Below, one piece after another: positions 1 through 64,000 of a DNA stretch of 64,000 bases. Within the stretch, counting starts at the first letter, position 1. Each line of letters starts with the position of its first letter. The translations under genes and the position numbers were made by a program. Source of the DNA: Thraustochytrium sp. TN22. Its lineage: Eukaryota; Sar; Bigyra; Thraustochytrida; Thraustochytriidae. The notes below the pieces were generated by a model. The model was not told the DNA's origin, ran no database searches, and saw nothing but the letters and a program-made list of their open reading frames with translations. The stretch is taken from positions 35,493 through 99,492 of the forward strand of contig JABLUY010000139.1 of NCBI GenBank assembly GCA_013306675.1, in the 5' to 3' direction.

Positions 1-2145
1 GGAGGTGTTGTTGCGGGTGAGTGTCATGCGGTAATAGGCGCTCTCGTCCGGGGAGTTGTTGAAGATCTGCAAAAAGGGGGACCTGCGCAAGAAGAAGAGG
101 AACTGCGGGAAGATGGTGAACTCGGGCGGGAGGCGAAAGGAGCTGGGATCGTCCTTGCGGTACTCGGCGAAGCGCGAGCAGAGGCGGATGAGGCTGCGGT
201 CGAGCCAGCGCAGCACGTCGGTGAGGTCCTCCTCGTCGGCGCGGTAGACCGCGGCGCGGGCCATGAGGACGGCCGCGGCCTCCTGGTCGAAGGACGGGCC
301 GATGGTGGTGACGTTGGGGTCGGTCTGCAGCGGGCCGCCGACGGTGGTGACGCGCATGCGGTACTTGCCGTTGGCGTGCTGGTAGTTGGTGATGAACTGC
401 GTGTAGCGGCGGCGCGGGCCGGACTGCTGGTGTGCCTGCTGTTGCTGGTCCGAGTTGCCCTGGACCTCAAAGTAGAGCGCAATGGTGCTCTGCGGGTCCA
501 AGCCGCACAAGCGCCAGGCGTAGGTGCCGCCCTCGCCGACCTCGGTCTCGCTGACGGAAGGCGACTTGGTCTTGAGCGAGGAGCAGGAGCCGATGGCGCC
601 GCGCACCTTGTATTCGCGCGAGGTGATGCACTCGAGGGTGCCGGCGAAGCCCATACGCAGATGGCCGCGGTCCTGCTCCGTGGTCTTCTCGTCGGACGGG
701 TGGCGCGTGAAGACGCGACGGAAGGACTCCTTGAAGACAGACTGGCCGAAGCTGTCGGCGAGCACGACGAGGCCGCCGGTCTTGTCGACGCAGGACTTCA
801 TCTCGAGCAGGCCGACCTGGTCGAGGCAGCACCCAAAGAGGTCGACGACATGGCAGTTGGTGACGCAGCGCTGCGTGAGCGCGTCGTAGTGCTTCTTGGC
901 CTTCTCGAAGAGCTCGGCGCGGCCCTTGCTCAGGTCCGCATGCGAGCGCATGGTATCCTTGAGGTCGAGCTTGGCGACGCAGCCGGGGCCGACGGTGGCG
1001 GGGCCGCCGATGAAGAGCATGATGCGCGCGCCGCGGCGGTTCCAGAGCTTCTCCAGGAGGCCAACGGCCACGCTGAGCGCCACGCCCGTGCAGCGCTGCG
1101 GGCGCTGGTTCTGGCCCGTGGGCCACGGGTCGCGCGTGAGGTCCGAGAGGATGGAGTCCAGCGTGACGAGCGCCTCGGAGACGGGCAGCAAGAAGCGCTC
1201 GGCGCCCGGCGGGAAGCCCTGCGTGCCCTGCGCGCCGGGGGCGCCGCCCTGGCGGTTCACGGGCAGGCCCAGCAGCGCGTGGATGCGGTCTGCCGCGATG
1301 TCCTTGGTGCCGCGGAACACGTAGCTGCGCGAGGCCTCGGCGAAGTTGAGCTCGTGCACGTGCACGACGCTGCCGAAGGTGATGAGACCCACGAGGGCGT
1401 CCTCCGGCAGGATGCTCATGCTCTGCAGGATGGAGTCCTTGAGGAACTCGAGCTCCGTGTCCGGCACGGCCACGTCCAGCATGAAGAGGAAGACGGGCGG
1501 GCCGGCGTTGCGGTGCGGCATCTCGTACTCGACCGTCGTGTACTGTGGGATGAGCTCCGCGGGCAGGTTCACCTCGGTGATGTTCTCGGCGTAGTGCGGC
1601 GGGAACGGGTTGCGCGTCGTACAGAACGGGCAGTTCCACAGCTTCGACCGCATGTCGGTCGTGGACCACGGCGACAGCACGGCCATGCAGTTTGCGTTCT
1701 TGCACCGGATCGGCTCGTACTCGAGCACGGGCATGCCCTCGATGCGCTTCAGCGGCGTGTACAAGGCGCCCACGGGAATGACGGCGCGCTCCGCGTCCAG
1801 CTTGTTGTTCGGGAACATGTTGAACGAGAACCGCACGCCGTTGCGCTCCTCCTCGCCCTGGAAGTCGTACGACATGGCCTGCTGATGCTGCTGCTGCTGC
1901 TGCGCGTACTGCTGCTGGTCATACTGCTGCTGCCCCGCATACTGCTGCTGATCATACTGCTGCTGCTGCTGCTGGTACTGCTGGTCGTACCCCTGCTGCT
2001 GCTGGTACTGCTGGTCGTACCCCTGCTGCGCGTACTGCTGGTCCTGCTGCGGCTGGTACTGCTGCTGCTGGCCCTGCTGGCCGTAGCCCTGCTGCGGCTG
2101 CTGCTGGCCGTAGCCCTGCTGCTGCCCGCCGTAGCCCTGCTGCAT
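1..2145 (-). CDS. SEC23: Sec23, COPII coat GTPase-activating subunit (partial, C-terminus off window)
   Basis: Sec23 is the COPII inner-coat subunit that pairs with Sec24 and acts as GAP for Sar1 at ER exit sites. About 715 residues are visible from the ATG at 2145 to the window edge; known Sec23 proteins are about 765 residues, so the gelsolin-like C-terminus lies outside. A zinc finger is visible (Cys148, Cys153, Cys172, Cys175) after a motif around [18 protein letters not shown], followed by the vWA-like trunk, beta-sandwich and helical regions. Residues 1-90 are an unusual Gln/Tyr/Gly-rich tract with many YGQQ/YDQQ repeats, absent from textbook Sec23 but present in Sec24-type partners. 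There is no in-frame ATG further upstream before about 2240, so the ATG at 2145 is the likely start. It is divergent from the kinase gene at 3047. Confidence 0.95.
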
Positions 2146-3046
2146 CCTGCCCTCCGCCGCGGCCTCCACGCCGCCGGCCGTTGATGCCGCGATGCGCAGC
2201 TCCTGTTTGCTTTTCAAACGGGCCAGCTCGGCCTTGCCAGGTCGGCTCCGCGCGCGGCTGCGCTCGCCCGGACGCTCGCTCGCTCGCTCGCTCGCTCGCT
2301 CGCCCGGCGGCGGCCGCTCGCGCCCCTGCGCAGCGACTCTGCGCGGCCGCGGCGGCGGCGCCGCGGCGGCCGCGGCGCCGGCGCGCGCGCGGGCGGCGGC
2401 CGGCCGGGCGCCGCGGCAGGCTCGCGCAGGCAGAAGGAGAGAGAAAGAGAGGGGAGAAGCAGAGCCACGTCAGCTCCGGGCGCGCGGGGGCAGGGCGCGC
2501 GTCCGCGCGGCGTGCCGCGGCGGGCGCATGCTCGGGCGCGGGGCGGCGGGCGGCCTGCCGCGGCAGGACGCGCGGCGTGCCCCCCCGAGGCCGGCGCGCA
2601 AGTGCGGCCGCGCGCGCGCAAGTGCGGCTTTCGCGACGGAGCACTTGCGCCTCACTGCGGCAAACCGCGCAAGGGCCGGTCGGCTCGCGCGGCGGCAAAC
2701 CCGCTGCTGCCAGAGCCTAGGCTCCGGAGCGCGCGCGCGGCGCGGCGCGGCGCGGCGAGGCGAGGCGAGGGCGCGGCGAGGCGCGGCCAGCCGCGGCAAG
2801 AGGCGAGGCGAGGCGAGGCGAGGAGGCGCGGCCAGCCGCGGCGACCTGCGGCCCGGGCCGGCGCCCGCAGGCTCCCGGCGGGCTCTACTCTCTCTCTCTC
2901 TCTCTCTCTTTGCCTGACTGACTGCCTGCCTGCCTGGCTGAGTTTCGTATTGATTCTCTGGTCTTCCGCTTCGTGCGGACGAGCGAGGCGCAGGTGCAGC
3001 AGGTGCAGCAGGCAGGGCGCGGGAGGCAGGAGCGAGCGCAGGCTGC
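2146..3046. promoter_or_regulatory. Divergent intergenic region between Sec23 and the kinase
   Basis: This roughly 900 bp region is extremely GC-rich and lies between two divergent genes, so it probably holds both promoters. It contains a CGCT tetranucleotide run (about 2273-2304), a GGCGA-rich stretch (2735-2830) and a CT run (about 2887-2909). A CTGACTG motif followed by several CAG triplets just before 3047 could be a 5' UTR intron of the kinase. No TATA box or gene was recognised. Confidence 0.5.
2887..2909. repeat. CT dinucleotide repeat upstream of the kinase
   Basis: About 11 CT units, 140 bp before the kinase ATG. Similar CT runs lie in GPx copy 2 intron 3 (about 43311-43340) and in the SDR intron (about 47778-47795). 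Confidence 0.9.
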
Positions 3047-4675
3047 ATGAACGAAATCAAGGAGCTCATGTCGCGGCGCGGGACGAGCCAGCGCGGGCTG
3101 GATGGCGGCGCCGGCGCCGGCGCGGAGGACGACGCGGACTGGCCCAACACGGCGAGCGCGTACGAGCTCAGGGCGCTGATCGGGCAGGGAGCCTTCGCCA
3201 AGGTGTGGCAGGCGACGTGCACGGAGCGCAACACGGACGTGGCCATCAAGGTGATTGAGCTGGACAACCTGACGTCGGATCTGGAGGACATTTACCAGGA
3301 GGTGCGCGTGATGCTGCTGAGCAAGTTCCCGAGCGTGCTGCGCGCGTACGCGTGCTTCGTGGTCAAGCGCAGGCTGTGGCTGGTGATGCCGCTCATGCGC
3401 AAGGGTTCGTGCCTGCGCATCATGAAGGTGCTCAAGCGCAGGGGCCTCGGCGACGGGCTCAAGGAGGAGTGGATCGCCACTATCCTCAAGTCGGCGCTCG
3501 AGGGCCTCGAGTACTTTCACAAGCGCGGCAAGGTGCACCGCGACATCAAGGCTAGCAACCTGCTCATGGATAGCGACGGCTCCGTGCGCATTTCTGACTT
3601 TGGAGTGGCGGGCTGGCTGCCCAACGGCCTCGACCGGAACGGCGTGGAGCGCCGCACCTTTGTGGGCACGCCCTGCTGGATGGCACCCGAGGTGATGGAG
3701 CAGACCGACGCCTACGACGAGAAGGCCGACATCTGGTCCTTTGGCATCACGGCGCTCGAGCTGGCCAAGGGCTACGCGCCCTATGCGCGCCTCACGCCCA
3801 TGCGCGTGCTGCTGCTCACCATCCAGAACCCACCGCCCTCGCTGCGCTCTTACGATGACTACCAGCAGACCAAGTCCAAGTTCTCGCGCCACTTCCGTGA
3901 GATCATCACGCTCTGTCTGCAGCGCAACCCTGCCAATCGGCCCTCGGCCTCGACGCTGCTCACCAAGACCTTCTTCAAGCGCGCGCCGCCCCAGAGCTCG
4001 CTCGTCAAGGACCTGCTCGAGGCGGTTCCCATCCCGGACACCGCCGAGCAGACTTCCTCCTCTGCCGAGCGCCAGTCTGAGCAGCGCCAGCTGCTCGAGG
4101 AGATGATGAGGGACCGCGACGAGGAGCAGGCGCGCCGGGAACCCTCTCCGCAGCAGCAGGACCAGGAGCCCGTCTCCCCATCACAGCAGCTCGGCGGCGC
4201 GGAGGACGGTGCGATTGCCGCGGATGCAGCAGCGTCGCAGCAGCCCGCCGACGCGGCGGCCGCGGCCGCGGCGCCGGCGCAGCAGCAGCAGCAGCCGCAG
4301 CCGGCGCAGCAGCCGCAGCCGGCTCCCTCGCAGCAGGAGGCGCAGCAGGCTCAGCCCGAGGCCCAAGGGCAGGCGCAGCCCGAGGCCCAGGCTCAGGCTG
4401 TGCCGGCGGCCGCGCCGGCCGCGCCGGCTGACGGCGCTGCTGCCGACGCTGGCAACGCTGCGGCCGCGGCGGCCGCGCCAGCCGAGTCTGCTCCGGCGCC
4501 AAGGAAGCCCCACGGCAGCTTCATCCCCGGTACCTCGTGGGTTTTTGATGAGGAGTCCGAGGGCGGCTCGCGGGACCGCGTCAACCAGCAGGTCAGCGAT
4601 GCCAACGCCACCCAGGACGGCTCTTTTGACGACTTTGTCAGGGAGTTCGAGCAGACCGACATTCAGCGCGAGTGA
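3047..4675 (+). CDS. STE20-family protein kinase, OSR1/SPAK (GCK-VI)-like
   Basis: 542-residue Ser/Thr kinase. Kinase domain is at about residues 39-311: glycine loop IGQGAFAKV (45-53), catalytic Lys68 in AIKVI, HRD at 164-166, DFG at 184-186, APE at 213-215. The activation segment TFVGTPCWMAPEVMEQ is typical of OSR1/SPAK/Fray kinases, and Thr204 matches the WNK-phosphorylated threonine. Such kinases regulate cation-chloride cotransport and stress responses in animals; the role here is inferred only. The C-terminal half is Gln/Ala/Pro-rich low complexity (about 370-490) and ends in a short acidic tail. I could not see the conserved C-terminal docking domain that binds RFxV motifs in OSR1/SPAK, so upstream control may differ. 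Start chosen at the first ATG before a short acidic leader. Confidence 0.93.
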   Translation: MNEIKELMSRRGTSQRGLDGGAGAGAEDDADWPNTASAYELRALIGQGAFAKVWQATCTERNTDVAIKVIELDNLTSDLEDIYQEVRVMLLSKFPSVLRAYACFVVKRRLWLVMPLMRKGSCLRIMKVLKRRGLGDGLKEEWIATILKSALEGLEYFHKRGKVHRDIKASNLLMDSDGSVRISDFGVAGWLPNGLDRNGVERRTFVGTPCWMAPEVMEQTDAYDEKADIWSFGITALELAKGYAPYARLTPMRVLLLTIQNPPPSLRSYDDYQQTKSKFSRHFREIITLCLQRNPANRPSASTLLTKTFFKRAPPQSSLVKDLLEAVPIPDTAEQTSSSAERQSEQRQLLEEMMRDRDEEQARREPSPQQQDQEPVSPSQQLGGAEDGAIAADAAASQQPADAAAAAAAPAQQQQQPQPAQQPQPAPSQQEAQQAQPEAQGQAQPEAQAQAVPAAAPAAPADGAAADAGNAAAAAAAPAESAPAPRKPHGSFIPGTSWVFDEESEGGSRDRVNQQVSDANATQDGSFDDFVREFEQTDIQRE

Positions 4676-5268
4676 CATGCTTCCGCTTGCTCGACGAACC
4701 GACGCTTCACGTGGCAGCCGTCGTGGCGGCGAGTGGCGGCAACGGCTGCAACAAGGGTAGGGTGTTGCATCCTCGCGAGTGACTGTGCAAGTAGCTTGCG
4801 CGCGGTGCACCCCGCCCCTTGCTGCAGCAAAGCGTTGCTGCAAGCGTTGCTGCAGCAAAGCGTGCAAGGAACGGGGCACGACGGGCTAGCGATCTTTAGC
4901 GAGCAACGTGCTGCTGCTACTCGTAGCTAGCTAGCTGGAGCAGCGAAAGATCCCAAGTCTTGCTTGGTGGGGTGAGAAAAGTAGGCGGTGGCATGGGAGG
5001 CCTACCGTACTAGCGCGCACGTTCAGGGTGGTCGCGGGACTCATGCTCGTTCGACGCGCGTGCGCTAATGCGCAGTCACGTCGGCTTTTCCCTTCCCCGC
5101 CCCCGTTTTCCTTCTAAAAATTCACCATGCTGTGCACACAGCAGCGCGCTTGCGCAACCTTTTTTCTTTTTCATTTCATTTCCCCTTTTCTACTTTTCTT
5201 ACCATTCAAATGCGGCCTGACCACTTTGGTTCTCTTTCATTCTTTTTGGGCCCCGTGACGCAAAAAGG
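4676..5268. other. Convergent intergenic region
   Basis: Shared 3' flank of the kinase (+) and p24 (-) genes. It contains a short GTTGCTGCA duplication (about 4818-4862) and a pyrimidine/T-rich stretch (5095-5250), consistent with 3' UTRs. No gene seen. Confidence 0.5.
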
Positions 5269-5904
5269 TCAGATGAGCTTCTTGGACTTAAAGTACGACT
5301 TGAGGTAGAGGATCTGCCAGACGCCGAGCGAGCCCACGACGGCGACGGAGAAGAGCGAGAAGATTGTGACGCGCGAGTTGATGGTCTCGTTCAAATCGCG
5401 CATCTCCGACTCACGCAGCTTGAGCGCCGTCAGCTCGCGGCGCACGTCGCTGATGGTTTCCTGGATGCGGATGACCTCGGCGCTCAACGGCTTGAGATGG
5501 TGCCTCTGCACGATCTCCGAAAGGTCCTTGGCCTCCACGCCAGACCGCAGCTTCACCGTCACCTCACGCGCCACCATGTCCTTGTTGTGCACGCACACCG
5601 TGTGCTCGCCGGACTTCTCCGCCGTGAACCCAAACTTGGTCGACTTGGAGTTGCGCTTGCTAAAGATCTCCTCGCCCGCCGGCCCCGTCACGCGCACGTC
5701 CACGCTCACGTCGCTCGTGTCCGCGACCACCTCGAAGTCGCCCGTCACCAGCTGGTCCTTGCGCAGCACGTCGAAGATACACCGCGTCTCCGTTGAAGGC
5801 ACCTCGAAGCGCACCGCCTCGCACAGCGTCGCCAGCGCCGCTAGCGCCGCCAGCACAAGCGCCAGGGCGCCGCGCGACCTCCTCTGGGCCTTCATGGCCG
5901 CCAT
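5269..5904 (-). CDS. p24/TMED family ER-Golgi cargo receptor
   Basis: 211-residue type I membrane protein of the emp24/gp25L/p24 family, which cycles between ER and Golgi and helps load cargo such as GPI-anchored proteins. Visible features: a hydrophobic signal peptide (about residues 12-30), a GOLD domain with the conserved cysteine pair (Cys42, Cys104), a coiled-coil region (about 130-175), one transmembrane helix (about 180-200), and a short cytosolic tail ending in YFKSKKLI. The aromatic pair and the C-terminal KKxx pattern are the usual COPII and COPI sorting signals. Length is normal for the family. The ATG at 5904 was chosen; ATG 5895 is also possible and would leave the signal peptide intact. 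Confidence 0.95.
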   Translation of the reverse strand: MAAMKAQRRSRGALALVLAALAALATLCEAVRFEVPSTETRCIFDVLRKDQLVTGDFEVVADTSDVSVDVRVTGPAGEEIFSKRNSKSTKFGFTAEKSGEHTVCVHNKDMVAREVTVKLRSGVEAKDLSEIVQRHHLKPLSAEVIRIQETISDVRRELTALKLRESEMRDLNETINSRVTIFSLFSVAVVGSLGVWQILYLKSYFKSKKLI

Positions 5905-6505
5905 CAACCGCCACGGCGGCCTGGCTTGCCGCTCCCACGCCGCCGCTCGCAGGGCCGCGTCACCGTCCGGCGGGGCTGCCGCCTGCTGCCGCCTGCCGCC
6001 GCCTGCCGCCGCCTGCCGCCGCGCCGCGCTGCGCCGCGCCGCGCCGGCTCGCGCCGCTGCTTACTTTTTCTGCGGAGTCGGAGTCGAGCTTCTTGACCGT
6101 GACTGTGAGTTGAACACGAGGGCGAGCACGAGCACGAGGACGAGAGTGAAGGCGCAACAAGCAAACAAGCTTCAGACAGAAAAGGCTCCATGTATCACAT
6201 GATCTCAAGCGACGCGCTTCGTGCTTCGCGCTTCGCACTTCGCACTTCGCGCTTCGCGCTTCGCGCGCTTCGCGCTTCGCGCTTCGCGCGCTTCGCGCTT
6301 CGAGCTTCGAGCTTCGCGCTTCGCGCTTCGCGCTTCGCGCTTCGCGCTTCGAGCGAGCTGGCCAGCTAGCTAGCTAATAAGCTTAGGCTAGGCCTAGAGC
6401 AGTAAAGTGCGCAAGATAATCATAAAGCAGGTTGAGACCAAGAACGTCTGGTCTGGTCGTTTTACGCACAAAGCTTACCTGTGAAGGTAGCAGGTTGGCT
6501 TCTTG
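5905..6505. other. Intergenic region with CGCTTCG repeat
   Basis: Between the p24 start and the stop of the next minus-strand gene. It holds CTGCCGCCG repeats (about 5985-6020) and a long degenerate CGCTTCG/CACTTCG array (6213-6355). No coding sequence seen. Confidence 0.5.
6213..6355. repeat. CGCTTCG-type microsatellite
   Basis: About 140 bp of degenerate 7-9 bp units based on GCGCTTC, with variants GAGCTTC and GCACTTC. It is non-coding. Confidence 0.85.
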
Positions 6506-7537
6506 TCAAGTCTGAGTGACGCGGGCGCTGCGCAACGTCTGGGCCTCCTCCATGTGATGCATGATGGCGCGAGCGGCCTCGTCGGCGCGCTCGAGGACGC
6601 CAATGTTGCGGACGTTGCCGGACTGATCGCCGTGACCGTGAAGCGTGATGATCAGGTAGCCCTCGGGACGCTGCTTGTAAAAGAGGTCGTAGCCGCAGAG
6701 CTGCTGGCAGACGTTGGCCCAGTAAAAGTCGCCCTTGTTGGGCTCGCGGCGAAGAACCTTGCAGCACATGACGTTGCAGCAATCAGCGCAGGAGCGCTTG
6801 TACGCGTCCTGCTTCTGAACGACTTCGACATCGACGTCGGCGATGGTGCTAAAGTCGATGTTGTCGATGACGACCTTGTGCGGCGGCTCGTTGGTGGCCA
6901 CGAAGGCGTGGTCCAGCTTGCGGTACTTGTCCTTGACGTGGTCCTTCCACTTGGCGTACTCGATGGTGAGGTGATCGCGGTAGATCTTGAGCGTCGAGGG
7001 GGGCAGCTCCACGTAGTCCTTGGGGCTGCAGCAGATGGCGTCACAGCACTGGTCGAAGTTACCGCGGTAGGTCTTCATGGCGCAGCGGTTGCAGCGGTCG
7101 ACGGGGCCCGGGATCCACTCGTGCGCCGTGCCCCAAAACACCACGGGCACCTCCATGATGACGAGCGCGCGCTTGTCCTCGCGGTCGATCGCGTTGAGCG
7201 ACTTGCACAGGTTCTCAAAGCCCTTGGCCTCACCCAGCGCCGAGAACCCCATCTTGTCAATGTCCTTCTCCGTGATGGAGTGCAGGATGCTGCCATTCAG
7301 CCCGTGCTTGCGGATCATCGTCGGGACCTCCTGCAGCCGGAGCCGCTCCATGAAGGCCGCCAGCTGCTTCACGTCCATCTGCCGCAGCTCGTGCATCTGC
7401 TTCACCTGCAGCGATGACAGCACGCGCACCGGGTCCACCACGTCGTCCTCTGCGTCGCGCTGCATCAGCGGCTGCGCCGCCGGCGCCTCCCCGGCCGGCT
7501 GCCGCCGCGGCGCTACGGGCGGGCTCTTGTCCCCCAT
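6506..7537 (-). CDS. SAM-domain, cysteine-rich protein of unknown function
   Basis: 343 residues. A sterile alpha motif-like helical region spans about 50-118 (features MDVKQLAAFMERLRL, HGLNGSILHSITEKDIDKMG, LGEAKGFENL), a fold used for protein or lipid interaction. The rest is unlike any family I recognise. It carries two symmetrical cysteine clusters, Cys149/152/164/165/169/170 and Cys250/253/254/258/259, the second of each being a CC-x(3)-CC pattern. These flank a basic, aromatic stretch (about 175-245) and precede a conserved-looking FYWANVCQQLCGYDLFY segment. Clustered cysteines could bind metal or be acylated; both are inference. There is no signal peptide or transmembrane helix. The ATG at 7537 is the only convincing start, and the next 5' gene lies far upstream. 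Confidence 0.85.
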   Translation of the reverse strand: MGDKSPPVAPRRQPAGEAPAAQPLMQRDAEDDVVDPVRVLSSLQVKQMHELRQMDVKQLAAFMERLRLQEVPTMIRKHGLNGSILHSITEKDIDKMGFSALGEAKGFENLCKSLNAIDREDKRALVIMEVPVVFWGTAHEWIPGPVDRCNRCAMKTYRGNFDQCCDAICCSPKDYVELPPSTLKIYRDHLTIEYAKWKDHVKDKYRKLDHAFVATNEPPHKVVIDNIDFSTIADVDVEVVQKQDAYKRSCADCCNVMCCKVLRREPNKGDFYWANVCQQLCGYDLFYKQRPEGYLIITLHGHGDQSGNVRNIGVLERADEAARAIMHHMEEAQTLRSARVTQT

Positions 7538-8435
7538 GCTGGCTGCCGCCTCCGGCGCGCTCCACGACCTTGGCGAGGCGAAGGCGCACTGGCCGCTAGC
7601 CAGCTGAGGTAGCCGCGGACCAGGCTGCTGTCGCCGCCCGCGCGCGCCAGGGCCGTCCCGACCGAGTCGCGGCGAGTCGCGGGAGTCGCGGTCGCGAGTC
7701 TGGTTCTGCTCTCTCTCTCTGCCGGTAGGGAGGGACGACTCGGACTTGCCAAGCAGCCGGAGTGAAGAAGGAGCCTTCTTACGCAGTGTTAGGAGCTAGC
7801 CAGCCCTGGCTCATCAGGTGGCTGCTGCGCTGTAGTCGCGGCCCGCTGGCCGGTGGGTGAGTGCGTATCCAAGGCTATCCAAGTCTCACGGCGCCTCGCG
7901 CAGCCCCGGCCCGCGCCGCCTTGGCGCGCGCGAGCGTAGGCGAGGCCGAGCCTGGGCTCGGGACACGGGTGAGGTGCATCAGCGCGCGCCGCGCGACTCG
8001 TGATCGCTCGCTCGTCGCTACCCGCGCCGCGTGCTGTGCGTTGGTTCAGGCCGCTGGCTGGCTAGCGGCTGCCGCAAGCCCGTGACTCGCACGCACGCGG
8101 ACGCCGCCGCCGGCCACTGCTGCAGTGCCCAGCCGGCCGGCCTGGCGCTCGCGGCGGCCGCCGTGGCTCTGGCAGGCGCGCGAACCGCGTGGTAACTACT
8201 CTGGTGCCGCCCCTGGTACCTGATACAAAAGAGATTTGAATTTGAAGTGGTACCAAGAGTTGTGAATTTGATCTTGAATTTGAATTTGAATTACGTGGAC
8301 TCGGACGATTGGGCAAGACGAATCAAGACTCGGACAGGGGTTTGGAGCAGCCATGAGCTGATGGCAGCTAATGGCAGCTAATGGCAGCTAATGGCAGCTG
8401 ATGGCAGCTGATGGCAGCTGATACGCCGACGTTCT
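7538..8435. other. Intergenic region with GGCAGCTAAT repeat
   Basis: 5' flank of the SAM-domain gene and 3' flank of the next gene. It includes a short GAATTT-rich segment (8235-8292) and a 10-bp tandem array (8356-8422). No gene recognised. Confidence 0.45.
8356..8422. repeat. 10-bp tandem repeat, GGCAGCT(A/G)AT, about 7 copies
   Basis: About seven copies of a 10-bp unit, with the unit switching from GGCAGCTAAT to GGCAGCTGAT half-way. It lies immediately 3' of the minus-strand gene ending at 8436. Confidence 0.9.
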
Positions 8436-9686
8436 TCAAGCGGCGGAGCTGGAGGCTTGCAGCGGCGGCGACGAGCCGGCCACAGAAGGCGTGGTAGACG
8501 TGGATGCCGCCTTGCGGGTCATAGAGCTCGAGTCCACGTCGGGATAGCCCGCAAGGACACGCAGGCAGAGGAGAAGGAACCGCGCGACCGCAGAGCAGAC
8601 GCCGCGCAGCGAGATGGAGCGATGCGTGGTCATGGTTGGCGGAGGCGGCGCGCTGGGCGTCACAAGCTCGCCGTTCGGCCCGTGAGCGTCCGAGCCAGGG
8701 TCCGTGGAGACCGGGCTGTCACTGCGCAGGCTGAGCGCCGCAAGCGCCCCGATGAGCGCGGCAATCTCGTCGTCTAGCTCGGACGCCTCATGGGCGTCCC
8801 CTTGGGCGACCTCGCGGGCGTCCTCGCGGGCGTCCTCGCGGGCGTCCTCGTGTGTGTGGGTGTCCTCTTCTTCTTCAAGTTCTTCTTCTTGGACCGAGCC
8901 GACCGGCGCCTCGAGAACAGAGTTCTCGTTGCAAGGGCTGCTGGTAGGAGACGATCCACGAGACCCGGACCCGGGGTGCCAGCTAGTCTCGACACGCAGG
9001 TCGCCCGAATCAGCCATGGCCATCAGGAGGTATTTGGGGAACTCGCTCTGCGTGTAGATTCTGCTGCGGACGGGCGTCGCGCGCACGTGAAAGTCCTTGG
9101 CAACCTGGGCGAAGAGCTCGGGCAGGGAGAGTTTGGCGAGTTGGCCGGCGTACTTGGCGGTCGCAACGTAGGCCTCGAGCGGCTTGGCGATGCTCTCGAT
9201 GCAGCTGTGCTTGGTGGTCTCGCCGCTCACAAAAATGGCCGTGTGCACGCGGCGGTACATGACCTTGCCGAAGATGACGATCCTCATGTTGACAGGGTCA
9301 TCGGTCGCCGGGACAAAGTACTTCTTGAGGGGGTGCCTGCAGGGCCACATGCACCTGACGAAAAGGGTCTCGAATTGCTGCAGCGCATCCTGATGCGAAG
9401 AAGCGCCTTCCGTCTTGGCCGCGGGCAGGGTGCGAATGATGGGCGTTGCCTGGAGGCTACTCGCGTCGCGGTGGACGGCCAGGTCACCGTATGTTTTGTG
9501 TGACACCAGCCTCACCTCTGTGATGGACAACGGCGTGCTCACGGCAAAGACCTGCTCATTGCAGTTGAATGTGTTGGCCTCCTGGTCGATGTACGTGATG
9601 GTTAGCTTGATCATCTTTTTGGAGAGCCTGGAGCGGACCTCCACTTGCCGGGACTGCTCGTCGTGGAACTTGTCGTTGTCCTCCAT
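8436..9686 (-). CDS. Hypothetical protein with acidic DARE repeats
   Basis: 416 residues with no family I recognise. The N-terminal 220 residues look folded (mixed beta/alpha, with segments such as LTITYIDQEANTFNCNEQVF and VNMRIVIFGKVMYRRVHTAI). They are followed by a disordered Ser/Pro region and an acidic segment containing four near-identical EDAR units encoded by a 12-bp GCGGGCGTCCTC repeat (about 8813-8850). A moderately hydrophobic stretch near residue 370 (VCSAVARFLLLCLRVLAGY) could be a single membrane-associated helix. The ATG at 9684-9686 is the only plausible start. Function unknown. Confidence 0.7.
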   Translation of the reverse strand: MEDNDKFHDEQSRQVEVRSRLSKKMIKLTITYIDQEANTFNCNEQVFAVSTPLSITEVRLVSHKTYGDLAVHRDASSLQATPIIRTLPAAKTEGASSHQDALQQFETLFVRCMWPCRHPLKKYFVPATDDPVNMRIVIFGKVMYRRVHTAIFVSGETTKHSCIESIAKPLEAYVATAKYAGQLAKLSLPELFAQVAKDFHVRATPVRSRIYTQSEFPKYLLMAMADSGDLRVETSWHPGSGSRGSSPTSSPCNENSVLEAPVGSVQEEELEEEEDTHTHEDAREDAREDAREVAQGDAHEASELDDEIAALIGALAALSLRSDSPVSTDPGSDAHGPNGELVTPSAPPPPTMTTHRSISLRGVCSAVARFLLLCLRVLAGYPDVDSSSMTRKAASTSTTPSVAGSSPPLQASSSAA

Positions 9687-10352
9687 CGTGCGCCTTGCTC
9701 AATCGGTCGCGCCGCCCAAGAGAACCTGGCTGGCGTGGCCTGATGGCTCGTTGCAGGTTTGCTTTTGATTGCTCAAGGGCCGCCGTCCGTGTTGGCTGGA
9801 ATCATCGGCTCCTCTTCGATGGTTGCCTGATCCATGAACCAACAGGCCCGAAGTCGATTCGGGCGGTTGCGTGGTCACCGCATCAGGTCACTGAAGCTCG
9901 CACCCGCTGTCCGAGCGACTCTCACGCCGGGCGGGCCACGGCCAACTCGCACGACGAGCGAACCATCATCGCAATGCGCCAACTTCGCCAAAAGAATCGC
10001 GATGAGTGATGTGTGATGCGGGGCGCGCGAGCTGAGCAAGTTGCTTGTTTTTTCCTTTATTCTGGGCGACTTTCGAGAAAAGGCGAAAAGGAGACAAAGA
10101 GAGAGCGTTGAGTGAGTGACTGGCTGCGCAGCGCAAGCCTCGAGCCGAGGTCTCCTCCGCCAATGCCTGCTGCAAGCTGCACAGCCTTGAGCCCTGGCAG
10201 GACTCGCAGTGGGCGTCGGCGTCCCGCGTCCCACTGCAAGCCCGGCGCCGCGTGGTCGTCCCAGGCGGCAGCTCCAAAGCCCTCTCTCTACCGCGCACGC
10301 AAGCACGCAAACACGCAACCAGCGCGAGCGCAGCCGCGGCGCGGCGGGGACG
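9687..10352. promoter_or_regulatory. Divergent intergenic region
   Basis: Separates a minus-strand gene starting at 9686 from a plus-strand gene starting at 10353, so both promoters are probably here. It is less GC-rich than its neighbours around 10030-10110 (T- and A-rich tracts). No motif recognised. Confidence 0.4.
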
Positions 10353-11741
10353 ATGGCGGCGCTGGAGGCGGCGCGGCGGCGCGAGGAGAAGGCAGAGGAC
10401 GCGCGCGACGCGGCGCTATACGTGCTATTTCAGTGGTACGCGGCGGGCGGGACGGCCGAGGCCGGGCTGGCGCGCGAGCGCGAGGAGATCAGGCTGACGG
10501 CCGTGGCGCGGCTGGCGCGCGAGCTGGGACTGACCACGGCGCCCGGCGCGGTGGCCGTGGCGCTCGCGCGCAGACCGCTGGCCGGGCGGCCGCCCGGCGT
10601 GACGGACTTTGGCGGCTTCGTGGCGGTGGTGGAGGAGCTTTCGCAGCCGGAGCCGCTGCAAGCCCTCGTGCAGCGCGTCAAGCGCGAGCACGCGCGGCTC
10701 TGGGAGGCCGCCATGCGCGCGTGGGCGGCGCGGCAGCCACGCACCGCGGTGGCGCGCGCCGAGGCGGCGCCGGCGCTCGTGACGGACCTCTTCGAGTACT
10801 ACAGCGGCGCGGGCCGCGAGGCGAACGTGGCGGCGGGGGTGGCGACGGGCCTGGACGCGACCATGTGCTTCGCGGACTTTCGACGGATGGCGCTCGAGTT
10901 CCAGCTGCACCCGCAGCTCTGCTCGCGGCGGGCACTGGCCAAATCCTTCCAGTCCGCGGCGATCCGCGAGGACTGCGTGGACATGGACGGCTTCGCCGCG
11001 GCGCTCGAAGCGCTCTCGCTGGCTGTCTTTGACCACCGCTACGTGGACGCGGCGCTGCGCGAGCACGCGCGCGAGCAGCTACTCGACCTCATGCGTGCCT
11101 GCAGGGACCGCCTGGCGGACATGATGCGCGAGCTGCGCCAGCGCCGCCGCCGCCACGCGACCACCAGCTTGGCCCGCCGCGGCTCGCGGGCCTCGTGGCC
11201 AGTGGCGCTCTCCGCGGCGCCCCGCGACGCGAGCATCAATCGGATCAGGCCGCACTCCGTGCGCAGCACCGGTAGCGGCCCTGGGTCTGCGCACCTTCGC
11301 TGGGCCTCGCTTTCACCCTTGTCCACCAACACCACAAGCGCGGGTGAAGCCGGCGCGTCGCTCGTCGACGAAGAGGAGCATGTCCTCCTCTACAAACACG
11401 AGCACGTCGATAAGTCCCTAGCTCAGGACTTTGAAACGCTGCTGACCGAGGAGGCAAGGGAACGATTCCACCGGCGCGAGCATGATGTTGCCCATGATGG
11501 CCACAAGCATGCCGCTGACGAGCACGAGGCTGCTGGTGCGCGTGCACGAGCTGACGCGTATGGCCAGTACGAAGGGCCCAAAGCCAGGGAGCACGTGCCC
11601 CTGGAAACGCCCGACGTGCCGCGGCCGCAAGAGTCGCCGACCCAAACAAAGCATCGAATCACAATCCACCCCGATGGAAGCATCGACGTCCTCCGTGTAT
11701 CCTTCACCGCATCGCCAGCAGCTTCTCCGCGAAAAAGATGA
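10353..11741 (+). CDS. EF-hand-like (degenerate) hypothetical protein
   Basis: 462 residues from the ATG at 10353; an open frame continues 48 codons upstream but is low complexity. The N-terminus is an Ala/Arg/Glu-rich helical region. The central part (about 150-260) has a pattern resembling two paired helix-loop-helix units (CFADFRRMALEFQLHP, CVDMDGFAAALEALSL) like those of EF-hand proteins, but the loops lack a full set of calcium ligands. Then comes a helix with an RQRRRRHATT basic run and a long hydrophilic C-terminus rich in His, Glu and Asp. The central organisation resembles that of the larger protein at 54159-56606. Function unknown. Confidence 0.7.
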   Translation: MAALEAARRREEKAEDARDAALYVLFQWYAAGGTAEAGLAREREEIRLTAVARLARELGLTTAPGAVAVALARRPLAGRPPGVTDFGGFVAVVEELSQPEPLQALVQRVKREHARLWEAAMRAWAARQPRTAVARAEAAPALVTDLFEYYSGAGREANVAAGVATGLDATMCFADFRRMALEFQLHPQLCSRRALAKSFQSAAIREDCVDMDGFAAALEALSLAVFDHRYVDAALREHAREQLLDLMRACRDRLADMMRELRQRRRRHATTSLARRGSRASWPVALSAAPRDASINRIRPHSVRSTGSGPGSAHLRWASLSPLSTNTTSAGEAGASLVDEEEHVLLYKHEHVDKSLAQDFETLLTEEARERFHRREHDVAHDGHKHAADEHEAAGARARADAYGQYEGPKAREHVPLETPDVPRPQESPTQTKHRITIHPDGSIDVLRVSFTASPAASPRKR

Positions 11742-11875
11742 GCGGAGCCGGAGAAAAGAGAGAGAAAAAAAGAAGAGAAAGAAACCAATCAACGTCCGCT
11801 AGCTAGCTGGTGTAGCAAGGCTCCAAGAGGGAGCGCAAAGCAGAAACAGAGCGAGCCTCTAGCTGGGCGGGCCGC

Positions 11876-12403
11876 TTAGGAGATCTGGCCGCAGTCGGAG
11901 ATCTCGACATCTTTGCTCGTGGCGCCCGAGCCGGAGCCGACGGCCTCCATCTGCTTGAGAATGTCATCGCCCGAGGTGAGCTTGCCGAAGACGACGTGCT
12001 TGCCGTCGAGCCACGGGGTGTCGGCGGTGCAGATGAAGAACTGCGAGCCGTTCGTGTTGGGGCCGGCGTTGGCCATGGAGAGGCAGCCGAAGCCGGTGTG
12101 CTTGCCGGCCTTGCCGGCGAAGGACTCGTCAGCGAACTTCTCGCCGTAGATGGACTCGCCGCCCGTGCCGTTGCCGCGGGTGAAGTCACCGCCCTGGCAC
12201 ATGAACTCCTTGATGATGCGGTGGAACTTGGAGCCCTTGTAGTGCAGGGGCTTGCCGGACTTGCCGGTGCCCTTCTCGCCGGTGCAGAGGGCACGGAAGT
12301 TCTCCGCGGTCTTGGGCACGGTGTCGGCGTACAGCTCGAACTCCAGCCGGCCGGCGGCGGCGCCGCCGATGGAGATGTCGAAGAAGACCTGGGGGTTGGA
12401 CAT
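11876..12403 (-). CDS. Cyclophilin A-type peptidyl-prolyl cis-trans isomerase
   Basis: 175-residue single-domain cyclophilin that catalyses cis-trans isomerisation of Xaa-Pro bonds and is the usual cyclosporin target. Almost every active-site signature is present: [20 protein letters not shown] (Arg62, Phe67, Gln70), [15 protein letters not shown] (about 110-124), and the Trp in the [10 protein letters not shown] segment. The seven-residue insertion GKSGKPL (about 47-53) marks it as a divergent-loop cyclophilin, the form common in plants and many protists. There is no targeting peptide, so it is cytosolic. The ATG at 12403 is chosen because the preceding in-frame sequence (open to 12706) is unrelated to cyclophilins and is probably 5' UTR. 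It converges on the EF-hand-like gene, with only about 130 bp between stops. Confidence 0.97.
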
Positions 12404-14086
12404 TTTGCTAGTTGTTTGAAGGAGTTGGTCTGCGGTCGCGAGCGAGCTTGGGTTAGTCCAGTCAGCTCCCTCCTTCGAGAACGATCGAGGGGCGCTCCGG
12501 CACCAACGGTGGATATTCTGAGGATGCCTCGCGCCACAATGCCGTACCCGCTGTGCCAGGACCCTCGCGGGGGCGGCGGGCGTTCCGGGGAGACAGGCGG
12601 CGGGCGCGGCGGAGCGGCGGCGCTGCGGAGCGAGCTTCGCGCGCGGGTGCGTGTGCTTCGCGCGCCGCTCGACACAAGTCCAACGTACGGTGTTCTGAAG
12701 AGTCACTCAATTCGGGTCTGCCCGCCAGAGCGTCCAAGATCGAGCGTCAACGAAGCCGGCGCAACTGGTTCTTCCGGCTCTGCCCACAGCGTTCGCGGCG
12801 CCCGCCCTTTCCCCCTTCCGCCCACGCTGCGCCATCCCCCCCGCGCAAGCGCCGATCGGGCCTGCAGTCGCCTGCAGTCGCCCGCAGCGCGGGAAACGGC
12901 CGCGTGTGGGCCCGCACCCGGATCCCCCGCGGCGACGCAGGTTCCCCCGGCCACCGCAGCCCCCCGCCCGCAGCGCCCGCCCCTGCCCCGCAGCGCCGCG
13001 CGCCGGCGCCACGCCGGGCGCGGCGCGGCGGCCGGCCAGCCGTCCGTTCCGCCGCCGCCGCCGGCCAGCCTCCCGCGGCGCGCGGCCCGCCGCCGGCGGC
13101 TCGGCTCCGGCCGCGCTCGCTCTGCCAGTGCGCGCGCGGCCGCCAGCCAGTGGCAGCGCTGCCAGGCGGCGGGGCGGGCCGGCCTGGGCCCAGCTTGAAC
13201 TCGAAGCTGGCGGCGGTTGGGATCGGGATCATGGATGATCACGAAGCGGAGCAGCCTGGCTGAGCGCAGCGGCATGATGAGCGTGCCATGATCAGCAGAT
13301 CATGATCAGGATCGAGATTCCAATCATTCGTTCCACCGCCGGGCTGCGGCTCATGGTCAACGCCGGCGGCTCGGCTGCCTGTCATGATCACGCTGCCGGC
13401 GCTGCGCTGGCGGCTGGTTGGCTGGCGCAGCACGGGCCGGCCAGGCAGGCTGGCTGACTGACGGCGAGGGCGGCACTGCCAGTGGCGCTGGCACAGTCTG
13501 GCACTGCCACTCGCAGCGCCGCGGGGCGCGGTCGAGGGCGAGCGAGCGCGCGGGCCCGGCAGGGAGGGGCCCGGCGCGGTCGGCGACAGGTCGCCGCCGC
13601 GCCGCGCCGCGCCGCACCGCGCGGGCCGAGAGTCAGACTGGGCTGGGCTGGCGCGGATACGGCCCGACGGCGAACCCGACCGCGCGGATCCGTGGGGACA
13701 CTGGGGAGCCGGGCCCAGCGGCGGCGCTTGCAGTGGGGTCAGAACCTCAGCTCAGATGCGCGCGAGCTCTGCGGAGCGCTGCGCAGGCGCGAGCAGGCGG
13801 CGCTGGTTGCGGTCGCATCGCAGGCGAGATCTCGAGGACGGATCCTCGAGGGGTAGAGCGCGGACGAGGCGGGATGGGCCTGTGGCATGAGCAGGTGCCA
13901 GGCAGCTGTTGCGGCATGTGCGGGTTCTTGTCTTGTCTTGTCTTGCGCAGCGCTCGTGCGTGTTGCGCGGCGCATTGCGCTGCATTGCATTGCATGGCAG
14001 CACGCTCGCGCCGCACGCACGGGAAAAGAAGAGTACAGGTGACGTATTGCAGTTATGGTTCAAGCTCCAGAGCTGGACTTGCTGCG
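12404..14086. other. Long GC-rich intergenic region
   Basis: About 1.7 kb between the cyclophilin start and the stop of the first glycosyltransferase gene. It contains many overlapping open frames on both strands with Ala/Arg/Pro-only composition, which look like GC artefacts. A cluster of ATGATC/GATCATG palindromes lies at 13228-13395. No gene recognised. Confidence 0.5.
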
Positions 14087-15201
14087 TCAGTCGTGGCCCA
14101 GGAGTTTTTCAGGCCCTGGGTCGGGCGGGTAGTAGACGCCGCGCTGGTTGTCCCAGGGCTTGAAGAGCTTGGTGATGGTCTTGGACCAGCGCTCGTAGGA
14201 AAACTGGCTTCGGTTGAGACTGGGATGAAAGACGGAGAGGTCGGCGCGGGACCAGTGGGGCGGCGCCTGGTCGCCCTCGGGGCGGTCCGCGGTTTTGAAG
14301 ATGTCGTCCTTGATGGGGCCGTAGTTATTGCGGATGCGATTGCCAAAGCTCTGCGTCATGTAAAGCACGAGCTTATCTGAGTAGTTGGCGGAGACGGGCC
14401 AGTAGTCGATGGCGCCGAGGAAGGCCTGCTGCAGCGCGGGCGGCCCAGAGATGTACTTCTTCTGATTGAACTCGCGTTTGCCCCAATCGTCGATGCCGTG
14501 CATGGTCTTGAGCAGGTTGATGAAGGATTCCCTGGCAGCCCTGGCCATGACGAAATGGCCCGGCCGGTACATGAGCGCCCACTGCGAGAAGATACCATCG
14601 GACATGATGGTTGCCACGGCGTCGACGTCAAGCGGGATGACCTCGCGCAGCGGCGTGACGGCGCGTGCGTCCATGTCCAAGTAGACGCCGCCGTACTTGA
14701 CAATGATGAGATAGCGCCACAGGTCGGCACGGATGGCGCCTGTAGCCACCGCGTCCCAGAGCGGCACGAGCGGGCGGAACTCGGAGCGAAGCATGAACTC
14801 GCGTGCGTCCTCGTCGTCGAAGACGTAGACGTCCCACTCGGGGTTCATTTGCAGCAGCTGGTAGATCTCCTCGCAGTGTCGCGGTCCCACGCGCCGCGAC
14901 TTGGCTGTGAAGATGATGCGCCGCGGGATGAGCGCCTGCGGCCGCGGTACGACGGCGCGCAACAGAAACGGCAGCTCTGTGTCGCCATTCTTGGCGCACA
15001 CGATGCGGTCCTTGGGTGCCATCACGTGCGGTAGCGCCTCCACTGGGCTGAATCGAAAGCCCATCTCCACCGCGGCTGCTACGCCGCTATTGCTGCTGCC
15101 GGCGTGAGCCACAACTTCGACGCCAGACTCTGACGAGGCATCAAGTGACGCGACGGGGACCTGCTGGACCGCTGTATTCATGTCTTTGATTGTGTCCATC
15201 A

Positions 15202-15232
<31 letters not shown>

Positions 15233-17404
15233 AAGCTTTTGCTGCAGAAGCTCTTGCTGCTGGGCGTTCACAGAGAGGAGCGCCTCGGGTCCTATTGGTG
15301 CTGACGCGCGGGCGACGCGCGCCTGGCCTTCCCACTCTGCAAAGGCGGCGTCGATTAGTTCCATCCACGCCGTTCCGCGAAATGCCACACGATCGACGCC
15401 CTGCTTGATGACGGCGCTGTCGCGCCCACCAAACAAGCCTGGCCGCGCAGGGTCTTTGAGGCCGTTTTGCAGGCGTTCGCCAAAGGTCGGTGTCGTGTAC
15501 AGGAGCAAGGTGCCCGGGCTTCTCGCATTCGCGTGAGCGCCGCGCAACGAAGTGCTTCTAAAGGCGGCAGAGAGCGCTGGCGGCCCAGAGATCCACTTCT
15601 TCTCCAGCTTGACGGCGGCTGGGTCGCCCTGGAGGACTTTGAGCATGTTCGTAAACGCGTGTCGGGCGGCCTTGGCCATGACGGCGTGTCCTGGGCGGTA
15701 CATGAGTGCCCACTGCGAGAGGATACCGTCCGGCATCACCGAGGAGACGGCACCTACATCGAGAGGCACGACCTCGCGCAGCGGTGCGTTGACGACAGCG
15801 TCTTCATCCAAGAAGACGCCGCCATACAGGAGGACCACCACATAGCGCCAGATGCCGGTGCGGACGGCAGTGTTCGCGATGGCGTCATAGATCGGCGCAA
15901 GATCTAGGAAGCTCGTGCGCAACAGGAGCTCGCGCGCGTCGTGATCGTCAAAGAGGTAAAAGTCCCACTCCGGGTTGGTCTGCAAGAGGTCTCGCAGCTT
16001 GTGGCACAGGTGCGGCGATACACTACGCGAGCTGGTCGTCATGAAGATGCGGCGCGGGATGGACGCGTCCGGCTTCATCAGCACTGCGGGCGAGAAAAAG
16101 GGAAGCTCCGTCTTGCCGTCCAACTCGCAGGTGATCCGGTCCACCCGTGCGACCATCGTTGCGGGCTTCTCCAGTGGCATTAGCCTGCGGCCGAGGCGCA
16201 CTGCCTCCATCCATGACTCGCGTGAGAAGGTAGCGCTCCTCTGGCCTTTCGATAAGACGGTCCAACCATCCACACGGTCTTCCGGGCCCGGCTTCGCCGG
16301 GTAGGCTACCCCATGCTGCGCATCCCAGCGCGCGAAGCTGGCTCGAATCTTACGCTGCCACGTCGAGAGCGGGAAGCGTGCGCGGTCCAAGTCGGCGTTG
16401 AAGATGGAGGAGGAGGAGGAGGAGGAGGCGTGTTCCGTGGCACCACGGGCCTCTGCTGCTGAAGGACGACCCAGGCGGCCACTAAAGTTCTCGTTCAGGT
16501 GCAAGAGGACCTTGTCAGTGACGTTGACTCTGATCATGGACGCCTTCTCGGGAAGCAGATGCGTGGGCAGCGCCTCGTCAAATGCCGCGTCCAAGGCCTT
16601 GGCACCCGAGATGTGACTCTCCGGCCCCGTCTCGAAGCTCCCCCAGCCGTCTCTCTTGTGCATGACGCTAAGCACATGAAGGAGCGCGTTTCTGGCGGCT
16701 CGTGCCATGAGATAGTGCCCCGGCCGGTATATGAGTGCCCAGTCCGCGAGGATCCCGTCTGACGTGACCGAGGAGACCGCGTCCACGTCGACCGGGACGA
16801 TCTCGCGTAGCGGACCGCTGGCCCGCACGTCGATGTTGAAGAACACCCCGCCGTACACGAGCATCGTGATATAGCTTAGAATGCGTGTGCGCACGGCATT
16901 AGGAGCAAGCGTGGCCCAGAGCGGGACCAGCGACGCGAGCTCCTCGTCAGCCTGCAAGAGGACGTCCGCATCATTCTGCTCGTCCAAGACGTAGACATCC
17001 CACTCCGGGTTCTCCTGCGCAAAGTGGCGCACCTGCTGGCAGAGCTTGGCGTCCACATGGCGCGACTTGGCCGCGAGGAACACGCGGCGCGGGATGAGCG
17101 CCTCCGGCTCGGGCAGGGTCGCTGGCAAAAGGAAGGGCAGGTGTGTGAGGCCCTCCCGCGCGCACGCGAGCCGGGGCCGCGCGCCGTTCTTGCCTGGCCC
17201 AGGAGCCTGAGCCCTCCAGAGTCGCACGCTCGCAATTTCGTCCGGCATGCCGAAGTTCTTGTCCGCGACAACACGGTGCAAGGGCTCGCTGGAAATGAAC
17301 ACGAAGGTCAAGCTAGCCACGATGAGCCCGGCCAGCAGCACAAGGAGGCCTGTCGGACGCGGCGCAGTCGCCGCGCCGCGCCGCCCGCCGCCTGCCGGGG
17401 CCAT
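14087..17404 (-). CDS. Three-domain GT32-like glycosyltransferase, type II membrane protein
   Basis: 1105 residues. A short basic N-terminus is followed by a signal anchor (about 19-38), as in Golgi type II enzymes. Three successive glycosyltransferase domains of the DxD sugar-binding type (GT32, Och1/Sur1/alpha-1,4-GalT-like) follow: D1 about 80-375, D2 about 425-700, D3 about 800-1100. Each repeats the pattern IPRR(V/I)F, NPEWD, YGGV(F/Y), WAL(M/I)YRPGH and SG(A/P). D2 has DED (533-535) and D3 has DMD (910-912), but D1 has NID (190-192), so its metal/nucleotide-sugar site is probably impaired. A polyglutamine linker (about 716-735) separates D2 and D3, and a poly-Ser run lies near residue 330. 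The donor sugar and acceptor are unknown. It is the first of four neighbouring genes of this family. Confidence 0.9.
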
Positions 17405-17838
17405 GCTCTCGAGCGACGGCGCGTGCGCGCGCGCGCGCCCGCCCGGCCCCTTGCCACTGCGGCAAAGGATTTTGCGGCTGGCAGTTGCGGCTGGCACTTG
17501 AAGTGAGTTCCGAGTCCAGTCGCCCGCGCGCTACTACTGCGGGATCATGGCCGAGCTTGGCAGCCAGGATGCACTGCACTGCAGCCAGGTCCCGGGGATG
17601 GTCTCCATCTTGCGCTGTAAAGAACCAAGCTTAGTTAGCTGATTCAGCTTGCTAGGAGCTAGCTCAGAGCCAGTGGGCCTGCGGCGCATGGCAGCTTCTT
17701 GGTGGAGCAGCGACCTCAAGATTTGCTGCGCAGGAGGCGACATTCGTTTCGAGGCAAAGCACATGTCGACGCTCGTCCCTCACGACATGGTAGCCCTAGG
17801 CTAGTTCGAAGATTCACTGGTGGTGATCAGTCAAGTTA
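17405..17838. other. Intergenic region between glycosyltransferase genes 1 and 2
   Basis: About 430 bp, the promoter side of the three-domain gene. It contains a CGCG-rich stretch (17425-17450). No gene or transposon seen. Confidence 0.4.
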
Positions 17839-20193
17839 TCAATTAAAGAGCATACCACCCTCCCTACCGTGGTCGTGCCACGGCGCGAAGAGTTCCTCAG
17901 GGCGGGGTGGGATGGGGATGTAGACGCCGCGCTGCACGTCCCAAGGCGCGAAGACGGCATCGATTCTACGTGTCCACTCTGCACTGTCAAAGGCCGTGCG
18001 GTCGACGCCCGGCTTGACGACGGAAACGGAGGCGTTGCGCCAGTGCGGGCCGGCACGCGATGGATCGCTGTGCGCCTCCTTCGCGATGGGTCCGAACCCG
18101 TTACGCAGCCGACGGCCGAAGCTGATAGTTGTGTACAGGACGACGTGCTCCGTACGATTCGCCTGTACCGGGCTGCCACGCAGAAATGTGCTTTTGAAGG
18201 CAGCTGACATCGCGGGCGGGCCAGAAATCCACTTCTTCTCAGCGTACTCAAAGCGAGACATGGTCTTGTCGCCGTTGAGAATTTTGAGCATGTTGAGGAA
18301 AGCATGCCGGGCGGCCCTGGCCAAAATAAAGTGGCCCGGTCGATACATGAGCGCCCACTGTGCGAGGATGCCGTCCGGCATGATGCTGGAAACGACACTC
18401 TCGTCAAGTGGAATGATCTCGCGCAGTGGGACGAGAGCATGAACGTCCGTGTCCAGGTACACGCCCCCGTAGAGGAGGACCGCCAGGTAGCGCCAAATGT
18501 CGGCGCGGATGGCGCCCGTCGCCACCGTATCAAAAAGCGGCACGAGATCACGAAAGGCGGTGCGTAGCAGGAGCTCACGTGCGCTGGCGTCGTCAAAGAG
18601 GTAAAAGTCCCACTCCGGATTCGCTCGGAGGAAGCCGTGCAGCTCCTTGCAGAGCACGGGGCCCACGCTGCGCGTTTTAGCCGTCATGAAGATGCGCCGC
18701 GGGATGAGCGCATCTGGTTTCGGCGCGACGGCAGGTGTGAAAAATGGCAGCTCCGTGTGGACCTTCTTCAAGCACGTGATGCGGTCTTGACTCGCCGTCA
18801 GCACCGCTGGCTTTTCGTGGGGCACGAGCCGCCAACCCCGTGGCGCTGGCGGGTCCCGTGCGGCAACAGGTAGGCTGTCCTTGGGCGGCGAAGTCGCGTT
18901 CAAGAGTAGCAGCACCTCCGGGCCCGGAATGACCGGGTAGAAGACGTCGAGCTGCGCATCCCAGCGCTTGAAGACCGCCCGGATCTTGCGCAGCGTAGCG
19001 GAATAGGGAAAACCCTCTTTGCTCGCCTCGGGTCGGAGGATGTTGGAGCCTGCAGAGCCGGATGCTTTCCTGGTCCTGATTCCGCCACGGACGACACGCT
19101 CGCCGAAGTCATCACTCAGGTGCAGGAGAATCTTGTCCGTCGCGTTGACCCTCACCATGGCATGCCGGGGCGGAAACAGGTACGTGGTCAAGGCCCACTC
19201 GAAGGCGGTGTGCAGTGCCTCAGCGCCAGAGATCTTGGTCTCCGGCCCACTTGCGTACTTGCCCCAGCCCTCAATGTCGTACATGATCCAGAGTACGTGC
19301 AGGAAGGCATCTCTCGCTGCTCTGGCCATGAGAAAGTGGCCGGGCCGGTACATGAGTGCCCACTCTGCGAGGAGGCCCTCCGGGCCGACCGCCGAGACCG
19401 CATCCACGTCGACCGGGATCATCTCTCGCAGAGGCGTGAGGACTTGCGCGTCCAAATCAAGCAAGACACCGCCATAGACGAGCACCAATACGTAGCGCAG
19501 AATTTGCCTGCGCACGGCGTCATGGGCGAGCGCATCAAAGAGCGGGACGACCCCCGCGATATTGTGGTCAGCTCGTAGCAGGACCTCTCGCGCGTCGTGG
19601 TCAGTGACGACGTACACGTCCCACTCAGGATTGGCGTCCACGAAGGCGCCAAGCTCGCGGCAGCGTGCTGCGTTCACGCGGCGCGACTTGCCCGCCATGA
19701 GAAAGACGCGGCGTGGGATGAGGGCTTCTGGCTTGGACTCGACGGCGGCCATGAAGAGAGCAAGCTCCGTGTCGTCCTGCGCTGCACATTTGAGCCTGGA
19801 GAACTGTGACGGGAGAAGGTCTTGTCGAGGTCGTGCGGTTGCTTGCACACGTACGGATGGCGGCGTGGAGATCGTTGTCGGCGTGACCCCCGGGAAGGTT
19901 GCTGTTGGCGTGGCCCGCGTGGGGGTCGCGTGTGGCGCGACCGCCGTGGACATCGCGGGTGGCACGAGCATCGTCTCCAGCTTCTCCGTAGTGCCCACGA
20001 GCTCATAGGGCCCAGCGACCGCTTCCTCGCTCACTCGTGGCTGGAGCATGAACGGCACGAGCGAGACGGCCAAGCAGAACGCGATGCAGAGCGCCTGCGC
20101 CACCTGCTTGGCGCACCGCAGGGGTACTCGCCATGCCCCTCGGTGATGCCCACGGCCAGCTCCCAGGCCGCGCGCGCGAGTCCGCTTCGGCAT
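17839..20193 (-). CDS. Two-domain GT32-like glycosyltransferase, type II membrane protein
   Basis: 784 residues from the ATG at 20193. A basic N-terminus (PKRTRARG) precedes a signal anchor (about 31-50), then a Thr/Pro-rich stem (about 68-125) suited to O-glycosylation. Two glycosyltransferase domains follow: D1 (about 135-425) with intact DLD (246-248) and the RVNATDKILLH motif of the A subtype, and D2 (about 470-770) with DTD (581-583), the B subtype. Both carry IPRR, NPEWD and YRPGH. Asn-X-Thr/Ser sites and luminal cysteines are consistent with Golgi residence. The 5' end sits inside an 86-bp tandem duplication (see repeat at 20167), which makes the exact start uncertain; the open frame continues upstream to 20376 without an ATG. 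Confidence 0.9.
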   Translation of the reverse strand: MPKRTRARGLGAGRGHHRGAWRVPLRCAKQVAQALCIAFCLAVSLVPFMLQPRVSEEAVAGPYELVGTTEKLETMLVPPAMSTAVAPHATPTRATPTATFPGVTPTTISTPPSVRVQATARPRQDLLPSQFSRLKCAAQDDTELALFMAAVESKPEALIPRRVFLMAGKSRRVNAARCRELGAFVDANPEWDVYVVTDHDAREVLLRADHNIAGVVPLFDALAHDAVRRQILRYVLVLVYGGVLLDLDAQVLTPLREMIPVDVDAVSAVGPEGLLAEWALMYRPGHFLMARAARDAFLHVLWIMYDIEGWGKYASGPETKISGAEALHTAFEWALTTYLFPPRHAMVRVNATDKILLHLSDDFGERVVRGGIRTRKASGSAGSNILRPEASKEGFPYSATLRKIRAVFKRWDAQLDVFYPVIPGPEVLLLLNATSPPKDSLPVAARDPPAPRGWRLVPHEKPAVLTASQDRITCLKKVHTELPFFTPAVAPKPDALIPRRIFMTAKTRSVGPVLCKELHGFLRANPEWDFYLFDDASARELLLRTAFRDLVPLFDTVATGAIRADIWRYLAVLLYGGVYLDTDVHALVPLREIIPLDESVVSSIMPDGILAQWALMYRPGHFILARAARHAFLNMLKILNGDKTMSRFEYAEKKWISGPPAMSAAFKSTFLRGSPVQANRTEHVVLYTTISFGRRLRNGFGPIAKEAHSDPSRAGPHWRNASVSVVKPGVDRTAFDSAEWTRRIDAVFAPWDVQRGVYIPIPPRPEELFAPWHDHGREGGMLFN

Positions 20194-20338
20194 GCATGCA
20201 CGAGCTCCCGCGGCGCGCGGCGCTGCGCCTGCCGCAGCAACTTCTGCGCGAGGCCGCGCGCGCGAGTTCGCTTCGGCTTGCACGAGCTCGCGCGGCGAGC
20301 AGCGCTGCGCCTGCCGTGGTAGCAACTCCGAGTCTGCA
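20167..20338. repeat. 86-bp imperfect tandem duplication at the 5' end of glycosyltransferase gene 2
   Basis: A segment beginning CCGCGCGCGCGAGTCCGC at about 20167 recurs at about 20253 with scattered substitutions and small indels. The ATG used for the gene (20193) lies in the inner copy; the outer copy has TTGCACG where the inner has CATGCATGCACG. Confidence 0.8.
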
Positions 20339-21664
20339 CGGCCGTCACTCGGACGGTGACGAACCCCGAGCTGCACGTGGAGAGAGAGTCTGGAGACGCC
20401 GAGTCCGCACCCTCACAGTCAAGTCAAGACAGGCCAAGCTAAGACAGGCTAAGACAGGCCAAGACGCCGGTCAAGACAGGCCAGGACGCCGGAAAAGACA
20501 GGCCAAGACACGCGGCTTGTAACGTTCGGGTACCACCCGGTACTCGTACCAGTGCCAGGTGTTCACAGTCCGTAGGCCCAAGCCCGAAAATCAGGTCGGT
20601 CTTGGCGAATGTCTTACGGTGGTCCCGTCTGCCACGAAAAGATCGATCTACGTCGGCGAATGGCTGGTACGAATAGCTCATTTGCCCGTCCGGCCACCGT
20701 GACCATGTCATGTGGTTCGGGCCTTTCTGCCCTTGGCAATCGCTATTGCGTGCGAGGAGCGCGAGGGAACAGGGGCGCGCGCGGCCGCAGGCGCGCGCTG
20801 GGGAGGGAGGAAGCGAAGGCACGGTGTCAGTGAGTCTCAGAGCGACAACTTTTGTCGCTCTTTCGTTCACGAGGATGGGGCGGCGACGTCGCAAGCGCCA
20901 CGACGAGGAGGAGCTTCTCGCGAAGAAGAAAGCGCTTGCGCTCTTTCTCGTTTTGGCAGGCGCGTTCTCGGTGAAGCACAGGAAAGACAACTCCGTCTTG
21001 CAATCGTTTAGCAAAGTAAAGATGAGCCCGCCGCGTGTAGATCCGAATGCGGAATACGCGCGCTCGCGAGGCAACCACGGCGGCGACGCGCGGGCCAAAG
21101 CGGGAACGATGGGACTCCAAGAATCGCAATGGGCAAGGAGGCTCATCGGCCGGGGAAAGCCAGACGAGTCAAGTTTCGCTTCTTCTTCGTGCGCTTTGCA
21201 GAGACAGTGTCGACCATGTTCAGCTTTCAAAAAAAGTGACGACCATGTGGTGCTTGGATGGTTGAGCGCTGAAGGCTGGCTAGCTAGATGGCGCATGCCT
21301 TGGCCGCTCTTGCGATTGCGAACGCCATGGATCGTGCCAAGCTGCGCATGCACGCAGACACGCCAGAGGTCCCCAAGTGGAACGCCTGGCGGAGTGCCTC
21401 CGCTGCGCTATTCGGCGCGCGATAGCACTGCAAGAAATCGTTCATGGCGTTGGGAATCGAGAGCAAGGCTTGAACACGCCAACGTTCAAACGTTCAAGCC
21501 ACTCACGGAAACCACCGACGGTGTTGCCACCACGGAAACCTTGTTCAAGTTGTAGTGCAGGTACGATGGAACCACCCGTCATGCGGGCTCGAAGAGGGCG
21601 AACGCATGACGAGGGCGGGGCTACGCGCCACATGCGTTGGACTCACAATCCAGCAGAAATGATT
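20194..21664. other. Intergenic region between glycosyltransferase genes 2 and 3
   Basis: About 1.5 kb. It contains GGCCAAGACA repeats (20425-20510). On the plus strand there is a weak open frame from an ATG at 20875 to 21555 (226 codons) starting MGRRRRKRHDEEELL with a short hydrophobic segment. Its codon use is less GC-biased than the genes around it; I do not recognise it and it could be a decayed element. Sequence near 20520-20720 and 21470-21560 is also less GC-rich. Confidence 0.4.
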
Positions 21665-24004
21665 TCAAAGACTTGTCACAACGGCGACAGGGTCGTCGTC
21701 GACGAGGAGCTCAGGACCGGGAAGAACCGGGTAATGGACGCCGCGCTGCTGGTCCCAGCGATTGAAAACCGCCATAATCTTGTCCTGCCAGGTCTTGAAG
21801 GAGAAAGAGGAGCGGTCCACGTTCGGCTTGAAAATGGAGGTGCTGTCCGCGCCTGCTCCGCCGGGGTCGTCACCTGCCCCGGCAGCCACGAGGCGGTGGC
21901 CAAATCCCTGCGCGCCCCAGTACAAAATCTTGTCGGTTTTGTTGACGCGGATCATGGACTCTGTGGGCGGTGGCATGAGGGCCCCGTAGAAGGCCTGCAG
22001 CAAGACGCTCGGGCCAGCGATCTCGCGCGTGGCGCGAGTCTCGTACTGCGACCACCCGTCGCGCCCAGTCAAGACGCGGAGGAGGTTCATGAAGGCAGCT
22101 CTGGCTGCCCTGGACATGAGGAAGTGGCCTGGCCGGTACATGAGCGCCCACTGTGCAAGCACGGCCTCGGTCGAGGAGGTTGAGACACTGTCGACGTCGA
22201 GTGGTACGAACTCGCGCAGCGGGGCCAAAGCGTGCGCGCCTAGGTCCAGAAAGACGCCACCATAGGTGAGCACAACGAGGTAGCGCCATAGGTCGGCGCG
22301 GACCGTCTCAGAGGCCAGCGTGTCGAAGAGCGGCACAAGCTCGCGAAACTCGGAGCGCCCCACGAAGCGGCGTGCGGCCGCGTCATCAAAGATGTAGACG
22401 TCCCACTCAGGATTCGCCCGCAAGAAAGCGCGCAGCTGCCCGCAGCGCGTGACGCCCATACTGCGGCTACTGGCACGCACGAAGACGCGACGCGGGATGA
22501 GGGCATCAGGTTTGGGCGCGGCGGCGGGCACGAAGAAAGGCACACCGGTCACGCCGCGGTTGTCGCAGGAGATGCGGTCGACTTGGACGCGCGGCGGCAT
22601 GTCCGGGATCATCCGGTAGCCGAGCGGGTCGGGCTGGCCGACCTGGACGGGGAGTGTTCCGCGCGTGGCGTTCACGAAAACCCAGTCGGGCCCGGGCACC
22701 GCGGGGAAACTGACGTTGCGCTGGCGGTCCCACCGTGCAAAGGTCTCGGCGATGACGCCGGCCCAGGTCGCGTAGTCGAAGTCCGTCCTGTTCACCTCGG
22801 GCCGAATGGCTGAGACGGCGGTGTTGGACCAGTGCGCGCGCCTCCAGGTGTTCTTGCCAGCCCGCGCCTGGTCAAGGTCCAAGTTGGCGTCCTCGCGCTT
22901 AAAGTCCATCCAGTTGTTGCGTACGCGATCGCCGAAGCTCTGGGTAGTGTAGAGCAGCATCTTGGCGTTGTCGTCGAGCGGGAGTGTGCGCGCGTCCTCG
23001 AAGGCGCGGGACATGGCGGGCGGGCCGGAGATGTACTTTTTGTCGACGAACTCGTGCCTCTCCCAACCGTCGACCTTCTTCATGACCTTGAGCACGTTCA
23101 TGAAGGAGTCTCTGGCGGCCCTGGCAAGCACGTGGTGGCCCGGGCGATACATGAGCGCCCACTGCGCGAGCATGCCGTCTGGCATGATCGAGGAGACCAC
23201 TTCGGCATCCAGCGGGACAATCTCGCGCAACGGGGCGTTGATGTAGGCGTCCATGTCAAAGTAGACGCCGCCATAGCTGAGCAGAACCAAATAGCGCCAG
23301 AGGTCGGCGCGGATGGCGCCGGTGGCCACGGCGTTGACGAGCGGCACGAGCGCGCGGAACTCACTGCGCACGAGCCAGTCCTGCACAGCGGCGTTGTCGA
23401 AGAAGTAAATGTCCCACTCCGAGTTGTTCTGCGCCAGGTCGAGCAGGCCTTGGCAATGCTTGGGTCCCACGATGCGCGTCCTCGCCGTGAGGAAGATGCG
23501 GCGCGGAATGAGGGCGTCCGGCTTGGGCTGCGTTGCCGGCATCAGCTCGGGCAGCTCTGTGTTGGCCTTTTCGGCGCACGCGAAGCGCGGCGCGCTCGCC
23601 TGAACATGCGGCGGTTTTCTGCGCGGCTCTACTCTGAAGCCGAGCTCGCCCTCGTAGTCGGCGGGCGTGAGCCCCCCCTCTGCTGCTGCTGCTGCTGACG
23701 GAGACCTGCCCTCGTCCTCGTCCTCGCCGACATGGTTCTCCTCGGGCGCGGCCGGCGCCGCGGGCTGCTCGCCGGTCACGCTGGCCTCGCGTAGCCTGGG
23801 CGCCGCGGTGGCCTCGTTGGCCGCGCCCGCCACTTCAGAAACGTGGACGGCGTGCTGCACCCTGCCTGTGAGCGCGTACGGCGCCGCGGTGAGCACGAGA
23901 CACATGAGCACGCCCAGCGCCAGCGCGCGCCGCAGGCTGCCCTGGCCGCTGCTGCGCGGCGACCGCGGCACGCTGCCTGCCGCCAGTGGCGACCGCGCCA
24001 CCAT
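21665..24004 (-). CDS. Two-domain GT32-like glycosyltransferase with a degenerate second domain
   Basis: 779 residues from the ATG at 24004. Signal anchor at about 27-45, followed by an Ala/Glu-rich stem (about 55-130). D1 (about 140-440) is of the B subtype, with DMD (250-252), YISGPPAM and FGDRVRNN motifs intact. D2 (about 475-765) carries the A-subtype signature SMIRVNKTDKILY, but its DxD reads DLG (587-589; codon GGC at 22238-22240), a one-base change from Asp. Domain order B-A is the reverse of the A-B order in its neighbour, so this gene is not a simple copy of it. Probably a Golgi luminal enzyme in which only D1 is catalytic; donor and acceptor are unknown. Confidence 0.9.
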   Translation of the reverse strand: MVARSPLAAGSVPRSPRSSGQGSLRRALALGVLMCLVLTAAPYALTGRVQHAVHVSEVAGAANEATAAPRLREASVTGEQPAAPAAPEENHVGEDEDEGRSPSAAAAAEGGLTPADYEGELGFRVEPRRKPPHVQASAPRFACAEKANTELPELMPATQPKPDALIPRRIFLTARTRIVGPKHCQGLLDLAQNNSEWDIYFFDNAAVQDWLVRSEFRALVPLVNAVATGAIRADLWRYLVLLSYGGVYFDMDAYINAPLREIVPLDAEVVSSIMPDGMLAQWALMYRPGHHVLARAARDSFMNVLKVMKKVDGWERHEFVDKKYISGPPAMSRAFEDARTLPLDDNAKMLLYTTQSFGDRVRNNWMDFKREDANLDLDQARAGKNTWRRAHWSNTAVSAIRPEVNRTDFDYATWAGVIAETFARWDRQRNVSFPAVPGPDWVFVNATRGTLPVQVGQPDPLGYRMIPDMPPRVQVDRISCDNRGVTGVPFFVPAAAPKPDALIPRRVFVRASSRSMGVTRCGQLRAFLRANPEWDVYIFDDAAARRFVGRSEFRELVPLFDTLASETVRADLWRYLVVLTYGGVFLDLGAHALAPLREFVPLDVDSVSTSSTEAVLAQWALMYRPGHFLMSRAARAAFMNLLRVLTGRDGWSQYETRATREIAGPSVLLQAFYGALMPPPTESMIRVNKTDKILYWGAQGFGHRLVAAGAGDDPGGAGADSTSIFKPNVDRSSFSFKTWQDKIMAVFNRWDQQRGVHYPVLPGPELLVDDDPVAVVTSL

Positions 24005-24685
24005 CTTGCGCGGCCCGTCGCGCCTGTCGGCGCGCCCGCCTCCGGTGACCAGGAGTTCAGGTTTTGCGACGAGTCGAGGCTTGCGAGCTCTGGCTGACGT
24101 GACTCGATGATGGAAGACAACACTACAGAAAGGGCGCGTGCCTTGCAGGCTATGACGGCAGACAGTGAGCGCGTCGGAGCGGCAGAACGCGCGCGGCCTC
24201 ACAGGCTGGACGTGCGCAGATCTAACTTAGGTTAGGCTCGTCAAACGCAGCCAGGCGCCCATCAGAATCACACCGCTGGCTGCCCCTTGGAGAGCTCGGC
24301 GTCTGGGCTCTCGGAGCAGTTACCGCAGAAGCGGAAGTGACTGTGCCGCGAGGTCCGTTGACCGACTCACGCATCCGTGTCAAGCATTGCGCCAGTGATG
24401 AGAGGAGAGACTGCACCCTGCTTGCGTTGAAGCGGCTGTCGCAAGCAGCGCAAAAGGATGAACATGAGGTTGGGGTGCGGATCAAGAGATGCTTGGACGT
24501 TGATTGGACCAACAAATCGCGGTCCGCGGCGTCGGGAAGCGCCGTCACTGCAGTTGCAACTCAGCCCTCCGTCGATCCCGCGTTGGATTCCATGGATGGA
24601 AGAAACAAACATGGAATCAGAAGAAACTGTGATCCAAGGAGGCAAGAGCACGAACCTGAGCCCGTTTTGACCGTATCCCGCCCCT
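24005..24685. other. Intergenic region upstream of glycosyltransferase gene 3
   Basis: Promoter side of the two-domain gene starting at 24004 and part of the spacer towards gene 4. No convincing coding sequence; the short open frames have no recognisable content. Confidence 0.4.
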
Positions 24686-25461
24686 GACGTCAAAGTCAAC
24701 GAAGTTGTACGTCAAAGTCAACGAAAAGTACAACCTTTGTGAGAGGCACTCTTTGGCCCAAAAACGTCAAAGTCAACGAAGTTGTACGTCAAAGTCAACA
24801 AAAAGTACAACCTTTGTGAGAGGCACTCTTTGGCCCAAAAAAGTGGTAGCCAGCAACTCGTGTCCTTTTCTTCTTCTTCAAAATCAGCAGCGTCGCCAAA
24901 TGAGCTAACTTAGAATACAGGTACCACCCAGGCGGATTGTTAGTTCGCAAAGAGAGCCTCAGGCCCGAGGCCGGGAGGATAGTCCAACCGCGCTGCTTGT
25001 CCCATGGCAGAAAGGTGTTCATAATGGTCTCAAGCCAAGCGTCGGAGTCGATGAGAGTCCGGTCGACGCCGGGGCGGAAAACGGAGACGGTGCTGTTGGA
25101 CCAATGCGCGGTGGCGTTGTACGTCAAAGTCAACGAAAAGTACAACCTTTGTGAGAGGCACTCTTTGGCCCCAAAAAAGTGGTACCATGGTAGCCAGCAA
25201 CTCGTGTCCTTTTCTTCTTCTTCAAAATCAGCAGCGTCGCCAAATGAGCAAACTTAGAATACAGGTACCACCCAGGCGGATTGTTAGTTCGCAAAGAGAG
25301 CCTCAGGCCCGAGGCCGGGAGGATAGTCCACACCGCGCTGGTTGTCCCATGGCAGAAAGGTGCTCATAATGGTGTCAAGCCAAGCGTCGGAGTCGAAGAG
25401 AGTCCGGTCGACGCCGGGGCGGAACACGGAGACGGTGCTGTTGGACCAATGCGCGGTGGCG
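24686..25461. repeat. Tandem duplication of the 3' end of glycosyltransferase gene 4, with a truncated third copy
   Basis: Unit B (25116-25461, 346 bp) contains the last codons, stop and 3' flank of gene 4. Unit A (24781-25115, 335 bp) is a near-identical direct copy beyond it, and a short third copy (about 24704-24780) lies further out. The 11-bp length difference is accounted for by three indels: 1 bp in the CCCC run, TACCATGG, and CA. Each unit starts GTTGTACGTCAAAGTCAAC and contains an inverted pair GTTGTAC/GTACAAC that could form a hairpin. Confidence 0.93.
24940..25115 (-). pseudogene. Duplicated, frameshifted C-terminal fragment of glycosyltransferase gene 4
   Basis: Minus-strand reading gives ATAHWSNSTVSVFRPG and FLPWDKQRG, matching the C-terminus of the gene ending at 25284. 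Relative to that copy it lacks two bases (CA) near 24985, so the reading frame leaves the normal ending and loses the TAA stop. It has no start and no upstream domain. It is a dead tail copy generated by the tandem duplication. Confidence 0.88.
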
Positions 25462-26489
25462 CCCTTTCGCGTGGCGGTCTCCTTCTTGATGTGCTTGTAG
25501 TTGTTCCGGATCCGGTCTCCAAAGCTCTGCGTCATGAACCAGAGGATCTTGTCCTCGTAGGGGACCGGGAACTGGTTGATGGAGTCCACAAAAGCACTCG
25601 ACATGACGGGAGGGCCCGTGATGGACTTCTTGTCGTGGAACTCTTTGCGCACCCAGTTCTTGTCGCCCCGGATGGTCTTGAGCACGTTGACGAAGCCGTC
25701 CCTGGCGGACCTGGCCATGATGAAGTGGCCAGGACGGAACATGAGCGCCCACTGCGAGAAGAGGCCGTCTACCATGATTGTGGAGACAGCCTCGATGTCG
25801 AGCGGGATGATCTCGCGCAGCGGGACCTTGACCTCGGAGTCCGCGTCCAGGTAAACGCCACCGTGCTTGAGGATGATCATGTAGCGCCAGAGGTCGGCGC
25901 GGATGGCGCCGGTCTGTATGGTCTCGAAGAGCGGGACGAGCTCGCGGAACTCGGTGCGCAGCATGAAGTGGCGCACCTCGTCGTCGCCAAAGGCGTAAAA
26001 GTCCCACTCCGGATTCTCCTGGAGCAGGTCGTAGACGAGCTTGCAGAGCCCTGGGCCAACGCTGCGCGTCTTGAACGTCATGAAAATGCGGCGTGGGATG
26101 AGCGCGTTCGGCTTGGGCAGGACCGCTGGCGAGAAGAAGGGCAGCTCCGTCTCGCCGTGGCTGTCGCACTTGAGGCGGTCCGCGGGCGCCCGCACGCGCG
26201 GCGGCATGGCCGGCGGCATCATGCGGAAGCCGATCTCCTCCTGCGAGGCCGCGCCGGGCAGCGCGAGCTTCTTGCTCCTCTCGGCCGCCCTGTGCAGGCT
26301 CGCCAAGCCGTCCTCCAGCTTGGCGACCTCGTGCAGCACGGCGGTTTTATCCTCCTCGCAGGCGCAGCTGCACACCGCTGGCGTCACCGCTGCCAGCGGT
26401 GTGCAGGACAGCTCGTTCATGAACGACGAGAGTGCGAGCGCCACGCACACCGCCAGCACGACCGCCAGCGCCAGCCGCTGCTCGCGCAT
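25284..26489 (-). CDS. Single-domain GT32-like glycosyltransferase
   Basis: 401 residues from the ATG at 26489. A hydrophobic signal anchor follows immediately (about 5-24, LALAVVLAVCVALALSSF), then a Cys-rich and helical stem (about 28-80) and one B-subtype glycosyltransferase domain (about 105-395). Motifs: IPRRIFMT, NPEWDFY, HGGVYLDAD with DAD at 215-217, QWALMFRPGH, FGDRIRNNY. It looks catalytically intact and is the simplest member of the array, so it may resemble the ancestral unit. An in-frame TTG extension to 26666 is low complexity and not used. Its 3' end is tandemly duplicated just downstream. Confidence 0.92.
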   Translation of the reverse strand: MREQRLALAVVLAVCVALALSSFMNELSCTPLAAVTPAVCSCACEEDKTAVLHEVAKLEDGLASLHRAAERSKKLALPGAASQEEIGFRMMPPAMPPRVRAPADRLKCDSHGETELPFFSPAVLPKPNALIPRRIFMTFKTRSVGPGLCKLVYDLLQENPEWDFYAFGDDEVRHFMLRTEFRELVPLFETIQTGAIRADLWRYMIILKHGGVYLDADSEVKVPLREIIPLDIEAVSTIMVDGLFSQWALMFRPGHFIMARSARDGFVNVLKTIRGDKNWVRKEFHDKKSITGPPVMSSAFVDSINQFPVPYEDKILWFMTQSFGDRIRNNYKHIKKETATRKGATAHWSNSTVSVFRPGVDRTLFDSDAWLDTIMSTFLPWDNQRGVDYPPGLGPEALFAN

Positions 26490-28927
26490 GGTCGCGGCGC
26501 GCTGCTTGCTTTGCTCTGACCGAACCCCTGCCTGCCGCCGCCGTTGTCGCGGCTTGTCGCGGCGCGCGGGCGAGGCCACACTCACAGCGACCGCGAGCGG
26601 CGCGGCGCGGCGCGGCGCGGCGAGCGGCGCGGGGGCGCTCCGCTCTCCGAGCCCGCCGAAGTTCAAGATCAGGTGCCCCCGCGTCTTCCGTCGCGACGAG
26701 TGAGTTGCTCGCCGACGTTAGTCCGCGTGAGTCCACGTGAGTCCTCCGCAGCACTTGGCGTGGACGGCGTCCGCGGCACTAGGCCGAGGATGGGTGTGCC
26801 CGGCCATCACCACTCGTGGTCGCACCTCAGAGGCTCAGGCTGGCGCGTGAAAACCGAGGCTCTGACTGGATCATGACATCATGTGGCTGCGGCAGGCGCG
26901 GCTGTCACAGCGAGAAGCATGCAGAGTTGTCTCGAAAGGAGCTCAGCGCTGCGCTGCGAGGGAGCTGCAGGGAGCTGCAGAGTTGTCTTGTGACTGACCG
27001 GTGCAATGCAAGGTTCTTTTCACTGATCTTATGAGTCACTCTCCCATGTCAGTGACACTCTGATCACAGGCTCGGCTGCTGCACATCAAGTTCTCAAGAG
27101 CCTGCCAGAGCGGTTGCCCGGCCTGCCGGTGCAGTGCAGTGGTTGGTTCGAGTGAGCGGGCCCCGGCCTGTGTCCGCATCGGTGCAGGATGACCGTGGCA
27201 CGGTGGCTGCAACACGAAGTTGTTCGAACCCGCTCCAAATCAACTTGAAGCTTGGCATTGGCAAGGCTCACTGAAGCCGTAACGTTACCATCACTGGCCG
27301 ATCGGACTCGTACTCGCCACTAGGCTAAGCTGGCCATGATTGCTGGTGCCTGGTCCCTGGATGAGTCACAGGCAGACGACACGACACGCCTCGAGCTACG
27401 CCAACCTCCCACCTCAGCTGGCTTACCGTTCGGTTCAGACCCTGTCCACTGCAGGCCGGCACTGCCTGAGACGGGCATGGCATGGGACGCGCAGGAACCC
27501 CCGTTGGAGGTCGTTATCGCCACAACGTCAAGCAAACGTCGATTTTTGCCCTCCCAGGCACAGGCAGGCCTGCGCCAGCTAGGCCAATTTCTCGACCGTC
27601 ACCTCCCTCGCTCGCTCGCTTCTGCAAGGGCCGGCGCCTGCTTCGCGAGCGTCTCACCGGCCCGGGCACTCCGCTCGCCGTCGGCGGCGTCCGAGTCCGC
27701 GTCCGCCTCGCCGCAGCCACTGGCAGACTGCCGCACCCAAGGCACAAGTTGAAGCTGCCGCGCCGAGCGACGTCACTGTCCCCTCGCCGCGGCGCGCGCA
27801 ACGCATCTCGCGGCGCGCCCCGGCCGCACCGGACCCGGCGCGCGGCGGGTCCCGCGGCTGCCGCCGGCGCGGCGTCCGGTGCGCTCGGCGCCGGCACCAC
27901 GTCGGTGCCGCTCCGGCCACACGCCGCCTCCAACGAACAGTCTCAGTCCACGCCGCCCGCCACGGCTGCGCGCTCGCCGTTGACGTCGAGGCCGACCGGG
28001 GCTGCGGTGGAAGCTGGCAGCGCGGCTCGGCGGCTCGGCGGCGCTCGGCGCCACTGGCCAGCGGCGGCGCCGGCCCGGCCGCCTCGATTGGCCGTGCTCG
28101 CTGCTTGTCGCAAGGTGACAGCGACGCCGTGCTGCCGGCCGTGCAGCACCAGGTGGCTGCGTGGGCGCGGCGGCGCACATCGATTGCAGCGCGGTGCTGG
28201 CGGCCAGCCAGCACCGCAGCGCGCGCGAGCTGGCACCGCGGCGCCGCACGAACCATTGCACCGCATCCACTGCGAAACAGTCGTCCGTGGCGAGGCGAGG
28301 CGAGTCGAGGCGAGGCCCTCTCGTCCCACCAGCCTGCAGTGCTCGCCGGAGTCGCGCGCTCTGTGCCACCAACGGCCTCGCCTCGCCTCGCCGCGCGAGC
28401 TTACTTCACGCGGCGCGGCCAAAGCGACTTCGCGCCGCGGCCTCGCCGCTCCGCGCCTCGCTTCGCTCCGCGCCTCGCCTCGCGCTTGCGCTCGAGTCCT
28501 CCTCCTTCATCGCCTTCATCCTTCGCTCGGCGATTCCGGCATTCATTCGCGCCGGGAACAGCGGGAGGGTAACGCCGGGAGCGCCGGTTGCGCGTGACGT
28601 TCCTGCCTAGAGGGGCGGGAAGAGCGGCGGCGGGCGCGCGGCAGGCGGCGCGCGGGGGCCTGAGCGCGCGGGAGACAGAACCCGATCGCAGAGGCGGCCA
28701 CGGCGAGCGCGAGCGGCGAGCGCAGCAGGCGAGCGCAGCAGCGGGCGGCGGCGAGCGGCGAGCGGCTCGCGCGGGCGTGCGTGCGCGCGCCGGAGACCCG
28801 GCAGCGGCTCGCAGCGAGGGCGAGCGTCAGCAGGCAGGCAGTCAAGCGAGGCGGCCGCGTCCCGGCGGAGGGAGGCAGGGAGGCAGCCGGCCGAGCGCGA
28901 GCCGGCGAGGCAGAGCGAGACGCGAAG
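26490..28927. promoter_or_regulatory. Long divergent intergenic region
   Basis: About 2.4 kb between divergent genes (glycosyltransferase 4 and PAPS reductase). The inner part (26750-27600) is closer to balanced composition; the outer part (27750-28927) is very GC-rich with GGCGA/CCTCG runs. Many two-strand open frames have no recognisable content. No transposon ends or RNA genes identified. Confidence 0.4.
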
Positions 28928-30523
28928 ATGTTCAAGACGCTGGGCAGAGGCGCGCTGGGCGCGGTGCGCGCCGGCGACCGCAAGCGCGCGTTTAGTGCGG
29001 CAGGGCAGACGGCAAAGCGCGCGCTGTCGGCGGCGACCGTGACGCCCGGCGGCGCGCGCGGCGCGCAGGTGCGCGAGCAGCAGCACAAGCTCAGCACGGC
29101 GGCGGCCGTGCAGCCGCCGGTGGCGCCCCAGCTGGATGGCGCCACCGACCTGGAGCGCATGAACACGGAGCTGGAGCGCTTGGAGCGCGACCCGCTGTCC
29201 GTGCTGCGCTGGGCCATGGAGGAGTTCGACGGCCGCCTGGCCATGAGCACCTCGTTCGGCATCCAGTCGGCCGTCCTCCTGCACCTGGCCACCCAGGTCA
29301 AGCCGGACATCCCGGTCGTCTGGGTGGACACGGGCTTTCTGCCCGAGGAGACGTACAAGTATGCCGAGATCCTGCGTGAGACGCTCAACCTCAACCTGAC
29401 CGTCTCGACCAACTCGCAGTGGAGTGCCGCGCGCATCCAGGCGCTCTACGGCAACCTATGGGAGAGCGAGGACGCCGAGGCGCACGCGCTCTACGGCCGC
29501 CTCACCAAGGTGGAGCCCATGAAGGCCGGCCTGGACTCGCTCGAGCCCAACCCGCTCGTGCTGCTGTCCGGCCTGCGCGCCTCGCAGACCAAGGCGCGCG
29601 CCAACATGAAGCCCATCGGCTTCCAGCAGGGCCGCTTCAAGCTGCTGCCCATGCTGCGCATGACGGACGACGACGTCGCCGCCTACATGGACCAGCACGA
29701 CCTGCCGCAGCACCCGCTGCAGGCCAAGGGCTACGTGACCGTCGGCGACTGGCACTCGTCGCGCCCGGTCGAGGAGGGCGAGGACCCGCGCAACACGCGC
29801 TTCGGCGGCAAGTTCCAGGAGTGCGGTCTGCACGTCGATTCGCACGAGCCCGTGACGCCGGCGCCCGCTGTCAAGCCCGCCACGCCGGCCGCGGCCGCCG
29901 CTGTCAAGCCCGCCAAGGCCGCTGCCGCCGTCAAGCCCGCCGCGCCCCAGCGCTTGCTGCCCGAGTCGCTCGAGAAGACCGGCGTCAAGGCGCTCGGGCT
30001 CACTCGGCACAACCCCGAGACGGACGTCGCCACCATCATGGTCAAGAAGCTCACTGAGGACGGCTCCTACTGCCGCAAGTGCAACGACGTCGCCGACAAG
30101 ATCGAGAAGGACGGCATCTCCAACTGGATCGGCCACACCGCCGTCGCCAACGTGCTCGACCCCACCAGCGAAGGCGCCGTCCTCGCGCGCCACTTTGGCG
30201 TCGCCACTGCCCCCTTCTTTCTCGTGCGCGACGCCGCCGAGGAGGCCCAGGACGGCGAGTGGAAGGTCATTCGCTCCTACCTGCAGCTCCGCAAGCTCCT
30301 CGAGAAGGCCGCCGAGCACAAGGCCGCCACCCTCGAGGTCGCCTCGCCCGAGGCCCATGCCAAGGCCGAGCACGACCCGACCCTGGTGGAGGCTCGCGCC
30401 AACCTCGACTCGATTCAGTCCGAGATCGCTCGCCTCCAGCTCGAGCTCCGCGAGAAGCAGAACGCCGCCGCCGCCGTCGAGAACCAGCTCCACGGCCGCG
30501 CCGCGCAGCTCGGCCTCGAGTAA
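28928..30523 (+). CDS. PAPS reductase fused to a CxxC thioredoxin-like domain
   Basis: 531 residues. The N-terminus (about 1-45) is Arg/Ala/Ser-rich without acids, like an organelle transit peptide. Residues 75-305 form a phosphoadenylyl-sulfate reductase (CysH) domain: STSFGIQSAV (108-117), VWVDTGFLPEETY, RLTKVEPMKAG, and the catalytic ECGLH with Cys299. The paired cysteines that hold the iron-sulfur cluster of APS reductases are absent, so PAPS is the likely substrate, yielding sulfite. A VKPA-repeat linker (about 315-338) leads to a thioredoxin-fold-like domain with CRKC (382-385) and a TAPFF cis-proline-type motif (428-432), which may re-reduce the enzyme, as the C-terminal domain does in plant APR. 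The C-terminus (about 480-531) is a coiled coil. The gene end is duplicated downstream. Confidence 0.9.
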   Translation: MFKTLGRGALGAVRAGDRKRAFSAAGQTAKRALSAATVTPGGARGAQVREQQHKLSTAAAVQPPVAPQLDGATDLERMNTELERLERDPLSVLRWAMEEFDGRLAMSTSFGIQSAVLLHLATQVKPDIPVVWVDTGFLPEETYKYAEILRETLNLNLTVSTNSQWSAARIQALYGNLWESEDAEAHALYGRLTKVEPMKAGLDSLEPNPLVLLSGLRASQTKARANMKPIGFQQGRFKLLPMLRMTDDDVAAYMDQHDLPQHPLQAKGYVTVGDWHSSRPVEEGEDPRNTRFGGKFQECGLHVDSHEPVTPAPAVKPATPAAAAAVKPAKAAAAVKPAAPQRLLPESLEKTGVKALGLTRHNPETDVATIMVKKLTEDGSYCRKCNDVADKIEKDGISNWIGHTAVANVLDPTSEGAVLARHFGVATAPFFLVRDAAEEAQDGEWKVIRSYLQLRKLLEKAAEHKAATLEVASPEAHAKAEHDPTLVEARANLDSIQSEIARLQLELREKQNAAAAVENQLHGRAAQLGLE

Positions 30524-31053
30524 GCAAGCACCGTGCGCCGCATCTCTTCGTTTGCAGCACAGCGTGCATGCCCCGCGCCACCCAACCCGGCCCCGCCTGG
30601 GAGCGAGTGATTGTAGAGTACCTTGATGAATTGCAGCCAGCCGCGACACGAGCAAGCAAGCAAAATGTCTCAATAATTCTTTTCCAGAGGTGTTTTTTGA
30701 TGAAATGCCACCATCGATCGGTACGCTGTTTCCCGCCTCGCGCCAACCTCGACTTGATCCAGTCCGAGATCGCTCGCCTCCAGCTCGAGCTCCGCGAGAA
30801 GCAGAATGCCGCCGCCGCCGTCGAGAACCAGCTTTACGGCCGCGCCGCGCAGCTCGGCCTCGAGTACGCAAGCACCGTGCGCCGCATCTCTTCGTTTGCA
30901 GCACAGCGTGCATGCCCCGCGCCACCCAACCCGGCCCCGCCTGGGAGCGAGTGACTGTAGAGTACCTTGCAGCCAGCCGCGACACGAGCAAGCAAGCAAA
31001 ATGTCTCAGAGGTGTTTTTTGATGAAATGCCACCATCGATCGGTACGCTGTTT
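30393..31053. repeat. Tandem duplication of the 3' end of the PAPS reductase gene
   Basis: Unit A (30393-30736) includes the last ~130 bp of coding sequence, the stop and about 210 bp of 3' flank. Unit B (30737-31053) repeats it directly, with a 10-bp and a ~14-bp deletion and several substitutions. Both end in GGTACGCTGTTT. Confidence 0.93.
30737..30870 (+). pseudogene. Duplicated C-terminal coding fragment of PAPS reductase
   Basis: The coiled-coil end of the reductase (LIQSEIARLQLELREKQN) is repeated in phase, with the His of the original LHG replaced by Tyr. The stop codon TAA of the functional copy is TAC here, so the fragment reads on. There is no start or catalytic domain; it is a non-functional tail duplicate. 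Confidence 0.85.
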
Positions 31054-31344
31054 TTCACGTCTCTGTTTTGATGATGTAACACCGAGCAAGCAGCCTGGCT
31101 GGCAAAAGGCTTCCAGGTTCCAAAGTCCATCTTTCCGTGTTCCGCAAGCGACGACTGCCGACGGCAGCTTGAGATTGGAAGAAGCGCAAGGCGAAGCAGG
31201 AACGAGTCGCCACTTGTGGTTGGTTAGCCTAGGCCTAACGTTACGACTCGTCGCGCCAACTTGTCGTGCGACGTCACTGTGCTGTGTTCTCGTGTTCTCA
31301 CTATGTTTTTAGACTACACCGGGCCATCCATGGTCACACATCAC
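30871..31344. other. Convergent intergenic region
   Basis: Second half of the duplicated 3' flank of PAPS reductase, then about 290 bp of AT-richer sequence before the stop of the minus-strand gene at 31345. No gene seen. Confidence 0.4.
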
Positions 31345-32028
31345 TCACTCATCACCGGCAAGCTCATTGGCAAGCGTGAACCAGCCCTTGAGCTCCTGAT
31401 CTGACATGTCGCGGTAGCCACGCACCGTAGGCCTCCCTTCCACGAGAAAGCCGCGGCGCTTGTCGTTGACGGCGCGCAGCAAGTCGTCAATCATCTTCTC
31501 GCGGTCGTCCCAGGTCATGCTGGTGCACCGAAGGAGCTTGGACTTGATGCGGTTGAACTCGGAGCAGATGGGCCCATTGCGGTCCAAACTGGCCTCGCCC
31601 ACCTTGTTCTCCATAAAGATGGACAGCGCGCGATAGTCGATCTTGGCCTTGACCTTTTCCACGAGCGCCTCGAACTGCGTCACCAGCTTGCGCAGCGTCG
31701 GCAGCTTGGTGCAGTCCTCCGTGCACAACTTGTCCTTGGTGGCCACGAGGAACTCCACCACATCGAGCAGCGCGCGCTGGATGTCCTCGCGCCTGCCCTC
31801 CGCAATGAGCGCCTCCGCCAGGCCCACCAGCCCAGTCAGCACCTGCGTGAGCCCGTCGATATCCTGGTCCACCAGGCCGCCCAGCGAGATGACCGTGGAC
31901 ACCGGCACGTTCAGGGCCGCCGTCTTGTTGAAGGCCTCCAGCTGCTCCGCCAGCTTCTGCCGCTTCGCGGCCGGCGCCTCGCCCTCCTGCGGCCGCTCCT
32001 CCTCCGCGCCGCGCTTCGGCTCCGCCAT
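31345..32028 (-). CDS. Unrecognised mostly helical protein, possibly nuclear
   Basis: 227 residues. A charged N-terminus contains a basic PAAKRQKL sequence resembling a monopartite nuclear localisation signal (about 20-27). The rest is predicted-looking alpha-helical with segments VDQDIDGLTQVLTGLVGLAE, ALLDVVEFLVATKDK and DDREKMIDDLLRAVNDKRRG, and no transmembrane segment. I could not assign a family. The ATG at 32028 is chosen because the in-frame extension to 32244 is Arg/Ala/Gly low complexity from a GC-rich leader. Good codon periodicity and lack of repeats argue that it is a real gene. Confidence 0.75.
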   Translation of the reverse strand: MAEPKRGAEEERPQEGEAPAAKRQKLAEQLEAFNKTAALNVPVSTVISLGGLVDQDIDGLTQVLTGLVGLAEALIAEGRREDIQRALLDVVEFLVATKDKLCTEDCTKLPTLRKLVTQFEALVEKVKAKIDYRALSIFMENKVGEASLDRNGPICSEFNRIKSKLLRCTSMTWDDREKMIDDLLRAVNDKRRGFLVEGRPTVRGYRDMSDQELKGWFTLANELAGDE

Positions 32029-33177
32029 CCGCCCCGCCGCGCGCGCCGCCGCGCCCCTGCCGGCTCCGCCTCGCCTCGCCGCCGCCGCGCCGCCGATTTC
32101 GAAATGGATCGATCGCCCGCGCGCGCGCGCGCGCCGGCCGGCGCCCGCGAACCCGCCGCTCGCTCCCGCGGCCGGCCGCACGCAGCTTGCGCGCTTGCTC
32201 GCCCGCCCGCCCGCCCGCCCGCGAGCGCGCGCGCCTGAAAACACCCGCGAGCGCGCGCGCGCAATGCGGGCGCAATGCGCGCGCGGGGGCGCGCCCGGTT
32301 CGGCCCGGACCCGCGCCGCGTTCCAGGCGTGCCTGCTTCTTCCCCGGGCCCGCCTGCTCGCGCCCGGCGCCGCCGCCGGACACTCTGGAATGCCGCGTCC
32401 GCCGGAGAACCGCGCTTTTCGCCGCGCTCGTCGCCGGCGGGCCGCGCCATATCGTACCGATTCCGTACGTAACGGTCACATGGTCTGGCCTGGTCCGAGT
32501 CCGAGTCCGCGCTGGGACTCAGCTCGGAGGGGCGAGGGAGGAAGAAGAAGTCAGACGTCAGGAGTCGAGGCGCTCGCTTGGAAGGGAGCTGGCTGGCTGG
32601 CAGGGGGGAGGAGCGGAGGAGCGAGGGAGCGAGGGTGGCGTGGAGATGCTGAGGCCCGAGACGCCACCGGTGCGTGGTTTGCTCGGGTTGGCGTCGACTT
32701 TGCGAGGTGCGACATTGGGACGCGTCGCTGCGGCTGCTGCTTGCTGCTTGGTCGGGCTGCTCCTCGCGCGGTCCGCCTCCGGCGCAAGGGCTAGGACGGC
32801 TAAGGCGAATGGTACCCACAGGCCAAGGTCCCGCGGAGCCGGAGAATGCTCGCGGGCGCACGAGGGCATCCCTGCGCCACGAGCTGTCCCAGACGAGGCC
32901 GGCGCCCGAGCCGCGCTTCGACACAGCGGCCAGCAGCGGCAGCGGCAGAGATGAGACGAGACGAGACGAGACGAGACGAGACGAGACAGGCTGCCTGCCT
33001 TGTCAGGCAGGGCGTGCGAGCGAACGAGCGAGAGGACGAGCAAGCGGGCGAAGCCCTGCTTGAGCAAGGAGCGCAAGGAGAGCAGAGACAAGGAAAACTC
33101 CTGAGCGCGCAAGAGCGTGCGCGCAGGCCGCTGCCGGTGCCGCTCTTGCTGCCGCCGCGACCCCAAAACAGCGGAAC
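32029..33177. promoter_or_regulatory. Divergent intergenic region with GAGAC repeat
   Basis: About 1.15 kb between a minus-strand gene (start 32028) and RhoGAP (start 33178). It holds an alternating CG-rich stretch (32115-32300) and a GAGAC pentamer run (about 32951-32988). No gene recognised. Confidence 0.45.
32951..32988. repeat. 5-bp GAGAC repeat
   Basis: About seven perfect copies upstream of the RhoGAP gene. Confidence 0.92.
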
Positions 33178-34374
33178 ATGTCGGACCCGCTCGACCTGGT
33201 AGCCATCCATGGGAGCGCCTGCGTGGGCGGCGCCTGCGCCGAGGAAAACAAAACGCCCAAGCGCAAGGCCTCGGCCCTCTTCGGCGGGCGCCTCAACTTC
33301 TGGGGCAATGGCCAGCCGGCCAAGCGCGTCGGCCACGGCGACGGCATTGCGGGAGACTCGGACGAGGAAATGGTGCAGGACGAGGACCTCGCGGACGACA
33401 ACCGGAACGTCGTGGTCCCGGGCGCCGTCGCCACCACCAAGCCAGGCTTCGCCGGCTGGCGCAACCGCAGGAGCAGCCGCCGCTTCGACAGCGCCGGCGC
33501 CGTCGGAGACGCGGACATGACGACCAGTGACGAGAAGCACATGCTGCCATTCCCGTCGGCCGCCGCCGCCGCAGCGGCCGCGGCGGCCATCGACACCGCC
33601 TCCGCCATGGGGGAGGCGCGCCGATTCATGCCGCCGGTGCTCTGCGAGTGCGTGCTCTACCTCAAGGCGCACGGGCTCCAGACCACGGGCATCTTCCGCA
33701 TTCCTGGCGAAAACGCGCGCGTCAAGGCGCTCGCCGCCGCCTACGACCAGGGCAGAATCGGCCTGCTCAACGATCCGGCCGTCACGGTGCACGACGTCGC
33801 CACTCTGCTCAAGACCAGCATTCGCAATATGCCCGAACCGCTCGTGCCCTTTTCCGTGTACAAAAAGTTCCTGCGCGCCGTGCGTCGCTTCGAGGAGGGC
33901 GCCGGGAACAGCGAGAAGCGCCGCTCGCGTTCCTCCTTCTTTGGCCGCCACCGCCGCTCTGACACCGGCTCCTCCAGCGTGTCCTCTTTCGATGCCGTCT
34001 CCGTGGACGAGACCAGCGTCGCCTCGGCCTCCGCCTCGTGTGCCGAGGAGGCCCAAGCCGCGCGCCGCGCTCGCGTCGTTTGCGATGTCGCGCTCACTCT
34101 GCCGCTGCGGCAGTGCCAGTGCCTTTCCATGATTCTCAACCTGCTCTACATCGTCAGCGAGCTCGCCCACGTCAACAAGATGACCACGCAGGCCCTCGCC
34201 GTCGTCTTTGCGCCTACTCTCATGAACACCCCTGACAACATCCCGCCCGAGACCGTCCTGCGGGACATGCCCATTGCCATCGCCGCGACCAAGATCCTCA
34301 TCGAGAACGCCGAGGCGCTCCCGCAGCCCGACCCCTACCTGATGCAGCGTATCTCTTCTGCCTGCGTGGCCTGA
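33178..34374 (+). CDS. RhoGAP-domain protein
   Basis: 398 residues. The C-terminal part (about 145-375) is a RhoGAP domain, which accelerates GTP hydrolysis by Rho-family GTPases. The arginine-finger motif GIFRIPGE is present (Arg173). Downstream motifs match the family: NMPEPLVPFSVY, LPLRQCQCLSMILNLLYIVSELA and the NKMTTQALAVVFAPTLM block. A Ser/Arg-rich, Ala/Ser-containing insertion (about 240-300, KRRSRSSFFGRHRRSDTGSSS) interrupts the domain between its helices; it is polar and probably a disordered, phosphorylatable loop. The N-terminus (1-120) is charged with a poly-Ala run. No membrane-targeting domain was seen. It lies head-to-tail with Rce1, about 680 bp upstream of it. Confidence 0.9.
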   Translation: MSDPLDLVAIHGSACVGGACAEENKTPKRKASALFGGRLNFWGNGQPAKRVGHGDGIAGDSDEEMVQDEDLADDNRNVVVPGAVATTKPGFAGWRNRRSSRRFDSAGAVGDADMTTSDEKHMLPFPSAAAAAAAAAAIDTASAMGEARRFMPPVLCECVLYLKAHGLQTTGIFRIPGENARVKALAAAYDQGRIGLLNDPAVTVHDVATLLKTSIRNMPEPLVPFSVYKKFLRAVRRFEEGAGNSEKRRSRSSFFGRHRRSDTGSSSVSSFDAVSVDETSVASASASCAEEAQAARRARVVCDVALTLPLRQCQCLSMILNLLYIVSELAHVNKMTTQALAVVFAPTLMNTPDNIPPETVLRDMPIAIAATKILIENAEALPQPDPYLMQRISSACVA

Positions 34375-35051
34375 TTGACGAAACAGGTATTCAACTACAT
34401 CTTACCTTGAACATGCTTCGCCCTGAACAATGCTCTGCATTGGAGCTGCAACTGCTCCTGGGCCAGCTCGCGGCCATTTCGCCAAGATGGGAGGCCGTCA
34501 TGCGTTCCTGCTTTTGCGAGGTGCCGTCGGTGCCGTCGGTGCCGTCGGTGCTGTCGGTACCGTCGGTGCTGTCGATGTCGTCGGTGCTGTCGGTGCCGTC
34601 GGTGCTGTCGATGTCGTCGGTGCCGTCGGTGCCGTCGGTGCCGTCGGTGCCGTCGGTGCCGTCGGTGCCGTCTACGAGCTACTGACGAGCTTGCAGTGAG
34701 GTTTGCAATAAGCAAGAGCACTTCTGCAGTGCCAGTGTAGCAAGGAAAGACTTCGTCGGCTTGGATCATGTGCTCACTCGCCTCGACGTCTAGCTTCTGC
34801 GCATTGAGCGTTCGCTCCCGACTCGTCGTCCGGCTTTTGCCGCCCAGCTTGTGCATCTCGTCCTTCCTTCAAGTTGCGCTCGGCTCCTCCACCTGAGCCT
34901 CGGCGCCTGCGCGGCAGACCCGAAGTCGCTGTCAGCAGCAGCGCGGCAGCGGCGGCGGCGGCAGCGGCGGCAGCAAAAGGCAGGCAGGCAGGCAGGCGGG
35001 CCGGCAGGCGGCCGAGGTCTCTCGGCGGGCGAGCTCGCGGCTTGCGCCAGC
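34375..35051. other. Intergenic region containing a 9-bp minisatellite
   Basis: Between RhoGAP and Rce1. It contains a 9-bp tandem array and a GCAGGCAGG run (34975-35010). A plus-strand open frame of 92 codons across the array (Val-Pro-Ser repeats) is explained by the repeat itself. Confidence 0.5.
34522..34677. repeat. 9-bp minisatellite, GTGCCGTCG, about 17 units
   Basis: Units are GTGCCGTCG with the variants GTGCTGTCG, GTACCGTCG and ATGTCGTCG. The 9-bp length keeps all frames open: plus strand encodes Val-Pro-Ser, minus strand encodes His-Arg-Arg. Confidence 0.93.
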
Positions 35052-35996
35052 ATGTGGCTGTCGGCGAGCTCCATGGGCGCGGTGCTGGGCTGCACCGGGC
35101 TCGCCACGCTCTTCGTGGGCAGGTACGTGGAGCACAGGAGGCGCGTGAAGAAGTACTCGTGCTGACGCGTGGGCCCGCTCAGCCTGTACATGGCGCCAGG
35201 ATCGGTGCGCAAGAGGGCGCACGACGATGAGGTCCAGATCTGGTGGCGGTTCAGGTCGACGGCCACGGTTTGCGTGTTGTCGCCGCTTCTGCTGCTGCTC
35301 TGGCGCGACGCGGACAAGGACGGCGGGCCCAGCCTGCTGCACCTGATCGGCATGCGCACGGACGGCTTTGTGCGGGCCGCCGTGCTGCCGCTGGCGCTCA
35401 TGGTGGTGCTCTTCACTGGCCCGCTCGTGGATATGAGCTTGAGCTACGAGCGCGCCAAAATGGACGGCCGCGTGAACCGCTTCTCGCTGGCGAACTTCTT
35501 TCCAAACTGTCCCGAGTCGCGGGTGGCGCAGTTTCGCAACATGGTGGCGGCGCCCTTTGCGGAGGAGCTCGTCTTTCGCTGCTGCATGGCGGCGCTCCTG
35601 GCGGCGGCCGGATGGCGGCATAGCCTCATCATCTTCATCGCACCTCTCTTCTTCGGGATCGCGCACCTGCACCACTGCTTTGGCATGATCGAGCAGGGCA
35701 CCCCGGCAGAGCAGGCCGTGCTCATCTCGCTGCTGCAAATGACGTACACGACGCTCTTTGGCGCTCTGGAGATGTATCTCTTTCTGCGCACAGGCCACCT
35801 CATCTCGGTCTTCCTCGCGCACAGCTGGTGCAACATGCTCGGGCTGCCACCGTTTGGGTTTCTGAGCAAGACCCACCCCAATTACGAGCAGCGGCGCTTC
35901 ATCCTGGTCGGCTACGCCTTTGGCATCGTGGTCTTCGTGCTCGGTCTCGTGCCGCTCACGCGCCCAGACCTGTATCTCAACGATATCTATGCCTGA
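35052..35996 (+). CDS. RCE1: CAAX prenyl protease 2 (Rce1), one intron
   Basis: 294 residues from two exons (35052-35122 and 35183-35996). The intron starts GTACGT, has a GTGCTGACG branch-like site, ends CTCAG, and contains an in-frame TGA that would truncate the protein if retained. Splicing joins FVG to SLYM, matching the first membrane span of Rce1. This ER membrane intramembrane protease removes the AAX tripeptide from prenylated CAAX proteins such as Ras and Rho. Catalytic motifs are complete: APFAEELVFR (Glu151, Glu152), FGIAHLHH (His185) and LAHSWCN (His237, Asn241). Several hydrophobic helices are visible. Length is slightly below the 310-330 usual for the family, mainly from a short N-terminus. 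Confidence 0.93.
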
Positions 35997-36145
35997 CCTT
36001 TGCAGCTTGCATTCCGGGTCTTGCAGAAAAGGGGTCGTTGCTCTTTGCTTTTACTGATTGACTTACTTGGTACTTACTTACTTGGGGAGTCGAAGGCTTC
36101 TACGGATCCGGATTCTTACATACAAGGTCACGTGCCAGCGCCGTG

Positions 36146-37606
36146 TCAGGCGGCGGAAGAGTACAGGGGCCGAACATAGTTGCTGGGAAAGAGGCCGCAG
36201 GCACCGTCCTCGAGCCTCTCGCCGGTCCACCAGCCACACGGGTCCTTGCTGAGCACACGCAGGATGTCGCCCGGCTCGAGTGCGATCATGTCGTCCTGGA
36301 TGGGTTGGAAGCCAAAGCTCGCCTTGACAAGGTCACTCTCCTGCAGGCCGGCAGCGTTTGACGAATCTTGGGCGCTCGCGTCCACGCCCTTGGGCTCTTC
36401 CACCTCAAGCGGCTTCACTTTGAGCAGGCTCTCCGGACGCAGCGGCAAGTACGGCGGCGCCTCCTCCGTCGTTTCCTCTTCCTTGACCTCGAGTGTGCTC
36501 AGGTTGGAGGCCTGGCGCGTGGGCTGCGGCGGCGGCGGTCGGTGGTGCGGCGGCTGCTGCACCGGCGTCGGCGAGGGCAAGGGCGAGGGCGAGGACGAAG
36601 GCAGCGAATGCGTCGGCACCGGGAGACCGAGCGGAACGCGGCGCTCGCGCACGTTCTTGTCCAGCTTTGGGCTCTCGTAGCGCACGAAGTCCTCGTAGAC
36701 AATATCGGGCGCCACGCCTTGTGTGAGCGCGAGTACAAAGTCCGTCTGGTCCTTGCCGGTGTCAATGCTGCTGGCGGCATTCTCGAGCTCGTCCAGCAGC
36801 GACCGCAGGTACTCGGCCTGCTCAATGTGCACCTGGGCGGCGCGGGCCAGCGCGGCGCGCACGCGCGAGGCGCGCACGTCCTCGAGCGACTGAAACTCGC
36901 GCGCCAGCTTCTCCTTGGCCGTGCGGTTGCGGTCCTGGGCCTGGCGCGTCTCCTCCACCACGCGCTGGTGCATCATCTCCGCGTCATACGAGGCGTCGAT
37001 GAGCTCGCCGGCCTTGGCCTGTACCTTTTGCACCTCCGCCGGGCTGCGCTGCAGGTCTGTGCGGTCGCGCTGGTCGATGAGCTTCTCCGCGTCGCGGCAC
37101 GCCTTGTGGTACTTGTTGCGGGACCGCTGCAGCACGCCGCGCTGCGTCTGCAGCTGCTTGTCGAGCCGCGCGTTCTCGGCCATGAGCGCACGCTGCGCCT
37201 TCTTCTGCTCCGTGCGGAAGTTCGCCAGCTTCTTGCCCAGCGTCGCGAACTCGTGCGCCATCACCACGCGGCTCTTGATCACGTTGTCCAAGAAGACGCA
37301 CCCGAAGGAGACCAGCGCCTTGTCCAGGGTCGGCGACAGCTGCGCCGCGGTCAACGCCGCGTTTTTGCCCGCCGGCTGCGTCAAAGCGTTCTTTTTGCGG
37401 TACAGGCCAAGGCTCTGCGCATGCTGCTCCTCCAACTGCGCGGCCTGCGAGAAGGTGCCGGCCAACGCTTTGAGCGAGGCGCTGCGCGCGTTCGCCTGCT
37501 CGATGCAGGCATCCACCTCGGCCCAGAGTACCGAGTAGTCCGCCGGCACCGAGCCGCTGTCCGCGCGATCTGAGTCGCCGTTCGCGCTCGTCGGCGAGGT
37601 CGCCAT
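36146..37606 (-). CDS. F-BAR and SH3 domain protein
   Basis: 486 residues from the ATG at 37606. Residues about 20-290 form an F-BAR (FCH plus coiled-coil) module: an early FSQAAQLEEQHAQSL-like FCH helix, then long Lys/Arg-rich helices (EQKKAQRALMAENARLDKQL). This module bends membranes during endocytosis or cytokinesis. A Pro/Ser/Thr-rich linker (about 315-415) with PPHHRPPPPQP could bind SH3 domains. The C-terminus (about 425-483) is an SH3 domain with ALEPGD, GWWTGE and GLFPSNYV motifs. The architecture is that of Hof1/Imp2/PSTPIP/syndapin proteins. It converges on Rce1 with about 150 bp between stops. Confidence 0.9.
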   Translation of the reverse strand: MATSPTSANGDSDRADSGSVPADYSVLWAEVDACIEQANARSASLKALAGTFSQAAQLEEQHAQSLGLYRKKNALTQPAGKNAALTAAQLSPTLDKALVSFGCVFLDNVIKSRVVMAHEFATLGKKLANFRTEQKKAQRALMAENARLDKQLQTQRGVLQRSRNKYHKACRDAEKLIDQRDRTDLQRSPAEVQKVQAKAGELIDASYDAEMMHQRVVEETRQAQDRNRTAKEKLAREFQSLEDVRASRVRAALARAAQVHIEQAEYLRSLLDELENAASSIDTGKDQTDFVLALTQGVAPDIVYEDFVRYESPKLDKNVRERRVPLGLPVPTHSLPSSSPSPLPSPTPVQQPPHHRPPPPQPTRQASNLSTLEVKEEETTEEAPPYLPLRPESLLKVKPLEVEEPKGVDASAQDSSNAAGLQESDLVKASFGFQPIQDDMIALEPGDILRVLSKDPCGWWTGERLEDGACGLFPSNYVRPLYSSAA

Positions 37607-38504
37607 GGTCTCTAGCGCCTGCTGCGCCTCCTTCGTCTGCTCGCGCCGCCTGCGCAGGCGGACGCCTGCGAGCGCGACGAAGAACAGCGACGGGATACTG
37701 TGCGAGTGCGCGAGCTCCACCTCGATGATGGCGAGCGTGGCAAGGCAAGGCAGGCCAAGGCGAATTGCTCTTCTTCGTTTTTATTGCAGCACAGTGCAGG
37801 GGCAGTGCAGTGCGCAATGCAGTGCAACGCTGCGCAATGCCGACAAGCACGGCTGGGACGGGACGCCTGCCGCCCAGGGCCATCTTGGCCAAAACGGAGC
37901 CTGGGGTCGGTGGGTATCGGGCGGGCGCCCGCGGCGAGGGCCCCCGCGCGCCGCTCCCCCGCGGCTGTCCACCTGACTCCACCGGCAGAGCGGCGCAGAG
38001 CGGCGCAGAGCGAGCATGTGGGACTGTCCGGGGGCGCGCGGGTGGTCCCCGCGCACCCTTGGGCCACGTGAAACGGTGCTGACAGTGAGGATGAGCGCGC
38101 CTGTGATGCCATGATGATGATGATCGCGCGCCACCCGCGGGCGGGCAAAGCGCCGAGCACAGCACTGCAAGCCAAAGCATGCAAAAGGCGAAGCCAAGAC
38201 GAAGGCAAGAAGGAGGAGGAAAGACTGACGCAGAACATGCAGAGGAGAGGAAAGAGAGGCGAATGCAGGGAGGAATCCCGCGGCGCCCGAGTTAGATTGG
38301 CTGATTGATTACGTAGGATACGGGACCGATAGAGCGATCGATGGATCACGCGAGCGAGCGAGAACGAGCGAGCGGGCTTTTATTGCGTCAACCTTTTCCA
38401 TGCAACCTCTCTCGCTTCGGAACTTGGCCAGGATGATCTCGCCTGCGTGTCGCTTGGCGCCGGTGTCGCTTCGTTTGGCGCGCTGGCTTCGTCTTGCACT
38501 GGCG
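37607..38504. other. Intergenic region upstream of the F-BAR gene
   Basis: About 0.9 kb, promoter side of the F-BAR gene and 3' side of the TLDc gene. It contains a GTGCAGTGC-type repeat (37795-37830) and ATGATG triplets (38110-38125). No gene recognised. Confidence 0.4.
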
Positions 38505-39485
38505 TCACGCGAATTGGCTCGGCTCGGGCTCTGGGAGGAGCGCCCAAGCCTCGAACGCAAGCACGTCGAAGAACGACTCCTTGCAAAGTGGCGAGGCCAG
38601 GCCGAAGCGACGGCTTGCGGACGATCCACCCTGTGTCAGGTCGGCGTCCAGCCAGAAGCCATCGCTGGCGAAGCTCAAGTGAGATGGCGAGGCCTCCACG
38701 AAGGCGGCCTGCGCGTCGAGCGGCCGGTACACGTGCGCCTCCGGAATAATGTGACGATGCGCGGACTCGTGCGTCCAGACTGAGGAGTAGTGCGGCGCAA
38801 GTCGATTGCAGCGGCCCGACGGCGCGTGGCCGCCCGCCCTGTGTCGCACCAGCGAACTGCAGGCGTCCGCCGGCAGCGAGAAGAGAAAGGAGTCGCCGCC
38901 GCCAAAGCGCACGACCGTCGACCCGGGCTGCGTGCCGGGCTCCTGCCAACCGCCCTCGGGGCACACGGCCGTCGCTCCAATGAGTGTGCCATCGTTCACG
39001 CGCACTACCATCACGACGGCCGCCTCGCCCGCCACCTTGCGGTAGAGTTGCGTTAGTGTCGGCCGCGCAAAGCCCAGGCTGAACGATTTGCGCCACGCGC
39101 AGTGTCGCAACCCGCGCGGCAGCGCCCTGCGCAGCTCCGCCAGGTGGATGGGCTGCAGCAGGGACGAGTGCCCCGCCATGACCACCAAGGGGGGCGTCAC
39201 CGGCAGCGGCGACTCCGACCGCGCCAGCACCATATTCCTGGCGGACGCAGGCTCGCGAGCGCTGCGCTCCTTTTCCGGCTCCGCCTCGGCCGCGCCGAAG
39301 AGGCTCATGCTCCCCGACGGCTCCACCGCCGCCTCCGAGGCGCCCTCATGCTGCAACAGCGGCTGGTGCTGCTGGTCGCACCCATCGTTGCTCGGCTGCA
39401 CCGCGGCGCGCCCGCGCGCCCTGTACTCGCCAAGCCACTCCTCCGTATCCTCGCAGCACTTGCACTGGCAGAACGCGTTGCCCAT
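38505..39485 (-). CDS. TLDc-domain protein with N-terminal acylation motif
   Basis: 326 residues from the ATG at 39485. The N-terminus MGNAFCQCKCC gives Gly2 with Ser/Ala-type context for N-myristoylation and Cys6/8/10/11 for palmitoylation, so membrane anchoring is likely. The C-terminal part (about 115-326) is a TLDc domain: RHCAWRKSFSLGFARPTLTQ, VVMVVRVNDGTLIGATA, GGGDSFLFSL, and the end-block GFWLDADLTQGG then SPLCKESFFDVLAFEAW. TLDc proteins (OXR1, NCOA7, TLDC1) bind the V-ATPase and protect against oxidative stress; TLDC1/MEAK7 is also N-myristoylated. Whether this one does so is inference. An upstream in-frame ATG at 39632 gives an Ala-rich leader that would block myristoylation and is not preferred. 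Confidence 0.88.
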   Translation of the reverse strand: MGNAFCQCKCCEDTEEWLGEYRARGRAAVQPSNDGCDQQHQPLLQHEGASEAAVEPSGSMSLFGAAEAEPEKERSAREPASARNMVLARSESPLPVTPPLVVMAGHSSLLQPIHLAELRRALPRGLRHCAWRKSFSLGFARPTLTQLYRKVAGEAAVVMVVRVNDGTLIGATAVCPEGGWQEPGTQPGSTVVRFGGGDSFLFSLPADACSSLVRHRAGGHAPSGRCNRLAPHYSSVWTHESAHRHIIPEAHVYRPLDAQAAFVEASPSHLSFASDGFWLDADLTQGGSSASRRFGLASPLCKESFFDVLAFEAWALLPEPEPSQFA

Positions 39486-41308
39486 CCCGCCCACGAGGCT
39501 CCGCACGCCCGCGAGCACCACAGCCGCGGCCTCGAAGCAGCCCGAGGCTGCCGTTTTCGCCGCCGAGCCCCGCAGAACTTGGCCTGGAGACCCGCCGGCG
39601 CCGCGAGCGGCTGCTGCTGGTGCTCCTGGCACTGCTGGCGCTTGCTTCGCGTCGCTTGGGCTCCGGGCCTGAGCTCGTCTTTCCCTGGCCAGCTCGTCCG
39701 TCTGCAGCTCTGACTTGGCTCGTACAACTCACGCGTGCTGCGCAAAGGTAGGCAGGCAGGCAGGCAGGCAGGCAGGCTGGTGCCTCCCCGCGTCCCCGAC
39801 TAGCAGCCGCGCCGCGCTCCGGGCCGCCGTCGCCGTCGCGAGCGCCTCGTGCAGCCAGGGAAGAAGGAGAGGACGCGCCGCCACGCAGCAGCGCGCGCGC
39901 CTTGCGCGAGCTCCGCCACAGCGCCGCCGCCCCCCTCGAGCGTGACGGAGTCGGCGGGGTCCGAGCTGCCGCTCGCGAGCGAGCGGCCGTAGTCGACCCA
40001 GGCAACCAGGCGCACCCCGAGCAGGCAGGCGGCAGCCGGGCAGGCGAGAGCAGGCAGGCAGCCGGGCAGCCAGGCGCCAAGCCTCGCGCCTTCTGCCGCG
40101 CGCGGCCGCGCCACCGCCGCGCAGGGCCGGCGCTTGTCGCCTTGCAGGTCTGGGACTCGAGCGAGACGCAGGCAGGCGCAGCGGCGGCGTACTAAACGCC
40201 GTCCAAAACCGGAAGTTCTCCCGCTCACAGCCTGAGTCAAGCCAAAGATGCCATCTTGGGCGCGCTCACGCCGAGCGCTCCGCTCGCGCGAGGACGCTCA
40301 GCGCTGCGACGGACGCGCGCTCGGCCGCGGCGGTCGGCTTGCTTGATTACCTGATTCCTTGCTGCCTGCCTGGCTGGCTGGCTGGCTGGCTGATTGGCTG
40401 GCGGGTGAGGCCTGGCTGCGCGAAGCCGAGCCCCGAAAGCGCCAGGCGCTGCAGCGCAACTGCGAGACCACCGTAGAGGCGCAAAAGGCCGTGATCAACG
40501 CTATCGCTCTGCCAGAGGCTGACAAGGATGTTTTGGACGGGATCCCGCTTGATGACTGACTCTGGTCGAGGTCCGTCTTGTGTGTGTGGTTCGCAAAGTG
40601 ATCAGCAGGTCAACGATGGAGCAATCTTGAGGATTTCGTGAGTGCGGTGACGGCGGCTCCGAGCTGGATGCGCTTGACGAGATGCTATACTAGTTGTAGC
40701 AGGCCGGCTGCACCTCCGCTGGTCGCCTGCGGTCCGAGCCGAATCGTTCGACTTGAAGGTCTAGATTGTCGGTCGGCCGCGGCTTGGTCCCCCTCTTGTT
40801 ACTGCCTCTTTCGCCTTCCGAGTCTCATGCTGCTCGCGCATGGTGGCGATGTGCGGGCGTCCGACGGCGACAGCAAAGCTCGACCTCGCCCGCGGGGCCG
40901 TCACGACTCGCGACTCGGACGAAGGGGCAGCTTCGCAGCGCCCGAGTCGAGTCGAGTGAACTGCAGCTGACTCCGAGCTGCCAGCTCCGAGCTGACGCTT
41001 CCGGTGCTCTTTGTTTGGATTTGCCGTGCCTCGCGACGGCAGCGGGCCCGCGGCGGGCGCGCGAACTAACGAGGAGGCGCGCGAGAGCTGAGCGCCAGCA
41101 CTGCAAGGACGCCGCAGGGCGCCTGGACGCTGCCTCTGGCAGCCACTGGCAAGATCGACGTCGCTGGTCGCGCGCACCACAATTCACGGTCCGCTCTCTC
41201 TGGCCACGGTCAGTCAGCGCGTTGCTGCGATGGGTGTCGCGCTGGCAGAGGGCGCGCTCGGAGCACGGCAGACACCGATCTTCGTGGAGGAAAGTCGAGG
41301 CCGGCAGC
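39486..41308. other. Long intergenic region with a possible small coding exon
   Basis: About 1.8 kb between the divergent TLDc and GPx genes. It contains GCAGG (39750-39780) and TGGC (about 40371-40400) runs. A plus-strand open frame ending TGA near 40559 encodes a charged, non-repetitive C-terminus (CETTVEAQKAVINAIALPEA, then DGIPLDD) that could be the last exon of a small gene, but I could not find its 5' end. Confidence 0.4.
40401..40559 (+). CDS. Possible last exon of a small unrecognised protein
   Basis: About 52 codons of balanced composition (WLREAEPRKRQALQRNCETT and on to an acidic DGIPLDD end) stand out from the surrounding low-complexity DNA. They sit just after a TGGC repeat and a GGGTGAG that could serve as a splice acceptor. 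No upstream exon with a credible donor was found, and I recognise no family. A plain ATG-started version would begin inside the TGGC repeat. Low confidence. Confidence 0.25.
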   Translation, partial: AGEAWLREAEPRKRQALQRNCETTVEAQKAVINAIALPEADKDVLDGIPLDD

Positions 41309-42100
41309 ATGATGTCGAGCGTGTACGAGACCACGATCAAGTCGCTGGAGGGCAAGCCGATGGATTTCGGCGCGCTGCGCGGCAAGGTCCTGGCGCTGGT
41401 GAATGTCGCTGGCCAGTGTGGGCTCACGAAGCGCGACTACGCCGGCCTGCAGCAGATGCACGAGGCGTACGCCAAGGACGGCCTGGTCATCATTGGCTTC
41501 CCGTGCAACCAGTAGGTCCAAGCGCAAGCGCAAGCGCACGCGAGCGAGCGAGCGAGCGAGAAAAGGAGCGAAAGGAAAGGAAAGGAGCGACGGCGCGCGA
41601 AGGCACGAAGCGGTGGGACTGACACAATGGCGCCGCTCGCAACGCACTGCAGGTTCGGGGAGCAGGAGCCCGGCGACGCAGCGGAGATCCGCGACTTCGT
41701 GAGCAAGGTACGTGCTGGGCTGCATGCATGCATCGCGCTCGACCTCGCCGGGCTGACTCGGACGGCATCGCCTTGTTGCAGCTCGACCCGCCCGTTACCT
41801 TTGCCCTCACGGAGAAGATCGACGTGAACGGTGACAACGCGCACCCGCTCTGGAAGTACCTGCAGTGTACGTTGCCTCCGCCTTTTCGCCTCAGCTAACC
41901 CCAGCCTGACATGTGGGCGCCTCGCAGCCGTCAGCAAGCGCGACCCGCCGGCCATCAAGTGGAACTTCACCAAGTTCCTCGTCTCGCGCGACGGCCAGAC
42001 CATTGAGCGCTACGAGCCGAAGCAGCCCGCCATTACGCTCGAGGACCGCATCAAGGAGCTGCTCGCCCAGGACGCCGGCGCGCCCACAAGCAGCCTTTAG
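41309..42100 (+). CDS. Glutathione peroxidase, cysteine form (GPx copy 1)
   Basis: 171 residues from four exons: 41309-41511, 41653-41707, 41782-41866, 41928-42100. Introns begin GTAGGT, GTACGT and GTACGT, end CAG, and each has a CTGAC site. The enzyme reduces peroxides using glutathione or thioredoxin. The catalytic position in VNVAGQCGLT is Cys (TGT). Gln in FGEQEPG and Trp-Asn in IKWNFTKFLV complete the catalytic tetrad. It lacks the tetramerisation loop and is the length of monomeric GPx4/plant-type enzymes. Intron positions and phases (2, 0, 1) are identical to those of the next gene, so the two arose by tandem duplication. ATG at 41309 or 41312 may be used. No targeting peptide seen. 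Confidence 0.95.
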
Positions 42101-42687
42101 AACCAATGCGTCGCGCTGCGCGCACAGCAACGAACGAAACTTTTGTCCAATCTCCGGCGAACTTGACGCGCCACGACCTTGGGCGACCTTGGAGCGTCTT
42201 GGAGCGAGCTTGAGCGAGAGCACTGCACGCACGTCAGCTTGCGAGCTGGCTGTACGCGCCGGCCGCGCGCCGGCCGCGCGCAATTTACCGCGCAAAGAAG
42301 AAGGACTCGGAGGCTTTCTTGCGAGTGATCATGACTCATGAGCATGACTTCGGAAGGCAGGCGAGGCAGGAGGCAGTCGTTGACAGTCGTTCTCCCCCCT
42401 CCGAGTCCAGGCCCCGGAAGGCACCCAGCGAATCACGCCTGGCGTGATTCTTCGTTCTTCGAGCGGCTCAAGAAGGAGCGCGAGCGGCAGCCTGGCCGGG
42501 CGGCCTAATGGATAGGCCAGGCCGCGACCGCCCGCGGGCGGCACTGCAGCCGACACGCCTGTGCCGCGCGGCAAACCAGGTTTGTCTCGGGCCGCAAGTG
42601 TCACATCTCGAGCGGTGCGATCGGAGGCGCCGGTGCGAGTCCGCCCAGGAGGTAAAGGTCGCGCGCGCGCGCGCGGAGGCCGGGCAG
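42101..42687. other. Intergenic region between the two GPx genes
   Basis: About 590 bp, 3' flank of copy 1 and promoter of copy 2. It contains short inverted repeats (TCACGCC/GGCGTGA near 42435; CCTGGCC/GGCCAGG near 42490-42525). I saw no SECIS core after copy 1. Confidence 0.5.
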
Positions 42688-42729
42688 ATGCTGAAGGCAC
42701 TGAGCAACCTGCGCACGCCGGCGACGAAG

Positions 42730-43306
42730 ATGTCGAGCGTGTACGAGACGAGCATCAACTCGCTGGATGGCCAGCCGATGGACTTTGAGGCGCTGCGCGG
42801 CAAGGTCCTGGTGCTGGTGAACGTGGCGAGCAAGTGAGGGCTCACCAAGCGCGAGTACGCGGGTCTGCAGCAGCTGCACGAAGCGCACTCGCAGGAAGGT
42901 CTTGTGGTCATTGGCTTCCCCTGCAACCAGTACGTGCTCGCTGCGTGCTTGATTGCTTGGCTAAGCTTGCCGCGCGTGACGAGAACTGACGGGCGCGTTG
43001 GCGGCGTCGCAGGTTTGGAGGGCAGGAGCCCGGGGACGCGGCGGCGATCCACGACTTCGTGAGCAAGGTACGTGCAGACGCGTGCATTGATTGCTCTTGC
43101 CGACGCAGGCTTTTGACTGACTTGGCCCGCGGCCAAAAAAACACCACGTAGCTCACGCCTCCCGTCACCTTCGGCTTGACGGAGAAGATTGACGTGAACG
43201 GCGACGACGCGCACCCGCTTTGGACGTATCTAAAGAGTAAGTCTCGCTGGCCTCTGCTTGGGAGGCGGCATGCGAGCAAAAGGGTGGACTACTAACCATG
43301 GGCACG

Positions 43307-43345
<39 letters not shown>

Positions 43346-43558
43346 CCTTGCACGCGCACTCACGTTCTCACAGACGTCGCAAAGGGCGAGTCGCTCCTGC
43401 CGCTGGCGGCCATCAAGTGGAACTTCACCAAGTTCCTGGTCTCGCGCGACGGCGGGACGATTGAGCGGTACGAGCCGACGACGCCGGCCATTTCGCTGGA
43501 CGACCGCATCAAGGAGATGCTAGCCGAGGAGGCGCCCGCCGACTCGAGCAGCCTGTGA
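42730..43558 (+). CDS. Glutathione peroxidase, selenocysteine form (GPx copy 2, selenoprotein)
   Basis: 174 residues including one Sec, from four exons: 42730-42929, 43013-43067, 43152-43236, 43374-43558. An in-frame TGA at 42835-42837 falls exactly at the catalytic residue (position 36) in VNVASK-TGA-GLTK, where GPx1-4 of animals and algae have selenocysteine and the neighbouring paralogue has Cys. Conserved sequence continues in frame after it for three more exons, with Gln71 and Trp129/Asn130 of the tetrad intact. A SECIS-like hairpin lies about 90 bp after the TGA stop at 43556. Introns start GTACGT, GTACGT and GTAAGT; the third contains a CT run. An upstream in-frame ATG at 42688 would add 14 residues. 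Standard gene callers would truncate this gene. Confidence 0.93.
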
Positions 43559-43642
43559 GCAGTGACAGGCAGCCGTGCATCCACTCAGGAGAGCTAGGGC
43601 ACGCGTCGCGCCCGCAGCGGCGGCCCAGGCTCCGCTTGTCGC

Positions 43643-43716
43643 ACCTGATGACGCTTGGCGAGGCTAAAGCCTCACAGCCCCTTGTGTCAAAAGGGGCGGC
43701 CTCGCCAAGCAGACCT
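43643..43716 (+). promoter_or_regulatory. SECIS element (type II) in the 3' UTR of GPx copy 2
   Basis: Core ATGA at 43648-43651 is followed by a perfect 12-bp helix, 43653-43664 with 43699-43710 (GCTTGGCGAGGC / GCCTCGCCAAGC). The unpaired AAA (43666-43668) sits 14 nt after the ATGA. A second short helix (43677-43683 with 43691-43697, GCCCCTT/AAGGGGC) caps the structure, as in form 2 SECIS. The opposing GA is at 43712-43713. These are all the hallmarks needed for SBP2 binding and UGA recoding. Confidence 0.92.
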
Positions 43717-44209
43717 GGTCTTCGGGCGCATCCGATGGCACGCGAGTCAACCCACAAGACCTTCCTCGCACGCCATCGAGGTGCCCGACCCCCCCCCCAC
43801 ATAAACCGCGACAAGCGGGCCGCGTCGCTGCGCCACGGCTTCGTAGACTATCCCGCAAAGCTCACCGTATCCCCCCTGGCTCGTCTTCAAGCTGCTCAAA
43901 GCTTGCATGCTTGCTTTCGAAAGGATGAAACCGAGCAAAATCTTGGGGTTCTTTTCATCGTTTTGTAACAGCATCGCGGTGAAGTGATGAGCGATGGGTG
44001 GTAGCAGATGTGCCTCTTGTCACCTTCTTGAGAGCGGGAAAGAACGAATTGTGCAGTGGCCGTGGGGACAAATTAAAAGGGACGCGGGCGCTGCGCGAGC
44101 CGTGAGCGCGCGGCTTGCGAGCCAACATAAGAGGTGAAGTCAGGCCCAGAGCGACTGGACAGATCGGATAGGGGACGTGACGCGTGCGAGGCGCCAGCCT
44201 TGCAGTCAA
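43714..44209. other. Convergent intergenic region
   Basis: Rest of the 3' UTR of GPx copy 2 and 3' flank of the Myb gene. A C-run at 43790-43798 and AT-richer sequence at 43915-44080 are seen. No gene recognised. Confidence 0.4.
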
Positions 44210-45883
44210 TTAGACCTTCTCCGTCGCCGCGGCGGCCCTGGGCGTGGTAGCGGCCTTGGCCTTGGCCTTGGCCGGCGCCGCCCTGGTGCGCGTTGCGATC
44301 CTGGCGGCACCGCTGTTGTTGTTGTTGTTGTTGTTGTTGGCAGACACCATGTTGCTGAGGATCTGGAGGTTGGTGAGCGACATGCCACCGTCCTTCTCGG
44401 GCGGCTTGTTGGGCGAGATGGCGCCCGTGGGCTGGGAGACCTTCCACAGCGGCGTGTCGACAACAGCGGGCGTGGCGCCACTGCGCGGTGGCGCCGCGGA
44501 GCGGCCGTTCTCCGTGTTGATGGAGGCCGGCGTGGTGAGGTGCGGGCGCGAGGCGCTAAAGCTGGCGGCGCGGCGGCCGCGGCGCGCGGACGTGGGCGTT
44601 TCCGCGCTGGGACGGCGCACGCTCTCGTCGCCGGCGTCGGCGTCGAGCGCGGCGTTGTAGAGCGAGATGAGCGAGCTCGCCACGGTGCCCTCGGGACCGC
44701 CAGCGCCGGCCTTCTTGCGCGGCGCACGCTTGGCGCGCGGCTTGGCAGCGGGGTTTCCTCCGGCGGAGGCGGCGGCGGAGGCGGCGGCGGCGGCAGCGGC
44801 CGAGGAGGAGACCGAGGAAGCGGGGCCGGTCTTGCGCGCCTTCTTGGAGGGCGACACGGCGGCCTTGACGGGCGCGCGAGAGCGCTTGGCGCCGGCATTC
44901 ATGGTGGTGGCGGCGAGCGTGAGGGCGTCAATCGCGCTGCCGCCCTGCGCGTTGACCTGCGCGATGGCGGCGGCGGCCGCAGCCTCGGCGGCCGCCGCAG
45001 CGGCGCGCGCCTTCTCGGTGGCCTCCTTCTGGTTGACGGTGCGGTGGCGGCGCGTGGCGGCGTTCCAGCGGTTCTTGACGGCGTTCTCCGGGCGGCCCGG
45101 CAGGTAGATCTTGGCGATCTGGCTCCACTTGTTGCCGAGCTTGAGCTGGCCCTCGATCAGGAGCGCGTCCTCGTCCTCGGTCCACTCGCCGTGCTTGATG
45201 CTCGGGTCCAGGTGGTTGAACCAGCGCTCGCGGCACTGCTTGCCGATGCGACCCGGCACGCGCATCGCGATCTCGCTCCAGCGCGTGATGCCGTTCTCGA
45301 TGCACGACTTGATCTTGGCGTCCTCCTCGGGCGTCCAAGGGCCCTTGACCAGCCCGGGCCGCAGCACCTTTTGCCACCGATGCAGACACTGCACGTCGGT
45401 GCGCGTGTCCGCCAGGTACTCGGACGCGATGCGCTTCCAGTTGCGCGCGCCCACCTGCGTTACGGCCAGCTTGAGCGACTCGTCCTCGGCCTTGGTCCAC
45501 CTCCCGGACCCCTTGCCGCCCGGCGGGCTGCTGGCCAGCGCCGCCTCGCGCGCCTTGGCGGCCGCCACGGCTGCCGTCAGCGCGCTCTGCTTGCCTGCCT
45601 CAGGGTCCGCTTCCGGGTCCACCTCCTGCTTGAATCCGACCTCGGCCTCCTCGTCTACGGCCCCCTCCGAGGCATCCACCTTCGGCTTGCTGCGCACGTC
45701 CAGCAGCGTCTCCGCCGCCGAGCTCTCGTCCCGGGCGGCGCCCTGCATGAGCGGCAGCTCCACCTCGACCTTGGTGGGCGGCATTGGCATCGTCGCGGCG
45801 CCCGCTGCGTCGGCTGCGTCAGCAGCGGCGACGGCGGCGGCGGCGGCGGCGCTGGCGGCGCTGGCGGCAGCAGGCTCCGTCAT
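44210..45883 (-). CDS. Three-repeat (3R) Myb transcription factor
   Basis: 557 residues from the ATG at 45883. Three tandem Myb repeats are visible: R1 about 127-175, R2 about 179-227, R3 about 231-278. Each has the regular tryptophans (WTKAED..W..I, WTPEED..W..IA, WTEDED..W..IA) and the R2/R3 block IGKQCRERWFNHLDPSI. This is the animal c-Myb and plant 3R-Myb arrangement; such proteins bind AACNG sites and often control G2/M genes. The N-terminus is Ala-rich and acidic. The C-terminus holds poly-Ala, a basic KPRAKRAPRKK segment and a poly-Asn run (44319-44340). The open frame continues upstream to 46387 through Arg/Ala-rich sequence without a better start. Confidence 0.93.
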   Translation of the reverse strand: MTEPAAASAASAAAAAAVAAADAADAAGAATMPMPPTKVEVELPLMQGAARDESSAAETLLDVRSKPKVDASEGAVDEEAEVGFKQEVDPEADPEAGKQSALTAAVAAAKAREAALASSPPGGKGSGRWTKAEDESLKLAVTQVGARNWKRIASEYLADTRTDVQCLHRWQKVLRPGLVKGPWTPEEDAKIKSCIENGITRWSEIAMRVPGRIGKQCRERWFNHLDPSIKHGEWTEDEDALLIEGQLKLGNKWSQIAKIYLPGRPENAVKNRWNAATRRHRTVNQKEATEKARAAAAAAEAAAAAAIAQVNAQGGSAIDALTLAATTMNAGAKRSRAPVKAAVSPSKKARKTGPASSVSSSAAAAAAASAAASAGGNPAAKPRAKRAPRKKAGAGGPEGTVASSLISLYNAALDADAGDESVRRPSAETPTSARRGRRAASFSASRPHLTTPASINTENGRSAAPPRSGATPAVVDTPLWKVSQPTGAISPNKPPEKDGGMSLTNLQILSNMVSANNNNNNNNSGAARIATRTRAAPAKAKAKAATTPRAAAATEKV

Positions 45884-47185
45884 GCTGGCGTCCGCGCCGG
45901 GCGTGCTCGTCGCAGCGGTCGCAGACGGAGACGGCGCCGGCGGCGACGGCCTCCTCGTCCTTGTCCTCGGCAGGCAGGGTGAAAGAAGCAGGCTCAAGGG
46001 GGGGAGGGGAAGCCGAGCCCGCCCCTCTGGTTCTCGCCCTTGTTCGCCTCCGCGTCCGCGTCCTCGCCGCGCGCGCCGCGTCCGCTCGCGGCGGCGCCCG
46101 CGCGCTGCCCCTCCCTCTCGCCCGCGCGCCCGCGCCCGCGCCCGCGCGCGCGCAAGCGCTCGCCCGCGCGCCGAGCTAGCTCGCGCGCGCCGCGCCCGAT
46201 GCCGATGCTCGATGGACCGATGCCGAGTCCCCCCCCCGCCTCCGGCCCGGCGCGGCGGCGGCGGCGCGCGCGGCGGCCTCGCGCGCGCGCTGCGCGCGGC
46301 TGCGCGGCTCGCGCGGCCCCGCGCGCGCGGCGCTGCGCGCGGCGGCTGCGCGCGCCGGCGAAGCGCAACGAAAGTCGCAGAAAGCAAAGCAGGCGAAAGC
46401 AGGAATAGTCGCGGCCGCGACTGGACTGGCGGGCGCCCTTCAACGGCCGCTCAACGCGCCGCGGCGGGTCCGGTGCGCGCCGCCCCCCGCGCCGGGGCGC
46501 GCGCCGCTACGGCAAACGCTAGGCCCGGCGCGGCGCAGGCGCGCGGACTCGCACCGCGCCCCCCGGAGCGCCCGGCGCGAGGCGGCGGCCCGCGCGCCGC
46601 GAGGGGGCGCGCCGCGAGTCCCGGCGCAGGCAGCGGCGGCGGGAGGCGCGCGCGCGCACAGGACGCGGCGCGCCGATAAAGGCAACGAGGAGGGCGCCCA
46701 CGGCGACGCCGGGTACCAGCTCGCGGCGCGCGCCATCCAGGGCGGCGAGAACGGGGCGGCGAGCGAGGAAAGGAAAGCTAGCTTCATGGGTATCGGAGGG
46801 ATGCGGGCGAAGAGGGCGCGGCGAGGGGAGCGAAGCGAGCTGCGCTAGGAGCGGCGGAACTTGAAGGGAAGGATGGAAGGCTCGTGCGAGCGGGGCGCGG
46901 AGACCACGGCGATGACTGGAATGCAGGCCCGAGCGGCGAGCCTAGGACGGTGAGTGAGGGGCGGCGGGTCGTGGCTCATGCGCACGAGGTTAGCTTGCTC
47001 ACGGCGGCCAGGGAGCACTCGCCTAGGCCCGCGGGCGGGGAGCGCAACGCAACGCGGCGCAACGGAGCATAACGGCAAGGCCGAGCACGAGAGGGACGGG
47101 ACTCGGATGCGGAGTGGTGGAAACAAGGAACTATCATGCGGAGAGGTGGCAGGGAGGGGCGCGTGGGGGGTGCGGGCTGGCGCGC
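45884..47185. other. GC-rich intergenic region upstream of Myb
   Basis: About 1.3 kb, the Myb leader/promoter and the 3' flank of the SDR gene. It is dominated by GCGCGC and CGGCGG runs (46110-46350). No gene recognised. Confidence 0.45.
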
Positions 47186-48226
47186 TCACATGTGCATGCC
47201 GCCGGTGACCTCGATGGAGGCGCCGGTGATAAAAGCGGCGGCGTCGGAGCAGAGGAAGACGCAGGTGTTGGCGACCTCCTCGGCGGTGCCGAGGCGCGCC
47301 AGGGGCACCTGCTCGATCATGCGGTTGAGGACCTTGGGCGGGACGGCCTGCGCCATGGGCGTGTCGATGAAGCCGGGAAGGACGGCGTTGACGCGGATGT
47401 TGCTGCGCGCCAGCTCCTTGGCGGCGGTCTTGGAGAAGGACACGACGCCGCCCTTGGACGCAGCGTAGTTGGCCTGGCCCAGGTTGCCGACCTTGCCGAT
47501 GATGCTGGCCAGGTTCACGATGGAGCCGCCCACGGCGGGGTCCTCGTTCGCCTTGATGGCCTCCGCCACGGTCTTGGTCACGAGAAAGGTGCCCTTGAGG
47601 TTCACGTTGATGACGCGGTCCCACTGCTCTGGCGACATCTTGTGCATGAAGCCGTCCGCGGTGATGCCGGCGCAGTGCACGGCACACGTCCTGTGTGGCA
47701 GCAAGCGGGCGGGCGATCCGTCCGTTCATGCGTCCAAGCACATCCATCCGTCAGTCGTCAGCATCGATTTCCGCGCTCTCTCTCTCTCTCTCTCGGCGCC
47801 GCTCAGGGCCGCCTCCCTGTTCTTTCTCCGTGGCCTCTCCTCTCCTCTCCCCTCCCCGCCCCCGCGACGCGCGCGCGCGCGGGGCCGCCCAGGCCAAGCG
47901 CCCCAACCCTCCCCCCCAATTTCGCAGACGGCGCTCGGATTCGGCACGTACAGGTTGCCCTCGAGCCTGTCGCGAGCCTCGGCGACGGCGGCCTGGACTT
48001 GGCCCTCGTCGGTGACGTCGACGGCGAGCGAGACGGACCTGCCGCCCAGGCCGGCGGCCTCAAGCTTGGTGTTGATGTAGACCGAGGTCTCGCGCGCCGC
48101 CGCGGCGTCCAGGTCGGCCACGGCCACGTTAGCGCCGGCGCGCGCCATCGAGATGGCCACCTGCTTGCCGATGCCCGAGCCGCCGCCCGTCACCAGCGCG
48201 CACCGCCCGGCCAGACTGAGCAGCAT
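47186..48226 (-). CDS. Short-chain dehydrogenase, 3-ketoacyl-ACP reductase / HSD17B8-like, one intron
   Basis: 259 residues from exons 48226-47952 and 47690-47186. The 261-bp intron starts GTACGT, contains CTGAC sites and ends CACAG. Classical SDR motifs are present: TGGGSGIG (13-20) for NAD(P) binding, HCAGIT in place of NNAG, catalytic Ser154 and YAASK (Tyr167, Lys171), and PGFIDTPM. The segment VHCAGITADGF..MSPEQWDRVINVNLKG resembles the alpha subunit of mitochondrial 3-oxoacyl-ACP reductase (HSD17B8/FabG), so a role in organellar fatty-acid synthesis is likely but not proven. The ATG at 48226 puts the Rossmann fold at the very N-terminus; no targeting peptide is visible unless the longer 48307 frame is used. 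Confidence 0.92.
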
Positions 48227-48400
48227 CTTGCGCGCGCGCGCCTGCGGGTCCCGTCCCCTCCTCGCGCTGCCGCAGTTCGCGCGCGAGCCGTCGCGGTCGC
48301 AGTACAATCAGTCAATCAGTTGTCAGACGAATGAATTGCGGGACTGCTTGCGGTCTTCAGCCAGCCTTGCGCCGCCGCCGCCATCGTCCACGTCCTCGTT

Positions 48401-48443
<43 letters not shown>

Positions 48444-48646
48444 TTGAAGCAGGAGCAGAAGTAGTACACGCTCTGCTTCTCGTGGTGGTCGTCGCAGTAC
48501 CCGTGGTGGCGGGCGAGCGTCCGTCGTCGCGGACGCAACGCAAACCTGCATGCAAAAGAGCAACAGGGCAAGGCAAAGCGAGCTCACATCAGTTTCCAAG
48601 CGGCGAGCGACCAAGGCCGCCCGCAGAGGCGCGTCCGGCGGCCGCG
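48227..48646. promoter_or_regulatory. Divergent intergenic region with GTC/GCC triplet run
   Basis: About 420 bp between the SDR and methyltransferase-like genes, so probably a shared promoter region. A trinucleotide run (GTCGTC then GCCGCC) spans about 48400-48445. Confidence 0.5.
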
Positions 48647-49987
48647 ATGGAGAAGGCCGCGCGGCGCGCCGCGAGCGCCGCGCTGCGGTTCTGCGCGAGG
48701 CCGCGCAGCGGCGGCGCGCAGTTCGTGGTGGACTCGCTCGTGTCGCCGTCCGTGTACAGGCTGGTGGACCTGGGCGTGCTGCCGCGCAGCGGCGCCGGCG
48801 GGCTGCACGCGCTGGAGGAGGTGCTCATGCCCGTGCTGCGGCCCGGCGCGCCCGGCGCCGTGGACCTGCACGCCGTGGAGACCAACATCCGCTTCCGCTC
48901 GTGGGCGCGCAACGCGTACCTGGAGCAGCGCTTCGGGCGCAGCCCGGCGCTGCGCGAAGCGACGCGCCGCTTCTTCGACGAGCTGCCCGAGGTGCCGTCG
49001 CTGCGCGACCTGGACGACCTCCTGGGCACGGCCACGTGGAACCGCCACCCGGACGAGCCCGAGAACGCGCTGCAGCGACGCCTCGTGGAGGCCTACGAGC
49101 GCGACCCGGCCGCCTGCGCCGACTGGGACCTGGAGACCGTGCTGGAGTGCGTGGGCTGCTGCGTCGCCGGCATGAACGAGTTTAATCTTTACTGCGAGCG
49201 CCACTTCATCTACGAGTTCTTCACGCAAGACTACGTGCGCGCCTTGTGGGACCACCTGCGCCGCGCCAGCGAGGCGCGCCACCTCGCCACGGGCAAGGCG
49301 GAGATCACCGTGCTGGAGATCGGCGCCGGCACTGGCCAGCTCACCTGGCTGCTCGAGCGCGCCTACAACGCCACGCGCCGCAGCAAGAGCGCGCAACAGC
49401 GCCCCTGGGCCCTGAATTTCATCGCCACCGACACGGGCACCTGGAGCTCGCGCCACCAGGGCGGAGCCGTGCGCGAGCTGCAAAACGTTGAGCGCCTCGA
49501 CTTCCGCACCGCGCTCGAAAAGTACCAGCCTGACCTCGTCCTGTGCTCCTGGATGCCGCTCGGCGAGGACTGGACGCAGGCCATGCGCGACACCGACTCG
49601 GTTCACGAGTACATTCTCATCGGCGAGACCGATGACGGCTGCTGCGGCCACCCCTGGCGCACCTGGGGCGTCCACGTGCAGGCCTCCAACGACCCCATGT
49701 TCGCCAAAAACCGCGACGCCGCCAATGCCGCCGACCCGGAACGCAGCGTTGACGTATTCCACTGGCTCGGCCGCGCACGCCCCTCCGCACCCAAGCAGCC
49801 GCAGCCACCCGCGCCCACCGAGGTTGACCCGGAGCCTTCCGCCGTTGTGGCGCCCTATGTCGCCGATGGCTTCTCGCGCACCAACTTGCCCTTTAGTGAC
49901 CTCCAGCTCTCGCGCTACGACCGTGCACACTACGCCGCCAACTCCCATACCGTCTCGTTCACGCGCAACAGCGCGAGGAGCACCTGA
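48647..49987 (+). CDS. SAM-dependent methyltransferase-like protein, possibly organellar
   Basis: 446 residues from the ATG at 48647. The N-terminus is Arg/Ala-rich without acids (MEKAARRAASAALRFCARPR) and could target mitochondria or plastid. A class I methyltransferase fold is suggested by motif I VLEIGAGTGQLTWLL (222-236), an acidic residue after the next strand (IATDTGTW), and a strand-four-like LVLCSWMPLGEDW. The upstream region (about 30-215) is helical and unfamiliar, with FNLYCERHFIYEFFTQDYV just before the methyltransferase core. The C-terminus after about 350 is Pro/Ala-rich. Substrate unknown. Its 3' end is within 90 bp of the stop of the convergent kinase-like gene. Confidence 0.82.
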   Translation: MEKAARRAASAALRFCARPRSGGAQFVVDSLVSPSVYRLVDLGVLPRSGAGGLHALEEVLMPVLRPGAPGAVDLHAVETNIRFRSWARNAYLEQRFGRSPALREATRRFFDELPEVPSLRDLDDLLGTATWNRHPDEPENALQRRLVEAYERDPAACADWDLETVLECVGCCVAGMNEFNLYCERHFIYEFFTQDYVRALWDHLRRASEARHLATGKAEITVLEIGAGTGQLTWLLERAYNATRRSKSAQQRPWALNFIATDTGTWSSRHQGGAVRELQNVERLDFRTALEKYQPDLVLCSWMPLGEDWTQAMRDTDSVHEYILIGETDDGCCGHPWRTWGVHVQASNDPMFAKNRDAANAADPERSVDVFHWLGRARPSAPKQPQPPAPTEVDPEPSAVVAPYVADGFSRTNLPFSDLQLSRYDRAHYAANSHTVSFTRNSARST

Positions 49988-50070
49988 GCTCCGCGCTTCC
50001 CCTGCAGACCACACATTTACCTTGGTAGCTAGCTCTCCCTCCCTCCCTTTCTCTCTAGCTTAAAGCTCGT

Positions 50071-51330
50071 TCACACCTCGCCTGCGCCGGCCGTGGACGC
50101 CGGCGCCGCGCGAAACACCCCCGGCCCCTGGACCGGGTCCAACGTCTCCAGCATGTAGCGCAGGGTGTCCCAGGCACCCTTGGCATGCACTAAAGAGTAT
50201 TCCGCGTTTTCCGGATTCTTGACGCTGTCCATTGCGCTGATGCAGACACTCGTCGCCAGCCGTGCCGCGACCAACCCGTACAGGACACGCACCTCGGCGG
50301 CTCGCAGCGGCAGCGACTCCTGATACCCATCCAAGAACTCCTGGGCCTGCTGCACCTTGCGTGCCGCCTCCGGCTCCGCCACCATGATGTACGCCATCGC
50401 CACGGCCGCTTCCGCCACCGTCCACGTTTCCACGATGTCCCCAAAGTCAATCAGCCCAATCGCGCCCGCGTGTCCGTCCGCGTCCACGATCACGTTGTGG
50501 TCGTTTGCGTCGCTGTGGATCGTCGATACACGCAGATCGTCTGCGTGCGCCAGGACCTGGGTCTCGATCGTCTCCACCGCGCAATCGATCAGCCGCATAT
50601 CCTCTGCCTTGCGCACGGCGCCGCGGAACGTGGAGATCGTTTGCAGCGCGTTGCGCAGGTCCCAGATGAGGTACCGGCGCGCACCGACGTGCGAAAACGA
50701 GCTCAGGTCAGCGTCCAGGCCGCCCATGCGCCGTCCGAACTCGCGCAGCAGGTCAGCGCTCCACGGCGTCGGCACCTCACACAGCAGGCGGCCCGTGATG
50801 TACGACAGCACACGCGTGTAGCACTCTTCCGCGCCGACACGCACGAGCTTGCCCGGCGCCGCCTGCTTAGGCACGGGCGTTCTCTCCACCGTCTCTAGGA
50901 TCGCCTCCTGCGCCTGCAACGTCGCCAGGCCCTCCGAGGAGTCCACGCTGTTGTGGATTTTGAGAATGAAAGGGACGCGCTCGCCCTCCGCGGTCGTCAC
51001 GTCCACCAAGAAGTTCACATCCTCGTATGAGTCCACGGGTCGCACGTCCGTCTCGGACGCCACATTGAGACCAAACTCCTTGCGCGCGATCTCCAGCGCC
51101 TCCGCCTTGCCCACCTGCGGCCTGCGCGCTGGTCAGCCACAACAAAACTCCATCACTTGTCGCGGCGCCCCCGCTCGCGCCGGGATGTCAACCTACTTGC
51201 GCTTGAGCGTGCCGCTGGCGTCTGGCGCATGCGCCACGGCGCTACCATCCGTCGTCGCCTCCGCCTCCGCCTCCGCCTCCGCCGCAGCCGCAGCCGCAGC
51301 CGCAACCTCACCGAGGTTGCCTTGGCTCAT
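50071..51330 (-). CDS. Hydroxylysine kinase-like (APH-fold) phosphotransferase, one intron
   Basis: 394 residues from exons 51330-51197 and 51121-50071. The 75-bp intron starts GTAGGT, has GGCTGACC and ends GCGCAG. It restores a start (MSQGNLGEVA, followed by poly-Ala/Glu) for a domain that otherwise begins without ATG. The body is an aminoglycoside-phosphotransferase-fold kinase: FILKIHNS (ATP-binding Lys99), the Brenner motif HSDANDHNVIV (247-257) and IDFGD (269-273). Overall order and the SYEDVNFLVD start match AGPHD1/HYKK, which phosphorylates 5-hydroxylysine using GTP; homoserine or choline-type substrates cannot be excluded. No targeting peptide seen. Confidence 0.88.
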
Positions 51331-51702
51331 GATTTCGATTTGGGTGCAAACGCGAACCAGCCAGAAAAGGCAGGTGGCCCGTAGGCTACCAAGCACGACA
51401 CGCGAAGAGGTTTTGCGAAAACGTGCCCTGAAAAGACACGCGAAGGCATGCAACGACAAGGTGGATGGTAGTGGTGAGTCGCCGAGCGAGCTCGCCAGAT
51501 GCCAAGCGAGGATCGGGCAAGCGAGAAGGCAGGGGGCGACGAAACAACCGAATTTTTTCGCTCGTTCGAACATGACCGCCTTGGCGCTTGGTGGTGGAGG
51601 GGCCAGGCTTCTTTTCGTTCGTAGAGAGCGTCAAGTACAGATACGCACGCTGGTCCACGATGCTCCAAGTTGCTCGACGCTTGCCAGAAAAGTCGCAGAA
51701 CA
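51331..51702. other. Intergenic region upstream of the hydroxylysine kinase-like gene
   Basis: About 370 bp between two minus-strand genes. No motif or gene recognised. Confidence 0.4.
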
Positions 51703-53347
51703 TTATACAAAGGCCTCCTCGTCCTCATCAATCTGATCAGGAACGTCATCTTGGACTAGAGCAGACGTGGCGGCCGTCGTGGCACCGTCCATCATGCCGC
51801 CGGCTGTAGACGAAAGTCCCGAGGAGGGCGGCGAGGGTGAGGGCGATGACGACGGCATGGGCGGCGACATGGAGGCCGCTGGCAGAGGTGCGGGTGCCGG
51901 CGGTGGCGCGGACGGCAGCGAACTGGACGGGACACCAGGGTTGCCGAGGCCAGCGCCCGCACCGGCGCTGGCACCGGCGCTGGCACTGGCACTGGCACCA
52001 CTCGCGGAGCCCGCGGCCGGCGCCGCCGAGCCGCTGAGCGCCTGGAGCGCGGGCAGAACGTCGCGCCAGGACTGCTCAACCTGCTGGTTGTACTCGATCT
52101 GCAGCTGCACATAGTCGAGCACGATGGACTTGAAGTCGACGAGCTTCTCGCGCTTAAAGCGCTCCATCTCTGCGAAGAGGCGGCGCGTGACGGTCTCGTG
52201 CTCCTCCTTGGCGCGGCGGCAGTCCTCCTGTGCGCGGCGCAGGTCCTCCTCAGCCGCAGTGACCTTCGCGGCATGCTGGTCGGTGGAACGCTGGCCGCCG
52301 GAGAGGCGGTCCCGCGCCTGCGTCTTGGCCTCCACCTCGCCGAGCATAGCCTCATAGGCGTGCGCCTTCTCGGCGCGCGCGTCCAGCGCGCCCTTGACCT
52401 GCTTGACGAGGCGCACGTAGTCCTTGATGGGCTCGTCAAAGAACTGGGTCTCCTTGTCGGCTTCCACGGCAGTGATGCGGCTCAGCTTGTCGGCGCACTG
52501 GCCCAGCTGCTGCATGGCGTCGCCCAGCGCGTCGCCCTCGGCCTGGCCCAGCAGCGTGAAGGCAAGGCCAAAGTCGAAGAGCGCCTGCGCCATCTCCTTG
52601 TTCTTCTCCACCAGCCCGTGCGTATGCTTGTGCACCGCGCTCATCTGCGGCTCCAGCGTGCCCACGTACTCCTTGAGCTCGTCGTAGCGGTCGTCGTCCT
52701 GATCGCGCGGCCGACGCACCGTGGACCCTGACATCTTGGTCGACAGCGACGAGGTCGCGGCGGACGCCCACTGCCAGAACGACCCCTTGTCGCCCTTGCC
52801 GGACTGCCGCGCCGCCGCCGTCTTGGTTGCATCCAAGCTATCCAGCTCCAAGAAGAGCTTCACATATCGGTCCTCGCGCAGCACCTCGTGACTCGCAATG
52901 CGGTTCAAGAACTTCTCCAGCGACCGCTGCCGCTGCGACAAGAAGCCCTCGTTGAAGCGCCGCATCACGTGCTTCTCCGGAAGCGGCGGGATGATGAGCC
53001 CCGGGTACGCCTCCGTCAGGTGCTCCTGCAGCCACACGAAGTCGCTATACCTCCGGTGCACGAGGTTGCTGTCGCGCCGGTTCATGTCCCTCGTGGTTGT
53101 CACCTTGTACGACACGAACGCGTTCATGCCGTCCTTGTGCTTGACTGGGTCGCTCACCGTGATCTGCGCGCACGGATCGTCCCTCAGTCAGTCATCCGTC
53201 ACCCGACATGCTACACACAAAGCGGCCACCCATTCATTCAGAGTCAAGCAACCGACGCATCCATCGATGCATCGATCAATCAAGCCCGCCTACCTGCCTG
53301 TCGCCACGCACCTGCATCATGCCGCGTGCGCCCTCGGCGCCCTGCAT
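51703..53347 (-). CDS. PX-BAR sorting nexin (SNX1/2/4-like), one intron
   Basis: 498 residues from exons 53347-53312 (MQGAEGARGMMQ) and 53163-51703. The 148-bp intron starts GTGCGT, has ACTGAC sites and ends CGCAG. It joins in frame to ITVSDPVK, the standard start of an SNX PX domain. PX domain about 13-125: RRYSDFVWLQEHL, IPPLPEKH and RQRSLEKFLNRI contact phosphatidylinositol 3-phosphate. The BAR domain spans about 180-400 as long helices with AQALFDFGLAFTLLGQAEGD, IKDYVRLVKQVKGAL and QIEYNQQVEQSWRDVLP. The C-terminus (about 405-498) is an Ala/Pro/Ser-rich tail ending in an acidic DQIDEDEEAFV. Acts in endosomal sorting and tubulation. Confidence 0.93.
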
Positions 53348-54158
53348 GGTCTCGTCTCGTCACGCCGCCTGGTTCCGCGCCGGTCCTCGCGCGCGCTTCT
53401 TCGCCGCGTCTGCGGCGCCTTCTACCTCGCAGAAGCCGGAGTGCTGCGCGCCGTCGGGCTCGCCCGCGTCAGCGCCGCGTGCCACGCCACGCCGCTCCCG
53501 CGCGCGACCGCCCACGACCGCGCACGACACCGCGCGCGAGCGTGCGAGGCGGCAAGTTCGAACGGCCGAGCCGGACGGGATGGATGGATGAAGGAACGCC
53601 GGCCTCCGGCCTGGCTGCTCGGCAGGCGCGGGACAGCGCGCGAACGAGCGCGAGCGCTACCTCTCCCGCCTCTGCCGCCGCCGCCGCCGCCGCCGCTGCC
53701 GCGCGTCTCCGCTGCACTCGCGATCCGGGACTGACGATGCGAGGATGAGAAGGCTCCGAATTTGCCCCTTCGGTCCGGAACTCTAGCGGACGATGCCTAA
53801 ACCCGTTACGGCCCGACCTCACGGCCCGACCTCACGGCCCTCTCACGGCCCTGACACGTTCCTGACACGGCCCTCAGGCGTCACTGGCACTAGGCCTAGG
53901 CCTAGGCTTACTAGGGACTTCTGTGCGGCTAACTTACGTCCGCGTCACGGTTCTGTGCCTGGCCGATTGAAACTTGGAGGTGACATCCGCGTCAGGAGTC
54001 GCTGCGCCTCGCTCGCCATTGGCGCGCTCGCGCACACCTCCTTGCTGCTGTCGACGCCGGTGAGCGGCCAACTGCTGGTGCCGGCGCCGGCGGCTAGCTT
54101 AGGTCTATCCGTGGCAGCTTGCGGCCTCGCGAATGCTCGCGTGAGCGGCAGCTTCACG
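53348..54158. promoter_or_regulatory. Divergent intergenic region
   Basis: About 810 bp between the sorting nexin and EF-hand/ankyrin genes. It contains GCCGCC repeats (53665-53705), ACGGCCC repeats (53808-53875) and CTAGGC repeats (53892-53912). No gene recognised. Confidence 0.45.
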
Positions 54159-56606
54159 ATGAGCGGGCGAGAGAGGACGACGCCGCCAAGAGGGCGCGGC
54201 GCCATGGTGAGGCCGACGCTGCCCTTCTTGCGCATGGGATACGCGCAGCGGTCGCAGCGGGGCGAGGAGCTCAAGGAGAGCCTCGGGTGGCTCGTGCAGA
54301 GGCTGCTGGCCGCGACGGCAGCGGACGTACAAGGCAGCACGGGGGAGCTGCTCGCGCTGGACGCCTTTTACCTATTGCGCACGGTCGTTCCCGTGCTCGT
54401 ACGCGGCCTTGAGGAGCTCGCCGTGACGTTCCAGCAGGGACAGCTTGGCGCGGCGCACTGCGGCAGCCCGCGCGACCCGCGGCGATGGCCAGTCGACTTC
54501 GTGGCGTCCTTCCTGATGCGCCACAATCCGCGGTGCGACCACCGTATGAGTGTGCGCGACTTGGGCTTTGTGGAGGACCTCGTCAGTGAGCACTGCGCTC
54601 AGCTCGCGGAGCACGCGCGCGGCGAGGCTCGCAAGGAGGTCTGGAGCTCCGACCAGGGCGCCGCCCTCCTGCGCGTGTGGAATGCGTGCTGCGCGCGCGA
54701 GGGTGACTGCATGAGCTTGCAGATGGTGCAAAACAACGTTCATGTATTCCGGTCGTCATCGATACGACTCGCGCTCAGCGCCGAGGAGATCTTTGCCAAG
54801 CTGGACCGCCGCAAGTGCGGGCGCATCAGCTTCCACGACTTCGAGGAGACCATGGGTGGTTTGCTCGCGGAAAATCGCGCCGCGCTGCGCGCCGCCGCCC
54901 GCATCTCGCGGCCCTCGCAGCTGGCCCAGGCGCGTGTGTCGGCATGGGCCAAGGACAAGGCGCTCAAGAAGCTCGAGGCGCGCCTCGAGGAGCACGGCAT
55001 CTCCTCGCGCCGCCTCTTCGACGAGTTCACCGATCACGCCAGCACAAGCATTCCGCGCGCCGACCTCGACTTTTGCATGGAGAAACTCTGTGCCCAAGCC
55101 GGTCTGATGGTGTCGAGCAGCGAAAAGGCAGAGGCACTCGCCCTGTGCGAAGACACGAGCGCTGTCAAGTACGAGGACTTTATTCGCGTCGCTGCGCAGC
55201 TCGTGCGCGCTTCAACCGAGCGCGCGCAAGCGAACTTGCGCCAGCGCTCGGAGCGCGCCGTCCAGGCGCGCTTCTCCTGCAATGTGGAGCGCGTGCGGAC
55301 CTATCTCCAGGCCCTGAACCGCATCGAAGTGAAACTTCGCCGCTTGGAGCGGGCGACCAAGGAATTTCACGACACGTATGCCGAGCTGCAGCGCGTGCAG
55401 ACGCGCGGCCACATGCCGGCGGGCAGGGAGCAGGAGTTCAACAAGAGCGTGCAAAACCTTGGCGTGCTCCTGCAGTCCATGTCGGGCCAGCAAATGGCTG
55501 CCAAGAAAGACATCTCGCGCGCGCGTCGTCTGAGCCTGGATCCCACCACCTTCACGCAGGAGAGTCAGGAGGAGATCGAGCATCTCATTCGGTCCTCAAA
55601 CGACAAGGTCCAGCAATCGTCCAAAGACAAGGACACGGCCGAATCCCTCCTGAGCCAGATTGGCGACATGTTTGGCGGCACTGTGCCACGCAAACCGTCC
55701 AGCACCATCTCGCTGCCTTCGCTGCCGGCGTCCACTTTCGGCCGACCCCGAACGGCCGAGCGCGCCCGCGGACCGGAGCGGGCCATCCCGCCGCTTTCCG
55801 TGAGCCAGGCCGCGACCAAGCCTCCCTTGCTGCCGGGTGCCATGGCAAAGACTGGCACTGCCGGTGTCTTGAGTCCAAGCGCGAGCGCGACCAAGGCAAG
55901 CGCAAGCAAGCAGGCGGGGCAGGTGCCGGAAGGAAGATCAACGCCCGACGGGTCAGAAAAAATGCTAGCAGAACTTGTGCAGCAGGACGAGCCGCAGCAC
56001 ATTGAGCGGCAGGACGAAGAGCAGCAGGATGAAGAGCAGCAGGGCGAAGAGCAGCCGGACGAACAGCGAGTTGAGCCGCAAAAGGTCTCGGGTGCGAGCG
56101 CGAGCGCGAGCGCGAGGCCAACCGAGCCTGCCCCCTTGGCAGGCCCGAAGCGGACTTCACGCAACACGATACGCGCAAAGAAGAGCACGCGGCGGCCCAA
56201 GGACGGCGAGGCGTATGTAAAGGGACGCATGTCCGCGGCGGCAAAGGCGGGCAACCACGAAGAGCTCTGCACGATCCTGGAGGCCTTGCAGAGCGAACTG
56301 GACGGCGCAGCGCTCTGCGCGAAGGCTGTCAACGAGCGGGACCGGAACGGGTCGACCCCACTCATGCACGCTGCATGGCCGGGCGACCTGGAGACGTCGC
56401 GCTTACTGCTGGAGAACGGCGCGGACCCGTGCACGACAAATTTGCGGCTCAATACGCCCTTGCACTTTGCGTTCGAGCGCGGCCACCGCGGCCTCGCGGA
56501 GCTGCTTCTGGGGCACGGCGCGGACAAGGCACTGCGCATGAAGAACGCACTCGGAAAGACGCCCGCCCAGCTGAACCCGGAGCTGGCCCGCCAGCTGGGT
56601 GTCTGA
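54159..56606 (+). CDS. EF-hand-like and ankyrin-repeat protein
   Basis: 815 residues from the ATG at 54159 (the open frame extends 122 codons upstream). The N-terminal half (about 40-380) is helical with EF-hand-like segments, the clearest being EEIFAKLDRRKCGRISFHDF (about 208-227); its loop keeps Asp, Lys, Arg, Cys, Gly, Arg and Ser, so calcium binding is doubtful. A coiled coil follows (about 375-480), then a Ser/Pro/Ala and Gln/Glu-rich linker (about 500-680, with QDEEQQDEEQQ). The C-terminus (about 705-815) contains two or three ankyrin repeats: NGSTPLMHAAWPGDLETSRL, LNTPLHFAFERGHRGLAELL. Likely a scaffold; partners unknown. The EF-hand part resembles the protein at 10353-11741. Confidence 0.82.
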   Translation: MSGRERTTPPRGRGAMVRPTLPFLRMGYAQRSQRGEELKESLGWLVQRLLAATAADVQGSTGELLALDAFYLLRTVVPVLVRGLEELAVTFQQGQLGAAHCGSPRDPRRWPVDFVASFLMRHNPRCDHRMSVRDLGFVEDLVSEHCAQLAEHARGEARKEVWSSDQGAALLRVWNACCAREGDCMSLQMVQNNVHVFRSSSIRLALSAEEIFAKLDRRKCGRISFHDFEETMGGLLAENRAALRAAARISRPSQLAQARVSAWAKDKALKKLEARLEEHGISSRRLFDEFTDHASTSIPRADLDFCMEKLCAQAGLMVSSSEKAEALALCEDTSAVKYEDFIRVAAQLVRASTERAQANLRQRSERAVQARFSCNVERVRTYLQALNRIEVKLRRLERATKEFHDTYAELQRVQTRGHMPAGREQEFNKSVQNLGVLLQSMSGQQMAAKKDISRARRLSLDPTTFTQESQEEIEHLIRSSNDKVQQSSKDKDTAESLLSQIGDMFGGTVPRKPSSTISLPSLPASTFGRPRTAERARGPERAIPPLSVSQAATKPPLLPGAMAKTGTAGVLSPSASATKASASKQAGQVPEGRSTPDGSEKMLAELVQQDEPQHIERQDEEQQDEEQQGEEQPDEQRVEPQKVSGASASASARPTEPAPLAGPKRTSRNTIRAKKSTRRPKDGEAYVKGRMSAAAKAGNHEELCTILEALQSELDGAALCAKAVNERDRNGSTPLMHAAWPGDLETSRLLLENGADPCTTNLRLNTPLHFAFERGHRGLAELLLGHGADKALRMKNALGKTPAQLNPELARQLGV

Positions 56607-56629
56607 TGTGAGGGCGGCGGACGACGACG

Positions 56630-56631
56630 GA

Positions 56632-56673
<42 letters not shown>
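56630..56673. repeat. GGC trinucleotide repeat
   Basis: About 14 uninterrupted GGC units in the 80-bp convergent gap between the EF-hand/ankyrin and coiled-coil genes. Confidence 0.95.
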
Positions 56674-56687
56674 CGCTCACGGCACGG

Positions 56688-57740
56688 TCAATGAATCGAG
56701 CCCTCCTGCGCTTGACAGTATTGATACAGACGAAGATATTGCTCCTTGACCCTGGCAAGGTCCTCCTCGAGAGCACGCGATTTGGCTTGCTCGTCGCGGA
56801 GCGCGGCGGTTGAGACGGCCGGGTCGGCGCGAGGCGAGCGCGCGCGCGCCGCGGCGGCTGCCTCGCGCGCGACATGGACCTGGGCCTCGAGTTCGCTGAC
56901 ACGCGCGGCGTGCTCGTCGCGCTGGCGCGCCAGGGCGTCCTCGAGCTCCGTGTTGGACTCCACGCTGCCAGCGAGGAGAACCTTGAGGTTGGCCAGTTGC
57001 GCACGCGTCTCGCGGGCAGAGTCTGCGAGCGAGCGCACCTTGGTTTCGTCCACGAGCACCTTGGCGGCCCCGGCCCCGCCACGCGGCGAGCTGGCGGCCG
57101 TTTGCGCGGAGCGGCGTTCGACTTCGCGCTCGAGCCTGGCGAGGGCGTCGGCGACCGCCTGCTGGCCCTTGGTGGGCGGCGGCTGCGGTGGCAGGAAGCG
57201 GTTCGAGGCGCGCAGGAGCTCCTGCAGGCGCGCGCGTTCGTCCTCAAGCGCGTGGCAGCGCGCCTGCGCGCTCAGCAGCTGCGCCGTGACGGCCGCCACT
57301 GCGTCGCCGCCAAAGTTCTGGTCCCGCCCGCCGCGTCCAAGCCGCCGCGGCGCGGTTTGCGGCCTCCGCTGGCCGTACATGAGCGCGTCATACGGCTCGT
57401 CGCCGTGCTCCAGCTCGCGCCTGCCTCCAGCCAGCGCGAAGCCGCTCGCGGCGGAGGCTGGGCTGCGTGCCGCCGGGCCTGCGCGCCGCGGCGCGGACCC
57501 GCCCCTGGGCCTGCCCTCGGGCGTTAGCGCGACGGTCGTCGTGCGGCCGCTGGCGCCCAGCAGGCCGACCTCGACGTCGTCGTCGTGCCCGTCGCCCTGC
57601 CCGTCCGGCTGCCACCCCGCCGCCGCGGCCGCCGCCGCCGCCGTCGCTCCGGGCGAGGCCGGGTCGTCCTCTGGCACGAGCACGTGCGGCCGCGCCAGCA
57701 GCGCCAGGCTCTCGTCGATGATGCGCACGGCTTCGTCCAT
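56688..57740 (-). CDS. Coiled-coil protein of unknown function
   Basis: 350 residues. The first 110 are Ala/Gly/Pro/Asp-rich and probably disordered after a short helix (DEAVRIIDESLALLARPHVL). A central DALMYGQRRPQTAPRRLGRG segment is followed by long heptad-patterned helices (about 150-350): LLSAQARCHALEDERARLQE, DALARLEREVERRSA, LADSARETRAQLANLKVLL, and ALEEDLARVKEQYLRLYQY near the end. There is no transmembrane span. The ATG at 57740 is in good context. A structural or centrosomal/flagellar role is possible but cannot be shown from sequence. Confidence 0.8.
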   Translation of the reverse strand: MDEAVRIIDESLALLARPHVLVPEDDPASPGATAAAAAAAAGWQPDGQGDGHDDDVEVGLLGASGRTTTVALTPEGRPRGGSAPRRAGPAARSPASAASGFALAGGRRELEHGDEPYDALMYGQRRPQTAPRRLGRGGRDQNFGGDAVAAVTAQLLSAQARCHALEDERARLQELLRASNRFLPPQPPPTKGQQAVADALARLEREVERRSAQTAASSPRGGAGAAKVLVDETKVRSLADSARETRAQLANLKVLLAGSVESNTELEDALARQRDEHAARVSELEAQVHVAREAAAAARARSPRADPAVSTAALRDEQAKSRALEEDLARVKEQYLRLYQYCQAQEGSIH

Positions 57741-58124
57741 GGCGCCCGAGGGCCAGGCGGCGCCGGGGTGGTCGTTGCCGGTTTGCCAAGTCTCGTCGGC
57801 ACGCCGTGGTCAGTCAGTAAGTCAGTCAGATCAGATCAGATCAGATCAGGCCCCAGCCACTGTTTGTGAGAGGACGACGACGGTGATCATGAGGACGGCG
57901 TGGGCTGCAGCGCCGCGTGCCAACCAGAGACGGCACGGCGAGAGACGAGCAGCACGAGGCAGGAAAACGGGACGTCGAGAGTAATTCTTAGAGCAACGAC
58001 TTTTGCGTTGTGCAAGTTTGCTGCAGCGCGCGTCGTTGTTGGGACGGGGCCCGCCCCCGTTCTTGGTTTGCTGCGCGCAAAGCAAAGACAAAAGAGCACA
58101 CAGGAACCATGTATATAATGTGGG
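57741..58124. other. Intergenic region with GATCA/GTCA repeats
   Basis: About 380 bp. GTCAGTCA and GATCAGATCA runs at 57810-57850. No gene recognised. Confidence 0.4.
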
Positions 58125-61100
58125 TCACAAGGTAGAGGATGCAGGGAAAACAGAGCCGGGCCTCAGACTACGCGAGTGCCCAATCTGCTTGCGGCGCGTG
58201 AGATCGGCCTCGGTGGGGTTGAAGAGCTGCTGATAAGAATGGGAGACATAGGAGGGGAGAATGGCGACGACGATGATTGCGACAGTGGCAACCCACATCC
58301 CGCGGTCCTCGATGGATTTCTTGATGCCGCGCGCATTGCGGAAAGTGGAGAGCAGCTGCGGCACGGTATCGGTCTCTGACCAGAGGATGAGCGTGGAGAA
58401 CCAGAGGAGCGCTGATAGGACGTAGGAGGCCAGCATGAGGCGCGAGACGGTCTTGTTGACTAGCCAAAGGCGCAGCGTGACGACGACGCAAACGCAGAGG
58501 TGAACGACGACGCCTAAATACCAGATCCCGTGGGTCTTGCCGGACTTGTCGAGGGTATGCGGTACCTCCAGTAGAAGAATTGCTCCGAAGAGCACCACGG
58601 CGGCGTGCATGAAGCCTTCGAGCATCCATTTCAAGAAAATGCGACGCGAGATGAACTCCGCCTTGTGTTCGCGCAGCGAGCCGCTGGCGTAGAGGCGCGG
58701 ATTGCGCATGCTGTATTCGTGGTCGACATCCTTGTCGAGAATGCCAAAGACAATGATAGGAAGCGCAGTGAAGAAGAGATTGTAGCCCTGGTAGAGCGGG
58801 TAGTCAAGGTAGATGGGCTGGCCGCTGGCGAGACACTGAAAGGCGAAGAAGAACTGCGGCAGGACGAGCACTGCGTTCTTGTAGAACATGTAGGAGACGA
58901 GGATCCCGACGCGGCGCGCGGACCAGCGGCCATGCACGAAGAGCAGACGCTTGAGGTATTTGAAGCGCGCAATGGCGAAGTCGGCGGAGTTGGCGGCCTG
59001 CAGGCCCTCCTGACCGTAAATGCCGATGCCAACGTGCGCACGCTGGATCATGGGCACGTCGTTGGCGCCATCGCCGATGGAGAGTGTCCTAATGCTCGGG
59101 TCCGAGTCGCGCACGCCCTGCACGATGATAGCCTTTTGATCGGGACTGACGCGCGCACAGATGACAGATTCGCACCGGTTGGCGAGCCTCAAAAAGGCGG
59201 GCATCATCTTGAATTTGTTGAGAGCGAATACCGCCTTGGTGTCGAGGACAAAGCAATAGAGCTGCTTTGGCGGGGGGCGCTGCTCCATCTGCGTAGCGGC
59301 CTCATTGAGGCGCTCCATGAGGAGGTCGGGTGTGATTGCGTTGTAGGGCAGGTTCTCGAGAAGAAGGTAGAGCAGCTCCATCTTGTGTGTCCAGAGCGAA
59401 CACGAGAAGCCAATGTTGATGGCCGTATCGACCTTGTCTCCGGTGAGCATCCAGACCTTGATGCCCGCCTGGCGGAGTGCGAAGATGGTCTCTGGCACGT
59501 CCTCTTGCAGCTTATCCTCGATGCCGGTACACCCGACGAGCTCGAGCTCGACTTCGATCTCCTCCTGCAGCGCCTCGATCTGTGCCTTACGGTTTTCGAC
59601 CGAAAGGCAAGCAAGCATATACTTGTCGTTCCACCTCTCGTAGACGCTGCGCGGGATGACGCGTTTGGCGACGCAGAGCGTGCGCAGGCCCTCGGTGGCG
59701 AATGCATTGAGCGCCTCGAAGACGTGGCGTGCCGACTCGGACTCGCGATTGGACGGGCTGAGCAGGTCCATGAGGACATTGTCAGCGCCCTTGCAGTGCA
59801 AGAGAATCTCGCCCGACTCAGGATCCTCGAGAATGACGGAGGAGCGCTTGCGGTCACTGGTGAACTCGAGCATGTGCAGCAGCTTGAAGGTAACGGCGCG
59901 CGGCTTCTCTGGATTCAGGTAGGCCTCGTGCGAATGCATGTCGTCCGAGGGTGTGAACTCAATGGTGATGGAGCGCATGCCGCGGCCGCGCAGGCGCATA
60001 CCGTTCTCGTCGCAGAACTGCACAAGCGCGCCCTCGTCTGGCGAGGAGGCCGAGTACACGACCTGGCCCTCTTGGCCGGTCTCGGTGATGACGGAGTGGT
60101 TGAGCGCGAGGCTGAAGATGAGCTGGCGCAAGGCGGTGGCGTCAAGCGGGTCACGCCCGACCAGACGCGTGTTCACGGCATCCGGGTCGACGCGGAACTG
60201 GCTCAACGTGGTGGCGCAGGCCCTGAACTTCATAATATTGGCCGTGAGTGTGCCGGTCTTGTCGGAGAAGACGTGCTCGACGCAGCCGAGTTCCTCGTTA
60301 AGCTCGGAGCAATTCACCTTGGTGAAGCGGCCGCTCTCCGAATGAAACATGCCGAGGTCCCAGGAGATGAAGAAACCCTGCCCGAACTTGACCATGTCGA
60401 TAGTGACGAGCAGAGAGATCGGGATGAAGTTCGTGAAGATGATGACGTAGTTGAAGAAGCGCAGCGACATCTCCTCCGCGAACACCTTGGCAGAGGCACT
60501 CGCCTCGTCTTCATCTTCGCCGTCTGTGTCGCCCACACCCCAGCCCCAGCCCCACAGGTAGCTGTAGGCCTCCACGCCATCGGCGTTCGCACCGGACGCA
60601 AAGGCGGCGGCGAGGCAGAAGATGCACTGCATGGCGAAAATGTAGAGCATGAGCTTCTGGGCGAGGCCCATGATGGAGCTGGTCTTGAAGGAGACCGTGG
60701 CCGCGTTCAGTTGGAGCTTGGTGTCGGGGCCCGCGTAAGCGACCACGCCGAGGACCCAGGGCGTGTTGCGCACCTGCGAGCCGCGAAGGACGATATTACT
60801 CGAGGTGAGCGGGATCTGCACGCCCATGTCGTTGTGTTGGTACGAGAGCGCGCCATCGAAGCTCTCGAGGATCTCGTTGGGCTGGATACAGGCGATGCTG
60901 CACGAGCTGTTGAGCGCGCGCAGGTCATCTGGGATGTCGGGCGCCACCTGGCGTTGTTTGAGGTTGGTCTCGCCGTCGAGACCGGCCGTCATGACATAGA
61001 CGATACCGTTCTTCTCCGCCTCTGTCTGTAACAGGACAACGTCCGCTGGCACCATCTCGCGGTTCTTGAGGCGAACCACAGACCCGACGCGCAGCGCACT

Positions 61101-61514
61101 CCACGTGCGCTGGACAAAGTGCATCTCCCCAGATGCCTCGTCGACGCGATCGAGGACCTCCACGGTGCGCCCGTTCTCCTCCTGGTCAAACTTGTGTCGA
61201 GACCAGTCCTCCAACGCATCCTTGACCGCGGTTACTAGCAGCACGAAGGCCAGCGGAGATGCCATGGACGGGTCCCCGCGCGTGATGGACACCTCCTGCC
61301 ACATTTGCAGTAGCATAATCACGAAGAAGTACACGTTTGCCGCGCGGTGGAACTGCTTCCATAGGTTCAGAAACGGGAAGCTCCAGATTGTGTATCGACT
61401 TGTTCGGATGCGGTTTGTCTTGAACGAGGGATCCGCGCCATGCTGGTGCAGCGCGGTCATGGACTGCAGCAAGTTGAGCGGGAACGAGCGATACTCCATC
61501 TTGCTTGCCGACAT
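58125..61514 (-). CDS. P4-type ATPase, phospholipid flippase
   Basis: 1129 residues, a complete P4-ATPase that moves phospholipids from the outer/luminal to the cytosolic leaflet, usually with a CDC50 partner. Visible in order: NRIRTSRYTIWSFPFLNLW (35-53), first membrane pair (about 57-100), actuator DGET (180-183), PISL in M4 (365-368) in place of the PEGL of ion pumps, phosphorylation motif DKTGTLT with Asp418, KGAD in the nucleotide domain, TGDK and GDGANDVPMI hinge motifs, then six C-terminal membrane spans. The first luminal loop has a Gly/Trp stretch and an acidic segment. Length is typical. The ATG at 61514 gives a short N-terminus like that of plant ALA and yeast Dnf/Drs2 cores. Confidence 0.96.
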   Translation of the reverse strand: MSASKMEYRSFPLNLLQSMTALHQHGADPSFKTNRIRTSRYTIWSFPFLNLWKQFHRAANVYFFVIMLLQMWQEVSITRGDPSMASPLAFVLLVTAVKDALEDWSRHKFDQEENGRTVEVLDRVDEASGEMHFVQRTWSALRVGSVVRLKNREMVPADVVLLQTEAEKNGIVYVMTAGLDGETNLKQRQVAPDIPDDLRALNSSCSIACIQPNEILESFDGALSYQHNDMGVQIPLTSSNIVLRGSQVRNTPWVLGVVAYAGPDTKLQLNAATVSFKTSSIMGLAQKLMLYIFAMQCIFCLAAAFASGANADGVEAYSYLWGWGWGVGDTDGEDEDEASASAKVFAEEMSLRFFNYVIIFTNFIPISLLVTIDMVKFGQGFFISWDLGMFHSESGRFTKVNCSELNEELGCVEHVFSDKTGTLTANIMKFRACATTLSQFRVDPDAVNTRLVGRDPLDATALRQLIFSLALNHSVITETGQEGQVVYSASSPDEGALVQFCDENGMRLRGRGMRSITIEFTPSDDMHSHEAYLNPEKPRAVTFKLLHMLEFTSDRKRSSVILEDPESGEILLHCKGADNVLMDLLSPSNRESESARHVFEALNAFATEGLRTLCVAKRVIPRSVYERWNDKYMLACLSVENRKAQIEALQEEIEVELELVGCTGIEDKLQEDVPETIFALRQAGIKVWMLTGDKVDTAINIGFSCSLWTHKMELLYLLLENLPYNAITPDLLMERLNEAATQMEQRPPPKQLYCFVLDTKAVFALNKFKMMPAFLRLANRCESVICARVSPDQKAIIVQGVRDSDPSIRTLSIGDGANDVPMIQRAHVGIGIYGQEGLQAANSADFAIARFKYLKRLLFVHGRWSARRVGILVSYMFYKNAVLVLPQFFFAFQCLASGQPIYLDYPLYQGYNLFFTALPIIVFGILDKDVDHEYSMRNPRLYASGSLREHKAEFISRRIFLKWMLEGFMHAAVVLFGAILLLEVPHTLDKSGKTHGIWYLGVVVHLCVCVVVTLRLWLVNKTVSRLMLASYVLSALLWFSTLILWSETDTVPQLLSTFRNARGIKKSIEDRGMWVATVAIIVVAILPSYVSHSYQQLFNPTEADLTRRKQIGHSRSLRPGSVFPASSTL

Positions 61515-61747
61515 GGCGCCACTGTGCGCGAGGCACGTCTACGGCACGGCAGGCCGGCAGGGCCGGGCCCGCGCGGCCGGTGAACCTCGGCCAGCGCCGC
61601 GGAGGCCTGGGCAAGGCTGTAGGAGTCGGCAAGCAAGTGGCCAGCACAACCGCGTCGGGTATGCGGGAGCTCGCTTGCTTGCTGCGAGGAAGCGGCTCGT
61701 CGCCCTTGCCCTGTACGCGCGCCCGCGCCCGCGCCCGCGCCCGCGCT

Positions 61748-61810
61748 GCGCAGACACGCAGACACGCAGACACGCAGACACGCAGACACGCAGACACGCA
61801 GACACGCAGC
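61748..61810. repeat. 8-bp tandem repeat CAGACACG
   Basis: About eight near-perfect copies of an 8-bp unit in the probable promoter region of the flippase gene. Confidence 0.93.
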
Positions 61811-62227
61811 AAGGCAGGCTGACAGCGCAGCGTCGCGCCTCGACGCGGCCTGCAGCGCCTCGCTGTGTTATGTATTCTCTGACCTGCACCTGCTCGTCGC
61901 GCCTTCAACTTGTCCGCTACGGCTGTGGCCTCGTGAGGACAAGCTCTAGCTAGCTAGCTAGCTAGAGCTAGCTGGCTGGCGACAGCTGGACGAGCCTTCT
62001 CGCCGGCTGCGCCCCCCTCCGCCCCTCTTCGACTACTCTGTTAGTAGAGTACCTTTTGGGGTCGTTATGACGGTGGCGACCGGGCAATGGAGGAAGCAAT
62101 CAGGCCGAGTGCACGAGGCGGCGAGAAATTCGGACACCCGACTTCTTGCGTGCCTGCTTCCTTGCTTGCGCAACACCTACCTGGTCTTGGCAAAAAGCCC
62201 GCGCGACGCCGCTGCTGGCCGAGCGCA

Positions 62228-62259
62228 GCTCGGCTCGGCTCGGCTCGGCTCGGCTCGGC
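62228..62259. repeat. 5-bp tandem repeat GGCTC
   Basis: About six perfect copies. Confidence 0.92.
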
Positions 62260-63629
62260 CGCCAGGCCGCCACCACCCAACGGCTCTGTGGACCCCGGTC
62301 GAACAGCACCCAAGGACAGGGTCCAATGGCAACTTGGGCGTGCAAGGCCAAGTTCAAGTGGGCCGGGCCGCTTGGTAGGCTCGCGCTGAGGCTGGTTGCG
62401 AAGGTCTCACGCACAGCAGCAGAATACAACGGAGGAAGCGCCAGCACAGCAACCAATGCAACAAAGGCGCGCACCGCTGGACGAAGGTGAACTCGCCATA
62501 GCATCGCTGGCGCCTGGGTAGTTTCCACACGCCAGAAATTCACAGCAGCCAGGCAGCACAAGTTGTCCGCAACCGCAGCAACTTGGCCCGACATCCCGGG
62601 CCTGGGATGTGTGGGCGGCAACGGACAAGCGTTGCTGCCTAGCTGCCTGGCTGCGCCTGCTGCCTCGCTGCCTCGCTGGTTGGCTGCCTGCCTGCCATGG
62701 TGGAAGGGTTCCAACTTCCCGGGACTTGGACGCGACGCTGAATGAACTGCGAAACGTCGGGCTCAATCTGGCTGGTGGTAACTGGCAGTAATTAAATACG
62801 CCGCGCTTGCCAGTGCGGCGCTTGCTAACTGGAAAACCAGCCGTGACTACGGAAAACACAGCGCAGCCTGTTGAGTTCTGGTTGCACGATGTGCTCCGGC
62901 CGGGTCAGGCCCGTCGGCCCGCCGCTCGCTGGCTGGAGTGGCCGCCGGCGGGTTCACGCTGGCGTCGAGCCCGCCAAGTCTTGACTGAGCCGAGCGAGGG
63001 ACTCGGCCCGGAGAGGCAGGATCTCTCGCCTGCGCGGCCGCACGGCAGAAGAACTCACAGAGCGATGTCGATGACGCCGCTGCGCACGACAACCCCCCCC
63101 CCCGGAAAGGGGAAGAAGTGGGAGGAGGCCAGTATGACGAGAAGCTGACTATAGCTACGTGCCTTCCCTTCCCTGCCTGCCAGCCTGCCATTGCGCTGCG
63201 CAGTGCGCTTGCTCAGCTCGTCGGCCGGCGCGCCGCATGCTCCTCACTGATCCTCAGCTCCCGTCAAACACACTAGCTAGCTAGCTAGTAATGTCAGCGA
63301 AGCGGACGAGCGTGCTCAGCTTGCTGTACCACCGTGGAGCGCCCGCAACCCGCCCTACTAACTTACTGTTAGTAGCTGCCACGTCCAAGCCAGGAGTCAG
63401 AACAGCTCCCACAACACGCGCTGGCCCGGCGCTGGCTGCCGCCCACGGTGTGCCGAGGCCCGTGCCGCCAGCTCCTGACTTCCTTCCCGCGTCCGCACCC
63501 GTCCGAGGCCGAGCCGCTGCACAGGCTCTAGAGTTACTCTAGCTCTCGCTGGCCGTCACGCTCCTTCCTTCGGAATCCTCCGCCTTGGAAGCCGCCACGC
63601 CGACGCTTGCCGGGGCGCCGCGCCGCGAC

Positions 63630-63780
63630 GACGAGACGAGACGCGACGAGACGAGACGAGACGCGACGAGACGAGACGAGACGAAACGAGACGAGACGAG
63701 ACGAGACGCGACGCGACGAGACGAGACGAGCGAGACGAGCGAGACGAGCGAGACGAGACGAGCGAGACGAGCGAGCGCCC
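63630..63780. repeat. GACGA/GACGAGC satellite-like array
   Basis: About 150 bp of 5-bp GACGA units with GACGC variants, passing into 9-bp GAGCGAGAC units. A shorter GAGAC array of the same type is at 32951-32988. Confidence 0.92.
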
Positions 63781-63941
63781 GACCCGGAGGGAGGAGAGAC
63801 CCGAGCGAGCGCGGTCTCCACCTCGGTCTGGCCGGTCTGCGCCTGCCGGACGATCCGGCCCTGGCGCACAGGGAAAAATCGCCGCCGCGCCCGGCATGAG
63901 CAGAGCAGAACCGGCGCGGCGCGCGCGCGGGCGGCGGCGGA

Positions 63942-64000
63942 CGGCGGCGGCGCGGCGGCGCGGCGGCGCGGCGGCGCGGCGGCGCGGCGGCGCGGCGGCG
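63942..64000. repeat. 8-bp CGCGGCGG array running off the window
   Basis: At least six perfect copies of an 8-bp unit reach the last base, so the array continues beyond the window. Confidence 0.92.

Follow-up and report, generated by a model that had tools for sequence, protein, structure and literature searches.

A probable selenocysteine glutathione peroxidase of GPX4-like type in tandem with a cysteine paralogue

The gene at 42730-43558 (+) of the window, the whole 64-kb stretch of DNA that was analysed, very probably encodes a GPX4-like (phospholipid-hydroperoxide type) glutathione peroxidase (GPx) in which UGA codon 36 would be decoded as selenocysteine (Sec) via a type II SECIS in the 3′ UTR. 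A Sec-containing GPx with a type II SECIS was the original prediction, and it stands as the best reading, given a TGA at the catalytic position, the catalytic tetrad, a dN/dS of 0.307, an adjacent Cys homologue, and a hairpin 89 nt past the stop codon. The original prediction passed over the Cys twin at 41309-42100. Sec-GPx enzymes are frequent among algae, and mammals have Sec/Cys GPx tandems, so the kind is already known; the gene type itself being familiar, the more interesting part is the side-by-side Sec/Cys pair.

The spliced product of the Sec-GPx gene comprises 174 residues. All three introns begin with GT and end with AG, and the four exons join in frame, the sole internal stop of the spliced frame being the TGA in the context VNVASK-TGA-GLTK; the terminal stop is also TGA. 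The placement of the internal TGA at the GPx catalytic position was borne out by the spliced translation and by alignment with Cys in homologues, and the three further in-frame exons with Gln71, Trp129, and Asn130 that had been foreseen are present, with GT-AG introns and with Q, W, and N in relatives. The third intron contains a CT-repeat run (43311-43345, +). An upstream in-frame ATG (42688-42729, +) would give the Sec copy an extra MLKALSNLRTPATK, an N-terminal extension that is possibly a targeting peptide; an in-frame upstream ATG was looked for in the Cys copy, and none was found. In the proposed mechanism, the four-exon message would be transcribed and spliced, and SBP2, EFSec, and tRNA-Sec would act at the SECIS, leading to the reading of UGA codon 36 as Sec. 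A search for tRNA genes in the 64-kb window returned none.

Table 1. Features of the putative Sec-GPx gene, its candidate SECIS, and the tandem Cys paralogue.
Feature	Position	Strand	Description
Tandem Cys-GPx paralogue	41309..42100	+	171 aa; exons 41309-41511, 41653-41707, 41782-41866, 41928-42100
Possible N-terminal extension of Sec copy	42688..42729	+	14 codons; in-frame ATG upstream
Sec-GPx exon 1	42730..42929	+	200 nt; spliced translation
In-frame TGA, proposed Sec36	42835..42837	+	aligns with Cys of tandem copy and bacterial relatives
Sec-GPx intron 1	42930..43012	+	GT...AG, 83 nt
Sec-GPx exon 2	43013..43067	+	55 nt
Sec-GPx intron 2	43068..43151	+	GT...AG, 84 nt
Sec-GPx exon 3	43152..43236	+	85 nt
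Sec-GPx intron 3	43237..43373	+	GT...AG, 137 nt; holds CT-repeat run
Sec-GPx exon 4	43374..43558	+	185 nt, terminal TGA stop included
SECIS quartet, 5′ side (ATGA)	43648..43651	+	pattern match
SECIS helix II, 5′ arm	43653..43664	+	12 nt, perfect
Unpaired AAA, SECIS apical bulge	43666..43668	+	fold
SECIS capping hairpin, type II feature	43677..43697	+	7 bp, 7-nt loop; arms 43677-43683 / 43691-43697
SECIS helix II, 3′ arm	43699..43710	+	fold
SECIS quartet, 3′ side (GA)	43712..43713	+	pattern match

The assignment to the GPx family is settled by sequence alone. The Sec-GPx product matches Pfam GSHPx (PF00255) with 124 bits and an E value of 2.4e-36 (gathering cut-off 27), and the solved chains matched by it are GPX4 (human included), GPX5, and HYR1. 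The bacterial relatives used for comparison were the best 80 of at least 589 in similarity to the Sec copy. In all of these best 80, Cys stands opposite the TGA codon, and the residues opposite Q71, W129, and N130 are the same; the tetrad TGA36, Q71, W129, and N130 is complete. The gene also has what is expected of a selenoprotein gene, that is, an in-frame TGA aligned with the Cys of homologues and coding that goes on past it. At the site of the resolving Cys, both copies have Val83-Ser84; Cys is found at column 83 in 80 of the same best 80 (of at least 589) relatives, in poplar GPX5 the Cys occupies column 84, and human GPX4 lacks one at this site. GPx enzymes without a resolving Cys are typically of the Sec, glutathione-using kind, and the Sec copy, which lacks this residue, fits the GPX4-like 1-Sec type. 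Such an enzyme would reduce peroxide in a 1-Sec cycle, using glutathione or protein thiols. The GPX4-type Sec-GPx of animals and algae is alike in its GSHPx domain, Sec/Gln/Trp/Asn tetrad, 3′ UTR SECIS, and missing resolving Cys. The present Sec-GPx differs from GPX4 in two extra residues ahead of the conserved VTF/VKF strand, and from the GPX4 type in lying in tandem with a Cys copy.

Between the Sec and Cys copies, dN/dS was 0.31 for the full alignment; split at the TGA, the 5′ part gave 0.36 and the 3′ part 0.307. Bootstrapping the codons of the 3′ part gave a range of 0.176-0.514, and every replicate fell below 1. By this measure, the coding sequence 3′ of the TGA is under purifying selection between the copies, which makes a dead copy unlikely. 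A pairwise dN/dS averages both branches, and hence an extra relative-rate comparison was made. Compared with human GPX4, each copy has 7 private changes, and compared with poplar GPX5, the Sec copy has 9 and the Cys copy 8; judged from these counts, the Sec copy is without excess decay relative to the Cys copy. These results bear on the alternative of a recent pseudogene, in which the TGA would be a nonsense mutation of the Cys codon in one copy and the hairpin a coincidence. Although the TGT of the tandem copy is one change from TGA, the intact frame, splice sites, and tetrad, the dN/dS after the TGA, and the lack of a rate excess over the Cys copy all argue against this alternative, which is quite improbable. 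A gene still of the SECIS-bearing Sec type might also have lost its function very recently. A slower evolution of the Sec copy was considered as well. Of the 80 bacterial relatives (best 80 of at least 589, ranked by Sec-copy similarity), 78 resemble the Sec copy more closely than they do the Cys copy, and a tree with 40 of the best 80 of at least 589 gave branches of 0.068 (Sec) and 0.32 (Cys). With the same ranking bias (best 80 of at least 589), 39 of 41 near-invariant bacterial columns are preserved in the Sec copy and 36 of 41 in the Cys copy. Because similarity to the Sec copy had determined which relatives were used, the rate argument from bacterial outgroups was dropped; outgroups not selected in this manner give the 7 versus 7 and 9 versus 8 changes mentioned above.

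Elsewhere in the window, TGA reads as a normal stop of the genes. Six of the eight domain-bearing ORFs tested (out of 12 found) end in TGA, and the 6,251 codons of the eight ORFs include 64 Cys codons (53 TGC and 11 TGT), 101 Trp codons, and no internal TGA, the last partly by construction, as the ORFs were taken stop-to-stop. The alignment of the TGA with a Cys codon would suit its reassignment as a sense codon (e.g., Cys or Trp) in the nuclear code, but this explanation is scarcely credible given the ORFs that end in TGA, the standard Cys and Trp codons in use, and the TGA that serves as the GPx gene's own stop. It is highly improbable that the gene truly encodes Cys and that base 42837 is a sequencing or assembly error; TGA is one base off TGT or TGC, yet such an error would have had to hit the catalytic codon of the sole window gene with a strict SECIS match behind it. 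Regarding the other contents of the window, Pfam was searched with 40 of the 83 listed long ORFs; 12 of these carry domains, none of them pointing to a particular lineage. Three neighbouring long ORFs of 1147, 857, and 853 aa at 14087-24226 (-) each carry a Gly_transf_sug (DXD) domain and, on this domain content, are a tandem glycosyltransferase cluster. A 619-aa ORF at 28664-30523 (+) has a PAPS reductase domain flanked on both sides by long extensions. A P4-type phospholipid ATPase, whose nearest solved chains are yeast DRS2, occupies an uninterrupted 1137-aa ORF at 58125-61538 (-), which suggests an intron-poor genome; yet both GPx genes have three introns.

The features of a eukaryotic SECIS, namely, NTGA in the 3′ UTR, a helix, an unpaired AA, and GA, are all found behind the Sec copy. 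The element starts 89 nt past the stop and 506 nt past the TGA in the spliced message; one study puts the minimal UGA-SECIS distance at 51-111 nt (PMC3316567). The perfect 12-bp helix is followed by a U-G pair, the 5′ bulge of 11 nt includes the AAA, and a C-A mismatch (43652 / 43711) lies between the quartet and the helix. The fold has a z-score of -3.85, none of 200 shuffles being equally stable, with helix pair probabilities of at least 0.996 and an unpaired probability of 1.0 for the AAA. The type II SECIS had been described as complete, with an unpaired AAA 14 nt after the quartet. The ATGA, 12-bp helix, AAA, capping helix, and GA are indeed present, and the AAA is where it was placed, but the C-A mismatch and the two spacings call for a qualifier to “complete”. 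The distances from the quartet to the AA (14 nt) and from the AA to the GA (44 nt) lie slightly outside the published SECISearch default spacings of 10-13 nt and 15-39 nt; relaxed, organism-specific SECIS patterns and long mini-stems are described in the same source (PMC2375036). A search of the whole window against Rfam at the gathering score gave 0 matches. With E values up to 10, there were seven weak matches in 38000-45000 and four in 43620-43740, SECIS among none of them; the missing match counts mildly against the element, the model having been used without a protist SECIS control. Against the Sec reading stand these spacings beyond the defaults, the C-A pair, and the missing Rfam match, all concerning a single SECIS sequence.

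How often such an element would arise by chance was estimated from shuffled and bacterial sequences. The strict SECIS pattern has a single match over both window strands, the 43648 element, and 1 match in 30 one-strand 64-kb shuffles (0.03 expected per strand). A relaxed pattern (NTGA, AA or CC) again finds only the 43648 element on both real strands; by chance, 100 one-strand shuffles gave 30 matches, and the 80 bacterial loci, at 984,780 strand-bases in total, gave 3. At the relaxed rates, a lone match anywhere in the window is unsurprising by itself. From the same rates, about 0.002-0.003 matches are expected in the 647-nt flank behind the TGA-bearing GPx, where a match by chance is surprising, and this expectation further disfavours a pseudogene with a coincidental hairpin. 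When up to two mismatches are allowed, the window has 8 matches versus 3.8 per strand in shuffles; therefore, such loose matching was given no weight.

Turning to the paralogue, the Cys-GPx is located 629 nt upstream of the Sec-GPx, and its catalytic codon is TGT (41417-41419). A tblastn search of the window with the Sec protein found two loci only, 41309-42100 and 42730-43558. The Cys-GPx exons are 203, 55, 85, and 173 nt long with introns at the same positions as in the Sec-GPx, and the extra 3 nt of exon 1 are one additional start codon. The two copies are identical at 129 of 170 aligned residues (about 76%), with a dS of 0.45. At residue 34, two positions ahead of the catalytic Cys, the Cys copy has Gly where the Sec copy and all 80 relatives (best 80 of at least 589) have Ser. 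Between the two copies, neither introns nor flanks match at better than E 0.03, and the duplication is therefore not a very recent one. The Sec-GPx would have arisen with, or given rise to, the adjacent Cys paralogue by tandem duplication.

Both copies are without the resolving Cys, a feature typical of Sec enzymes, and a Sec ancestor of the pair is thus likely; the sequences suggest that the Cys copy is derived from a Sec enzyme. A change from Cys to Sec would need a SECIS already at hand. The Sec-to-Cys direction is the likelier, by judgement roughly three times so. Within 42101-42729, behind the Cys copy, no SECIS was found at up to two mismatches, and this absence of a trace leaves a past SECIS of the Cys copy unproven. 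One match with three mismatches at 42338 was considered as a fossil SECIS and was treated as chance. A tentative scenario, possible but doubtful, is an in-place duplication of a GPX4-like Sec enzyme, after which one copy underwent the change of TGA to TGT, loss of the SECIS, and the substitutions S34G and K35Q beside the catalytic residue; both copies would then have been kept as Se-dependent and Se-independent isozymes, usable at high and low Se, respectively.

Several known systems resemble parts of this arrangement. Sec GPX ranks with the most widespread algal selenoproteins, and over 1000 selenoprotein genes have been predicted in 137 algal species, with tandem selenoprotein clusters (PMC7539508). 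Mammalian GPX5 and GPX6 are tandem duplicates of GPX3, with an early Sec-to-Cys change in GPX5 (PMC3316567), and the Sec-to-Cys change of GPX6 came with further changes in the catalytic domain (PMC10958145). The mammalian genes are alike in that Cys and Sec GPx result from tandem duplication; they belong to another GPX subfamily and another lineage, and the event described here would be independent. In Fragilariopsis cylindrus, a close Sec/Cys pair of GRX was read as a duplication followed by a Sec-to-Cys change (PMC7539508); that pair differs in being a glutaredoxin with homologous flanks, whereas the flanks and introns of the present copies have no match better than E 0.03. As for the SECIS, Ostreococcus and Chlamydomonas have type II elements with a long mini-stem, and the Dictyostelium element has AAA and a mismatch right after the core (PMC2375036). 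The present element shares the long capping stem with the former and, with the latter, the unpaired AAA and the mismatch directly above the quartet; it differs in that the mismatch is C-A instead of U-U and in the quartet-AA distance of 14 nt. In ciliates, a Sec-GPx without a detectable SECIS and a Cys-GPx with one are reported (PMC7409322), indicating that the TGA and SECIS signals need not always agree. A literature search, weak without the organism name, found no report of the present Sec/Cys GPx pair and, by title, nothing on selenoproteins of thraustochytrids or labyrinthulomycetes. A scan of viral_contigs with two short peptide patterns matched 81 stretches, none of them GPx. Phage-filed records, including MW302330.1 and CAKLQH020000028.1, gave 14 GPx-like matches at <60% identity, which are uninformative for the present gene; several of these GPx-bearing records are unannotated and short, or else contain btuE and msrB, and could be host DNA.

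Standard annotation would end the Sec-GPx at residue 35 or skip the TGA. If correctly read, the gene marks the host as a likely selenocysteine user. With a Cys twin of about 76% identity and the same intron positions beside it, Sec and Cys could be compared cleanly inside one genome, in a peroxidase free of the resolving Cys, and the tandem pair could be used to study the loss or gain of a SECIS once a gene has been duplicated.
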